Origin: Tubulanus polymorphus
Lineage: Eukaryota > Nemertea > Palaeonemertea > Tubulaniformes > Tubulanidae
Direction: 5' to 3'
DNA: 64,000 nucleotides
Assembly (NCBI RefSeq): GCF_964204645.1
Contig: NC_134029.1
Coordinates: forward strand, 370,001-434,000
Positions 1 through 64,000 of the stretch are shown here, piece after piece. Position 1 is the first letter of the stretch. Each line of letters begins with the position of its first letter. The notes below the pieces were generated by a model, which had not been told where the DNA came from, made no database searches, and was given only the letters and a program-made list of their open reading frames with translations. The position numbers and the translations under genes are program-made.

Positions 1-285
1 ATAGATGTGATTCAGCTGAAAAGAGTTAAAGAAAATATCCTGTATTCACACAATATTTCATATAACATTAATCATAAGAATTTCCATGTGAATCAACTTA
101 CCTTTCAAGATTGCCGAGTATCGGCTAAGGTTTGTTGATCTTAGTATGGGCTTTTTCTCATAGATGTGATTCAGCTGAAAGCAGTTAAAGAAAATATCCT
201 GTATTCACACATTATTTCATATAACATCAATCATAATAATTTCCATGTAAATCAACTTACCTTTTTTTCGGCTAGGATTGTCTTG
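1..285 (-). repeat. Exon-like module, left-end copies
   Basis: Two and a half copies of a module of about 155 bp lie here. Read on the minus strand, each has an acceptor-like stretch (TTTCAG), a short Lys/Arg/Pro-rich exon-like segment and a donor (AAAG|GTAAGTTGAT). The module recurs in diverged form at 5090-6290 and 6900-7530. The first copy runs off the left edge and the third is cut by the AT-rich array beginning near 290. Without transcripts I cannot tell a decayed exon array from a non-coding satellite that carries splice-like motifs. Confidence 0.6.
102..174 (-). pseudogene. Exon-like segment, best-preserved left copy
   Basis: A 73-nt segment bounded by TTTCAG and GTAAGT. In one frame it is open and encodes LNHIYEKKPILRST followed by NLSRYSAILK, similar to the segment at 5152-5263. 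The length is not a multiple of three (24 codons plus one base), so consecutive copies could not be joined in one frame. That argues against a functional repeat-exon protein. The family is not recognised. It could also be one real exon of a gene lying left of the window. Confidence 0.3.
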
Positions 286-290
286 GTTGG

Positions 291-1885
291 TTCATGAGTT
301 AAATTCTATATTACAAGGTTAATTTTTTTTCTGCCTATTTTAATACATCAAGATTTTGGATATCTACATTACAAGGTTAACTTTTTTTTCTGCCTAATTT
401 ATTACATCTAGATTTTGGATATCTACATTACAAGGTTAACTTTTTTTTCTGCCTAATCTATTACATCTAGATTTTGGATATCTATATTACAAGGTTTCTG
501 CCTATTTGAATACATCAAGATTTTGGATATCTATATTACAAGGTTAGCTTTTTTTCTGCCTATTTTAATAGATCTAGATTTTGGATATCTATATTACAAG
601 GTTAACTTTTTTCTGCCTATTTCAAAAATTCGAGATTTTGGATATCTATATTACAAGGTTAACTTTTTTTCTGCCTATTTCAAAAATTCGAGATTTTGGA
701 TATCTATATTACAAGGTTAACTTTTTTTTCTGCCTATTACAATACATCTAGATTTTGGATATCTATATTACAAGGTTAACTTTTTTCTGCCTATTTCAAA
801 ACATATAGATTTTGGATATCTATATTACAAGGTTAACTTTTTTCTGCCTATTTTAATACATCTAGATTTTGGATATCTATATTACAAGGTTAACTTTTTT
901 CTGCCTATTTTAATACATCTAGATTTTGGATATCTATATTACAAGGTTAATTTTTTTCCTGCCTATTTCAAAGCATCTAGATTCTGGATATCTATATTAC
1001 AAGGTTAACTTCTATTTTTCTGCCTATTTTACAAGGTTAACTTTTTTCTGCCTATTTCAGAACATCTAGATTTTGGATATCTATATTACAAGGTTAACTT
1101 TTTTTTCTGCCTAATTTATTACATCGAGATTTTGGATATCTATATTACAAGGTTAACTTTTTTTCTGCCTTTTACAATATATCGAGATTTTGGATATCTA
1201 TATTACAAGGTTAATTTTTTTTTCTGCCTAATTTATTACATCGAGATTTTGGTTATCTATATTACAAGGTTAACTTTTATTTTTCTGCCTATTTCAAAAC
1301 ATCTAGATTTTGGATATCTATATTACAAGGTTAACTTTTTTCTGCCTATTTTAATACATCTAGATTTTGGATATCTATATTACAAGGTTAACTTTTTTTT
1401 GCCTATTTCAGAACATCTAGATTTGGATATCTATATTACAAGGCTAACTTTTTTTCTGCCTATTTGAATAAATCGAGATTTTGGATATCTATATTACAAG
1501 GTTAACTTTTTTTTTGCCAATTTCAGAACATCTAGATTTGGATATCTATATTACAAGGTTAACTTTTTTTTTCTGCCTATTTGAATACATCGAGATTTTG
1601 GATATCTATATTACAAGGTTAACTTTTTTTCTGCCTATTTTAATAGATCTAGATTTTGGATATCTATATTACAAGGTTAATTTTTTTTGCCTATTTAAAA
1701 AATTCGAGATTTTGGATATCTATATTACAAGGTTAACTTTTTTCTGCCTATTTGAATACATCGAGATTTTGGATATCTATATTACAAGGTTAACTTTTTT
1801 TTTCTGCCTATTACAAAACATCTAGATTTTGGATATCTATATTACAAGGTTAACTTTTTTCTGCCTATTTCAATTCATCGAGATT
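291..1885. repeat. AT-rich minisatellite, about 58-bp units
   Basis: About 27 tandem units of 55-63 bp. Each contains GGATATCTATATTACAAGG, then GTTAACTTTTTTCTGCC and a variable ATACATC(T/G)AGATTTT segment. Lengths vary mainly in the T run. Long open frames such as 1132-1467 and 1481-1825 come from the repetition and are not genes. GATATC and TCTAGA sites recur in nearly every unit. Confidence 0.92.
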
Positions 1886-4800
1886 TAGAAATAAGAAACT
1901 TTGAATCATTCCCACACCTTGATAAATCCAGAATTCAGCAAAGTCTTTTTAAAGATTCAATAAATCCTTCGCACAAGAGCCAGAGTTACACTTCCTGTAT
2001 TCTTTTGATAGCAACCAATATTAAATTATACAATTGTCTTATCAACCCCTATGGTTTGGATTTGAGCACTTTTGAGATGAAGATACTGAATTAATCATCA
2101 TCGTAGATACCTATAATCAGTCAACTAATGTCCTCTATAATTTAAATTATTGAATTTTCTACACTAGAAGAATTTAAGATCCGGTACAAATTTGGATTGA
2201 TCACTATTTAAACAGCTAATTTTGCATCAGAGCTTTTGATACCTAGTTTGATCCAGAATTCCCCAAAACCTAACTGATTCAACAGATCCCACACACATGT
2301 GGCCCAGTTAGACGCAGACGACATTGCACGATACAGTCGTCTCATCCACTGCGCTATTTTTGAAATAATTTTCACTTACATGCATTATATTGAATTGATT
2401 TTGATTAATCTTCTAGATATCTAAAGCAATCCGTTAATTAGTAATCATACTAGCTATATTTTAATTGTCAGTTGAATTCATCACTATTTGAATTCATCAG
2501 AAATAAAGATAAAAGCACATTTTTAGTGGTAAATTAGAAATTCCCTTAGCCGAATGCTATATAATCTTCCCTTTTACAGTACACTGTGTATAAGGACCGA
2601 AAGACCTTGTTATGACTGGACCTCCCTGGTGCGGTGCGAGTCATGATGCTGGAATATAGATTGAAGGAGAGGGGTTAGTAAAAGAGAGCTATTAGCAAGA
2701 GGAATAAGACCTAAGTTTAGGATATCCTGTCAAAATAAGGCTCTCAATCTGACATACACAGTGAAATTGAAATATTCCCCCTTCCAAATTCAGGAATGTA
2801 TTTGTGCACGTACAGATTTGTTTTATCTCCCTTCGATCGGAAGTAAATCTGCGTTAAATGATTTTGGCAATTCGTATCAAAACTAATACAGCTGTATGAA
2901 GACACAATAGGTTCACTTTAGATACAGATAAATAAATGTGCTCAGATACACATGTATCAGCTTTAAATGTCCATGGACCTGAATTAAAAATATTTTCACA
3001 TAACATATTGAATTTACCTTAATTGTAGATATCTTAGTAATACGTTAATGAGTAAATCATCTAAGATTCTAATTGTCAGTTAAACAATATCTATTACGCG
3101 TCACTTGACACACAGTATGGTTTTAGATATTATTTGAATCAGTTAGGTTTTGGTAAATTTTGGCAATATTGACCATGAGCATGCCCAGTCGCTGTAAGTA
3201 CGGCAGTTGGAGATATAAATACTGATCAGTCGATGAGACTGAATCATATGTACTCATACATATATCAGCTATATCTAAATTTTCAGTTTAACGAAATTTA
3301 TATTATGGACCTGTATTATGTATAAATAGTTTTTGATCATAGAAATATTGAATTCATCTTAATTGTGGATATCTAAGCCATTTGTTAATGAGCAATTTGT
3401 CCTAGCTATATATATACATGATAATTGTCAGTTAAACAATAATCATAACGCAAAACAAGGCACAGAGTATGGCTCTGGGGAATGATTTGAATCAATTTAA
3501 GCTTTGTTTCATTCTAGATTTGTCAAAGCGCTTGAGACCTAAGTACGGTTTCTAAAAGACCCGCAGTCCATAGATTTCCCCATATTACACCAGATCTCGA
3601 TAGAGCCCTAGACACTATTTTATACATCTTTCCCCCAGAAATTCATTAATGCAATGGGTAAAGCAGCATATAATATATACTGTAAAGTGCCTGAATGTTT
3701 ATAAATGTATCAATATACTATTTGTAAAAAAATCTATTAACTGACGATAAAGTTTAATTGATATATATCTTTACAAGTAAAGCCAACCTAAATGTATACG
3801 GGGCCCTAAAATATCTACACTAGAAGATTTTCTCATCAAATATTATATGATATTGAATGATTGCTAATTTCTAAGCGATTGGTTAATTAGTAAATTGTCC
3901 TATCTATGGAGTGGGACCTGTATTACATACCGTATAAATAGTTTTTGATCATAGAAATATTGAATTCATCTACGATTCGTTTCAAATTTTTCAAATTGGT
4001 TACCTTCGAAAATATCAATGCCATCAAATTTGTACATCTACAATTCAGCAAATAGTTAATATTTGAACATCAACACTGGTCTAACGTTATGTTCTATGTT
4101 TCCTAACTATGTGATATCTACACGGACAAATAGCCACAGTTGACTATGTTTAACTATGGTAAGTTGGAAGATTAAACTCACAATTCATGTTGAAACTATA
4201 TCTCAGTTTAGGTTAACTCAACAGACCTACGAGTCAAAACTAGGCACTCAACACAACCATTTACCCCTAGTGACAAACCTAACTTGTCTTATCTATCGAC
4301 CAAGGATCGAAGACCAAAATCGTGCATTAATGGAGCTTAGCTTTTTTTAGACTCTCACATTGCATTAAACATTATCAAATAGTTTCCTCGAAAACACTAT
4401 ATCATCCATCAGACTGGTTTGAAAAAGGTGATAAGTAAAAAAATCAATACTTTACTACAGAAGTCGGCTATTGTCTTCACCGCTCCTGGATCTCAGTGTT
4501 TATAACATGCACTATTGTCTATGCTGCTCCTAATAAGATACACTATTGTCTTTGCTGCTTTTAAAACAGTGTTTAACGTGAATCAGTGTTTATGAGATAA
4601 TCCATTAGCTTTGTCGCTTGAATCAGTGTTTATAAGATTCACTATTGTCTCTGCTGCTCCTGACATTTAATGTTTTATAGAAATCAACCACCGATTGTAG
4701 AAGAATCCATCGTTGAGTGATTAATCCGTTGCTGGTTCCTCAACTTTTCATCTGGGCTTCTGCAGTTTCCATCAGCAAATGGGTCGATCAGTATTCATCT

Positions 4801-5080
4801 ACTTGTGAGTGTCTTCTTCAGGCCAATTTTTCCGAGATGTAGTTTGGCTGAAACAAAGTGAAGAAAGCAAAACATTTCAGACAGATTTATCATAATTTAC
4901 GTGTCATTTCAAATTACAAGCCACCCTACCCTGTTTTTCACAAAGTAAAATTCATTGACGTCAATTGCTGATTTAAACCCCAATAATTAATTGCAGTAGT
5001 AGGACTAGTTCATCACTGTTTAAGACTAGTGAAGATAAAAGTTCAGCCATGTGGACCGGTAAATAGATTTTGATGATAGC
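1886..5080. other. AT-rich non-coding DNA with diverged dispersed repeats
   Basis: No supportable gene. A diverged block of about 90 bp recurs near 2388, 3005, 3347 and 3850. It has the core TTGAATT...GATATCTAAG...GTTAATTAGTAA, often followed by AATTGTCAGTTAAAC. A second short repeat (CACTATTGTCTCTGCTGCTCC with AATCAGTGTTTATAAGAT) recurs four or five times at about 4470-4665. The open frame at 4156-4350 has no protein-like features. Confidence 0.6.
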
Positions 5081-5151
5081 CACTTATGAAATGATGTTCA
5101 TATGAGGACTGAAATTTCTATATACAGGTAATTTCATGTATATCAACTTAC

Positions 5152-5263
5152 CTTTAAAGATTGCTGGGTTCAGTTCTGGTCTTTTCTGTGCACCGTTCCA
5201 GTTTGTAGATTTTGGACGAGTAGTTGATCTCAAGCTGGGTTTTTTCTTATAGTTGAAATTCAG
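5152..5263 (-). pseudogene. Exon-like segment, open copy
   Basis: A 112-nt segment between TTGCAG and GTAAGTTGAT. It is open in the frame that starts LNFNYKKKPSLRSTTRPKST and ends NPAIFK. Basic and proline-rich, with no family recognised. It is homologous to 102-174 and 5351-5512. Like 102-174 it has one base beyond whole codons, so a chain of these units would not stay in frame. Expression is unproven. Confidence 0.3.
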
Positions 5264-5350
5264 CTGCAATGATTAAAAGAAGATATCCAGTAATGACAAA
5301 ATATTTAATTTAGAATTTATCATAATAATTTCCATAAAAAATCGACTTAC

Positions 5351-5512
5351 ATTTCAAGTTTGCTGGGTTCAGTATCGGTTAGAACAATTGGTTGATGCAA
5401 TTGGTTGATGCATTTGATTCAAGCTTGGATTGTTCAGTGGGCGGAGCTTATTTGTAGATATTTGATGAGTCGTTGATTTAAAGCTGGGCAGTTTCATATA
5501 GATAGGATTTAG
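5351..5512 (-). pseudogene. Exon-like segment with late stop
   Basis: Homologous to the neighbouring segments, with acceptor TTTCAG and donor GTAAGT intact. The frame is open for about 46 codons from LNPIYMKLPSFKSTT and then meets TGA just before the donor. It contains a short internal duplication (GCATCAACCAATT twice). Probably a decayed copy. Confidence 0.3.
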
Positions 5513-6290
5513 CTGAAATGAGCAAACAAAGATATCCTGTAATGACAAAATATTTCATTTAGAATTTATCGACATAATTCCACATATATCCAGTTACCAT
5601 TTATGCTTGGGTCGTTATCAGCGATTATCTTATTAGTTTGTTAGTTAGTTGGCCTCATCTGTGCCCTGTTCCAGTTGGTCAATTTTGGACGAGTAGTTGA
5701 TCTCAAGCTGGGTTTTTCTCATAGTTGAAATTTAGCTGCAATGATTAAAAGAAGATATCCTGTAATGACAAAATATTTCATTTAGAATTTATTGAAATAA
5801 TTTCATGTATATCAAGTTACCTTTAATGATTGCTTGGTCCATAATCGGCGTGGATCATCTTAAGTTTGTTTGTTGATTAATTGGATTCTAGTTGGCCTCA
5901 TCTGTGCACTGTTCCAGTTGGTCAATTTTGGACGAGTAGTTGATCTCAAGCTGGGTTTTTTCTTATATTTGAAATTTAGCTGCAATGATTAAAAGAAGAT
6001 ATCCTGTAATGAAAAAATATTTCATTTATAATTTATCGAAATAATTCCATGTATATCAAGTTACCTTTTATGATTGCTTGGTTATCGGGGATTATCTTAT
6101 TAGTTGGTTAGTTATTTGGCCTCATCTGTGCACTGTTCCAGTTGGTCAATTTTGGACGAGTAGTTGATCTCAAACTGGGTTTTTCTCATAGTTGAAATTT
6201 AGCTGCAATGATTAAAAGAAGATATCCTGTAATGACAAAATATTTCATTTAGAATTTATCATAATAATTTCCATAAATGATATACCTAGA

Positions 6291-6900
6291 ATAGCCTTCT
6301 CGGTTATATTCCTAACACCGAACAAATTATAAGCGAACATACGATACCTAATCGTATGAAATGCCCGCCATTTTGTTTTGGGTTCCACATTGGGTTTTCC
6401 CAATGGGCTTTCCCAATTACATCAGAAATTCCCGGAATTTCCGGAATATCCAACAAACAGCCAATCACATTCAATGTAGCTCAGGTAATGAGGTCAACTC
6501 AGATATATAGAAGCGAGAAAATTTAGGGGGTTTATAAAGTGAGGACCCATAGGTCGAAAAGTACATCGAGAGGAGTCGCACAAAAAACGGCAACACTTCC
6601 AGGAAGGATTGAACTTTTATATATTTCAATTCCAAGTATGCAAATTCTCATATATGAAAACGTGCCATTACTTAGTGCTAAAAAGCAGGGTTTTTACGTG
6701 TTTTTCAAGAATAAGTCCCCTAAAAATAACTTGATCACTATGAAATTTTTGTGGGCTCGAGAACTCAATATAAGCCAAACAATGACACCAAAAATCAACA
6801 CTATTGGTTCAACAGCCAATGTTTGTGCCTTGTTGACACACCGGTACTCTATTCATTTTCAATTAAAACTGCTTCTCCAGACCATTTGCATAGGCAAACC
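6291..6900. other. Non-coding region with short palindromes
   Basis: Around 6365-6450 there are close short inverted and direct repeats (GGGTTTTCCCAATGGGCTTTCC and TTCCCGGAATTTCCGGAA, each given in part). These may be remnants of a small inverted-repeat element. The open frame 6539-6967 starts with a non-ATG codon, has no recognisable domain and overlaps the exon-module repeat at its 3' end. I do not call it a gene. Confidence 0.4.
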
Positions 6901-7530
6901 TACGGTTCACCAAAAATCAACTCACATTTCAAGTTTGCTGGGTTTAGTATCGGTTAAAATGTTCTAAGTTCGTATCAAATATCAAATTACCTTTTATGAT
7001 GGCTGGGTTCATTATCATTGAGTTCATTAAGTTGGTTGGTTGAGTTTCATCCAAATTGGCCCCTTCTGTGCACTGTTCTCTAATCGGCAGATCTTAGTTG
7101 ATGAGCTCTCGTTTGACTTTTGAGTTGGTGTCCCTTACGATCGTGACACACCTGCCAGGAGCGAAACAGGCGGAAATCGAAGTACAGATATAGTTGTGTG
7201 ATCGTCGGTCGAATTTACATCATTTTTTTTCGATAATTTTACAATATTTGGTCTTTTTTTCATATAAGTAGTCCGAAAGTTTACAAGGATGAAGATAATT
7301 TTGTCTAATTTTTTTTTGGAAATCGAAGTACAGATATAGTTGTGTGATCGTCGGTCGATTTTACTTAATCTTTTTTCAAAATCGAAGTACTTCTTTGTCT
7401 TCTTGGGTGTCGTCGAAGCTGAAATTGAGTAAAAGAAAAAACATTTTGTAGTCACACATTTCTTCATCATTAATCCTAATTTATATGTGAATCAACTTAA
7501 CTTTCAAGATTGCGGAGTTCGCTATTCTTT
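6900..7530 (-). repeat. Further exon-like modules and a 48-bp duplication
   Basis: Diverged copies of the module recur near 6900-6960, 6985-7060 and 7490-7530. In the last the donor is changed from GT to TT. A block of about 48 bp (GGAAATCGAAGTACAGATAT then AGTTGTGTGATCGTCGGTCG) occurs at about 7169-7217 and again at about 7318-7366. The minus open frame 7135-7470 spans both copies and probably reflects that duplication. Confidence 0.5.
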
Positions 7531-7626
7531 TTTCGGCATCTTCTGTAGTCGCCTTCTACCATCTTCATCTTCAACTTCTTGGGAGTCCTGAAATGAAAAA
7601 AAAGAGAAGAGCGATGAAAACCTGGT

Positions 7627-7896
7627 ACGGAACAAAACTAATGTTCGAAAGCTTTTCAGCTCTCCGTCGCCGGTCACATGCCGAGAATACCAGACAATGA
7701 GCCAGCCAGGAATATACTGCCCTCTACACGCCCTCACACAGAACGCGAAAACCAGGATGACGACGCCTCACATTCCCCATCTAACTACAGGATGTACTGG
7801 GCGACGTCAGTAACGGACACACCTATAAAATTGCACGAAACACAAATAGCGCAGTACAACCAGCTTGACCGGGTTGAGATTCAGGATCTCAACTAG
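7627..7896 (+). pseudogene. Inverted, decayed copy of the 8236-8437 segment
   Basis: On the plus strand this matches the reverse complement of about 8250-8410. The shared peptide stretch reads ILPSTRPHTERENQDDDAS here and ILPPTRPHTEHENQDDEAS there. Upstream of the shared stretch this copy has an in-frame TAA (after the GAACAAAAC shared with the other copy), so it looks broken. A frame stays open from the ATG at 7678 to 7896 (72 aa). The family is not recognised. Confidence 0.45.
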
Positions 7897-7899
7897 CAC

Positions 7900-8175
7900 T
7901 CAAAAGCGTGACAAGAGACTTCATCCACTGACCGAGGTTATCACAAGGACACAATGAAACTAGCACTCACAAGCCGACGAGAGACTTCATCCACTGACCG
8001 AGGTTATCACAAGGACACAATGAAAACTAGCACTAAAACTAGAAATCAAAGAGCGTGACAGTAGAATCATCCCTCAGCCGACTCAGAATACCAGAAACAA
8101 AGAGCGTGACAGTAGAATCATCCCTCATCCGGGTGGTCACAAGGACACAATGAATGCTAGTAGCGTGACAATCCA
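7900..8175. repeat. Short tandem repeats
   Basis: Two near-identical units of about 70 bp (GAGACTTCATCCACTGACCG, then AGGTTATCACAAGGACACAATG) at 7910-8035 are followed by two units containing AAAGAGCGTGACAGTAGAATC at about 8045-8130. The open frame on the minus strand here arises from the repetition. Confidence 0.75.
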
Positions 8176-8235
8176 GTATAACCGCTCCACTTGTATCCCG
8201 CGCAATCCCACAGATATGCCTGTCATTGACATCAC

Positions 8236-8437
8236 TCAGCACACTTTGAAGATAGGTGGGGGAAATGAGGCCTCGTCATCCTGGTTTTCGTGTTCCGTAT
8301 GAGGGCGTGTAGGGGGCAGAATTTCCTGACCGACTCTTTGTCTGACATCCTCGACATGTGACCGGCGAAGGAGAGCTGATGCTTTCGGACATAGGTTTTG
8401 TTCCAGCAAACGTTGAAATTCGACAGAGAAATCGGCC
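8236..8437 (-). CDS. Hypothetical terminal exon, proline/acidic-rich
   Basis: A possible last coding exon. A strong acceptor (TTTTATTTTTCAG) precedes 8437 and the frame runs 66 codons from ADFSVEFQRLLEQN to the TGA at 8236. The peptide is charged and contains LLRRSHVEDVRQRVGQ and PPTRPHTEHENQDDEAS. The inverted copy at 7627-7896 keeps the second stretch, with several of the differences at third codon positions (ATT/ATA, CAT/CAC, ACG/ACA). This suggests the frame was once under selection. A second acceptor, TTTTTTGCAG, lies 24 nt upstream. I found no clean in-phase donor in the candidate first exon, so the model is incomplete. Confidence 0.35.
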
Positions 8438-8499
8438 CTGAAAAATAAAACGGGTTAGAACCTGCAAAAAAGAACGGGTTAATAAACACGGAACAGTAC

Positions 8500-8615
8500 A
8501 GGACAGCACAGAGACGAACAGTAACACATAAAACATAAAGACGTCGTTCCTCAGGAAGCAGGAACAGGAGCAGGAGCGCAGCGAAAATCGCCAGGAGGAG
8601 AATCCACGGTAGCAT
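8500..8615 (-). CDS. Candidate first exon with hydrophobic N-terminus
   Basis: An ATG at 8615 (A at -3) opens a frame beginning MLPWILLLAIFAALLLLFLL followed by PEERRLYV. This is a convincing signal peptide or signal anchor with a charged flank. The frame can be read further, but the proline/acidic segment at 8236-8437 is open in a different frame, so splicing would be needed. Candidate donors between 8500 and 8560 are weak. The 3' boundary given is approximate. The protein family is not recognised. Confidence 0.3.
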
Positions 8616-8639
8616 GTTCACAGTGTGAGTGTGCAGAGG

Positions 8640-9416
8640 TGAATGAATGGTTTCCTATGCTTAATACATACCGTGGTCAGCCGGTGACGTATTCAATAGG
8701 GCGTGTGAATGATATCAACAACTCTGAAAAGCCGCGATTGTGTCTCTATAATATTGTTGAATGGATTTACGAGCTTAGGTTCCTGCACTGGGTTGAACAC
8801 GCGCCAGTAGCTAGCTATACAATATCGTGGAACTTTAATAAGGCCATGGCATGTAAAATAAATGACTTGATTCCCAACAGCTACCCTCTCCGAATTTAGC
8901 CGCCGCCGTGACTCGACCAGGAGTAAATTAGGCCCTTCAAAGTTGATACTTCGTTTCTCATCCAAACCTCTCTCGCCGGCGCCGAACATGAGGGCGGGCG
9001 AATTTTTTGGTTATGAGATTTTTTGAAATATAAAAGTGGAAATAAACTCGTATCTTATATATTTTCTAGGGAGACGAAGGCGGGGAGTTTTTTTTCTGTT
9101 TAAATACAAAAATTATTCGCGGTGACTGCGTACCGGTACAACTAATTTAGCTGCATAATTTAAATCTTCTTATCTTCTTATTATGTATATAATAAATCAT
9201 CTATGACAAGTGAATATCTAATCCAATATTTCAAGTAAAGCCGCAAGAACGTAGTCGCCATTCCATTTCCTGCATAGCAATCGATTTTCATTTTATGTTC
9301 ACCGTATGGTGTGTCAGGCCCCGATATGGCGTGACAGGCCTCGGGTGCTCGAGGAGCAGGATGTCCTAGGTGGTGGAGTATTCACACATTTATTGAATTG
9401 AACCAATTTTATTGCA
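8640..9416. other. Intergenic / zinc-finger gene upstream region
   Basis: No supportable gene. CpG is more frequent at about 8890-9000 (CGCCGCCGTGACTCGACC, CTCTCGCCGGCGCCGAAC) than in the AT-rich surroundings. This could be a promoter-associated patch for the plus-strand zinc-finger gene or for a leftward transcript. Just before the zinc-finger ATG there is a short imperfect repeat, GTGTCAGGCC / GTGACAGGCC. No convincing TATA box is visible. Confidence 0.35.
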
Positions 9417-10230
9417 ATGGACTGCGTGTTTTATTGCTGCGGAAAGTGTAGAGGGCTTTATGAAACAGAAGAGAAACTAGAAAATCACAAGACGAATTGT
9501 ACGGCTGGAACAGATCCCGATGATTGTCAATATAGAGCAATTGATTGTCAAAAAACATCAACTCAAATTGACGATGCCGATGGCCGTGCTGCTGGCGTCA
9601 GGAGAGATAGAACTGAACAACTAGAGGAAAGATCATTACATATAGAATTAGTGAAACAAGCTGTGAATTCAATAATTCCATCGGTAGATCATTCATATAT
9701 CAGTAATCAACACCCAACAATGGTTCATCACGATGATGATGATGATACCGCACTTGCGCTGTATCCATCTGATACCGTGGATCCCCTACATCCAACAAGT
9801 GATACCGCAGTTAATTCTACTGAAGAAATCGATTCTACTTTGACAGTGAAATCCTCCAAATGCAAGAAGAATGTGAAAACGGAGAAACCACGTCGTCGGG
9901 CTATTAGCCCTGAATCGTGGGCCGAGCGAGCCAAACGCTTAACTATAGAAACCACATCTACAGGATTACTACAATTAAATGTAACTAGTTACACATGCGA
10001 TGATTGCGGTTACACGTGTAACGAGGTGGAGTCGTACATGAAACATCGACGCGAACACAACCAATCGGCACTGCCGCTGCTGTCATGTGACCAGTGCTCG
10101 TTTACTACGCAGTTTAAAAGTAGATTAAACAAACATAAAACGTGTCATAATAAACATTTAATGTGTGAGTTCTGTAGTTATAAAACGGGCGATCCATTGA
10201 CGTTAAAACGGCATACATCACGTCATACCG
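9417..10230 (+). CDS. Zinc-finger gene, exon 1
   Basis: The first coding exon carries the C2HC-like finger, the acidic and basic linkers, and fingers 1-3. It ends in the inter-finger linker HTG at the donor ACCG|GTGAGT. Without splicing, the frame continues into the intron minisatellite and stops at 10382. Confidence 0.85.
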
Positions 10231-13128
10231 GTGAGTTACATCATCTCAACTCACAGGTGGCGCTACTTTACTATGAACATCAAGATTACAATCGTTACTG
10301 TGTCTCCTGCAGTGCGAGTTTTCACAGTGTGAATACCAGTCGTTCCCTACAACTTGTTTGTGGAACGACGGCTAGGTACTAGACTAGACTAGAGTTTTCA
10401 CAGTGTGAATACCAGTCGTTCCCTACAACTTGTTTGTGGAACGACGGCTAGGTACTAGACTAGACTAGAGTTTTCACAGTGTGAATACCAGTCGTTCCCT
10501 ACAACTTGTTTGTGGAACGACGGCTAGGTACTAGACTAGACTAGAGTTTTCACAATCTGAATACCAGTCGTTCCCTACAACTTGTTTGTGGAACGACGGC
10601 TAGGTACTAGACTAGACTAGAGTTTTCACAGTGTGAATTCCAGTCGTTCCCTACAACTTGTTTGTGGAACGACGGCTAGGTACTAGACTAGACTAGAGTT
10701 TTCACAGTGTGAATTCCAGTCGTTCCCTACAACTTGTTTGTGGAACGACGGCTAGGTACTAGACTAGACTAGAGTTTTCACAGTGTGAATACCAGTCGTT
10801 CCCTACAACTTGTTTGTGGAACGACGGCTAGGTACTAGACTAGACTAGAGTTTTCACAGTGTGAATACCAGTCGTTCCCTACAACTTGTTTGTGGAACGA
10901 CGGCTAGGTACTAGACTAGACTAGAGTTTTCACAGTGTGAATACCAGTCGTTCCCTACAACTTGTTTGTGGAACGACGGCTAGGTACTAGACTAGACTAG
11001 AGTTTTCACAGTGTGAATACCAGTCGTTCCCTACAACTTGTTTGTGGAACGACGGCTAGGTACTAGACTAGACTAGAGTTTTCACAGTGTGAATTCCAGT
11101 CGTTCCCTACAACTTGTTTGTGGAACGACGGCTAGGTACTAGACTAGACTAGAGTTTTCACAGTCTGAGTGTAGATGTTGTTGTTTATATTTTGTAGGTG
11201 AGTTTCAATATAGATGTAGTGAACCTGGTTGTGATTACAGCTGTCGTCAAAAACATTCATTACACACACATCTCATGAAACATACAGGTACTTATTACTG
11301 TACCCCTCAGCCTCCACTCAGCCTGGACCCTGCACCCCTCAGCCTCCACTCAGCCTGGACCCTGTACCCCTCAGCCTGGTCCCTACCCCTCACCCTTGAT
11401 TCTGTACCCCTCAGCCTGGTCCCTACCCCTCAGCCTTGACCCTGCACCCCTCAGCCTGGAACCTGGACCCCTCAGCCTTGACCCTGCACCCCTCAGCCTG
11501 GAACCTGGACCCCTCAGCCTTGACCCTGCACCCCTCAGCCTGGAACCGGGACCCTGCACCCCTCAGCCTCCACTCAGCCTGGTCCCTGTACCCCTCAGCC
11601 TGGTCCCTGTACCCCTCAGCCTGGACCCTGCACCCCTCAGCCTGGACCCTGTACCCCTCTCAGCCCGGACCCTGTACCCCATTCAGCCTGGAACCTGCAC
11701 CCCTCAGACTGGATACTGTACCCCTCAGCCTGGACCCTGCACCCCTCTCAGCCCGGACCCTGTACCCCATTCAGCCTGGAACCTGCACCCCTCAGCCTGG
11801 TCCCTGCACCCTTCAGACTGGATACTATACCCCTCAGACTGGATACTGTACCCCTCAGCCTGGACCCTGCACCCCTCAGCCTGGTCCCTGTACCCCTCAG
11901 CCTGGTCCCTGCACCCCTCAGCCTGGTCCCTGCACCCCTCAGACTGGATACTATACCCCTCAGACTGGATACTGTACCCCTCAGCCTGGACCCTGCACCC
12001 CTCAGCCTGGTCCCTGTACCCCTCAGACTGGATACTGTACCCCTCAGCCTCGAACCTGGACCCCTCAGCCTGGACCCTGTATCCCTCTCAGCCTGGACCC
12101 TGTATCCCTCTCAGCCTGGACCCTGCACCCCTCTCAGCCCCGACCCTGCACCCCTCAGCCTGGTCCCTGCACCCCTCAGACTGGATACTGTACCCCTCAG
12201 CCTGGTCCCTGCACCCCTCAGCCTGGTCCCTGCACCCCTCAGACTGGATACTGTACCTGTTCCCCCTCATCTTCCTGAGGGTTACAGTTGCTGATTTTTA
12301 CCCACTTTATCCGAAATGAAGTGAATTTCATTAAAATATTGAATGTATGTATTTTCAGGTGAAGCGATGAAATGTCCGGAATCGAGTTGTTCGTTTACAA
12401 CTCGTCATAAATCGAGTTTAAAATTACATATTAAACGCAAACACACGACGGAGACACGAGATAAAGTGAAACTGTTTAACTGCGCGATGTGTCAATATTC
12501 AACCGATCTAAAATCATATTACAATCGACACATGAAAAAACATCTGGGATTTAAAGATTTTAAATGTTCTCAATGTTCGTATACGGCTTCGAGTAAAGAC
12601 GCGATTCGAGTTCACACGAGAATTCACTCGAATTTACAGATTTATCAGTGCGAGTTCTGCGGTTATAGAACGAACTATAGTTCGGCTTTACGCGTTCATT
12701 TAATGGTTCATCGCGATATTAAACCGTGGATGTGTTCGATCTGCGATTATAAATCAGTCACGCGACAGAAAGTCAATCGCCACATCCGACAGCGTCATAA
12801 AAACATGGACGACGCGACTGCCGTTTTTGTAAAATCGGAATCGATTCATATTTCGACGCCGAGCGTCGAGACGAGTAACGAGGAGAAAATCGTGAAACTC
12901 GGGATTAGATACGAACAATCTGAGAGTGGAAACGCTACGGAATCTACAGATCAGTGTAAACTATTAGAGTATGAGGTTCGCGAAGATGAAGAGATTTGTA
13001 CTTTACAATGTTCACTGTGTAATTTCACTTGTCACTCTGATTCATCTTTAACTTTACATCAATTGAATTTTCATTCTAACGGTCACATACAAATAGTCGA
13101 CAATGATGAACATTTTACTCAGTTCTAG
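9417..13128 (+). CDS. C2H2 zinc-finger protein (three-exon gene)
   Basis: Likely a nuclear DNA-binding protein. Joining 9417-10230, 11198-11287 and 12359-13128 gives 557 aa in one frame; both introns split a glycine codon after the first base (G|GT). It has an N-terminal C2HC-like finger (about residues 8-28), an acidic linker with a run of Asp at about 106-110, and a basic stretch KTEKPRRRAISPESWAERAK (about 155-174). Ten C2H2 fingers follow: three in exon 1 (194-214, 224-244, 250-270), one in exon 2 and six in exon 3, the last isolated near the C-terminus. Many fingers have the CxxCxY/F...HxxxH form seen in ZFP64- and REST-type proteins, but I cannot assign an orthologue. The start is chosen because an in-frame TGA lies 18 nt upstream and the context is GCAATGG. 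Confidence 0.85.
10319..11170 (+). repeat. 76-bp minisatellite in zinc-finger intron 1
   Basis: Eleven full units of exactly 76 bp plus a partial one fill nearly the whole intron. Each unit has a 13-bp palindrome TTCACAGTGTGAA, an 8-bp inverted repeat GTCGTTCC...GGAACGAC around a 15-nt loop, and a CTAGACTAGACTAG run. Units are almost identical; one has CACAATCTG in place of CACAGTGTG. The array begins about 90 bp after the donor and ends about 30 bp before the next acceptor. Confidence 0.95.
11198..11287 (+). CDS. Zinc-finger gene, exon 2 (one finger)
   Basis: A 90-nt exon between TTTTGTAG and GTACTT. It encodes exactly one C2H2 finger with a four-residue spacing between the cysteines (CSEPGC ... 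HTHLMKH). It is bounded on both sides by a split Gly codon, so skipping it would keep the frame. Confidence 0.85.
11294..12262 (+). repeat. 21-bp C-rich minisatellite in zinc-finger intron 2
   Basis: About 45 units of about 21 bp, typified by CCCTGCACCCCTCAGCCTGG. Because 21 is a multiple of three, two forward frames stay open for about 300 and 280 codons (LSLDPAP-like and PSAWTLH-like repeats). They lie inside an intron and have no domain features, so I do not treat them as genes. Each unit holds a pyrimidine run ending in CAG that resembles a 3' splice site. Confidence 0.92.
12359..13128 (+). CDS. Zinc-finger gene, exon 3 (six fingers)
   Basis: The acceptor TATTTTCAG precedes GTGAAGCG. It encodes five consecutive fingers (CPESSC, CAMC, CSQC, CEFC, CSIC types), an acidic linker, and a last C2H2 finger starting CSLCNFTCHSDSSL. 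The stop is TAG at 13126-13128. It has more CpG and regular coding-like codon use than the flanking repeats. Confidence 0.9.
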
Positions 13129-13218
13129 TAAATAGTAATACCGGTAGTCAAATGTGTGTGTTTAAGGGTTTTGTTGCTCAAGTAACTGTTCATCGATCTT
13201 TCATTTTGTAAAAATTAG

Positions 13219-13224
13219 AATAAA
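13219..13224 (+). terminator. Polyadenylation signal AATAAA of zinc-finger gene
   Basis: The canonical AATAAA hexamer lies about 90 bp after the zinc-finger stop codon, followed by a T-rich stretch (about 13226-13262). This implies a short 3'UTR. Confidence 0.6.
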
Positions 13225-13454
13225 CATGTTTTCCTGAAGTTATGAGTCATTGATTTTTGTTCTCATCCTTTGTTTTCATCCTCTATTCAGCATCAGGACA
13301 TCTTGGACCCCTGTACATCCTTTATTCAGTATCAGGACCACTCTGAATCAATATCAGTAATTACTGGTTCCCGAACCCAGGACACCCTGTACATCCTCTA
13401 TTCAGCATCTCTGAATCAGTAACAGTAATTACTTTTGTTAGGATATCAACATTT

Positions 13455-13632
13455 ACCGTACGGTGCTGCCTCTATGCACATCGTTAGCGGGATTTTCATA
13501 CACTAACCTTAGTCAACTCTGGCAAGCTAGGGTTTCGGAGTATAACTGGATAGCACGTCGATTGCCAGAGTTGACTTTAGTTAGTGTATGTAAATCCCGC
13601 TTACGATGAGTATAGCGGCAGCACCGTACGGC
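13455..13632. mobile_element. 178-bp inverted-repeat element, copy 1
   Basis: A MITE-like element starting ACCGTACGGTGCTGCC and ending with its complement. The arms are about 75 bp and contain CATCGTTAGCGGGATTT, CATACACTAAC and GTCAACT. The centre is about 30 bp (GCTAGGGTTTCGGAGTATAA). No coding capacity. The right end differs slightly from the other copies. Confidence 0.85.
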
Positions 13633-13711
13633 CTCTGAACATCCTCTATTCAGTATTAGGATCTATCTGAATCAGTATCAGTAATTACGTTTGTTAGGAT
13701 ATCAATATTTT

Positions 13712-13889
13712 ACCGTACGGTGCTGCCTCTATGCTCATCGTTAGCGGGATTTCCATACACTAACGTTAGTCAACTGTGGCAAGCTAGGGTTACGGAGTAT
13801 AACTGGACAACATGTCGATTGCCAGAGTTGACTTTAGTTAGTGTATGGAAATCCCGCTAACGATGAGTATAGCGGCAGCACCGTACGGT
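13712..13889. mobile_element. 178-bp inverted-repeat element, copy 2
   Basis: Same length, arms and centre as copy 1, with a few substitutions. The left flank TTAGGATATCAATATTTT is shared with copies 3-5, so the copies spread together with flanking DNA and not by independent insertion. Confidence 0.85.
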
Positions 13890-15015
13890 CGGAACACTCA
13901 TGTACGTCCTCTATTCAGCATCAGGACCACCTGTGAATCAGTATCAGTTATTACTGGGTTCGAACCTGGGACGCCCCCGTCTATTTTTCATTCAGCATCA
14001 GGACAACTTGGACCACTACTGGGTTTGAACCCGGGACATCCTCTATTCAGCATCAGGACAACTCTGAATCAGCATCAGTAATTTGGGTTTGAACCCGGGA
14101 CACCCCTGTACATCCTTTATTCAGCATCACGACCACTCTGAATCAGGAGCAGTAGTAACTGGTTCTCGAACCCGGAACACCCCTGTACTTCCTCTATTCA
14201 GCATCAGGACCACTCTGAATCAGCATCAGTAATTTGGGTTTGAACCCGGGACACCCATGTACATCCTTTATTCAGCATCACGACCACTCTGAATCAGTAT
14301 CAGTGATTACTGGTTCTCGAACCCGGGACACCGCTGTACATCCTCTATTCAGCATCAGGACCACTCTGCATCAGTATCAGTAATTACTGGGTTTGAACCC
14401 GGGACACCCTGTACATCCTATATTAAGCATCAGTACCACTCTGAATCAGCATCAGTAATTTGGGTTTGAACCCGGGACACCCCTGCACATCCTTTATTCA
14501 GTATCAGGACCACTCTGAATCAGTACCCTAGTAATTACTGGTTCTCGAACCCGGGAAACCCTGTACATCCTATATTCAGCATCACGACCACTCTGAATCA
14601 GTATCAGTAATTACTGGGTTTGAACCCGGGACACCCTGTACATCCTATATAAAGCATCACGACCACTCTGAATCAGTATCAGTGATTACTGGTTCTTGAA
14701 CCCGGGACACCCTGTACATCCTCTATTAAGCATCAGTACCACTCTGAATCAGCATCAGTAATTCGGGTTTGAACCCGGGACACCCCTGCGCATCCTTTAT
14801 TCAGCATCACGACCACTCTGAATCAGTATCAGTAATTTGGGTTTGAACCCGGGACACCCCTGCACATCTTTTATTCAGTATCAGGACCACTCTGAATGAG
14901 TATCAGTAATTACAGGGTTCGAACCCGGGACACCCCCTGTACATCCTCTATTCAGTATTAGGATCTATCTGAATCAGTATCAGTAATTACGTTTTTGTTA
15001 GGATATCAATATTTT

Positions 15016-15193
15016 ACCGTACTGTGCTGCCTCTATGCTCATCGTTAGCGGGATTTTCATACACTAACGTTAGTCAACTGTGGCAAGCTAGGGTAACGGG
15101 GTATAACTGGACAACATATCGATTGCCAGAGTTGACTTTAGTTAGTGTATGGAAATCCCGCTAACGATGAGTATAGCGGCAGCACCGTACGGT
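15016..15193. mobile_element. 178-bp inverted-repeat element, copy 3
   Basis: Same element. The left end has one change (ACCGTACTGTGC). It is followed by GGAACACTCATGTACATCC, as are copies 4 and 5. It opens a 1,043-bp block that is repeated starting at copy 5. Confidence 0.85.
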
Positions 15194-15717
15194 CGGAACA
15201 CTCATGTACATCCTCTATTCAGCATCAGGACCACTCTGAATCAATATCAGTAATTACTGGGTTCGAACCCGGGACACCCCTGTACATCCTCTATTCAGCA
15301 TCAGGACCACCTGTGAATCAGTATCAGTTATTACTGGGTTCGAACCTGGGACGCCCCCGTTCATCTTTCATTCAGCATCAGGACAACTTGGACCACTACT
15401 GGGTTTAAACCCGGGACATCCTCTATTCAGCATCAGGACAACTCTGAGTATCAGTAATTACTGATTCTCGAACCCGGAACACCCCTGTACATCCTCTATC
15501 CAGCATCAGTACCACTCTGAATCAGCATCAGTAATTACTGGTTCTCGAACCCGGAACACCCCTGTACTTCCTCTATTCAGCATCAGGACCACTCTGAATC
15601 AGCATCAGTAATTACTGGGTTCGAACCCGGGACACCCCCTGTACATCCTCTATTCAGTATTAGGATCTATCTGAATCAGTATCAGTAATTACGTTTTTGT
15701 TAGGATATCAATATTTT

Positions 15718-15895
15718 ACCGTACTGTGCTGCCTCTATGCTCATCGTTAGCGGGATTTTCATACACTAACGTAAGTCAACTGTGGCAAGCTAGGGTAACG
15801 GAGTATAACTGGACAACATATCGATTGCCAGAGTTGACTTTAGTTAGTGTATGGAAATCCCGCTAACGATGAGTATAGCGGCAGCACCGTACGGT
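15718..15895. mobile_element. 178-bp inverted-repeat element, copy 4
   Basis: Same element and length, with ACCGTACTGTGC at the left end as in copy 3 and a CGTAAG variant in the left arm. Confidence 0.85.
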
Positions 15896-16058
15896 CGGAA
15901 CACTCATGTACATCCTCTATTCAGCATCAGGACCACTCTGAATCAATATCAGTAATTACAGGGTTCGAACCCGGGACACCCCGGTACATCCTCTATTCAG
16001 TATTAGGATCTATCTGAATCAGTATCAGTAATTACGTTTGTTAGGATATCAATATTTT

Positions 16059-16236
16059 ACCGTACGGTGCTGCCTCTATGCTCATCGTTAGCGGGATTTT
16101 CATACACTAACGTTAGTCAACTGTGGCAAGCTAGGGTAACGGGGTATAACTGGACAACATATCGATTGCCAGAGTTGACTTTAGTTAGTGTATGGAAATC
16201 CCGCTAACGATGAGTATAGCGGCAGCACCGTACGGT
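16059..16236. mobile_element. 178-bp inverted-repeat element, copy 5
   Basis: Same element. It and the following satellite DNA match copy 3 and its downstream DNA almost exactly at an offset of 1,043 bp, which shows a recent tandem duplication. Confidence 0.85.
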
Positions 16237-16905
16237 CGGAACACTCATGTACATCCTCTATTCAGCATCAGGACCACTCTGAATCAATATCAGTAATTAC
16301 TGGGTTCGAACCCGGGACACCCCTGTACATCCTCTATTCAGCATCAGGACCACCTGTGAATCAGTATCAGTTATTACTGGGTTCGAACCTGGGACGCCCC
16401 CGTTCATCTTTCATTCAGCATCAGGACAACTTGGACCACTACTGGGTTTAAACCCGGGACATCCTCTATTCAGCATCAGGACAACTCTGAGTATCAGTAA
16501 TTACTGATTCTCGAACCCGGAACACCCCTGTACATCCTCTATCCAGCATCAGTACCACTCTGAATCAGCATCAGTAATTACTGGTTCTCGAACCCGGAAC
16601 ACCCCTGTACTTCCTCTATTCAGCATCAGGACCACTCTGAATCAGCATCAGTAATTTGAGTTTGAATCCGGGACACCCCTGTACATCCTTTATTCAGCAT
16701 CAGGACCACTTTGAATCAGTATCAGCAATTACTGGGTTTGAACCCGGGATACCCCTGTACATCCTCTATTCAGCATCAGGACCACTCTGAATCAGTATCC
16801 GTAATTATCGGGTTCGTACCCGAGACACCCCTGTACATCCTCTATTCAGGATCTCTCTGAATCAGTCAGTATCAGTAATTACTTTTGTTAGGATATCAAC
16901 ATTTT

Positions 16906-17083
16906 ACTGTACGGTCCTGCCTCTATGCTCATCGTTAGCGGGATTTTCATACACTAACGTTAGTCAACCCTGGCAAGCTAGGGTTACGGAGTATAACTGG
17001 ACAGCAAGTCGATTGCCAGAGTTAACTTTAGTTAGTGTATGAAAATCCCGCTAACGATGAGTATAGTGGCAGCACCGTACGGT
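16906..17083. mobile_element. 178-bp inverted-repeat element, copy 6
   Basis: The most diverged copy at its left end (ACTGTACGGTCCTGCC), but the same length and arms. It marks the right border of the satellite field. Confidence 0.85.
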
Positions 17084-19165
17084 CGGGACACTCATACATA
17101 TCCTCTATTCAGCATCAGGACCACTCTGAATCAGTACCAGTAATTACAGAGATATACAGCTGTGGGATCGATGGTTAGGGGGTTGTAGGGATGGAGGGAA
17201 TTTGGTCGCTTCCAGTTTACATAGGAAATCCAGAATTATTGAAGAAATAACAAAGGAAAACTTTCTATAGATTTATCATCACTTTTAATTCATTGATCTT
17301 TCGTAAAAAAAATGTTTACAGCTAATTTTCCTGCACGGAACAGTTTTAAATCTGGTCACAAACAGCAGTTTTTATCATATCCAGAATTCAGATTTACATT
17401 ATTTTTCTGTTTTGTTTGCGTTTTAATGACTTCAGTAGAAAATGCTCAATTCTAGTTAAGTATTCATTTTCATCTGTACAATTCGATTTCAAAAATACTA
17501 TGATTAATCGTGTTCTACGAGGACTAAAAGTTATTTCGAATGTGTAAAGATAAATAATGAATTAATACTGACCGATCTTTGGTCATGAGAGACAAATTAC
17601 ACCATTGAGGTACGGATGAATACTGAGAGAGTAAGGAATTCTGAGAAAAATCTGACACAAATTTCAAGCATTTTGACATCAACTCAGAACTACTGCACAT
17701 AGCCTCCACATCTGAAAATCAGCCCACTATCGGATAATCTGTACCCTACCCTCGAGACAATCGCCATCCATACAAAAACTGATCCAAAAACACTTCACCA
17801 GGTTTCATCTCTGGACCGGAAGCAGCAGTTCCATTTGAAAATTGATTACATTTTTTACCTGACCACAGACAGCAATCGGATCATTCAGACTTTACCCATC
17901 GAATAGTGATTGTCTGAGGAGGTGCAACTGATTGACGGGCTGCATCAAATAGATGTCTTTTTGTCTCAATTCAACCCTCAAACTGAATCAGACTCTTCTC
18001 AAAGGTGGCAGAATCGAAACTGACTAGAATTAAAGATAGGAACTACTTTAATAACTGTGCAAACTGAACATTACTTTCAAGTCGAAGCTGACCTTGGTTT
18101 TCTAACTAATCTAACGAATAATTTTCTTTACAAAATAAGACAATTCCTTAAATAATCGGTTAGTATTAAATATGAATTAAAAAGTAAACCATGGTTTCTA
18201 GAATCCACCGGGAACCCAGTTGTGTCGATATGAAACTCTAAACCAGTGTTGATGTATATATATATCCTGACATGCAGTGCATAAAATACTATAAACCAGT
18301 TCAAAAATATAATTAACGTTAAGAATACACATTCAACTGATGATAACTCGAATCACTAGATGCTGAGAAATAGCCCCTAAAATGAAAGCCTAAATGAGGA
18401 GGTGTCGACGAGAAGAGAAACCTCCTTTAAACTGGTCACTAATTTAACTAAAGGACTAAATTGCCATTAGTCTCTCCCTATTCGAAGGATCCAGTGGTCA
18501 ATAATACTAGATCGGAATAAACTGCCAGATAATATCATTTACTTTGATACAACTGAGTAGTTTAAGGCCCAGTAAACGAAACCAGTTAATAACACTAACA
18601 CATGACAGAGAAATTTGCCTAAGAAAAATTTCTAACCAAAGATCTTGTCACGAACGAAACATGTACAATGTATTCTAAAATTCTTCATAATAAATGTGTA
18701 GGAGTGTTTTATATTTAGGCTTACAATAATTATAGAGGCTGTTTCTAAACTTTCACAAATATTTCAAGAGCGATTTAAGAATTAGGACAAATCAGTTTCA
18801 AAAACTAATACGATCGAAACTTCACCTTGTTTGACACCCTTCTTCAATATCTGGGGTTGATAGATCGAGGGTTCACTGATAAATGTCCTAATTAATAATC
18901 ACAAGGAAATCAAATCACCCTAGAAATGGAGACACATATACCCCTGTCTGAGGCTGTTCAGAAACTATGTACACGGCCGGATGGGAGATCAGTTAAAAAT
19001 TCCCCACTGGTCGAATAGCAGGTGATAATCAGCAAATTTAGTGTACATACAATTCATGAACAACCCCTTACAGGACACCAAACCACAACTGTTTGAAAAA
19101 GACAGAATCTTTTTATCACAAAATGCAGATCACATTCAACCAGTAAAATCAATGATAAATCAATG

Positions 19166-19167
<2 letters not shown>

Positions 19168-19200
<33 letters not shown>
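19168..19200. repeat. (AAT)n microsatellite
   Basis: About ten uninterrupted AAT/TAA units. Confidence 0.95.
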
Positions 19201-19201
<1 letters not shown>

Positions 19202-19523
19202 TAAACTTAACATATTTCATGAATGGATATAAATTATATTTGAAACGATATTTACAGTTTTTATTGATATTGATATTTATGAGAGGCACTGATATTGCTG
19301 GTTCGATCATCCATTCAAGTTCATATGGAAATACTGGATGATTTTTACACAGACAGGAAGCAAAGTTTGTCGAAATGAAGCCAAAGTTACCATAGAAACA
19401 TCATCAGGCACATATTTGGAACTTGATAGTAATGTATGTATCGATCTGCAGCCTCAAACCAGCCACTTCCCTAAAGACAATCGCAACAATTCACTATGAA
19501 ATCTGTATGCTGCTAAAACGTCT

Positions 19524-19646
19524 GGGGCTGGTTCCACAGTGGAGACTTAAGTCATGGATATTGGTCTTATGTTGTTAGATTGGCTATAGAACTAACATGG
19601 TCTTAGACTGGTCTTAAGTCTAAGCCAAGACTATGGAACCGGCCCC
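19524..19646. mobile_element. Small inverted-repeat element (MITE-like), 123 bp
   Basis: The ends GGGGCTGGTTCCACAGT and its near-complement (ACTATGGAACCGGCCCC) form terminal inverted repeats of about 17 bp. Inside, GACTTAAG and CTTAAGTC extend the symmetry. No coding capacity. Superfamily not assigned because no clear target-site duplication is visible. Confidence 0.65.
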
Positions 19647-21140
19647 TGGTGTTTGTAGTCCATTTACAATTGAAGATGTCTCAGATGAAGCACTGAACCC
19701 ATGTGTGGACAATCAGATGGTGCTTTATCGAATGGCTGAGAGGCAAGGGGCTTGTTGAGGGAGGGCTGCAGATTGATAACAACTAATTCTTAAGCATATA
19801 TTCCACAGTGAAAGGAGAGTTTACATCATTTGTTTGTTTTATAATTTGAAAGACATTGAGCTTTGAAGGAATGTTTCATCATTAATTAATAATACAGTAA
19901 TTTCCGCTGATGATGATTATATTTACACAGATTCCTGATTGGCACAACTGTTAAACAAACACACACAAAATCAGAGATGAGACACGTGAACACCTGGAGA
20001 CACCTGGGACCAGGAGACACCCAGTCCTACAACCACCCAGGCATAAACACAGTCTAATTCAGTGATATTTTTACAGTTATGAAAGAGTGATGAACTGTAC
20101 AAGTTGTATATAATGTAAAGATCAGTGTGGAATTCAGGGACTCAGTTACAGTCAAGCTCTTTTCTATTCTATTTCAATCCAATATTATTTACCGAAGTCC
20201 ACTATTCTGTGTCCGACCCATAGACGATCATTGATATAATCATCAATAAATGGGTGGGAATTTCTTAGCCTCAGTTCAAACTGACCGATTGAATGTTACT
20301 GAGTAGAACAGTTTTACTGCCTTTTAACCAATCACGATTCGGTATGAATTAAAATATGCAAATGAGATAAATCCATAAAACCCAGTTATAATTAGCATCA
20401 AGTAGAATTATCCGCATTGGTAAAATTATAATTATTGATTATATTTCTGGGAATTAAAATAGACCCGCCACAAATATATATTATACCTGTTGCTAGGTTG
20501 GATAGAATGTGGAATGGTTTTTAAATAGTTTTTGTTGATATTCTCGAGAAGTTTTCGATTCATGTTTTGGCACATTATCATTCATTATTTGGTAACAACT
20601 CAGTTAAAACTGGTTCTTTATGAAACTAAAACTAGACTAAAATCGATCAGAAACTGAAGTTAAATTCAACGAGGATCAACATTTAAATCACAACTTCAAA
20701 AAAAATGGATGGCTCCGATATTTTACTCGAACACAGAAATGGAATAAACGATCAAAGTTCAACTTTTAAATCGGTTAAAAACAACTGCTACAAAACAATC
20801 AAATAACCATCAATAATTCGAACTCAATTATTGCGGAGAATATTTCAAATATTTACATTTTTTTCATAGTATAACGAATAAAATATTAACGCGTGATATA
20901 AAAGTCAACAATTAAATATCCTAAACCCCCGACGACTTATTTATCAATGATACTAAAAAATACCATGCAAAAAAGTGCATAATTGTATCTATCGGAATAA
21001 TTATCTATCGTACGCACGTAGAGATATATCAGTTTCCATAGAAACTGCAACAATGTGATGTTGAATTGCGGTGGAATCACCGTGGAAGCTTGACTAGAAT
21101 AATTGAATATCTCGTATCCTGCCGACGGTAATTACAGGAA

Positions 21141-21206
21141 TCAGCTGCGTTTCTTTTTACCCGGAGGAGTGTTTCCAAAATCTGGACGCAATTCACGGTA
21201 CATCAA
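21141..21206 (-). CDS. Mctp: MCTP last coding exon
   Basis: After TTGTTTCAG it reads [21 protein letters not shown] and stops at TGA (21141-21143). A short basic C-terminus like the YxELKP...K-rich tail of other MCTPs. Its acceptor region is repeated three times (see 21201-21330). Confidence 0.93.
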   Translation of the reverse strand: MMYRELRPDFGNTPPGKKKRS

Positions 21207-24200
21207 CTGAAACAATAAAACAATTGCATTGAATTGATCATCAACTGAAACAATAAAACAATTGGATTGAATTGATCATCAACTGAAACAATAAAACAAT
21301 TGCATTGAATTGATCATCAGCATTTTTATCGTAGTACCAGCAGTGGCCCAGTTATCCAGGCTCATCAAAGCATTAAACCCCTCCTTGCATTCATACTATG
21401 ACCCTTTAAATCTTTATGATTCAGCTTTTTGCTGATAAATAAACCACGTACCAGTTCTTTATCTGACGGAACTCTAGACAAATAATCAAGCAGTTCATTA
21501 TTGGGAATAGCATTCGGAGCTCGAAGTTTCTTAGTGAATTTATTGATACCTACAAAACAAAATATACAACCATTACTTAAAGGTGACGAGTCTGGTGAAT
21601 TCCTGAACCGGTGTGAAGTGCGAATGATCAGTTTTAAAAAAGGGCGCCGATAAAATGTGTCATGTGTTTGAAGTTCAGTTTTAAAGTTCAATTAAAGATA
21701 TCTCTGAAGGAATGGCGATGATGCATCGACGGGTTACTCATAGAATTGAGTTTAATACTTACCCCAGAGCAAGAGAATGTATCTTACTGGAACGTAGTAA
21801 AGCAGGAAAGTTCCCGCCAGCATCGCTAAACATGCCAACATGGATAACCATGGAACAGTCCAGTTAAACGTACTGAAATAAACAAATCAAATCAATCTTC
21901 CTTTTACCTTACATTCATATAGATCGCTTTGATTTATTTCATTGATGACTCACTTTTTGACACGTTCACCCATTGAAGCAGCCATATCCATTCCTTCTTG
22001 AACTTGTAAACAAATTTCCTGGATTTGTTGCAGTTTTTCCTTGAAACCTTTCTTTTCATCCTAGAAATAAATTCATCGTCAGTAATCATCAAAATCATTA
22101 TCGTCACCGCTTACACCGTTACTATAGAGATGAGAATATCATCTTCCCAAGAATCAAAAGAATAAACCCTTCAAAACGAGTGGAACTATCACCGATAAAC
22201 ATCCAGACACCATAGTCAAAAACAGTGTCTTCCAGAAAATGTATGAACGCTGAATAAGAACACAAGATACCGTATAAAACACTAAACCAACCCCCATCCT
22301 CAACACACATAGCTAGGGTATATCAGCCCCTACTCCACACAGAACGTATGATATCAGTCACATTCCACAGACATACGCTACTTACTTCTTTAGCAGCTTT
22401 AGGTTTCTATTACGTCAGGTAGTACATAACAAAATGCCGCACAAAAGCAACAATCGATACATTAAAGCCGGAAGATTATGAATATATTTGATCGCGTTGG
22501 AGAAGAGCGAATTCTAGATATATATTCAATTTGAGGCAGTTCATTAAATAATACTGATTTTCATGTAGCGGTACGCACAATAATGGAATATATGTAGGAA
22601 GAAGTAGCCAAGAGTCCAAATAGTCTGAAAGATTGATTTCAAAATGAACTGGAAAGTGAATAATAGCTAGAATTCACTGATTGCAGGTTGTTATAAGTTG
22701 TATACAGGGATTATTATACGGGATCCAAAGGTTTCAGGGGGAGTCCCACAAGGGGGAGGGTCCAACAGGGGGGGGGGGTAGGTAGACTTACTGATGTGCT
22801 ATTAGTTGAACGTTTCTGGATTAAAAACAACATTGATTCATACACAAAATTAAAACTTCATTAGAAATAAATAAATTACATTCGAACAGTGGAACCTCGT
22901 TACAACGAAATTCAGGGCACTAGAAAAATGAGTTCATCGTTAAGTATCCAGCATGAAATTCTAGGTTTGTGTAATAACTGATATAACAAGGTTCCACTGT
23001 ATCTATAAATACCGACTGATACTACTGAATCATTTACTCTACACAATTACATGCTACGCTAACAATATCTATTGATTGGATTGATTGATTGATTGATTGA
23101 TCGATTGGTTTGATTAATTGATTTACCTTTGGATCCTTTACTTCCTCTTCTTCCTCATCATCTTCATCAAAATATTCCTAAACGATAAACAAAAATAACT
23201 TACACAAAGTGACACAGTTACAGTATATATTAGTATGAGGTATACACAGGGAAGTGAGGATGTGAGGTAGTGAGGTTTCAATGTCATTGTTTGCGTAAAC
23301 GTTGAAAACTTAAAAATGTGAATTCATGAAATACAAGCACAACTCGCAGCTGAAGTCGTCCTATTTGTGATGGTAATTATGTTAATGATTCGTCATCCAG
23401 ATGATGACTTACACTTAATAATAAATTGAAATACAATTGAGACTGAAGAAAAGAGATGAATTCAGTGGATGAGACGACTAGTTGTAATGACAAAGATGTG
23501 TTGTCAGTAGCGTTGGAACCATAGCGACCGCAGTGGCGAAAGCCGTGGCAATAATTTACTGAATGACGTTTTTTTCTTTCTATACTTTTTGATGAAATTG
23601 AAGTAAATTCACCGCTGCAAAATTAGAACCTATGGAAAAATCGGCAATTGGCCGCGGCAATCAAAAATTGCTTCCAACGCGCCTGGTTGTTGAGGATGAA
23701 CACGGTTTAATCCTCAACAACAATTCTTAAGATATAAATGAGTACATTATCAATTAACTGAACACGATGATCAGATTTGATGTTTGAAAACACCGCATTC
23801 GGGCAGGATTATCACAGCAGGTGGCAGCACTGTCGTTACCTGTTTCTTTGATTTTAAACGCCGCTAGAAATAAATTTGAATACAATCTGAATTATTGGAA
23901 TATAGAGGGCAGCAGCAGCAGCAACAGCAGCCGTTATAGCACGTTTCACAATCCATTACCAAACCACGTCTACTAGGAGAACCTTGTATTTCTCACAAAT
24001 AGAATGATATATTATTTGCCTGTGACTACTGCATGTTTAAACCCGTGGCACTGAATCACTATGCTATCCTCTATTACAGGTTTAAGGGTAGCTGGTTGTT
24101 CTAAAGCTAGGTATTTGCTATAAATATAAGGGGTTTTAAAACAGACTATCAAAAATTTTCTCCCGAGGAATATGGCTGACACAAATCTAGGGACTCTCTA

Positions 24201-27200
24201 ACGTAAAACTACCGGTAAATAAGCGTTTTGGAAGGTTTTTTTATCCCACAAACCGCGACAACTGATTAAATTCAATCATTGTTTTTACCTTACTGCGTCC
24301 GCGTACTAATTGTTTACATAAAGATCCAACTCGTTGAAACTTTTGAGTAAAGAAAACATCATCAGTGATTTTGAAATCAGAGAGATTTTACCTAATGAAT
24401 TCTCAGGTCGTCATAGTTTCTGCGTTACATATACTCGACCATTCTAAAAACATTCACTACATGACAACAGTAGACACATAGTACATGAAGTAGATTATAG
24501 AGGGCGTTACTTACATCTTCTTTGGCATCTTTGTTGAGACGGCTAATGATAGTGGTTATAATTAATTGGAAGACGAATACTATGAACAATGTTAACGGAG
24601 CCATGTATAGTTCAAATGTCCAAGTCAATATCAGGAATACCTGAAAAAACAGTCAACATGTTAATCATTACAGGGAAGGAGGGATAGAGGTAGGGAGGGA
24701 TAGAGGTAGGGATAGAGGTAGGGAGGGATAGAGGTAGGGATAGAGGTAGGGAGGGATAGAGGTAGGGAGGGATAGAGGTAGGGAGGGATAGAGGGAGGGA
24801 TAGAGGTAGGGAGGGATAGAGGGAGGTAGGGATAGAGGTAGGGAGGGATAGAGGGAGGGATAGAGGTAGGGAGGGATAGCGGTAGGGAGGGATAGAGGTA
24901 GGGATAGAGGTAGGGAGGGATAGAGGTAGGGAGGGATAGAGGTAGGGAGGGATAGCGGTAGGGAGGGATAGAGGTAGGGAGGGATAGAGGGAGGGAGGGA
25001 TAGAGGGATGGAGGGAGGGATGGATAGAGGTAGGGATGGATAGAGGTAGGGAGGGATAGAGGTAGGGAGGGATAGAGGTAGGGAGGGATAGAGGGAGGGA
25101 GGAATAGAGGTAGGGAGGAATAGAGGTAGGGAGGGATAGAGGTAGGGAGGGATAGAGGGAGGGAGGGATAGAGGTAGGGATAGAGGTAGGGAGGGATAGA
25201 GGTAGGGAGGGATAGAGGTAGGGAGGGATAGCGGTAGGGAGGGATAGAGGTAGGGAGGGATAGAGGGAGGGAGGGATAGAGGGATGGAGGGAGGGATGGA
25301 TAGAGGTAGGGATGGATAGAGGTAGGGAGGGATAGAGGTAGGGATGGATAGAGGTAGGGAGGGATAGAGGTAGGGAGGGATAGAGGTAGGGAGGGATAGA
25401 GGGAGGGAGGGATAGAGGGAGGGAGGAATAGAGGTAGGGATAGAGGTAGGGAGGGATAGAGGGAGGGAGGAATAGAGGTAGGGATAGAGGTAGGGAGGGA
25501 TAGAGGGAGGGAGGGATAGAGGTAGGGAGGGATAGAGGGAGGTAGGGATAGAGGGAGGGAGGGATAGAGGTAGGGAGGGATAGAGGTAGGGAGGGATAGC
25601 GGTACGGTAGATCATGTAGGAGCGATAGATTCACTCTTATCTGTAATTAGTCGTAGTTCACCAAATATTAGAATAATTTGATATAAAAATAGTAAATTAA
25701 TTGAAAATGAACAAGAAATTATTCTGATTTTGAGAATATTTTGATATTTTAAAGAGTAGTTCAGCTCTTAGTAGACATAGCCAAGAGACAATTTGAGGGC
25801 AGTTGGAGCGACGATGGGTCATCATCGCATGAATTGGGGCTAGAAAATAGGAAGCTGTCTCGGAGGGCACGCGAATCTACTGTATGTGGTTAATAAGACT
25901 TACTATAAACGCAGCTATACTTCGAGGTTTCGATTCCCAATTAAAACAGCTTTGTAAGAAAACGCCACCTTCAACAGCGGAATCAATAATCTGCGTTAGA
26001 CGATCTATATTCCTCTTCATTACCTGCAATAATACATTCGAATTTACAAACTTGGTTTGAAGGTGATTATTGAATTGATTCTAAGCGAGTTTCAGCGATT
26101 GATACTTACAGCGATTTTGAATTGAGGTCTCGGTTGCATGTATTTCTCCTCTCTTGGATTCACTGTTCTTATTGCAGCTTTCAACTGAAACACAAACAAT
26201 TACATTTATTGTTAAACCTATCATTGACCCAGTTGCTCAAAGGTTGATTAACATTTGAGCAACTGCAGCCCTCAGTGTTCTCCCATATGCTGGCGGTTTA
26301 AAGGGGCTGTACTCATCGTTAAGTGTATTACAACATGGCTGTTGATGTAATAAGGCTTTTGATCCCCAAAAAATACAGAAAATCCAATTTTTGGTATAAT
26401 CTTCTATATTTCACATTAGCTCAATATATTTTAAAGCAATTATCCTCATTGATAGAATATTTACATCCAATCTGGCAGGGGCAACAGAAAAAAGGTGGCT
26501 GATTTTCAGAGGGATGGATGTAAAAATGAAAGGGATGGCCGGCCCTCTAAAACCTGTCCCGCGCAATAGAAGGGTTAATCCGGTGTTGAACTTACATGAT
26601 TGTATATGAAATCCATTTCTAGCTGTACAGCACCTTTGACTCGGCGGTTCAGTTTTTTGTCCTTTAAGGCGTACCATCTCTTCTCACCGTTCTTGATTCT
26701 CAATAACGGAATTACGACTTTTCCCAAGAATTCAAACTTACGATCGCGATCCTCGTCATAAACTGTGATCTCTAACATCGAGTGGATATCACGAACCGGG
26801 CTGTAATCAGAAAAACAATTTACGCAATCTCAAAATCTCTGATATTAATGAATAACGCTGATTAGGGATGCAGTTACTCAAAAACTGGGCTTGTTCGTCG
26901 ACAACTTTAACCCTAGAAATTTACAATGAAACTTCACAGTCTAACTCATAGTTTTCATGAGCATTATGTTGATAACTTATAACAAATGATGATCTACGCA
27001 TTGTACATCTAATTAGTAATACAAATTACAACTCAAAAATAGAGATGACTTCAGTAATGTGAAGACTTATCCAAATGACGACTTACACTTAGTAAATTGA
27101 ATTAGAAATACAAATTGAGACTCGAAAATATAGAGACGATTTCAGTAATGTGAAAACTTATCAGATGAAGAGTTTGACGGCATTTACATTTGAAATGGAA

Positions 27201-30200
27201 TTCATAAATGTGAGTGAGTGAGCGAGTGAGTGAGTGAGTGAGTGAGTGTAGCCTCAAGTAAAATGTTTCATTTACAGAAAATATTCTGATTTGAAATACT
27301 CGAATGAACTTACAATGTGAATATTTTACCCCATTCTGGACACAGCGTTTTGTATTCAGTATGAGTTTGACGTCTGGCGTTAACGACCTCTAATACACAG
27401 AACGGATCACTTTTACCGCCGATATCAGCAGACGCAAGACTCTGAGCCTTAAATACTTTACACTGTAACCAACCAACATCTCGGATATTCTTGAATGATT
27501 TCGCAACTCCCTAAAAATGTATCAAACAAATAAAACTAACTTTCATATGTATTTATGGTTAAGTTAATAGTTGAATACAATATTAAGTTATGGCGGAACA
27601 TAATAATAATAATAATAATAATAATTAGTGCCTATAAAGCGCCTTTCCAATGAATGCTCAAAGTGCTGTCACTCAATTATTACCCAGCTTCTGTTACCAA
27701 TCCAGTACATTCTTACTCTCCCTAGGGAGATGCAACACCGATACGCTGCAGAGCGATCAAGGCGTCGTCAGCCAGTAGCAATTGTGAATTAATGCCTTGC
27801 CTAAGGACACTACAGCACAGCCGGGGTTCGAACACACAACCTCCCGATTGGGGGGCGAGCACTCTACCACTAAGCCACACTGCTCCACAAAACATCAGCT
27901 GAATGTGGTGTAGTTAAATACATGAAATACAGTACACATTGCCTAACTAGGGCAAACTGGGACTGGCAATATTAGTTAAGGCAAAAGTCCGAGCCAAGGA
28001 TTGGAAAATGATTTCGTTTGAAAGTCAGAAAATGATGATGTTTACGGAAGCCTGAGTTGGCCGTGTCTCAGTGCGAATTTGATGTTTTGATGCTTACGTA
28101 TTTGCGTACGATTTCCTCGCGAGCTTTTCCATCTGGTAAATAATCACTGAGATCAGCCGCTCCTGTTTCACTACCTTGAGTTCCGGTAATAGTCACCAGT
28201 AATACAACTACTCCAGCTCCGTCCTCCAACTTCACTTCTACTGTATGAGTTACTTCACGATCTAAAGTTGTTAAATCAACTGTTGCCCTTTTTAAACGAA
28301 ATTCATTCATTCAATTATTCATTCACAAAATTGGTTTTAAATTTCATGACATTTATATTCAATATTTTAGTAGTTGTGTTTTATCAATCTACATCAGTTG
28401 ACAGCTCTAGACCAATGAAAAGCCAGTAGTCGACCAATAGTATAAAAAGTATTCAGTCCACTCCATATTTTGATGTTTCATGATGCTTTAAATAGTTAAA
28501 ATGGTTTCATCTAGAATTTCTTTATCGATAATGTTTTATCTTGTAACATGCAGTAAACAGTTTTTATATCTTGAAATGTTTTGCTCATCGCCCAATTCAA
28601 GACGCTAATGCTACATGCTACTAGACTCATAGTTTGCTTGGTCAAACAGCTGTATTTCAACTAAAATGGCTGTGACGCCGAATCACGATATTGGACAACG
28701 TAAACTTGCGGAATGCTCATTAATTTCAGTAAAAGCGAGCTAAAGTATCAATGGTCCTTTATCATAATCTTAAAGTGTTATTATCTATAACACACTACTG
28801 TAACAGGTTCAGTCAAGACCATTCACAACAGTTACAAAGTATTCAATTACCTTCCCATGAGATCATTCTTATCGGCGACATCGAAATCCCACACAGTCAC
28901 CTCTAACGTACTGGTCTGGTTATCGTACATATACAGTTCACACTGTTCTTTCCATCGCGGATTCAATGTTTTCATTTTAGGCTGAAATTTACAAACAGTT
29001 TCATCGGCTAAAGACTCATTCTAAACAAACATCAAATATTAGATGTTTAGATAGAAATAACATCAAACAAATTGAAGATGATTTATCAGTTTATATACTA
29101 CAGATGTGAATGTCGAAGGTTCATCCAAATGATGACTTGAAGTAAATTGAATAAGAAATACAAATTTAGACGACTTCAGTTGTGACGACTTATACAACAG
29201 AATCTATCTAAAATAGAGACGACTGTGCTGACTTATCCATGACTGAAGTGAGTTTGAGCATAATACAGATATATAACTGTAGTTACAAACCTTTCCTTTG
29301 AATTTCTCATTTCCGAGTCTTAATTTAACGAATGGATCGCTTAATCCGTTGTCGTCCATAGGAATAAGATTTTTACCCTCGACTAACACGATGTGTACTA
29401 TAGAACTATATGTGTACGTTCCTTTCTTATTACGCCCGGATTCTGCCATTTTACTCGCTCGCAAGAAATACTGAAATTATAGAAAATAAAAATCCTTTAA
29501 TTTAAACATCGTAGCAGCGCGTAGTTTGAATACCAGATCCAGTTCCACACTTCCACAATTACTGGATCCAGTTCCACAGTTACTGGATCCAGTTCCACAG
29601 TTCTCAAAATATTGAGTTAAAACATTGGATTGGAAATGAACTCTTCAGTCAAATGAACTGAGATGTATGGATCTGAGCCATACTGCTGATTTCTGAATTA
29701 ATCATGACTCATCGATAGAACCTCAGATCCAGTTCTATAGACAGAGATTTAACTGGATAAATCTAAGATCAGCTTTACGTCAAATATATTCTATAACTGT
29801 GGAACTGGGTCTGAAATGTCACAAAAAATTGAGAAGATTAACGTAAATATTTACAACAAATGATTATATATTAATCATGCAACTCTTTAAAAAACAATCA
29901 ACAAAAACTAATATAAATATATATATATATATATTGACAAGATATTTGACAAGACTGTTCTATTTAAAATGGTCTCAGTGCAGGATGATACTGAGCATGC
30001 AATGCGCAAATAATCAATCACATCATAATCATCATCAAGCATCAATCGGAATCAGTTCATTCTGGGTCATAGAATGCTAACTGTACGGATTTCATTAAAT
30101 CAGAGATAGACCTGAAATTGATTAATCATTGAAATCAACTTTAACTATCTCTATCACACACACACACTAGAATAAAACTTATCTATAATCAGCACTGACC

Positions 30201-33200
30201 TCATCTCTCATACACAGTATATTCTGAACAAATTCCTACATCACAACCAAACTTACTGTTCAAATAAATCCCCAATAAAAAACTGTTCTTTAAACGTAAA
30301 ATACAGCAGTTTGAGATGTGTGTTTTCTATGATGGAACAGCCAGGTAGTACAGGTCTGTAAATATACCTGGATCCTAGCGTGAAAAATCAATCAAACATA
30401 CCGACCTACCGACATACCGACCACACCTTAGAATATTATTTTCATTAGAGCAATAACTACAGTGTTTCATACACAGCAGGGTACCCCTATTATATACAGA
30501 TACTGGACACAGTGATCATTATAGATACCAGCAGTAACATCTAAAACCAATTTAAATCCTCATAAATGGTATGTACAACTAACTATATGACACAATAATC
30601 GCTTAGATCCAAATATTTGAATAATGATGAAGATGAAAAAACCTGTTTTAAAACGACGGTTTTCTTTAACAGTTTATCATCGTTTTCATTCTTATTTTCC
30701 TTTTTATCCATCATTTCATCAGATTTTATCATCAGAAGTATTTTGATGGGATGCTGCTCCTAATGATTGAAGTGTCTTCTTATCAATGAATACTCAATGA
30801 CCACTCAGTAGACAGCGGTCAGACTGCTCACACAGTGGACAGTGGTCAGACTGCTCACACAGTAGACCGACTGGTGACAGTGGACAGATGTCACACAGTG
30901 GACAGTCGTCAATATAGATGATACTCGTTCGTAACATCTGTTGCAGAATTATACAACAACGAAATGAATTAATATCTGGCTCTAAACACAAGGATTTCAT
31001 AATCTGTAACATATATATATCTAAAATGACTCTAAAAGTCGATGACCCAGTTCCCCAGTTTTTAGTAAAGATTTCATTCAAGAGTTGAAACATTGAAAAT
31101 GAACTAATCTCAACTCTCAACTGTAACCTACGAGCAACCATTTCAGATAATTGCTCGTAGCTGTAACTCACAACTGTGAATCGGGATCCAAGTGTAGAAT
31201 GAGGTCATTTTTATAAATTCAATAGATTTCTGGATACACAAAATCCCTGATTTATCAATGAAGTAACACTGACTAAACTAACATTTTTTTGACAACAATA
31301 GATTTTGTAACTGCAGCAGGCACATGCTTTATGCAGGAGATGTAAATCAATTAAACACATATGTAACTACTGCAATGAATAAATGATTTGATTATTGATA
31401 ATCAGTAGGAGGGGGTAGTGGAGGGGGTAAATGCTACTGAGTTTAATTTGTTAGATTCAATTTCATAATCGATAATTCTATAATATCATATCATAACGAA
31501 ATCAGATTCAATCAATCAATATCGATTTGATTATAAAATCATAATACGAACTGTACAGGAGCTGTTTAAACATAGCATCATAGATGTGAAGACTTTTCAA
31601 TCAATGTGTTAAGTTTCAAAGTTTATTATTCCATAAAAGGTAAATATTATATAATGAGCACAGATGCTTCAGTATATTCAACTAAAATGGGGCTTGACTT
31701 TCATTCAATAAGATGTGATGTGATAATTACCTTAAGAAATTAAAATTCATCTCATCATTTTTAACCAAAGCCTCATCACATTTTAATTGAATATAGATCT
31801 TGACTTCTTAATTTGTGTATATGCACTATAGATATATATAGTTAAGTTTGAGGTGTGTCTTATACAATTACATGATTCCACTGTTGTTCCGCTAACAGAG
31901 TCGTATTGACTTTTCTAATAGGAATCTCAGCAGATTCCAGGGATACCCCTGTCATAGCTGGCAAATTCTCTAAAAACTGAAAATTAAATATTTATAAAAT
32001 ACTCAATAAATAGAATTAGATCTTTGCTAGTAATTCATAGATAAGAGGACACAGTTCCACAGTTCCACAGTTCCACAGTTCCACTTTAGATGGTTCAATA
32101 AGACAATCTAAAAAAATTCAGACCTAGAATTAAATTTCAACTGAGAACAATAGAACTTGGTCCAGATGGATAAATGGAGGTAAATAAATTAAAATCTGTG
32201 TTGAACAAGTGCCTACTCAATGAGCACCCCAGGGATACCCGTAGGAGTACCCCGGGACACCCCAGGGATACCCGTAGGAGTACCCCGGGACACCCCAGGG
32301 ATACCCGTAGGAGTACCCCAGGGATACCCGTAGGAGTACCCCGGGACACCCCAGGGATACCCGTAGGAGTACCCCAGGGATACCCGTAGGAGTACTCCAG
32401 GGATACCCCAGGGATACCCGTAGGAGTACCCCAGGACACCCCGGGGATACCCGTAGGAGTACCCCAGGATACCCCAGGGTTACTTTTTGAGTACTGTATA
32501 TATGACAATCTTTTGGTAAAAACAGGCACAAAATAACGGAACAAACAGCAACTAAAAATCTATCAGTATTTTGTGTAATGGATCGACTAGTCAGCCGATT
32601 GACTGATAGACTGATCAGCCGATTGACTGATAGACTGATCAGCTAATACTAAGACTAACCTTCCCTGCAGTTTTACACTGAATTCCACCTTTAGAAGTAT
32701 GAGGAGAATGCTACGTAGATAAAAATATAGTAAAAGCAAAAAATACATCAATATATTTGTTATGATATATTCAAACAGACACGGAGAGAGTTTAAAAACT
32801 ATTACTCAAAGATAGTTCAGATAAACACCTTTAAAAAAATCATTTTAACCTACAGATAACTATCATTTACATTCAATTCCTTTAACTCTCAGTGTAGAGA
32901 TCCAGTTCCACAGTTCCATGGAGTTTAAATCTGAATCCACAATTTAAGTAGTTGAAACAGGATCCTCGAGTCAAATCTGACCAACCAATGACAGGTGGTG
33001 TGGATACTGGAGTTGCTATTTTTAAAAATTCTCGATTGAGACTTATCCACAGTTATCTAGAAGGTTGTTAAAACTAATCTATTGTGATATATTAGATTCT
33101 GAAACCACGAGATAAAGTTATTTCATGCTATAAAAATCTCCTATCGATATTACGTGCAATGACTGTATTTCAGAGGTCTACGTCCCATCCCTCCCTCTCC

Positions 33201-36200
33201 GTGAGTTGTATAGATTACTGATAGATGGCACATCAGTTCATGTCTGATTGTTCATGATGCAGAAATATTCTAGAATCTGCGTTTCTGCTAAGATATCCAG
33301 ACTTGTCGCAGTCTTTGTAAAATACCAATAATATTGACGATTTCGCAACAGAAAATAAGTTGAAAGTGTTGTTTTTGGTAGAATAGAGGCTTCTACCAAT
33401 CTTTAGAAATTTATTGATATATCAAATAAATCTGAAGATGGGTAGAAGACTATCTTAAACATCAGTGTTACAGATAATTGTCGTTAATCGTCAATATCGT
33501 GGGTGTATTTTCTATAAACCTCCGTTACTGCTATTAGAGACCCATTCACCAGTAGAATCAATTATTGTATTACCTGTTCTTTCTCATCTTGTGTTTTAGG
33601 AACAAGTTTAACTGATAGTAATATGTATCCCATGTATCCTTCTTTACTCTTTGCTTCAGAAAGCATCAGTTTCATCTCTTGCAGCCTGCGAAAATAAATA
33701 TAAAGAAAGAATATCTTAGTTTTCAGAGTCGGTAAACATAATACAAAATCAGGGGTCAATTTCAATCTGAAAGTTATTGGTTTATTTCAATGTTCCGTAT
33801 GAAGATGACTATTAGGATATAGTCGAAACGTTGAATAAACTACACTAGCTCAAGGAATACAGTATTCCTGAAGATGACTATTAGGATAAAGTCGAAACGT
33901 TGAATAAACTACACTAGCTCAAGGAATACAGTATTCCTGAAGATGACTATTAGAATATAGTTGAAACGTTGAATAAACTACACTAGCTCAAGGAATACAG
34001 TATTCCTGAAGATGACTATTAGGATAAAGTCGAAACGTTGAATAAACTACACTAGCTCAAGGAATACAGTATTCCTGAAGATGACTATTAGAATATAGTT
34101 GAAACGTTGAATAAACTACACTAGCTCAAGGAATACAGTATTCCTGAAGATGACTATTAGGATAAAGTCGAAACGTTGAATAAACTACACTAGCTGAAGG
34201 AATACAGTATTCCTGAAGATGACTATTAGGATAAAGTCGAAACGTTGAATAAACTACACTAGCTCAAGGAATACAGTATTCCTGAAGATGACTATTAGGA
34301 TATAGTCGAAACGTTGAATAAACTACACTAGCTCAAGGAATACAGTATTCCTGAAGATGACTATTAGGATATAGTCGAAACGTTGAATGAACTACACTAG
34401 CTCAAGGAATACAGTATTCCTGAAGATGACTATTAGGATATAGTCGAAACGTTGAATAAACTACACTAGCTCAAGGAATACAGTATTCCTGAAGATGACT
34501 ATTAGGATAAAGTTGAAACGTTGAATAAACTACACTAGCTGAAGGAATACAGTATTCCTGAAAATGACTATTAGAATATAGTTGAAACGATTAATAGACC
34601 ACGGCTAGAATAACTGTGTGAATTGATAACATGTATCAATATTGAAACGACAATATTTTTGCCAGTGACTAAAAGCTTTTTGCAATTGATTAAAATCCAG
34701 TCAGCCAACCAGCCAGCCAGCTTGGTCCTATTATCCGTAGATTATTTGAAAGGATTCTAAAAAGGTTTCAATTGATTGAAAACTAACTCACGTATTTAGA
34801 GGAAGATCTGAAGGTTTGATTTCCGCGAATCCCATGCTGTCGTCTTGAACACCTCGATCCCAATCGTAACATTTCACGTTGATAGCATGAAACGGATCTT
34901 CAATCGGTAAAATGAATTTCTCGTTCCAAGCCGGATTCAGGTTTTTGTGTATTGTACGACTTTTATACAGTTCTTTATGACCGAGCTTGAATTTCACGTA
35001 CGGGTCACTTGTACCTGTAACATAAAATACATACAGTTTATGAAAACGAGACCGTTGATGAAACACTTCAATTAAAGTCCTAAATGTTTCCTGGAGCTAT
35101 TAGTAAATTATTCCATTAATGTTTCAACTATATTCTAATTGGTCGTCTCAAGGAAACTCTTTTCATTATTCTCAGTGTGGGATTTTATTTGTAGTATGAA
35201 TGTATTTTATTTTTTTTTTTGGGGGGGGGGGGGTAAATCGTTTTTCATTTTAGTGCCAAAACTGAATAGAAGCCAGGATCCTGCTGCGTAGTTGCAGGAG
35301 TAATCATCATTTCCTAGAAATATTTCATCAATTTCAAGGAACTTATGTTATCTAGTTTGTTTATATATCTGGTGACCAAATCCAGCCAATCACAGCTAGG
35401 GTTAGGGTTAGGGCTGTTTGTTTATATCAGGTGGCCAGCTTCAGCCAGTCAGAAGCTATGGTTTGTTTATATCAGGTGACCAGCTCTAACCAATCAGAAG
35501 CTAGGGTTAGGGTTAGGGCTATTTGTTTACATCAGGTGACCAGCTCCAGCCAATCAGAAGCTAGGGTTAGGGTTAGGGCTATTTGTTTACATCAGCTCCA
35601 GCCAATCAGAAGCTAGGGTTAGGGTTAGGGCTATTTGTTTACATCAGCTCCAGCCAATCAGAAGTTAGGGGTTTGTTTATATCAGGTGACCTGCTCTAGC
35701 CCAATCACAAGCTAAGTTGTGACCTGTTTGCTAGGTAAATAATGAACTGTTACATAGTGTGAGATAGTTTGACAGTTACTTGTCACACAATGATCACTGA
35801 GTTTAGTAATAATCTAACAAACTAAACATTTTGAACAAAATTCTAATCTACAACTGACTGAACCAGTACAATAGTTCAAGAAGTTTATATCAACAGATCT
35901 ACAGATTGTCAAAATGAACTCTTTGTATATGTATCTAGATCAAAATAGATAAATTCTAGTATAGATAACTTCAGATATGTTGATAAGCAATGCGGGTGTA
36001 CGATAGGGTTACTACTGGTTTTACTGTTGTTTTACTGATTGGTTTTATCTGTTGATGTTATTGATGGATATTAGGATGGACAGTGCCACTCTGCGCCTCC
36101 CCTTGAGAGATCTGATTGATCATCAACTGTCGTGAACTAATCCACAAGTCACAGATAACTAAATCAGTCTGCGACGACGTGGTAGTTTGTCTCTCAGTCT

Positions 36201-39200
36201 GATCACAGTAATTGGAAGAGGTCTCTTACCACACGCGTCTCTAACAACCAGATCACGTCCTTCTTTCAAAATCACTTCTAATTCAAAGAATGGATATTTT
36301 TTCAGTTCTGCATGTCTCTGACGAATTAAAGCTGCTTCCTACAATCAAATAACCGTAAATAAATCATTACTTATAGTAAATATATGTGTGAATATTTACA
36401 CAAACGCTATTAATAAAATAGGAATAATAAATACAACGTAGATTAACGGTAATAACTATTTACATTACGCAATTTGTAACATTTCATCTATATTTATAAG
36501 CTGTTAAGATGTAGATAAATGTAAAGCACAGGGTTGGTTCTACTAGGACCGGAATCTCTGAGAGTAAAGAACAGGGTTGGTTCTACTAGGACCAGAATCT
36601 CTGAGAGTAAAGAACAGGGTTGGTTCTACTAGGACCAGAATCTCTGAGAGTAAAGAACAGGGTTGGTTCTACTAGGACCAGAATCTCTGAGAGTAAAGAA
36701 CAGGGTTGGTTCTACTAGGACCAGAATCTCTGAGAGTAAAGAACAGGGTTGGTTCTACTAGGACCAGAATCTCTGAGAGTAAAGAACAGGGTTGGTTCTA
36801 CTAGGACCAGAATCTCTGAGAGTAAAGAACAGGGTTGGTTCTACTAGGACCAGAATCTCTGAGAGTAAAGAACAGGGTTGGTTCTACTAGGACCAGAATC
36901 TCTGAGAGTAAAGAACAGGGTTGGTTCTACTAGGACCAGAATCTCTGAGAGTAAAGAACAGGGTTGGTTCTACTAGAACCAGAATCTCTGAGAGTAAAGA
37001 ACAGGGTTGGTTCTACTAGGACCGGAATCTCTAAGAGTAAAGAACAGGGTTGGTTCTACTAGGACCGGAATCTTCGAGAGTAAAGAACAGGGTTGGTTCT
37101 ACTAGGACCGGAATCTCTGAGAGTAAAGAACAGGGTTGGTTCTACTAGGACCGGAATCTCTAAGAGTAAAGAACAGGGTTGGTTCTACTAGGACCGGAAT
37201 CTCTAAGAGTAAAGAACAGGGTTGGTTCTACTAGGACCGGAATCTCTAAGAGTAAAGAACAGGGTTGGTTCTACTAGGACCGGAATCTCTGAGAGTAAAG
37301 AACAGGGTTGGTTCTACTAGGACCGGAATCTCTGAGAGTAAAGAACAGGGTTGGTTCTACTAGGACCAGAATCTCTGAGAGTAAAGAACAGGGTTGGTTC
37401 TACTAGGACCAGAATCTCTGAGAGTAAAGAACAGGGTTGGTTCTACTAGGACCAGAATCTCTGAGAGTAAAGAACAGGGTTGGTTCTACTAGGACCAGAA
37501 TCTCTGAGAGTAAAGAACAGGGTTGGTTCTACTAGGACCAGAATCTCTGAGAGTAAAGAACAGGGTTGGTTCTACTAGGACCAGAATCTCTGAGAGTAAA
37601 GAACAGGGTTGGTTCTACTAGGACCAGAATCTCTGAGAGTAAAGAACAGGGTTGGTTCTACTAGAACCAGAATCTCTGAGAGTAAAGAACAGGGTTGGTT
37701 CTACTAGGACCGGAATCTCTAAGAGTAAAGAACAGGGTTGGTTCTACTAGGACCGGAATCTTCGAGAGTAAAGAACAGGGTTGGTTCTACTAGGACCGGA
37801 ATCTCTGAGAGTAAAGAACAGGGTTGGTTCTACTAGGACCGGAATCTCTAAGAGTAAAGAACAGGGTTGGTTCTACTAGGACCGGAATCTCTAAGAGTAA
37901 AGAACAGGGTTGGTTCTACTAGGACCGGAATCTCTAAGAGTAAAGAACAGGGTTGGTTCTACTAGGACCGGAATCTCTGAGAGTAAAGAACAGGGTTGGT
38001 TCTACTAGGACCGGAATCTCTGAGAGTAAAGAACAGGGTTGGTTCTACTAGGACCAGAATCTCTGAGAGTAAAGAACAGGGTTGGTTCTACTAGGACCAG
38101 AATCTCTGAGAGTAAAGAACAGGGTTGGTTCTACTAGGACCGGAATCTCTAAGAGTAAAGAACAGGGTTGGTTCTACTAGGACCGGAATCTCTGAGAGTA
38201 AAGAACAGGGTTGGTTCTACTAGAACCAGAATCTCTGAGAGTAAAGAACAGGGTTGGTTCTACTAGGACCAGAATCTCTAAGAGTAAAGAACAGGGTTGG
38301 TTCTACTAGGACCAGAATCTCTGAGAGTAAAGAACAGGGTTGGTTCTACTAGGACCGGAATCTCTGAGAGTAAAGAACAGGGTTGGTTCTACTAGAACCG
38401 GAATCTCTGAGAGTAAAGAACAGGGTTGGTTCTACTAGGACCAGAATCTCTGAGAGTAAAGAACAGGGTTGGTTCTACTAGAACCGGAATCTCTGAGAGT
38501 AAAGAACAGGGTTGGTTCTACTAGGACCAGAATCTCTGAGAGTAAAGAACAGGGTTGGTTCTACTAGGACCGGAATCTCTGAGAGTAAAGAACAGGGTTG
38601 GTTCTACTAGGACCAGAATCTCTGAGAGTAAAGAACAGGGTTGGTTCTACTAGGACCAGAATCTCTGAGAGTAAAGAACAGGGTTGGTTCTACTAGGACC
38701 GGAATCTCTGAGAGTAAAGAACAGGGTTGGTTCTACTAGGACCAGAATCTCTGAGAGTAAAGAACAGGGTTGGTTCTACTAGGACCAGAATCTCTGAGAG
38801 TAAAGAACAGGGTTGGTTCTACTAGGACCAGAATCTCTGAGAGTAAAGAACAGGGTTGGTTCTACTAGGACCAGAATCTGCGAGAGTAAAGAACAGGGTT
38901 GGTTCTACTAGGACCGGAATCTCTGAGAGTAAAGAACAGGGTTGGTTCTACTAGGACCAGAATCTCTAAGAGTAAAGAACAGGGTTGGTTCTACTAGGAC
39001 CGGAATCTCTGAGAGTAAAGAGCAGGGTTGGTTCTACTAGGACCAGAATCTCTAAGAGTAAAGAACAGGGTTGGTTCTACTAGGACCAGAATCTCTGAGA
39101 GTAAAGAACAGGGTTGGTTCTACTAGGACCGGAATCTCCGAGAGTAAAGAACAGGGTTGGTTCTACTAGGACCAGAATCTCTGAGAGTAAAGAACAGGGT

Positions 39201-41542
39201 TGGTTCTACTAGGACCGGAATCTCCGAGAGTAAAGAACAGGGTTGGTTCTACTAGGACCGGAATCTCTGAGAGTAAAGAACAGGGTTGGTTCTACTAGGA
39301 CCGGAATCTCTAAGAGTAAAGAACAGGGTTGGTTCTACTAGGACCAGAATCTCTGAGAGTAAAGAACAGGGTTGGTTCTACTAGGACCAGAATCTCTGAG
39401 AGTAAAGAACAGGGTTGGTTCTACTAGGACCAGAATCTCTAAGAGTAAAGAACAGGGTTGGTTCTACTAGGACCAGAATCTCTGAGAGTAAAGAACAGGG
39501 TTGGTTCTACTAGGACCAGAATCTTCGAGAGTCTTTACAAGATTTCAAGGCAAATTGGATCAGAAAACAGCATTTGAATGAGAATAAGCAAACTACAGTC
39601 ATTTCAGCGTCAAATTTCCAGAATTATAGACAGAATTAAAAATTACAAAGTGCCTTTACCGCATGAAGGTATTTAATATTTTGAGTGTCCTATGAAAGTT
39701 AAGACCCCCATGATCGACCCCTACAGATTTACAGTAAGAGACTGCGTTAAATATGAAATAAAGCTTTCAGTAAAATTAAACTGAGTAAACATTTAAAATG
39801 AGACTGAATCAATACATCGACAATTCCATTAGTGACACTGATTTTAACACTCTGAGTCCGGGTGGCGATGATAATATAAAATCCCACACTGACGATGAAA
39901 CTAGTCGGAAATGTTTCCTCGAGCTAGAATATATTTGATGTTTTGACTCAATTCCCAAAAGTCTACAGTAATATTGAACAACTGAAATCATTAGTATTCT
40001 TCAATAGGATACGACGATGTAAGGATATAATCAAAATTAGCCCAAAGGAAACTTTTCAGACTCTTTTGAGTTTTCATTATCAGTGTTAGATTTTATAACA
40101 CGTACTCAAGAGTCACAACTCAAACACCTGTGAAACAAATATACCCAATCTTCCTCTTCATTTTTATCCTCATTTAAATCGGTAAAAACCTCATCATCGC
40201 CGTCCTCATCTACAGTAGGATCATCTTCAATTTCGTCGAATAAATCCGAACTGAATTCCGAACTTAATTCTGAACTTCGCAGCGAAAACTGAAAATGTCT
40301 CTTAAACGAATTCATAATAATTAAACAGCTCCCTCTCGGTTATACTTAGCATCATCCGAGTCAGCCTCTCGCGTGCTGCAGCCGGGGTACCGTCGGGTAC
40401 CGTAGTTACGTCTAAACAGAAATCTGATATTTCAAGAAATTATTTCGTCATATCACTGAATAGCGAAACTGATTTGAAACAGAGTTTGGACGGAACACAT
40501 GTGGTAAATCTGTGTCAGTCAGTAACGTGTCACATTCTCTAATCAATGAGATAGTTTAAACCGTGTACCGTGTATATACGTGAAAATAGCCTGCAGTTCT
40601 ATTTATCAGAGCTGGGAAATATCACCTGTATATCAAATATCAGTTCCTCCTTCTCAATTAAAATATCACAATCAAAATACCGCGCAATAATTACAACAAT
40701 CAACTGTCACAAATTTCACAAAACGCTATTTTCCACACAATGATCCACCATACTATTCCAAAGCTCCACAATGTAATAATTTATGCGCTGGCTGTAGCCG
40801 GATGAAATTCTATCCTGCAGTCGTTTGTACAGTTTGATGAAAGCTCTGGTCAAGTCCTCTGACTCTCTCCCCGCTCTCTGCCTCACACATCGCACATAAA
40901 TCTATTTTCATCGCTCGATGCTGTCACTGATAATACACCGGTCAAATGTGTTCATTTCCTCACCACAGTTCTAATGATTTCTCTATCGCCAGTTTCACAG
41001 AGTTTTATTCCAATCACAGCACCACGGATAAACTAGGATTACGAACATGTCTTATCCTGTGGCACCGACTTCCTCTACTCCTATTGTTTACCAGTAACAA
41101 CCTCTCAACTCACAACAGTATTTAATATTAAATTACTGTACATAATGAAGCATTCATTCTAACAGCAGCACCGCCCTAGAGAGGTCTATCACTCCCCTAG
41201 AGAGGACTATAACTCCCTTAGAGAGGACTGGACATTCCACTTTGATTCCAACATTGTCTAACACTTCACTATACGATGAATCAATAGATAAAAAGTAGTA
41301 TTTTTTCCTGTAAATGCCTCCTCGCACCACGCGCGCCTGTACACACTACTGGTGACACTAAACAGTGCTGTATAGATTTCATAGTAAAACGTATAAAAGA
41401 AACAGTTTGAGTCAATGTCACCAGCTGTGATCAGAGGACATCAGTCCCTCTACACATCACCTCTCTCCCTCTCCCTCTCTCTCTCTCAACTCTCCCTCTC
41501 TCCCTCCCTCTGCCTCTCCCTCTCCCTCTACAATATACACAC

Positions 41543-41573
<31 letters not shown>

Positions 41574-44500
41574 CATACCAGGGAGGTGGATCCCAACATC
41601 ATCATCAGTTGAAAACAGAGGACATCACTTCAATAGATCACCTATAACATCACCTCTTTCACTCATTCAAGCATCATCTCTCACTAGCATCTAGCATTTA
41701 TATTTTCAACATCACCAGCTGTGAACTGAGCTCATCACTTCAATAGATGATCAAATGAAATTGTTTCAATCAATCGCTGTCACAACAAGTTGAAGCTAAT
41801 TACGAAACAGACCTCAGGGCTCAGAGGAGGTCAGGGAGGGGGAGGCGTGCATCAGGTAAATCTGCCACATCATTTACCGCAGAAATTATCAACTAATTAA
41901 AACAACACTACTTCTCTCAGAGGAGGTCAGGCCACCTCCCTCAGAGGAGCGCTAATAACCTCCCCAGACTATTGAGTAAGGAATCATCCATCTCTTCAAG
42001 CTTGTTACACTCTATCTATCTCTTCTCTCTCTTTCATCTGTCATCAGGTTCTTTTCATTTTCTATCAATAAATTCCTGTTAAACTGGTTGTATCAATAGA
42101 TCCTATTGATCTATATCGATTTCATTGATTTGAGGATGAGTTTGATTGGTTCAGTTGATTCTATCTGCCTCCGGAACTGATCGCGATAAAAACCAATCAG
42201 AATTACAAATTAAATTCTTCAACTCTCACCGGGATTCCTAAACCTCTTTAATACAGCGGTTCGAGGCTCACATCCAAAAAACACATCTCCCAACATTCAA
42301 TCTGAACGTTGATTAAATTCCACAACTTGTATAGTCTGGAGTACAACAATAGACTCTGCTCAATATTGAATCCAATTCAGAGATAACTGTTCAACTCAGC
42401 TATTTGTTGAAATATTATGACTTGAGCGGAGTCTACTGTACCATCCAACTCAGATATCACTCTCAAGTCAAAAGATCCGACTTGAGCGGAGTCTACTGTA
42501 CCATCCAACTCAGATATCACTCTCAAGTCAAAAGATCAGACTTGAGCGGAGTCTACTGTATCATCCAACTCAGATATCACTCTCAAGTCAAAAGATCAGA
42601 CTTGAGCGGAGTCTACTGTACCATCCAACTCAGATATCACTCTCAAGTCAAAAGATCAGACTTGAGCGGAGTCTACTGTACCATCCAACTCAGATATCAC
42701 TCTCAAGTCAAAAGATCAGACTTGAGCGGAGTCTACTGTACCATCCAACTCAGATATCACTCTCAAGTCAAAAGACCTGAAGTGGGACAAATTCTGGGCA
42801 GAATGTAGATTTTGAACTTGAGTTTCAGGTTTCTATAGAGATTGATGAACTGTGGTTGAGTGTCTCACACAGAGTGTCTCACACAGAGTGTCTCACACAG
42901 AGTGTCGCCGAGTGTCACAGAGTGTTACGGATTGTGATGTGAATTCTATAATCATTAACACATGTTCATATAAAACAATGCACACAGTAAGAGATTCCTC
43001 TTAGGGCAGAACGGTCGCGTAAATAACCATAGTACGATATCTATCTGATAATAGTACGATCTCAATTACTTCATTTTATCTAGAAATTTGTCAGAATAGT
43101 GGATCAGTCTATTTCATATTATCAATTATGCATGATTCAATCTGATTCACAGGGAGACTAAATAGCGAAATAATTCATATCAGTTTTAATAGATCAGAGC
43201 ATCCCGCACTCCATAAATCTAAATATTTAGCAGATTTAATATTGGTAGAAAACCCCCGGAGAGTAATTTACAGAGAGACGGTAAGGCTATAGATTATACC
43301 ACGCTGAAATCATATTGTTGTATTTGTCTAATATTTGGTAGAAATACTATAAATTATAGGGTTCCGGATGATAACTATTAAAGCCTAGCTTTTACCAAGT
43401 TTTCCATTCATTAGTCCGGTCCTATCTGTTCAACGAAACACACTGATTTACAGTAGACATCGGTCGGTCTGATCCAGTTCTATCCAGACTAAACCGGGCA
43501 TTGAACTCGACGGTCAGGAAAAAACTGGGCAAGAATCCTTCACCCGTAATACATACATCAATGTATACTGATAAGCCATTTCTCTCTCAAGAGAGCTGGA
43601 GAGAGGGAGGAGAGAAAGAGAGAGGGAGGGAGAGAGTGGGAGGGAGGGAGGGAGAGAGGGAGAGAGAGAGGGAGAGAGGGAGGGAGGGAGAGAGAGAGAG
43701 GGGGGGGTCACTGTGTAAGCTGCAGTAATTTGTCAATATTCAATATAAAACTGATGTTTTCCGATGTTGGTTTTTATTTGATGTCAAAACCAATTTGTCG
43801 TCATTTTCTCCGGAGATTTTAATAAATCTCGACACACAGACACATACAGTAAAACCCTCACTAGCCACAGTCGGATTTCTCGTGGGTATTGCGATAAGAG
43901 CAAATGGATTTATGATTAACCCTTTCCCTCGCGTCGTATGTCAATAATCTCTAGCGATATATTTGATTGATTTCTATTGATTTTTCAGTGATTAGTGATA
44001 CATATAAGACTCCCTTCACTGCTGACCGATGATTTGTTATATCTGACGAATAGAATTGCTATTTTTCTGGTTCATTAGTTTCATTCGTAAATTTCTTCTC
44101 GTTTCAAATAGTAGCAGCGCTACAGAACTTCAACATTGTTTGCGTTGTTATATAAACGCTTACTATATTATAAGAATGAATTAAGTATGATAAAGTATGA
44201 CATGGTATAAGTTGTTAGTATATTATAGGTAGTGAATTGCTGACTGTATCGGTGAAAGGAGACAGCGGATGCACTAACCGGTATCAATTGAGAATGTCTT
44301 CAGATCAGAGAGAAACCTTGAATATTATCGATTCACAGATCACATTATTCTATACACTGAGATATATATGTATGAAACTACATAGACTGTGACTCGGTAT
44401 CAGTAACAGTCAGAGAGAAAAAACACATCCCTCACCATCTTTACCTATTGAATTACAAACATTTACGAAATGACAAATAACTGATATAGACAAGGAGTTG

Positions 44501-47500
44501 ACACCAGTTTATAAGAGACCACATGTAGACAAGTGATGTAAAATATGGAAACCCAGACTCACTCACAAACCAACACAATTCATGCTTGAAATGTACAGAT
44601 TAGTTAGAAATGGAGAGTTGAGACCCTCTCACTTCCCCTCACCTCACCTCACTACATGGATACCCCCTCACCTCACCTCACTACCCGGATACCCTCTCGA
44701 CTCCCCTCACTACCCGGATACCCTCTCACCTCCCCTCACTCTAGATACAGACTTCAGCTCAGTTTTATTAGGTGATGATATATATTTGTAGAGACAGGTC
44801 TCGCTGATGGCAATACCATTAATACACATTAAACCATACTGGATGAGACACAGGTCAAATGATAAAACCCTCCCCATCTGAGAGGGGGGGGGGGAGAGAG
44901 GGGACTGAGATAGTTTATGGGTATTGATATCAAACAGATGGATGAAATAATGGGATAGAACGCAGTATAGTTTACTGAGGTAATAGCCCATAACAGACAA
45001 TCTACTGACTGACCACTGATACTGACCAATGACTGACCACTTACTTATCAAACTGACCACTTATGGGTGCTACTGACCAATGAGGTAATGACCGCTGATA
45101 GGTGGTGCTGACCGTTGACCAGTTGTACTGACCGCTGACAGGTGGTGCTGACCACTGACCAGTTGTTCTGGGCCTACTGACCACTGACTGAACCTACTGA
45201 CCACTGATGAATGGTATTGACCACTGACTGGACCTAATGACCAGTGATTACAGGGTAGAACTCGCTTTCTGGTTCAGACATTTCTTTCTTTTTTCACGTT
45301 ATATCATTCACTGTGAGACTACAATCTCTCTCTCTCTCTGTCTCCCTCTCTCCCTCTCTCCCTCTCTCCCTCTCTCCCTCTCTCCCTCTCTCCCTCTCTC
45401 CCTCTCTCCCTCTCTCCCTCTCTCTCTCTCTCTCTGTCTCTCTCTCTGTCTCTGGTGGTGAGGTTTGTTTCAATATGAACACTGTGTAAACACTTCAATA
45501 AAATCATTTTCTATCGATTTGTGTAAAACTAATTCCAACAAATGACGATCAAGTGAGCAGGGTTTCTATGATTACAGCAGTTATACCATTAAACCAAACC
45601 ATTCTTAGCTTGAGATCTAAACTGATTGTCTGGTTATCCAGTTACCGGGGGTCATCTATCGGAGTATAAACCATCAATTCTTTAATCTATCTTTCAATCT
45701 AACATTTTGTATCGGTCCCTCGATATCGCTAATTCATTCACGTAGAAATAATTAAAATTGATTCCAGTTTTATGAGTGTCATTAATTAACTATGAGCTCA
45801 CACAGTCTTGTGGATTTTATGAGCTAAAAACACATTTAGGGTAGAAACCGATATTCATGTTTCCCGAAGGGGTCTCAATATTATGATTAGTCAATAATGA
45901 AAGCATTGACTTCATTGATGTGAGGTTTGTTTAGTTCGTCCCAGGAAACAAAAGTTAATACAAGTTGTTAAGAAGTTGAAGTCCGAGAGGGGGATGGATG
46001 TGTATATTCACTTTAGAGTCCATGATCAGATACAGGGTATCAATCAAAAAATACTTTTCCCACACAATGGCATCATGTGTGGACTGACACAAGGACTGGA
46101 GGTTTTATATAGGAAGCAAAGGGCAGAGACTCCGGATAATCAGCATTATGAGGGTTTTAGACTTTAATGATTGCAGGGACATATTCCAGAATATGGTTTC
46201 CATACCAGCCATTGGACTGGTTCCCTTACCAGCCATTGGACTCACTCCATTACCAGATATGGGATTTACTTTCTTGTTAGAAATAAATCCCATATCTGAA
46301 ACCAATATTCAGTAAATAGTGTGAACTAATAAACCAACACTTCCCCAGGAGAGTGAGAGGAGAGTGAGAGCAGAGTGAGAGGAGAGTGAGAGCATGTTTA
46401 TCAATCTGTGACCCCTCCCTAAAGCCTGAAGGGAAATACTGAACAATGTTTATCAATCTCTGATTTCAACCACTATTCATTCATTACTGATTGATGTATT
46501 GAATTTCCCCCCCAGAATTTGCAGAAATGTTGTTATTGTTTTCACAGTTACACAGTCCTGTAGATACAGTACAGTAGTTATATACAATCAAACTAATTAT
46601 TGTGTTTATTGCACTGTTGAATGATGTGTACACAAATTAGCTAAAAATATGTCATCATTTATACAAGAAAACAGTATAGATATTGAAGTCATTTCGTGCC
46701 TGTTGACCAATCAGCATTGATATCTGAGCCTGTTGACCAATCAGCATTGATATCTGAGCCTGTTGACCAATCAGCATGGATATCTGACCCTGTTGACCAA
46801 TCAGCATTGATATCTGAGCCTGTTGACCAATCAGCATTGATATCTGAGCCTGTTGACCAATCAGCATTGACTGAGCCTGTCGACCAATCACTACCCTCAT
46901 TATTCAGTATATAAATGCAGTAGTGTCTGACTAAGTCTTCAGTATCTTTGAATTATTTTTAGGAATTAAAAATATCTTCCTCAGAACAGAACAGAACTGA
47001 TTGTTGTAACATGAAAGAATTTCTAAACAACGAACGATAAATGGTTTAACTGTAAAACCACCGGTGGGAGGAACAACAGCTTCCTGAGATTCCTGACAGA
47101 AACAAAGTTTACTGAAAGATTTACAGCTGTTTTTACATTTTCAACAAAGTTCTCACGAGTTCAAAATATATCAACATTCGATGCGCGCAGGATTGATTGA
47201 ATACGTGACGTGAGCTGATTAAAACAACACTGATGAGAAAACTAGTGAATTATTTACGGCAGAAAGAAAATTAACAAAAAATGTGTCGTAATACGACAAC
47301 CGGTGACCTGCATGTATTCAGCGGTGCGTACAAAACAACGGAATAGTCTATTCAGAATTCATCGAATTCTATATCAATTGAAATCATATTTATTATTGCA
47401 CAGTCCCTTGTTAAAATAAACAGAATTCTGTAATATTTGACTCGGAGCTTTCCGGTTAAACAGTGTTATATGAGCTAAAACTATAAGGACGTTTTTTACC

Positions 47501-50500
47501 TGTAGTTCTCGAGCTAAACTATGAAGATCCTCATTATCTGTATCCTCTGAGAATGACATATTTCTCCTCCATTCTAATCCATCACGAAACAACGCTTTAT
47601 AATTAAACACATTTCTCTAAATCTCAAATCTACGTTACACAGATAATCAATATCAGTTGAATCTGATAAAACGTTAGTATTTCAGCCCTCAGACGTCGAC
47701 GACAACACCTCGTCACGTCCCGAGTGTTTATCTTTTATAATATAGAAATCCGATTCAGATCAGATGTGATCTACATTCATCATCAGTTTCTCTACATTTT
47801 ATCCTGCACTTAATCATACCTCAACAGATTCATTATCAAATTAACTTCTCTAAACACAATCAGTAATCAGTGATTAACAGCAGCAGCAGCAGCAGTAGCA
47901 GCAGCAGTAGCAGCTAATTGTCTACGTGAAATTAAACCCTGAAATATTCACATCATCCTGTTTTCAAATTGATCTTCGCGCACACTCCACTCTCTGAATT
48001 GTCGTATGGTTGTAATTGCCACCTCTAACAACACAGAACAACATCAAATAGTTCTGTTCCATTTCACATTAATTACTGCATTTGGTTCCTGATTGTTAGA
48101 TGTATTTCCTGTAATTCTGTTCCTAGCAGCCGCAGCAGCAGCAGCAGCACCATCAGCGGTAACTGTGGTAGCTGTAAGACTGACTGAACTCTGCTACAGT
48201 GAGAGCGATGTTGCTGCTGCTGCTGCTGCTGCTGCTGTCGCTGTCGTATTGACACCTATAATGTATTGATACTAAACACTTGTGTGTGAAACTAGAAATA
48301 AATTCCACCAATTAATGAATTACTAGTTATTAGTATTAACGATCCTCACTCGCCACAGTAGACTAATGTTTGATCAATGATTGATTGATTGATTGATTGA
48401 TGTATGAGTTATCATTAATCACTACTTGACATCAATCTCTTCAATCTCTCTTTCCCTCTCACTCTCTCTTTCCCTCTCTCTTTCCCTCTCCCTCTTCCTC
48501 TTCCACTCTCCTTCCCTGTCTCCCTCTCCCTCTCCCTTTCTCTCTCCCTCTCCCTCTCCCTCTCTCTCTCCTCTATCTACTCTCTCTCATCAATCGCTAA
48601 CCCCTCTTTCACTCCCTTATACAAATTTCGTGATTGCCAATATTAGATTAAGAGATGATGTCATTGAACTGAAGAGGACCAAATTCTATCCATCAATAAT
48701 TATAAATCTTAATGAACACTACACAACACTCACTCATTCACTTATTCCACTAAATAGCACTTACGGCGTACAGACAGACAGATAGTCGAGAGCTGTGCAG
48801 TTTTTAATGATTAACTCATCAAATTCTTTCGACGAATTCATAAATAACCAATAACTTCAGCAGCAGATGAAGAATGAATAAGCTCAGACAAGAGAGATCG
48901 GACCTAGGGTTAGTTGTAGGGTAGTGTTGAAATACGTATATCCCATATACTGTAAAAGACATGAAGTAGATATCAATATCACTCTCACTCAGTGAAATAT
49001 CATCACTGTTTGAGATATAACTCACAGCGAGAGAGATTACTCTCAATATCTCCACTATATCACAGTGAGTAATTGATATCGTATTCACATCACAATTCTA
49101 TCACGTTAGAAACGTGTTCAGAATCAGCATCTTATAAACATTATACACTATATACCTTCTTCAATAATCCATAATTTATCACCTCACCCAACCCCCACCC
49201 ACCCCCACTAATAATCCATACTGTATCACCCCACCCACCCCCACTAATAATCCATACTGTATCACTCTACCCATCCCCCACCCACCCCCACTAATAATCC
49301 ATACTGTATCACCCTACCCATCCCCCACCCACCCCCACTAATAATCCATACTGTATCACCCTACCCATCCCCCCCACCCCCACTAATAATCCATACTGTA
49401 TCACCTCACCCAACCCCCACCCACCCCCACTAATAATCCATACAGTATTAACCCCTGTCAGACTGACACACAGCTCATTATCAAATCTCTTATTGTTTCT
49501 TGGCGTCAGAAATGTACAGGGAGAGGGAGAGAGGGGGAGAGTGACGGGACCCACTGACCGACTGGCTGATATCTGATTTGTCTTCAATCAGAGTTTATAA
49601 GACAAAACCTCTCAGTAGAATCAACAGACATCTCACACAAGACAAACACATTAGTGAATTGAGTATGAATTCATTCTCCCCTCATTAGACACGACCCGTG
49701 AGGGCAACCACCACATCATGGTTTATTCAGATTTCTGCCCAAAGCAGTTGATCAGAATTCAGGAGTCACAGAGCTACTGAGTGTGATTCCAGTAGAAATA
49801 ATAACCGCAAGACAATAAGTCATAGACATACTACGATGAATCCTAGTTAGAATCATCAGCTATACCACGAGGAATCCTAGTTAGAATCATCAGCTATACC
49901 ACGAGGAATCCTAGTTAGAATCATCAGCTATACCACGAGGAATCCTAGTTAGAATCATCAGCTATACCAAGAGGAATCCTAGTTAGAATCATCAGCTATA
50001 CCACGAGGAATCCTAGTTAGAATCATCAGCTATACCACGAGGAATCCTAGCTAGAATCATCAGCTATACCACGAGGAATCCTAGTTAGAATCATCAGCTA
50101 TACCACGAGGAATCCTAGTTAGAATCATCAGCTATACCACGAGGAATCCTAGTTAGAATCATCAGCTATACCACGAGGAATCCTAGTTAGACTCATCAGC
50201 TATACTACGATGAATCCTAGTTAGAATCATCAGCTATACCACGAGGAATCCTAGTTAGAATCATCAGCTATACCACGAGGAATCCTAGTTAGAATCATCA
50301 GCTATACCACTAGGAATGCTAGTTAGAATCATCAGCTATACCACGAGGAATCCTAGCTAGAATCATCAGCTATACCACAAGGAATCCTAGTTAGAATCAT
50401 CAGCTATACCACGAGGAATCCTAGTTAGAATCATCAGCTATACCACGAGGAATCCTAGTTAGAATCATCAGCTATACCACGAGGAATCCTAGTTAGAATC

Positions 50501-53500
50501 ATCAGCTATACCACGAGGAATCCTAGTTAGAATCATCAGCTATACCAGGAGGAATCCTAGTTAGAATCATCAGCTATACCATGAGGAATCCTAGTTAGAA
50601 TCATCAGCTATACCACAAAGAATCCTAGCTAGAATCATCAGAGATACCCACGAGGAGCCCCAGCTAAATACATTTCGGAAGGAACCTTCACCCCTAAAAA
50701 CAATATCTCTCCTCCTGAACACAACAAGAAAATCAAAAAGTCAGACAGAATTTCAAACAAATAAATCTCTGAAATAGAAATATTGAATAAATATTGATAC
50801 AAAACGTGCTTGAGATAAAACTATAAACTGTGCTTAGGTAAATAGAGAATAGATAGCAGCTACAGCAGCTACAGCAGCAGCAGCTACGGCAGCGGCACCA
50901 GCAGCAGTAGCAGCAGCAGCTACCTACTGCAGCAGACCCAGTTTCAAACTCAACCCAGATAGCTGTGAAATGAGAGTTTTAAATATTACTTTGATAACTG
51001 GGAGTTGGAAAAGCTTGAATGATTTAGGTTTCTTTGATTGTGAACTATTCCTCCATTTCCAGTTTCTAGGTAGAGTAAAACATGTCTGTAATAGCCCAAT
51101 AAATATCAACAATAAGATTACAAAATAGCGAGACAGATAAAAACATAGAACTACAGTCACATGCCACAGTATCCTATCACTGGATATTCCGTTTTAATTG
51201 AACAAGGGTTCGTGAAATGTTGAAGCTTAAAACGATGAAAATGTTTGAATTGATGTCTACATTGAAACCAAAATTTGAGTTAAAACTTTTCCACGCAACT
51301 GGACTCAGTTTCACAACAAAGATTAGTCTAAAATTAACAAAGTTAGAGCTTTCAAATAAATGTTATTTATTCTAAATCAGTTTTACTTTATAGTTTGCAT
51401 TTGTAGGATTAAATGGATTAAAGACTTAATCCTCTTTGGTAAAACTGGGTCAAACGGAATGAAGCTGATCTGCGCGTGAAGGATACACTGGCAATGGAGT
51501 CTGATTCTACCACCATACTAGTTTCTAGTTAAGATACGTAGAATTAAATTTAAAAATATTTTTTACTTCACTTTCTTTCTTATGACCGACTCGCGGTAAA
51601 GTAAAGAATTTCTTGTGAGTTGGAGATTTCTGTAAATAATCAATGATCAATTCATTAATTGTTTGTAATAAAAATTTGATTAAATAATAAATTATACCAA
51701 TGATTCAAAAACATTTTCCAGATATTTTTTTCATAATGCAAAATTGAATGTAATATACATGAGTGAAATGTATGTGAATTGGTCCATTCTGATGTGAATG
51801 TTAGCATAAGGCCGACCAATAGTGACAAAACGTTCAATCTAAATTCCCTTCTAAAGGTTGTAATGTGAAAACTAATGATTACTGATGATATGCAAATTTA
51901 TTCAGTTATAAATAAGCAAATCTAATTACTAGAATTTGGGTCTGATTAGAAACACTTTGAATCAGAGACTGATTGTCATTGAATAGAGACAGTTACCACA
52001 CCTGACTGGTCACCACACAGTTCACTGGTCACCACTGACCATTGCACAAACCTTCAAACCCTATCAGTCACTAGAGCTCAGTGGTCTAGAGGTTAGGACA
52101 GTGGACTGACAAGTGAGAGACCCCGGTTCAAATCCCAGTGGGGTCAGGATCTAGGGTTAGGGTTACAGACTTAGGGTTAGGGTTATTGACCTAGGGTTAG
52201 GGTTAGTGGTCACCAAGGGTTGGTTGGGGGGCCTTTTACTACGATTATTTTTGAATTTTTTTTTAAGTTGAAAGTTGACCTAAAAGTTATATTTGGGGGA
52301 CATTTTTTTGCTGCCCTGATTTACATCAATGGGGAAGTCAATATTTCAATTCATTCGAACACAAACAATTCACTGGTAACTCTCTATCCTGAAGGATTTA
52401 AATCACCTGTAGTGAATGAGGATGGTTTTAGTGTTCAGCTTCTCCAGCAGATGGCAACATGATAGTGAAACTGAGAGATTAGTGTCAGTTTTATCTGACA
52501 GAGAGCAGCACTGTTTGTGTAACACCTGCCGCAGGTGCCTGGATTCTGTACCTGTCACATACCAGGGCACTAAAAACTTTTACCACAATGATGATATATC
52601 AAATTCATTTGTGAGATTATGATATTTCCAAATGTTTCAGTATAGGAATGGGAATTCTTTTCTCAAAAATCTCTGATTTTCAAATAATCTGTGAATGATT
52701 TAGAGATCTGAGACATATGATTTGACGAAGTCACGAAGTAACAGATTGTGAGAATGTCAGAATTTATTTTCCAGAATTCAGTCTCAAAACATTATTTAAT
52801 AATGATTATGAACTGAAACCATGAGAAATTAATTATAATTTCTAAAATCTAATTCTGACAATGAGGGTTACATTGAGATAAGGGCGGTTTATACCCGCAT
52901 GGTGGGCAGGGGGTAACAGGGTGTTTAATACCCGGGGATGAGGGATGACCAGGGGGGACGGGGTGTTTGATACCCGGGGATGAGGGGTGACAGGTGTTTG
53001 ATACCCGGGGATGAGGGGTGACAGGTGTTTGATACCTGGGGAGAGGGGTGACAGGGTGTTTAACCCCCCGGGGTAGAGGAGTGAGTACTTACGGTAGTTG
53101 TGTGCTCATCAGTTGCTATTCCACTATCGACATCATTTCCTGTATCTTCCTTCTCGTTTTTGTCCTCTTTTTCCTCTAATGATTGTTGCGGTAACATCCC
53201 CGGATCGCTGAAACTGCGTTCGTTTTGAAACGCTCTATTTCTATCGGACTCTGATCCGGCACCAGTCCCAGACGCACCCTTCTGATCGGTCGAATCAAAC
53301 AGTTTATCGAACTGTTTTTCCTCATCTGTAACGTTGCCGTTTTTTAACTCATCCACCGCGCTTTCGCTTTGTTGTTTTTTCAGGTTTTTTTCGGCCGAAC
53401 GTTCGCGACTTTTCGACCGGATTTTCTTCAATTTACGGAAGCTGTTTAGGACTTTTTTACGGCGTTTAGTGCTGGTTTCCGGGTCGGCTTTCCCGGCGGT

Positions 53501-56500
53501 TGTAAGATCGGACGAACTCGCTGATTTACGATCGATACTGTCATCTTTCTTTACAGCTGAAAAAATTACAACTCAAAATAATTAATTTTTCACAACGTCA
53601 GAATTTGTTTTTCAAATCTAAAAACGTCAAAATCATGTTCCATAAACATTTCAATTCTTGGGTCAGACTTTTTTTACAACTGAAAATGAAATAATCATTA
53701 ATTTTCACAAGCTAGAAAATTCTAAAATACATTCATTAGTTGAAATTTCAAAATCACAAACTCCTAAAATAGTTATTTCTAGTATTTTTGAAGTGAATGA
53801 TGAATCAAAATTGTGTGATTTGTTTTCGTCGCTCGAAGGTGAATCAAAATATAAAACATACTGCCCGATTCTTCAGGAACTTTCTCCAAGTTGTTTCCGG
53901 CAGAATCTGCTCCTAAATTCTCCTCCTCAGTCATTATCAATTAATAATCTTATCCTTAATCGATGTAGATATCCGTAGAATATAGGAATGAGAAGGATAG
54001 ATTGAGAGAGGTGTAACACGTCTGTAGTCAGTCAGTCAGTCAGTCAGGTCGTGGTCCGGACCTGACAGGGATTGGTAGTTACTGGATATTAATGTTAATT
54101 CCATGCATCATATGGAACATATATCCTTTATTTTACGATCCAGGTTTCAACAACTGTTTCCACTCTCTCTAAAATCTATACTTTTTTATTCCTGTTTTAT
54201 TAAAGCTCTCATTGTTTTGAATATTTCAAAATTCTCCGGATTCGTTTGGGGAATGTTTTTAGTTTAGAAAATGCGACTTCAGAACAAACTTCTATTCGTT
54301 TGGGGAATGTTTTTAGTTTAGAAAATGCGACTTCAGAACAAACTTCTATTCGTTTGGGGAATGTTTTTAGTTTAGTAAATGCGACTTGAGAACAAACTTC
54401 TATTCGTTTGGGGAATGTTTTTAGTTTAGAAAATGCGACTTCAGAACAAACTTCCATTCGTTTGGGGAATGTTTTTAGTTTAGAAAATGCGACCTCAGAA
54501 CAAACTTCTATTCGTTTGGGGAATGTTTTTAGTTTAGAAAATGCGACTTCAGAACAAACTTCTATTCGTTTGGGGAATGTTTTTAGTTTAGAAAATGCGA
54601 CTTCAGAACAAACTTCTATTCGTTTGGGGAATGTTTTTAGTTTAGGAATTGCGAGATGTCATATTAAACTTCTATCAGTGACTTAAACAGCAAAACATGA
54701 TTTATGTCAAATATCGAACTATCTATGAAATGTTATCACAAAAAATCATCATATTTAAAATAGGAATTTCCTCTAAGTTCATGAAGTGTACACAAAAATT
54801 ATTGCGCTGATTTTCGTGTACTTAAAATTTGTGTTCTGAACAAATTTAACCACGGAATTTCATGAGGGAAAAGTTTTTATAAATCTGTTCAAACAAAAAA
54901 TCTATAGTATAAGAATAATCAAGTATATTTAGTCATGTATGATCATGTGTGAGCCCCCCCCCCCTAATATTGAAAACAGTCTGATATCCATTCAATAAAT
55001 ATCTGATTAGACTTAGAATAGATAAATCAGATTAACATAAGATTTAACTGAATATATACAAACAGACCGCATTCAACAGGATACTGGTCAGTATTTGAAT
55101 GGTCAGTATTAGAGTGGTCAGTTCTATCTAATGAGTAATGAATATACACGGGAACGCGAATGTTACCAGGCACTTCTTATATTCAATAATAGTTTTTTAC
55201 GATGACGATGTCACAATACATCAAAATAAATTAATAATGCCCCGTGCACGTATTGTAATATGATGTAATTTACCCTTAGTCATCGTGACATAAAAAGCTG
55301 TTCGTCTCTAAATCCCTGCGAAACACAACAATCTAGTTTAAATCCGCGAATGACGTTGATTCGGCGTTATTTTGAATTCGTAGCCCGCACCGTCGACAGA
55401 ACTGTTCACTAATTACACGATATACTGAAAATCAGTGAAGCCAATAGAAACTGTAGCACATGGTTTTAACGTTTGAATATTTAAATGAAAACAGCTGCTT
55501 TTATACATTATAAACCCAAACCCCGAACCCTGATTCTAAACTTTATACATTAATATTCGTAGATACGTCATCGACGCAGCGCGAGTAAAAAACAAACATT
55601 CAATCGATGTTATATTATTCATCGAATGTCATATTGTAATAATTACAATCAGAAAACAATGAACAAATTCTCAGTGACAAAAATGCGCGATTAGTTTTAC
55701 AATTTCAGTATTTTTCAATTTATTAAATTTCTGATAGACAAAGAATACGAGAATCTAGTTCTACAGTGAGATTCAAGTGATTCCCGGCGCAACTGAATCA
55801 GATTCAAGTGATTCCCGATGCAACTGAATCAGATTCAAGTGATTCCCGGTGCAACTGAATCAGATTTGAGTGATTCCCGGTGCAACTGAATCGGATTCAA
55901 GTGATTCCCGATGCAACTGAATCAGATTTGAGTGATTTGCCGGTGTAACTGAATCAGATTCAAGTGATTCCCGGTGCAACTGAATCAGATTCAAGTGATT
56001 CCCGGTGCAACTGAATCCAGTTTCATGAAAAAATGTAATTTTTTAATCGATTCAAGATGAAACTAAATCATATCAACTTGTGTCAGATTTGTCAAAGTTG
56101 AAATGAATTGAATTTCTGTGTCGTCAGTCCGATCTCTAATACACTCTGTTCTGACAGAGATTGTATAGAATATATACATGTGTGAATTCTCTCGAGAAAT
56201 CTAGTTTTTCTGCATCCAATATTCCGAGCAGTAATTGATGGCAAAATACAATTTCTAGATTGAGTATTTTAGTTATAAATTGCCGGGAACTGAGCACTGA
56301 TATCGTGTGTTCGAATCTCTCCGGGGAGAGTTCAAATGTGCTTCCGTCAAATGGATAATACTTTTTATATAACACAGAACTACAGTTCACAAGATTCGTT
56401 GTTTTAACTACAAACAACAAACAGTAGTTCATAATTCCTCAACTGTAACAAGAAAATGCAAATATCTAGTGAGCAAAATATAGGGATTTTTGAATGACTT

Positions 56501-56782
56501 TTCTAATGATGAGTCGTGTGACGGTATTTGTAAATTTTTCATTGTTAATTTTCTGACTGTAAAATCAAATTTTCTTTGAAAAATCTTCACAAATCACTTT
56601 AGAAAGCAGCAGCACTAGATAGATATAAGATGATATGAGAAGAGGGGGTAGGGAGAGGGTAGGGAGAGGGTAGGGAGAGGGGAGGATGAGGGGGGTCAAA
56701 CATTCAATAACTTACAGTTGATAATCATTGAATTTTGTGAAGTAGAACGATTGTTTTTAAATCCACACAAATTAATTCCCAT
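21141..56782 (-). CDS. Mctp: MCTP: multiple C2 and transmembrane domain protein
   Basis: MCTPs are calcium- and lipid-binding proteins anchored in the ER or endosomal membrane by two C-terminal membrane segments; the fly protein acts in presynaptic homeostasis. The long form joins 56716-56782, 53093-53556, 51567-51629, 36230-36338, 34792-35014, 33574-33685, 32660-32710, 31872-31976, 30643-30759, 29291-29470, 28851-28981, 28098-28287, 27314-27510, 26596-26800, 26110-26184, 25904-26023, 24515-24640, 24289-24339, 23127-23177, 22386-22406, 21954-22060, 21763-21872, 21452-21549 and 21141-21206, read right to left. All junctions are GT-AG, phases agree, and the total is about 1,012 aa. C2A (about 208-330), C2B (about 450-575) and C2C (about 612-735) keep the paired loop aspartates, e.g. 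[27 protein letters not shown]. Membrane segments lie at about 795-840 and 922-958. Cassette use is inferred. Confidence 0.93.
21201..21330 (-). repeat. Triplicated acceptor region of MCTP last exon
   Basis: A 38-bp unit (CATCAACTGAAACAATAAAA plus CAATTGCATTGAATTGAT) is repeated three times at 21201, 21239 and 21277. On the minus strand each copy reads TTTTATTGTTTCAG|TTGATG, so three equivalent 3' splice sites precede the last exon. Confidence 0.85.
21452..21549 (-). CDS. Mctp: MCTP exon, post-membrane conserved block
   Basis: Encodes [20 protein letters not shown] then [12 protein letters not shown], with donor CTG|GTACGT. Nearly identical in form to vertebrate MCTPs. Confidence 0.97.
21763..21872 (-). 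CDS. Mctp: MCTP exon, second membrane segment
   Basis: Encodes [20 protein letters not shown] then [17 protein letters not shown]. Membrane-spanning and strongly family-like (NTFNWTVP, P-x-RYI-x-L-x-WG). Confidence 0.97.
21954..22060 (-). CDS. Mctp: MCTP exon, amphipathic helix before TM2
   Basis: Encodes [20 protein letters not shown] and [12 protein letters not shown], ending in a split Asn codon. It matches the EKKGxxxxIxxxQ...FGERIKN block of the family. Confidence 0.96.
22386..22406 (-). CDS. Mctp: MCTP microexon, 21 nt
   Basis: AAACCTAAAGCTGCTAAAGA plus A between AATAG and GTAAGT encodes KPKAAKE, phase 0 at both ends. It would insert seven residues between DPK and DEKKG. The consensus donor supports it; the pyrimidine tract is poor. 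Confidence 0.5.
22407..23126. other. MCTP intron with small elements
   Basis: Non-coding. It contains a poly-G tract near 22770, a pogo/Tigger-like element at 22887-22999 and a (GATT)n microsatellite at about 23075-23110. Confidence 0.7.
22887..22999. mobile_element. pogo/Tigger-like MITE, 113 bp
   Basis: Terminal inverted repeats CAGTGGAACCTCGTTACAAC and ATAACAAGGTTCCACTG, the form typical of pogo/Tigger DNA transposons. TA follows the right end; the left flank is AA, so the TA duplication is imperfect. No coding capacity. Confidence 0.7.
23127..23177 (-). CDS. Mctp: MCTP exon, acidic loop
   Basis: 17 codons, [17 protein letters not shown]. It matches the acidic run (DEEDEDD-type) between the membrane segments of vertebrate MCTPs. 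Phase 0. Confidence 0.88.
23178..24288. other. MCTP intron, no gene seen
   Basis: Non-coding, with a short CAG-rich stretch near 23910-23930. I see nothing else supportable. Confidence 0.6.
24289..24339 (-). CDS. Mctp: MCTP cassette exon, 17 codons, basic
   Basis: A 51-nt phase-0 segment between TCAAAAG and GTAAAA, encoding [17 protein letters not shown]. It lies in the loop between the membrane segments, where vertebrate MCTPs vary in length. A second donor (CGCA|GTAAGG) overlaps but would shift the frame. Likely alternative. Confidence 0.5.
24515..24640 (-). CDS. Mctp: MCTP exon, first membrane segment
   Basis: Encodes [20 protein letters not shown] plus [12 protein letters not shown], then [11 protein letters not shown] long hydrophobic stretch with the conserved W-x-FELYM-x-PL signature. 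Phase 0. Confidence 0.96.
24668..25605 (+). repeat. G-rich minisatellite in MCTP intron
   Basis: About 940 bp of GGGAGGGATAGAGGTA-type 12- and 16-bp units with variants (AGCGG, GGATGG). The plus strand has very many G3 runs at short spacing. The long minus-strand Pro/Leu/Ser/Tyr open frames (LYPSLPLS repeats) are by-products of the repeat. A longer-range repetition is visible: the block around 24990-25090 recurs at about 25260-25350. Confidence 0.93.
25640..25903. other. MCTP intron remainder
   Basis: AT-rich intronic sequence between the G-rich array and the exon at 25904. No features seen. Confidence 0.5.
25904..26023 (-). CDS. Mctp: MCTP exon, pre-transmembrane helix
   Basis: Encodes [20 protein letters not shown] and [16 protein letters not shown], leading directly into the first membrane segment. 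It matches the CFxWxSxxRS motif of the family. The G-rich minisatellite (about 24670-25600) lies in the intron downstream on the transcript. Confidence 0.95.
26110..26184 (-). CDS. Mctp: MCTP exon, juxtamembrane 25 codons
   Basis: Encodes [20 protein letters not shown] followed by QFKIA. It matches the RT(L/F)xPxExK(Y/F) segment between C2C and the membrane region. Phase 0 at both ends. Confidence 0.93.
26596..26800 (-). CDS. Mctp: MCTP exon, C2C second half
   Basis: Encodes [20 protein letters not shown], then [10 protein letters not shown] and [15 protein letters not shown]. This is the most conserved block of the family. The aspartate that follows DEDRDR in vertebrate MCTPs (in ADFLG) is Glu here (FEFLG). 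Confidence 0.96.
26801..27313. other. MCTP intron with a diverged repeat
   Basis: Non-coding. A block of about 75 bp (TACAAATTACAACTCAAAAA / AATACAAATTGAGACTCGAA with GACTTCAGTAATGTGAA) occurs twice at about 27015-27090 and 27105-27170, with a relative near 29095-29240. A (GAGT)n microsatellite lies at about 27210-27248. Confidence 0.6.
27314..27510 (-). CDS. Mctp: MCTP exon, C2C first half
   Basis: Encodes [20 protein letters not shown] and [20 protein letters not shown], ending WGKIFTF with a split Phe codon (TT|C). The KSDPFC motif is diagnostic of MCTP C2C. Confidence 0.95.
27601..27886 (-). mobile_element. tRNA-derived SINE
   Basis: On the minus strand it starts GGAGCAGTGTGGCTTAGTGG, with A-box-like TGGCTTAGTGG and B-box GTTCGAACCCC in a tRNA-like head of about 70 nt. 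A body containing TAGGCAAGGCATTAATTCAC follows, then a tail ending GGCGCTTTATAGGCACTAAT and an (ATT)n tract. This is the standard layout of a tRNA-derived SINE. It lies in the MCTP intron in the same orientation as the gene. Confidence 0.85.
28098..28287 (-). CDS. Mctp: MCTP exon, end of C2B
   Basis: Starts after the split Arg codon with [20 protein letters not shown], then [14 protein letters not shown] (last strand) and the linker to C2C ending REEIVRKY. It matches the LVLLVTLT-type strand of other MCTPs. Confidence 0.95.
28288..28850. other. MCTP intron, no feature seen
   Basis: AT-rich intronic sequence without recognisable genes or repeats. Confidence 0.5.
28851..28981 (-). CDS. Mctp: MCTP exon, C2B core
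   Basis: Encodes [19 protein letters not shown], then [19 protein letters not shown] with the loop-3 aspartates. It ends in a split Arg codon (AG|G). Confidence 0.95.
29291..29470 (-). CDS. Mctp: MCTP exon, start of C2B
   Basis: Encodes [20 protein letters not shown] and then C2B strand 1 and loop 1 ([29 protein letters not shown]). 60 codons, phase 0 at both ends. The donor AAAG|GTTTGT is weaker than most in this gene. Confidence 0.92.
29471..30642. other. MCTP intron
   Basis: Non-coding. It contains three short direct repeats of CAGTTCCACAGTTACTGGATC type (about 29535-29605), an (AT)n tract near 29920 and a CA tract near 30155. A plus-strand open frame at 29877-30080 has no protein-like features. 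Confidence 0.5.
30643..30759 (-). CDS. Mctp: MCTP linker exon, 39 codons, highly charged
   Basis: Phase 0 at both ends, from [17 protein letters not shown] through a charged run ([15 protein letters not shown]) to VVLKQ. It is preceded by ATCATTAG (weak pyrimidine tract) and followed by GTTTTT. Probably an alternatively used linker exon. Confidence 0.55.
31872..31976 (-). CDS. Mctp: MCTP linker exon, 35 codons
   Basis: The acceptor TTTAATTTTCAG is good. It encodes [20 protein letters not shown] through to AEQQWNH and the donor is CAT|GTAATT. Phase 0 at both ends, in the C2A-C2B linker. Confidence 0.7.
32220..32480. repeat. Minisatellite, about 24-bp units
   Basis: About ten units of CCCAGGGATACCCGTAGGAGTAC type with intervening ACCCCGGGACAC. 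Open frames on both strands result from the repetition. Confidence 0.9.
32578..32645. repeat. Short tandem repeat
   Basis: About three units of GACTGATCAGCCGATTGACTGATA type just downstream (on the minus strand) of the cassette exon at 32660-32710. Confidence 0.8.
32660..32710 (-). CDS. Mctp: MCTP linker cassette exon, 17 codons
   Basis: A 51-nt phase-0 segment between TACGTAG and GTTAGT, encoding [17 protein letters not shown]. It lies in the variable C2A-C2B linker. Splice sites are only fair, so it may be alternative or spurious. Confidence 0.5.
32711..33573. other. MCTP intron, no gene seen
   Basis: Intronic sequence without recognisable repeats or exons. Confidence 0.5.
33574..33685 (-). 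CDS. Mctp: MCTP exon, end of C2A
   Basis: Begins [20 protein letters not shown] and supplies the last C2A strand ([10 protein letters not shown]), ending QDEKEQ at GTAATA in phase 0. It matches the GIILLSV-type strand of other MCTPs. Confidence 0.9.
33801..34605 (+). repeat. 69-bp array with hammerhead-like core
   Basis: Twelve starts at an exact 69-bp period (33801, 33870, ... 34560). Each inner unit contains TATTC-CTGAAGA-T-GACTAT...ATAGTC-GAAA-CGTT-GAATA. This fits a hammerhead fold: stem I TATTC/GAATA (5 bp), core CTGAAGA, stem II GACTAT/ATAGTC, GAAA, a palindromic ACGT for stem III, and a GTT cleavage triplet. One extra T separates the core from stem II. Some units have AAAGTC or ATAGTT in stem II. 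The first and last units have core changes. The array is on the strand opposite to MCTP. Confidence 0.9.
33870..34559 (+). ncRNA. Candidate dimeric type-I hammerhead motifs (10 tandem)
   Basis: The ten inner units keep CTGAAGA, stem II pairing, GAAACGTT and the stem I complement. A single copy would have a stem III of only two base pairs without a loop, so activity would need two copies pairing through ACGT, as described for dimeric hammerheads with short stem III in Penelope-like elements, newt satellites and animal retrozymes. The extra T after the core and the suboptimal GTT triplet are reasons for doubt. Self-cleavage and transcription are unproven. Confidence 0.4.
34792..35014 (-). CDS. 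Mctp: MCTP exon, C2A core
   Basis: Encodes [36 protein letters not shown] and ends PSDLPLN(T). It holds the aspartates of calcium loops 1 and 3 of C2A. The next intron contains the 69-bp hammerhead-like array. Confidence 0.95.
35220..35235. repeat. Poly-T/poly-G tract
   Basis: A run of T followed directly by about 12 G in an MCTP intron. Prone to length change. Confidence 0.9.
35390..35705 (+). repeat. Repeat with CCAATCAGA and TTAGGG motifs
   Basis: About six units of 45-60 bp, each with TTTGTTTACATCAG or a variant, CAGCTCCAGCCAATCAGAAG and usually GCTAGGGTTAGGGTTAGGGC. It thus combines a CCAAT-box consensus with short telomere-like runs. Confidence 0.85.
35706..36229. other. MCTP intron, no gene seen
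   Basis: Intronic sequence without recognisable features. Confidence 0.5.
36230..36338 (-). CDS. Mctp: MCTP exon, start of C2A
   Basis: Begins [20 protein letters not shown] and leads into the first C2A strand and calcium loop 1 ([14 protein letters not shown]). It is the common acceptor exon for the long form and both short forms (phase 0 at the start). The donor GTGTG|GTAAGA splits a Gly codon. Confidence 0.92.
36521..39532. repeat. 43-bp minisatellite, about 70 copies
   Basis: Units of GAGAGTAAAGAACAGGGTTG followed by GTTCTACTAGGACCAGAATCT plus CT, nearly identical, with few alternative bases (ACCAG/ACCGG, CTGAG/CTAAG, TAGGACC/TAGAACC). Variant patterns recur at a spacing of 688 bp (16 units). 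It fills most of the intron between the first C2A exon and the alternative first exon at 40145-40315. Confidence 0.97.
39540..40144. other. MCTP intron, no gene seen
   Basis: Intronic sequence between the 43-bp array and the alternative first exon. The minus open frame at 39809-39991 has no support. Confidence 0.5.
40145..40315 (-). CDS. Mctp: Alternative MCTP first exon (57 aa)
   Basis: ATG at 40315 opens [20 protein letters not shown] and continues through an acidic run ([18 protein letters not shown]) to NEEEDW, with donor TGG|GTATAT in phase 0. It joins in frame to 36230-36338. A second possible donor, CACAG|GTGTTT, would be out of phase with that exon. A separate promoter just upstream is implied. 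The predicted form is about 870 aa, against about 1,012 aa for the long form. Confidence 0.7.
40316..42400. other. Region upstream of alternative MCTP exon
   Basis: Probably holds the 5'UTR and promoter of the 40145-40315 start, but I see no convincing TATA box or initiator. It contains CT-rich low-complexity sequence (about 41458-41572) and short direct repeats such as AGAGAGGACTATAACTCC near 41175-41230. Confidence 0.4.
42418..42780 (+). repeat. 60-bp hairpin repeat, six copies
   Basis: Six units of exactly 60 bp. Each starts GACTTGAGCGGAGTCTACTG and ends CTCAAGTCAAAAGATC, so GACTTGAG and CTCAAGTC form a perfect 8-bp stem around about 36 nt. As 60 is a multiple of three, a frame of 134 codons (20-residue repeat) stays open at 42404-42808. 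I regard this as non-coding. Copies differ by one or two bases. Confidence 0.93.
42781..47499. other. MCTP intron region, mostly non-coding
   Basis: No supportable gene. Contents: three TGTCTCACACAGAG units near 42860-42905; GA-rich tract (about 43597-43705); Thr/Pro-type repeats of TCACCTCACTACCCGGATAC near 44640-44740; poly-G near 44883; diverged TGACCACTGACT repeats at about 45005-45240; CT-rich tract (about 45329-45455); AGAGTGAGAG repeats near 46350-46390; and the CCAAT array at 46690-46890. Confidence 0.6.
46690..46890. repeat. 30-bp repeat with CCAATCAGC motif
   Basis: Seven units of GCCTGTTGACCAATCAGCAT plus TGATATCTGA, the last shortened or altered. Each carries CCAATCAGC, the NF-Y (CCAAT box) consensus. 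The array lies about 600 bp downstream (on the minus strand) of the alternative first exon at 47500-47559. Confidence 0.92.
47500..47559 (-). CDS. Mctp: Alternative MCTP first exon (20 aa)
   Basis: ATG at 47559 (A at -3) opens [20 protein letters not shown] and ends at CAG|GTAAAA in phase 0, matching the start of 36230-36338. An in-frame TAG upstream (about 47616) supports a first exon. The peptide is acidic and resembles the acidic start of the other short form at 40145-40315. This form would lack the N-terminal basic region. Expression is inferred. Confidence 0.6.
47617..48440. other. Upstream of alternative MCTP exon; CAG/CTG repeats
   Basis: Short CAG/CTG trinucleotide tracts at about 47878-47915, 48127-48150 and 48210-48240. 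The minus open frame 48073-48255 (poly-Gln then Arg) arises from these. A (GATT)n tract lies near 48382-48402. Confidence 0.6.
48440..48590. repeat. CT-rich low-complexity tract
   Basis: CTCTCTTTCCCTCTC-type sequence. The Ser/Leu-rich plus-strand frame here is a by-product. Confidence 0.9.
49170..49445. repeat. C-rich repeat, about 40-50-bp units
   Basis: Six units of CCCACTAATAATCCATACTG followed by TATCACCCTACCCATCCCCC. Confidence 0.92.
49830..50655. repeat. 34-bp minisatellite, about 24 copies
   Basis: Units of CCACGAGGAATCCTAGTTAG plus AATCATCAGCTATA, with occasional variants (CTAGCTAG, CCAAGAGG, CTACGATG). Confidence 0.96.
50860..50935. repeat. CAG/CTA trinucleotide tract
   Basis: Interrupted AGCAGC / AGCTAC units. 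Confidence 0.85.
50936..51566. other. MCTP intron, no gene seen
   Basis: Intronic sequence. The minus open frame 50924-51160 has no recognisable protein features. Confidence 0.5.
51567..51629 (-). CDS. Mctp: MCTP exon, 21-codon basic segment (possible cassette)
   Basis: A 63-nt phase-0 exon between ATTTACAG and GTAAAA. It encodes [20 protein letters not shown] plus E and fits in phase between 53093-53556 and 36230-36338. Basic, with no known motif. Since it can be skipped without a frameshift, it may be alternative. Confidence 0.65.
51630..52860. other. MCTP intron with tRNA-like fragment
   Basis: Mostly non-coding. It includes the tRNA-like sequence at 52072-52146 and three CTAGGGTTAGGGTTA runs just after it. 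The plus-strand frames 52220-52462 and 52416-52622 have no family signal. Confidence 0.55.
52072..52146 (+). tRNA. tRNA-like pseudogene or SINE head
   Basis: GAGCTCAGTGGTCTAGAGGT, then TAGGAC, resembles the D-arm/A-box part of tRNA-Glu/Asp genes, and CCCCGGTTCAAATCCC holds a perfect B box (GGTTCAAATCC). The T-stem and acceptor stem do not pair properly, so it is not a functional tRNA. It is most likely a SINE head or a tRNA pseudogene. Confidence 0.5.
52890..53085. repeat. G-rich repeat beside MCTP exon
   Basis: About five units of GGTGTTTGATACCCGGGGAT followed by GAGGGGTGACAG, ending a few bases from the donor of the exon at 53093. Confidence 0.9.
53093..53556 (-). CDS. Mctp: MCTP N-terminal basic/Ser-rich exon
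   Basis: A 464-nt exon between TTTTTTCAG and GTAAGT, open throughout in the MCTP frame. It begins [17 protein letters not shown], passes a Lys/Arg-rich stretch ([20 protein letters not shown]) and [12 protein letters not shown], and ends [10 protein letters not shown]. Low-complexity, basic then acidic sequence is typical of the poorly conserved N-terminus of MCTPs. The basic cluster may bind acidic lipids (inference). Codon use and CpG content are clearly coding-like against the flanks. Confidence 0.85.
53557..54200. other. MCTP intron, no gene seen
   Basis: The plus-strand open frame 53658-53978 (106 aa) has no recognised domain. It lies antisense within the intron and I do not call it. 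Confidence 0.45.
54236..54660. repeat. 54-bp minisatellite, eight copies
   Basis: Units of CGTTTGGGGAATGTTTTTAG, TTTAGAAAATGCGACTTCAG and AACAAACTTCTATT. 54 is a multiple of three, so both strands have open frames ([18 protein letters not shown] on plus; [18 protein letters not shown] on minus). One copy carries a TAG-creating change on the plus strand (TAGTAAAT...CTTGAGAAC). Confidence 0.94.
55268..55283 (-). CDS. Possible extra MCTP start (very short)
   Basis: On the minus strand, ATGACTAAGG|GTAAAT would encode M-T-K plus one base and join in phase with the exon at 53556. It has A at -3 and sits in a CpG-richer stretch (about 55290-55420). It is too short to be sure of and may be chance. 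Coordinates are approximate. Confidence 0.15.
55765..56020. repeat. 31-bp minisatellite, eight copies
   Basis: Units of CAGATTCAAGTGATTCCCGG plus TGCAACTGAAT, with TTTGAG and GATGC variants. Confidence 0.93.
56716..56782 (-). CDS. Mctp: MCTP first coding exon, long form
   Basis: ATG at 56782 in strong context (GAAATGG). It encodes 22 residues beginning [14 protein letters not shown], then one base that completes a Ser codon with the next exon (T|CT). Gly2 with a small residue at position 6 fits the N-myristoylation pattern, and Cys6 could be palmitoylated. The donor is AACT|GTAAGT. Assignment to MCTP rests on the matching phase and on position. Confidence 0.7.
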
Positions 56783-59000
56783 TTCACTGAATAAAATAAC
56801 AGTTTACGCACAATGATGGATACGAGATGGACGTGGACCGGCAGCATCACGACGACGAGAGGAGCAGGAGGAGGAACACGCAGATCTGATCACCGTGGAA
56901 ACAAACATCTTCATCTCAGGTATATCCAGCATCCATCGAACTAATACTGACCATCAATTCCTGAACATCATCAACTTTTATAAACATTGAACAACGCTAT
57001 CACTGAACTGAATGACTGAACCGTAGAATAGTTTTACTACAACTCAAACATCAATGAGCGAGTGAATATTTCAAATCATTCGAACACAAACAATTCACTG
57101 GTTAACTCTCACTCCATGAGTTCAATACCATCGAGTCTACAAACAATTCACTGGTTAACTCTCACTCCATGAGTTCAATACCATCGAGTCTACAAACAAT
57201 TCACTGGTTAACTCTCACTCCATGAGTTCAATACCATCGAGTCTACAAACAATTCACTGGTTAACTCTCACTCCATGAGTTCAATACCATCCAGTCTTCA
57301 ATCACTCGCGGTACAAATACATATCAGATTTTTCATCCACAATTCTCTACGTCGAAACCGATAAATTCCCAGCTGATGATGAACAGTCACGAGGATATCA
57401 ATGATAAATAGATGACACACAGGACGGCAGACTGATGGACCAGCCGGGATGAGAGAACTGATGGACCAGCCGGGATGAGAGAACTGATAGACCAGCCGGG
57501 ATGAGAGAACTGATCAGGTATTGAGAGACACCTACTGATTGAACTGTATCTCTGACTATCAGTTATATCAATTATATATTATTGCTACCGTTTGAAATTA
57601 ACGCTGAGAATAATTCAACCCTAGAGAAATCAACATGAATTTATAAACACCACCGATCAGTGTCAATAGATACTGCAGTGGCGGCGGCCCTTTACACGGT
57701 TCATATCTGTTACCAGTACTGGGTTCACTATACCCTGTCAAACGGTTCAATGTGACACAAACTGCCCAGCTATCCTCTCCTCTCTCTCCCACACGCCTGA
57801 TAACGACAAAATCAGATCCGGAACATTCAGCAAGTCTTTTGTCATTGAATCAGTGCACCAATCAAATCAATCAATTTATCGTACATCCGTGAAGAACATC
57901 GTCTCCAGGTACAGCATACACATAACCCCTTCCTCACAACAGCAGCAGCAAACTACACCCCCCCCCCCCCAGCAGCAGCAGCAGCAGTATCTCCTCAGGG
58001 TACACTAGGGGGTGTTGAGAGCAGGGGAGAGCGAGGGGAGGGGGAGTTTAGAGCAGGGGAGAGTCAGATAGGTGACAGAGAGGGAGAGATAGAGGCTTGA
58101 GTACAGAACTAACAAATATTAATCAACAGAAATATTTCATATTTGAAGGTAAAACTGATGAAGCAAGCTGTGCATAGAGGAAAGGAGACAGGAGAGGACT
58201 GGGTTATTAGAGAAATGTCAACATCACTCACAGTCATCAGTATTCAACAACTCGTTATATAATCATCCTGCAACCTCCTCAAAACAACCTCATCTCCTGC
58301 ATACCTCTCTCGCTGTCTCTGTCTCATCAGTCTAGAAACGCCTGCCGATCAGGTATTCAAGCGATGCTAGACTCGCTGTTCAGGTGTTTGTATAGTATTA
58401 GAACTAATGGATGAGACCGAATCTAATGACAAACACTTCACTGTTTTTATCATTAAACCTAGCAATAAAATCATAGTTTATGAGGAGACAGAGAGGGAGA
58501 GAGAGAAGGGGGAGAGAGAGGGAGAGAGAGGAGGGGGAGAGAGAGAGAGAGGGGGGAGAGGAAGAGAGGAGGGGGAGAGAGGAGGGAGAGCGTGTTGAGA
58601 GTGAGAAACTACCGTTAAAATTACTAAATAGCTACCTGTCATCGGAAAGTGTAAATGTAGCAATGTCAATATAGTCCATTAGCAATTTAGTCACTTTCCT
58701 TTAGAGAATTTTAATATCTGAATATATCAATAATCACTCTTCCCTACAATGAGCACTTAGCTGACAAATTCAGAGAATATGTGAAATAATGTGTACATTG
58801 TCCACAAGGTCTAGAAATATGTGAAATAACATGTTTCAGTAACCCAGGTCTAGAAATATGCAGTTTGTTTAAATATATCCTCGATATAATAACGTGATTG
58901 TGATTAATAATTTGATATTTTAAATGAAAAAGCGTTTAAATAAAGTTAAATATTATAATGTTTCTTTAGATAGCATCAATGTAACTGAAACAATGATGTA
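56783..59000. other. Upstream region of MCTP long form
   Basis: Likely 5'UTR/promoter and intergenic DNA. It holds a 53-bp repeat of four copies (about 57080-57296, ACAAACAATTCACTGGTTAA type), a 26-bp repeat of three copies (about 57432-57515), a poly-C/CAG tract near 57955-57990 and a GA-rich tract (about 58480-58600). I see no convincing gene. Confidence 0.5.
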
Positions 59001-59012
59001 AAGCAGCATACC

Positions 59013-59230
59013 AGTCTGATCGGAGAGATCCATCAGCTGTCATAGTCTGGACGGGGAGATCCATCAGCTGTCATAGTTTGGACAGAGAGATCCATCAGCT
59101 GTCATAGTCTGGACGGGGAGATCCATCAGCTGTCATAGTCTGGACGGGGAGATCCATCAGCTGTCATAGTTTGGATGGAGAGATCCATCAGCTGTCATAG
59201 TCTGGACGGGGAGATCCATCAGCCGTCACA
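59013..59230. repeat. 31-bp minisatellite, seven copies
   Basis: Units of TCTGGACGGGGAGATCCATC plus AGCTGTCATAG. Confidence 0.95.
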
Positions 59231-59287
59231 AACTACAAACTCTAACCCCGTGTCCTATAGATCAGTTCCTGGATCAACCCCGGGTCA

Positions 59288-62200
59288 CCATAACTACTGA
59301 CAGTCTCCTCGTATCTGAACCTGGGAGCTGGTTATCAGTCTAGCCTCATCGGACCCACCAGTAACTACTGACAGTCTCCTCGTATCGGAACCTGGGTGCT
59401 GGTTATCAGTCTAGCCTCATCGGACCCACCAGTAACTACTGACAGTCTCCTCGTATCTGAACCTGAGAGCTGGTTATCAGTCTAGCCTCATCGGACCCAC
59501 CAGTAACTACTGACAGTCTCCTCGTATCAGAACCTGGGAGCTGGTTATCAGTCTAGCCTCATCGGACCCACCAGTAACTACTGACAGTCTCCTCGTATCT
59601 GAACCTGGGAGCTGTTTATCAGTCTAGCCTCATCGGACCCACCAGTAACTACTGACAGTCTCCTTGTATCGGAACATGGGAGCTGGTTATCAGTCTAGCC
59701 TCATCGGACCCACCAGTAACTACTGACAGTCTCCTCGTATCTGAACCTGGGAGCTGGTTATCAGTCTAGCCTCATCGGACCCACCAGTAACTACTGACAG
59801 TCTCCTCGTATCTGAACCTGGGAGCTGGTTATCAGTCTAGCCTCATCGGACCCACCAGTAACTACTGACAGTCTCCTCGTATCTGAACCTGAGAGCTGGT
59901 TATCAGTCTAGCCTCATCGGACCCACCAGTAACTACTGACAGTCTCCTCGTATCTGAACCTGGGAGCTGGTTATCAGTCTAGCCTCATCGGACCCACCAG
60001 TAACTACTGACAGTCTCCTCGTATCTGAACCTGGGAGCTGGTTATCAGTCTAGCCTCATCGGACCCACCAGTAACTACTGACAGTCTCCTCGTATCTGAA
60101 CCTGAGAGCTGGTTATCAGTCTAGCCTCATCGGACCCACCAGTAACTACTGACAGTCTCCTCGTATCTGAACCTGGGAGCTGGTTATCAGTCTAGCCTCA
60201 TCGGACCCACCAGTAACTACTGACAGTCTCCTTGTATCGGAACCTGGGAGCTGGTTATCAGTCTAGCCTCATCGGACCCACCAGTAACTACTGACAGTCT
60301 CCTCGTATCGGAACCTGGGAGCTGGTTATCAGTCTAGCCTCATCGGACCCACCAGTAACTACTGACAGTCTCCTTGTATCGGAACCTGGGAGCTGGTTAT
60401 CAGTCTAGCCTCATCGGACCCACCAGTAACTACTGACAGTCTCCTCGTATCGGAACCTGGGAGCTGGTTATCAGTCTAGCCTCATCGGACCCACCAGTAA
60501 CTACTGACAGTCTCCTCGTATCGGAACCTGGGAGCTGGTTATCAGTCTAGCCTCATCGGACCCACCAGTAACTACTGACAGTCTCCTCGTATCTGAACCT
60601 GGGAGCTGGTTATCAGTCTAGCCTCATCGGACCCACCAGTAACTACTGACAGTCTCCTCGTATCGGAACCTGGGAGCTGGTTATCAGTCTAGCCTCATCG
60701 GACCCACCAGTAACTACTGACAGTCTCCTCGTATCGGAAACTGTGAGCTGGTTATCAGTCTAGCCTCATCGGACCCACCAGTAACTACTGACAGTCTCCT
60801 CGTATCGGAACCTGAGAGCTGGTTATCAGTCTAGCCTCATCGGACCCACCAGTAACTACTGACAGTCTCCTCGTATCGGAACCTGGGAGCTGGTTATCAG
60901 TCTAGCCTCATCGGACCCACCAGTAACTACTGACAGTCTCCTTGTATCGGAACCTGGGAGCTGGTTATCAGTCTAGCCTCATCGGACCCACCAGTAACTA
61001 CTGACAGTCTCCTCGTATCGGAACCTGGGTGCTGGTTATCAGTCTAGCCTCATCGGACCCACCAGTAACTACTGACAGTCTCCTCGTATCTGAACCTGGG
61101 AGCTGGTTATCAGTCTAGCCTCATCGGACCCACCAGTAACTACTGACAGTCTCCTCGTATCTGAACCTGGGAGCTGGTTATCAGTCTAGCCTCATCGGAC
61201 CCACCAGTAACTACTGACAGTCTCCTCGTATCTGAACCTGGGAGCTGGTTATCAGTCTAGCCTCATCGGACCCACCAGTAACTACTGACAGTCTCCTCGT
61301 ATCGGAACCTGGGAGCTGGTTATCAGTCTAGCCTCATCGGACCCACCAGTAACTACTGACAGTCTCCTCGTATCGGAACCTGAGAGCTGGTTATCAGTCT
61401 AGCCTCATCGGACCCACCAGTAACTACTGACAGTCTCCTTGTATCGGAACCTGGGAGCTGGTTATCAGTCTAGCCTCATCGGACCCACCAGTAACTACTG
61501 ACAGTCTCCTCGTATCGGAACCTGAGAGCTGGTTATCAGTCTAGCCTCATCGGACCCACCAGTAACTACTGACAGTCTCCTCGTATCTGAACCTGGGAGC
61601 TGGTTATCAGTCTAGCCTCATCGGACCCACCAGTAACTACTGACAGTCTCCTTGTATCGGAACCTGGGAGCTGGTTATCAGTCTAGCCTCATCGGACCCA
61701 CCAGTAACTACTGACAGTCTCCTTGTATCTGAACCTGGGAGCTGGTTATCAGTCTAGCCTCATCGGACCCACCAGTAACTACTGACAGTCTCCTCGTATC
61801 TGAACCTGGGAGCTGGTTATCAGTCTAGCCTCATCGGACCCACCAGTAACTACTGACAGTCTCCTTGTATCGGAACCTGAGAGCTGGTTATCAGTCTAGC
61901 CTCATCGGACCCACCAGTAACTACTGACAGTCTCCTCGTATCTGAACCTGGGAGCTGGTTATCAGTCTAGCCTCATCGGACCCACCAGTAACTACTGACA
62001 GTCTCCTTGTATCGGAACCTGAGAGCTGGTTATCAGTCTAGCCTCATCGGACCCACCAGTAACTACTGACAGTCTCCTTGTATCGGAACCTGAGAGCTGT
62101 TTATCAGTCTAGCCTCATCGGACCCACCAGTAACTACTGACAGTCTCCTTGTATCGGAACCTGAGAGCTGGTTATCAGTCTAGCCTCATCGGACCCACCA

Positions 62201-64000
62201 GTAACTACTGACAGTCTCCTTGTATCTGAACCTGGGAGCTGGTTATCAGTCTAGCCTCATCGGACCCACCAGTAACTACTGACAGTCTCCTTGTATCTGA
62301 ACCTGGGAGCTGGTTATCAGTCTAGCCTCATCGGACCCACCAGTAACTACTGACAGTCTCCTTGTATCGGAACCTGAGAGCTGGTTATCAGTCTAGCCTC
62401 ATCGGACCCACCAGTAACTACTGACAGTCTCCTTGTATCGGAACCTGAGAGCTGGTTATCAGTCTAGCCTCATCGGACCCACCAGTAACTACTGACAGTC
62501 TCCTCGTATCTGAACCTGGGAGCTGGTTATCAGTCTAGCCTCATCGGACCCACCAGTAACTACTGACAGTCTCCTCGTATCTGAACCTGGGAGCTGGTTA
62601 TCAGTCTAGCCTCATCGGACCCACCAGTAACTACTGACAGTCTCCTCGTATCTGAACCTGGGAGCTGGTTATCAGTCTAGCCTCATCGGACCCACCAGTA
62701 ACTACTGACAGTCTCCTCGTATCTGAACCTGGGAGCTGGTTATCAGTCTAGCCTCATCGGACCCACCAGTAACTACTGACAGTCTCCTCGTATCGGAACC
62801 TGGGAGCTGGTTATCAGTCTAGCCTCATCGGACCCACCAGTAACTACTGACAGTCTCCTCGTATCGGAAACTGTGAGCTGGTTATCAGTCTAGCCTCATC
62901 GGACCCACCAGTAACTACTGACAGTCTCCTCGTATCGGAACCTGAGAGCTGGTTATCAGTCTAGCCTCATCGGACCCACCAGTAACTACTGACAGTCTCC
63001 TCGTATCGGAACCTGGGAGCTGGTTATCAGTCTAGCCTCATCGGACCCACCAGTAACTACTGACAGTCTCCTTGTATCGGAACCTGGGAGCTGGTTATCA
63101 GTCTAGCCTCATCGGACCCACCAGTAACTACTGACAGTCTCCTCGTATCGGAACCTGGGTGCTGGTTATCAGTCTAGCCTCATCGGACCCACCAGTAACT
63201 ACTGACAGTCTCCTCGTATCTGAACCTGGGAGCTGGTTATCAGTCTAGCCTCATCGGACCCACCAGTAACTACTGACAGTCTCCTCGTATCTGAACCTGG
63301 GAGCTGGTTATCAGTCTAGCCTCATCGGACCCACCAGTAACTACTGACAGTCTCCTCGTATCTGAACCTGGGAGCTGGTTATCAGTCTAGCCTCATCGGA
63401 CCCACCAGTAACTACTGACAGTCTCCTCGTATCGGAACCTGGGAGCTGGTTATCAGTCTAGCCTCATCGGACCCACCAGTAACTACTGACAGTCTCCTCG
63501 TATCGGAACCTGAGAGCTGGTTATCAGTCTAGCCTCATCGGACCCACCAGTAACTACTGACAGTCTCCTTGTATCGGAACCTGGGAGCTGGTTATCAGTC
63601 TAGCCTCATCGGACCCACCAGTAACTACTGACAGTCTCCTCGTATCGGAACCTGAGAGCTGGTTATCAGTCTAGCCTCATCGGACCCACCAGTAACTACT
63701 GACAGTCTCCTCGTATCTGAACCTGGGAGCTGGTTATCAGTCTAGCCTCATCGGACCCACCAGTAACTACTGACAGTCTCCTTGTATCGGAACCTGGGAG
63801 CTGGTTATCAGTCTAGCCTCATCGGACCCACCAGTAACTACTGACAGTCTCCTTGTATCTGAACCTGGGAGCTGGTTATCAGTCTAGCCTCATCGGACCC
63901 ACCAGTAACTACTGACAGTCTCCTCGTATCTGAACCTGGGAGCTGGTTATCAGTCTAGCCTCATCGGACCCACCAGTAACTACTGACAGTCTCCTTGTAT
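59288..64000. repeat. 71-bp satellite, about 66 copies, continues past the window
   Basis: Units of CCAGTAACTACTGACAGTCT, CCTCGTATCTGAACCTGGGA, GCTGGTTATCAGTCTAGCCT and CATCGGACCCA. They vary at a few positions (CTCG/CTTG, TCTGAA/TCGGAA, GGGAGC/GAGAGC/GGGTGC). A rare variant, GGAAACTGTGAGC, occurs at 60736 and 62866, exactly 2,130 bp (30 units) apart, with the same neighbouring variant order. No open frame of note. Confidence 0.97.

Follow-up and report, generated by a model that had tools for sequence, protein, structure and literature searches.

A 69-bp tandem array of minimal hammerhead motifs in Tubulanus polymorphus and its probable origin from a Penelope-like terminal repeat

Results

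A 69-bp tandem array lies in an intron of a C2-domain gene

The window analysed here is a stretch of 64,000 nucleotides of contig NC_134029.1 (contig C5, positions 370001–434000) in the 268-Mb genome of Tubulanus polymorphus. On the minus strand of the window, four open frames match the C2 domain (34791–35096, 1.9e-18; 29207–29476, 3.2e-6; 27313–27510, 5.4e-10; 26578–26829, 1.9e-5), and the region 26578–35096 can be attributed to exons of a gene with several C2 domains, which we take to resemble MCTP. The frame at 33565–33786 has no Pfam match and is likely the next exon of this gene. A tandem array with a 69-bp unit occupies about 72% of the intron between this frame and the one at 34791–35096 (Table 1). 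The strand of the array that would carry the ribozyme is antisense to the C2-domain gene. Transcripts normally made from the gene would therefore lack the ribozyme, and the array in this window is probably a silent passenger within the intron.

Other tandem repeats are present in the window. A 43-bp array of 70 copies with 97% matches lies near the 69-bp array (36521–39532), a 71-bp array of 66 copies reaches the window end (59286–64000), a 57-bp array spans 305–1886, with longer periods of 117 and 231 bp over part of it, and a 76-bp array with 98% matches (10316–11168) begins within an open frame (9402–10382) whose match to a C2H2 zinc finger falls short of the Pfam cut-off. A further open frame (12343–13128) has C2H2 zinc fingers, including matches to ZNF142-type models.

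Every inner unit of the array carries a hammerhead-type core

TRF assigns the array a period of 69 with 96% matches, bearing out the tandem 69-bp array described in the earlier note, whose span of 33801–34605 overshoots by 9 bases. The array contains 12 unit starts, and the first and last units are degenerate: the first (33801) is preceded by TAT, versus CCT elsewhere, while the last reads GAAAATG... and stops after GAAACG.

We scanned both strands with a descriptor comprising CTGANGA, at most one extra base, a stem II of at least 4 pairs, GAAA, CGT without a loop, and H17. All ten inner units match, each with CTGANGA, one extra T (the extra base allowed by the descriptor being used in 10/10), stem II, GAAA, a zero-loop CGT, H17, and a stem I of 5 pairs. 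Stem III is minimal and palindromic, with a loopless ACGT in 10/10 inner units, as the descriptor requires. The hammerhead-type core is confined to the plus strand of the array; neither the minus strand of the window nor either strand of 60 dinucleotide-Markov simulated windows contains a match to the descriptor (0 in each case). The earlier claim of a hammerhead-like core in every inner unit holds. Five of these units form a stem II of 6 consecutive pairs, two of them including a G-U pair, and the remaining five form 4 pairs. The stem II variants with a G-U wobble that had been noted before are thus real, in 2 units, and an A·A mismatch in 5 other inner units had been missed. In the unit chosen as an example in Table 1, the predicted cut site, according to hammerhead numbering, falls after position 34453.

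Table 1. Positions of the array, of one example unit, and of the host intron in the window
Feature	Position	Strand	Basis
69-bp tandem array, 11.6 copies; unit composed of a Penelope-type minimal hammerhead motif and a short linker	33800–34596	+	TRF; 12 covariance-model matches with R2
Ten complete inner units	33868–34557	+	Descriptor scan
CTGANGA starts	33868, 33937, 34006, 34075, 34144, 34213, 34282, 34351, 34420, 34489	+	Descriptor scan
Example unit, stem I 5′ strand TATTC	34415–34419	+	Sequence; stem I compensated between families
Example unit, core CTGAAGA	34420–34426	+	Sequence; descriptor
Example unit, extra T separating core from stem II	34427	+	Sequence
Example unit, stem II GACTAT/ATAGTC with 6-nt loop	34428–34445	+	Stem II pairing across families
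Example unit, GAA, self-complementary ACGT (stem III partner, loopless), and U17	34446–34453	+	Sequence
Example unit, stem I 3′ strand GAATA	34454–34458	+	Sequence; stem I compensation
Palindrome GGAATACAGTATTCC at the deletion junction within the 69-bp unit; a competitor of stem I	34406–34420	+	Sequence; minimum-energy folds
Host intron of the C2-domain gene, about 1.1 kb	33686–34791	−	C2 exon 34791–35096; GTGAGT donor at 34791 and CAG acceptor at 33686, splice sites read by eye

A model of a related motif form recognizes the array

In the comparison of the window with Rfam, no family reaches its gathering score and the hammerhead families have 0 matches; in the array, no Rfam hammerhead appears even up to an E-value of 10. 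The Rfam hammerhead is equally absent from the motif-bearing terminal regions of two Penelope-like families described below (family 2, L067 680–880; family 3, L070 180–350), and RF00163 has 0 matches across the genome, as it has in its 14 control genomes. Because Rfam also misses two Penelope families with the motif, it is uninformative as an arbiter, and its silence comes from the models themselves, probably since they expect a stem III. The Rfam models thus have a blind spot, missing this hammerhead form altogether in the three stretches tried.

We take as the fair test a covariance model, R2, for which 7 copies of the other motif form were the sole input, without the array's family, and not model R1, which includes one window unit. 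R2 matches 12/12 units with E-values from 3.5e-6 to 5.6e-14, the next best place in the window having an E-value of 0.27; R1 also finds 12/12 units. For the covariance-model search, which the earlier note had named, together with a cleavage assay, as the means of refutation, the outcome is mixed: the Rfam models find no match in the array, which by itself would supply half of the refutation, and the related-family model matches every unit. A scan of viral contigs gave 19 stretches versus about 25 expected by chance (a rough estimate), with a best model score of 23.7 bits, and was discarded.

The motif sits in the terminal repeats of Penelope-like families

The CTGAAGATG form of the motif (pattern CTGAAGATGN{6,30}CGAAACGTTG) has 870 + 865 exact copies genome-wide, and the CTGATGATG form (pattern CTGATGATGN{6,30}CGAAACGTTG) has 260 + 266; the reversed pattern gives 0 copies in both cases. 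Many of the motif copies listed form inverted pairs, and one such pair, in L061, brackets an ORF of 637 aa (P0001) with Pfam matches to RVT_1 (1.3e-7) and GIY-YIG (1.3e-5), the domain pair of canonical Penelope-like elements as described in PMC11167929. The features of a source element, a reverse transcriptase with GIY-YIG (P0001) and terminal repeats, are therefore present in the genome. With P0001 as query, a search of the genome returned at least 72 matches at identities from 100% to 63%, with 69 of 1593 candidates scored. Motif copies adjoin ORFs of relatives at 71–63% protein identity; the Pfam domains above are those of P0001.

Three types of motif are found beside these ORFs. The family 1 motif reads TATTC-CTGAAGA-T-GACTAT..ATAGTC-GAAACGTT-GAATA, the family 2 motif (66–71% protein identity) reads TACGC-CTGATGA-T-GGCTAA..TTAGCC-GAAACGTT-GCGCA, and the family 3 motif (63% protein identity) reads TCCAC-CTGATGA-T-GGCTGT..ACAGCC-GAAACGTT-GTGGT. 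The pattern used for the ORF flanks fixed only CTGANGA and GAAAC and left the extra T and GT free; 10/10 ORF-adjacent matches carry the extra T, GTT and the loopless ACGT, the three motif types representing few independent cases. The extra T and the GTT triplet, which the earlier note held as doubts, lose weight accordingly, as both occur in 10/10 matches beside Penelope ORFs.

The motif sits in the terminal repeats of families 1 to 3. Specifically, a direct copy is located upstream of the ORF in L065 and L067, and direct copies are located on either side of the ORF in L065/L066 and L067/L068. The upstream copies matched in L061, L069 and L072 are in inverted orientation; a direct copy is also present in L069, its core damaged as judged by eye. 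The probable ORF start, MLPTDR, is positioned downstream of the motif. Many uninterrupted frames at about 98% identity are present in L061, L065–L074 and the relatives of P0001. The sequences suggest that Penelope-like families were recently active in this genome.

Stems I and II vary in a compensated manner

For the alignment, 17 of 32 distinct cores were taken. The pattern behind the 32 cores fixes the core, the extra T, the first stem II pair, GAAACGTTG, and the length, and conserved letters in the alignment therefore prove nothing. In the hammerhead structure, 87.7% of the cells are paired, versus 73.1% in shuffles and at most 42.2% when the structure is slid. The covariation score is 0.436, versus 0.188 in shuffles (0/500 as high) and at most 0.189 when slid, and 30 cells are changed on both sides, versus 10.3 in shuffles (0/500 as high). 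Doubly changed pairs amount to 7/11, a number equalled in 28/500 shuffles, and the further pair types (12) are not above shuffles, being equalled in 445/500; such weak pair-type statistics are to be expected of three families and hence few independent events. In stem II, 96.1% of the cells are paired and 3/6 pairs have double changes across families. Across the three families, the core, the extra T and the GTT are kept, and both stems change in a compensated manner. The proposal of the earlier note that the array originated from a Penelope-type hammerhead element gains support from the motif beside ORFs, the compensated stems, and the R2 matches.

A 167-bp repeat as the probable link between the Penelope terminal repeat and the 69-bp unit

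A genome search with a two-unit query gave at least 227 matches (40 of 583 candidates scored), and a common spacer adjoins several 69-bp arrays. A search with 82 bp of the spacer gave at least 125 matches (40 of 209 candidates scored) and revealed 167-bp tandem repeats, chiefly on C8 among the matches listed. Many of the 167-bp units contain the same hammerhead motif, so that the search for longer relatives suggested at the outset did yield a longer tandem unit. The 167-bp tandem repeat with the hammerhead motif occurs in L078 and L081–L086 (C8, 0.9–3.7 Mb) and is of retrozyme-like size. Spacings of 236, equal to 167 + 69, occur in L078 and L079.

The spacer of the 167-bp unit aligns to the family 1 terminal region with a score of 49 versus a mean of 21.6 (0/1000 shuffles as high), over a span that runs from directly past the motif to the ACACGGA...GTGTTT tail ahead of the ORF; its match to family 2 is weak, with 42/1000 shuffles as good. 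On the basis of the alignment with family 1, we interpret the 167-bp unit as a terminal repeat of a Penelope element with no ORF attached. The 69-bp unit corresponds to the 167-bp repeat minus 98 bp, and the new junction in it creates GGAATACAGTATTCC, a palindrome not seen at the 167-bp unit junctions inspected. No ORF was seen in the tandem arrays of either unit length. The search also found no ORF-bearing element that belongs to the subfamily of the array itself; it gave only family-1-like terminal sequence, in the 167-bp unit.

Arrays share two unit variants and cluster near contig ends

We compared 262 units from 20 arrays, comprising the window and 19 loci among L003–L030; stretches with fewer than 56/69 identities were not counted, and L001, L002, L006, L007, L010, L011, L015, L018, L020, L022 and L024 were left out as overlapping. 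The majority unit is identical in the 20 arrays, except for T or A at position 22 and for A at position 18 in L009. Units with T22 and units with A22 are found together in 20/20 arrays, even in those of three to seven counted units. The T22A change, which places an A·A mismatch in stem II, is carried by 119/262 units. By our criterion the core is intact in 238/262 units, 120 of which have all six stem II pairs. The mean minor frequency within arrays is 0.019 for CTGAAGA, 0.019 for the linker, and 0.009 for GAA. CTGAAGA is thus no less variable than the linker, and the 262 units give no clear sign that the ribozyme is under selection at the level of the arrays.

For the flanks, L114 was added to give a set of 21 arrays. 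A segment of the 167-bp unit or of the family 1 terminal region, direct or inverted, lies on at least one side of 15/21 arrays, versus 0/42 shuffled flanks; the best match is the 167-bp unit in 12 of them and family 1 in L003, L027 and L030. The array in the window lacks a segment of this kind on both sides. Matches between the flanks of the 21 arrays do not exceed 146 bp in length. The flanks compared measured up to 1000 bp, the shortest 323 bp, and lend no support to segmental duplication as the cause of dispersal.

Array loci are concentrated toward contig ends: 32 of the 36 sampled lie less than 2 Mb from a contig end (expected 18%, nine contigs), versus 8/48 single copies on C1 (expected 12.5%), the 36 loci not being independent, as several are close together (C6, C2). 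The array loci are the listed matches of the two-unit query and the single copies are the C1 motif copies among those listed, with close pairs counted once; three C1 array loci were excluded from both groups. On C3, an array is found within 3.7 kb of the contig end; the terminal 5 kb there contain 0 TTAGGG and one CCCTAA. A subtelomeric bias is also typical of recombination-driven minisatellites. Judged from the sequences, the arrays likely dispersed as oligomers; the simplest reading is that they move in oligomeric form along with Penelope terminal sequence, with exchange from array to array as an alternative.

The double hammerhead is not the minimum-energy fold

With energies that ignore tertiary contacts, ions, and protein, a nested double hammerhead in a two-unit RNA of 121 nt has −12.0 kcal/mol, or −16.6 kcal/mol with the rest folded, versus −25.1 kcal/mol for the minimum-energy fold, a difference of 8.5 kcal/mol for two 69-bp units. 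In the 167-bp tandem, the corresponding values are −28.8 for the double hammerhead and −37.0 for the minimum-energy fold. A single 69-nt monomer is unable to form stem III. Viewed together with the published work on minimal hammerheads considered in the Discussion, self-cleaving activity of the array RNA is a plausible possibility.

Discussion

We consider it probable, as the best explanation overall, that the array derives from the pLTR of a Penelope-like element, that its unit approximates a minimal type I hammerhead motif, and that it spread as oligomers. In a plus-strand transcript, neighbouring units would pair ACGT with ACGT as a shared stem III and thereby form a double hammerhead. Cutting after GAAACGTT would then produce RNAs of 69 nt or a multiple of 69 nt, possibly ligated into circles, and may require the element's protein, by analogy with the Anolis Penelope element. 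Transcripts of several units could be copied and inserted as oligomers by the machinery of the Penelope element. A bolder version, which we think unlikely, is that the 69-nt unit represents an active retrozyme, more compact than any viroid, which cuts itself, forms circles, undergoes rolling copying by the Penelope RT, and inserts preferentially near chromosome ends; if true, it would explain the same two unit variants in every examined array.

A Penelope-derived array could also have spread purely at the DNA level, through slippage, unequal crossing over, extrachromosomal circles, or chromosome-end exchange, with the ribozyme as an inactive passenger, and we regard this as a substantial possibility that we nevertheless incline against. 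The position of 32/36 arrays less than 2 Mb from contig ends, versus 8/48 single copies on C1, fits such a spread, as do the many other minisatellites in the window, the conservation of CTGAAGA, which is no better than that of the linker, the weakening of stem II in 119/262 units, and the finding that the ribozyme fold is not the minimum-energy one; moreover, insertion by the Anolis element in vitro is independent of the ribozyme (PMC11167929). However, the segments of the 167-bp unit or family 1 beside 15/21 arrays, with unrelated DNA beyond them, are what insertion of a whole package predicts, and the joint presence of T22 and A22 units in 20/20 arrays points the same way, although exchange between arrays could do likewise.

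That a minisatellite hairpin merely reads like a hammerhead by chance is hardly credible. The absence of an Rfam hammerhead in the array up to an E-value of 10 and the inability of a monomer to make stem III would agree with it, but Rfam is silent for families 2 and 3 too, and we reject chance resemblance on account of the stems compensated between families, the R2 matches in 12/12 units, and the 0 descriptor matches in 60 simulated windows. It is also very improbable, if somewhat less so, that the array is the decayed form of a canonical metazoan retrozyme whose type I hammerhead was complete, with stem III and loop-loop contacts. The 167-bp repeat does lie at the low end of the published size range of about 150–450 bp (PMC7229834), but a stem III loop is present in 0/10 inner units, the 167-bp spacer matches the family 1 terminal region, and RF00163 has 0 matches in the genome, though the 14 control genomes also have 0.

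Among known systems, the array motif resembles the minimal hammerheads of Penelope elements (Cervera and de la Pena 2014; Lunse, Weinberg and Breaker 2017; as cited in PMC7761336, PMC6155905, PMC6466107), which are likewise of type I and have no usable stem III. Those hammerheads are located in the terminal repeats of the elements and are said to act as tandem dimers via their palindromic stem III end; according to PMC7761336 and PMC6466107, Penelope motifs without helix III may cut as dimers when in tandem. Unlike in the published descriptions, the motif here also forms the body of 69-bp and 167-bp tandem arrays. Like the families described here, Anolis PAc is a GIY-YIG Penelope element, and its pLTR bears a hammerhead that has both stem I and stem II (PMC11167929). 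Its start codon is located at stem II, whereas the likely ORF start here, MLPTDR, is downstream of the motif. As reported in PMC11167929, the PAc ribozyme cut only with its protein, no reads started or ended at the cut site, and ribozyme-dead mutants still inserted in vitro.

Metazoan non-LTR retrozymes are, like the arrays here, non-coding tandem repeats with type I hammerheads, many copies, and a G+C content below 50% (PMC7229834). They are about 150–450 bp long and typically carry canonical hammerheads, in contrast to the 69-bp unit with its minimal Penelope form (PMC7229834). The 167-bp unit falls inside the retrozyme size range of 150–450 bp, and the 69-bp unit falls outside it.

Newt satellite 2 and avocado sunblotch viroid have longer repeats than the 69-bp array and another origin. 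Their double hammerheads have, as here, a weak stem III and a dimeric mechanism in tandem (PMC6155905), and an extra core nucleotide in a viroid hammerhead is on record, by the title of reference 28 in PMC6155905.

The W elements of Schistosoma are satellite-like repeats with minimal hammerheads, and 3/5 candidates tested among such repeats cut in vitro (PMC8490949). They differ from the arrays here in that the one unit length seen for a hammerhead-bearing family is 403 bp, and the sections of PMC8490949 drawn on here do not state a Penelope origin. The ribozyme class and satellite-like repeats of minimal hammerheads are thus already known, the latter from Schistosoma (PMC8490949). Penelope hammerheads are described as widespread and their role is termed unknown in PMC7761336. 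A genome with well-kept Penelope families, 167-bp repeats, and 69-bp repeats that share one motif permits a direct test of whether the ribozyme has a part in making and spreading tandem arrays at chromosome ends. Our searches of the open-licence literature brought up no tandem arrays of Penelope-type hammerheads with a unit of only 69 bp, and the use of the motif in a spreading tandem repeat of such small size appears to be a new variation on these known systems.
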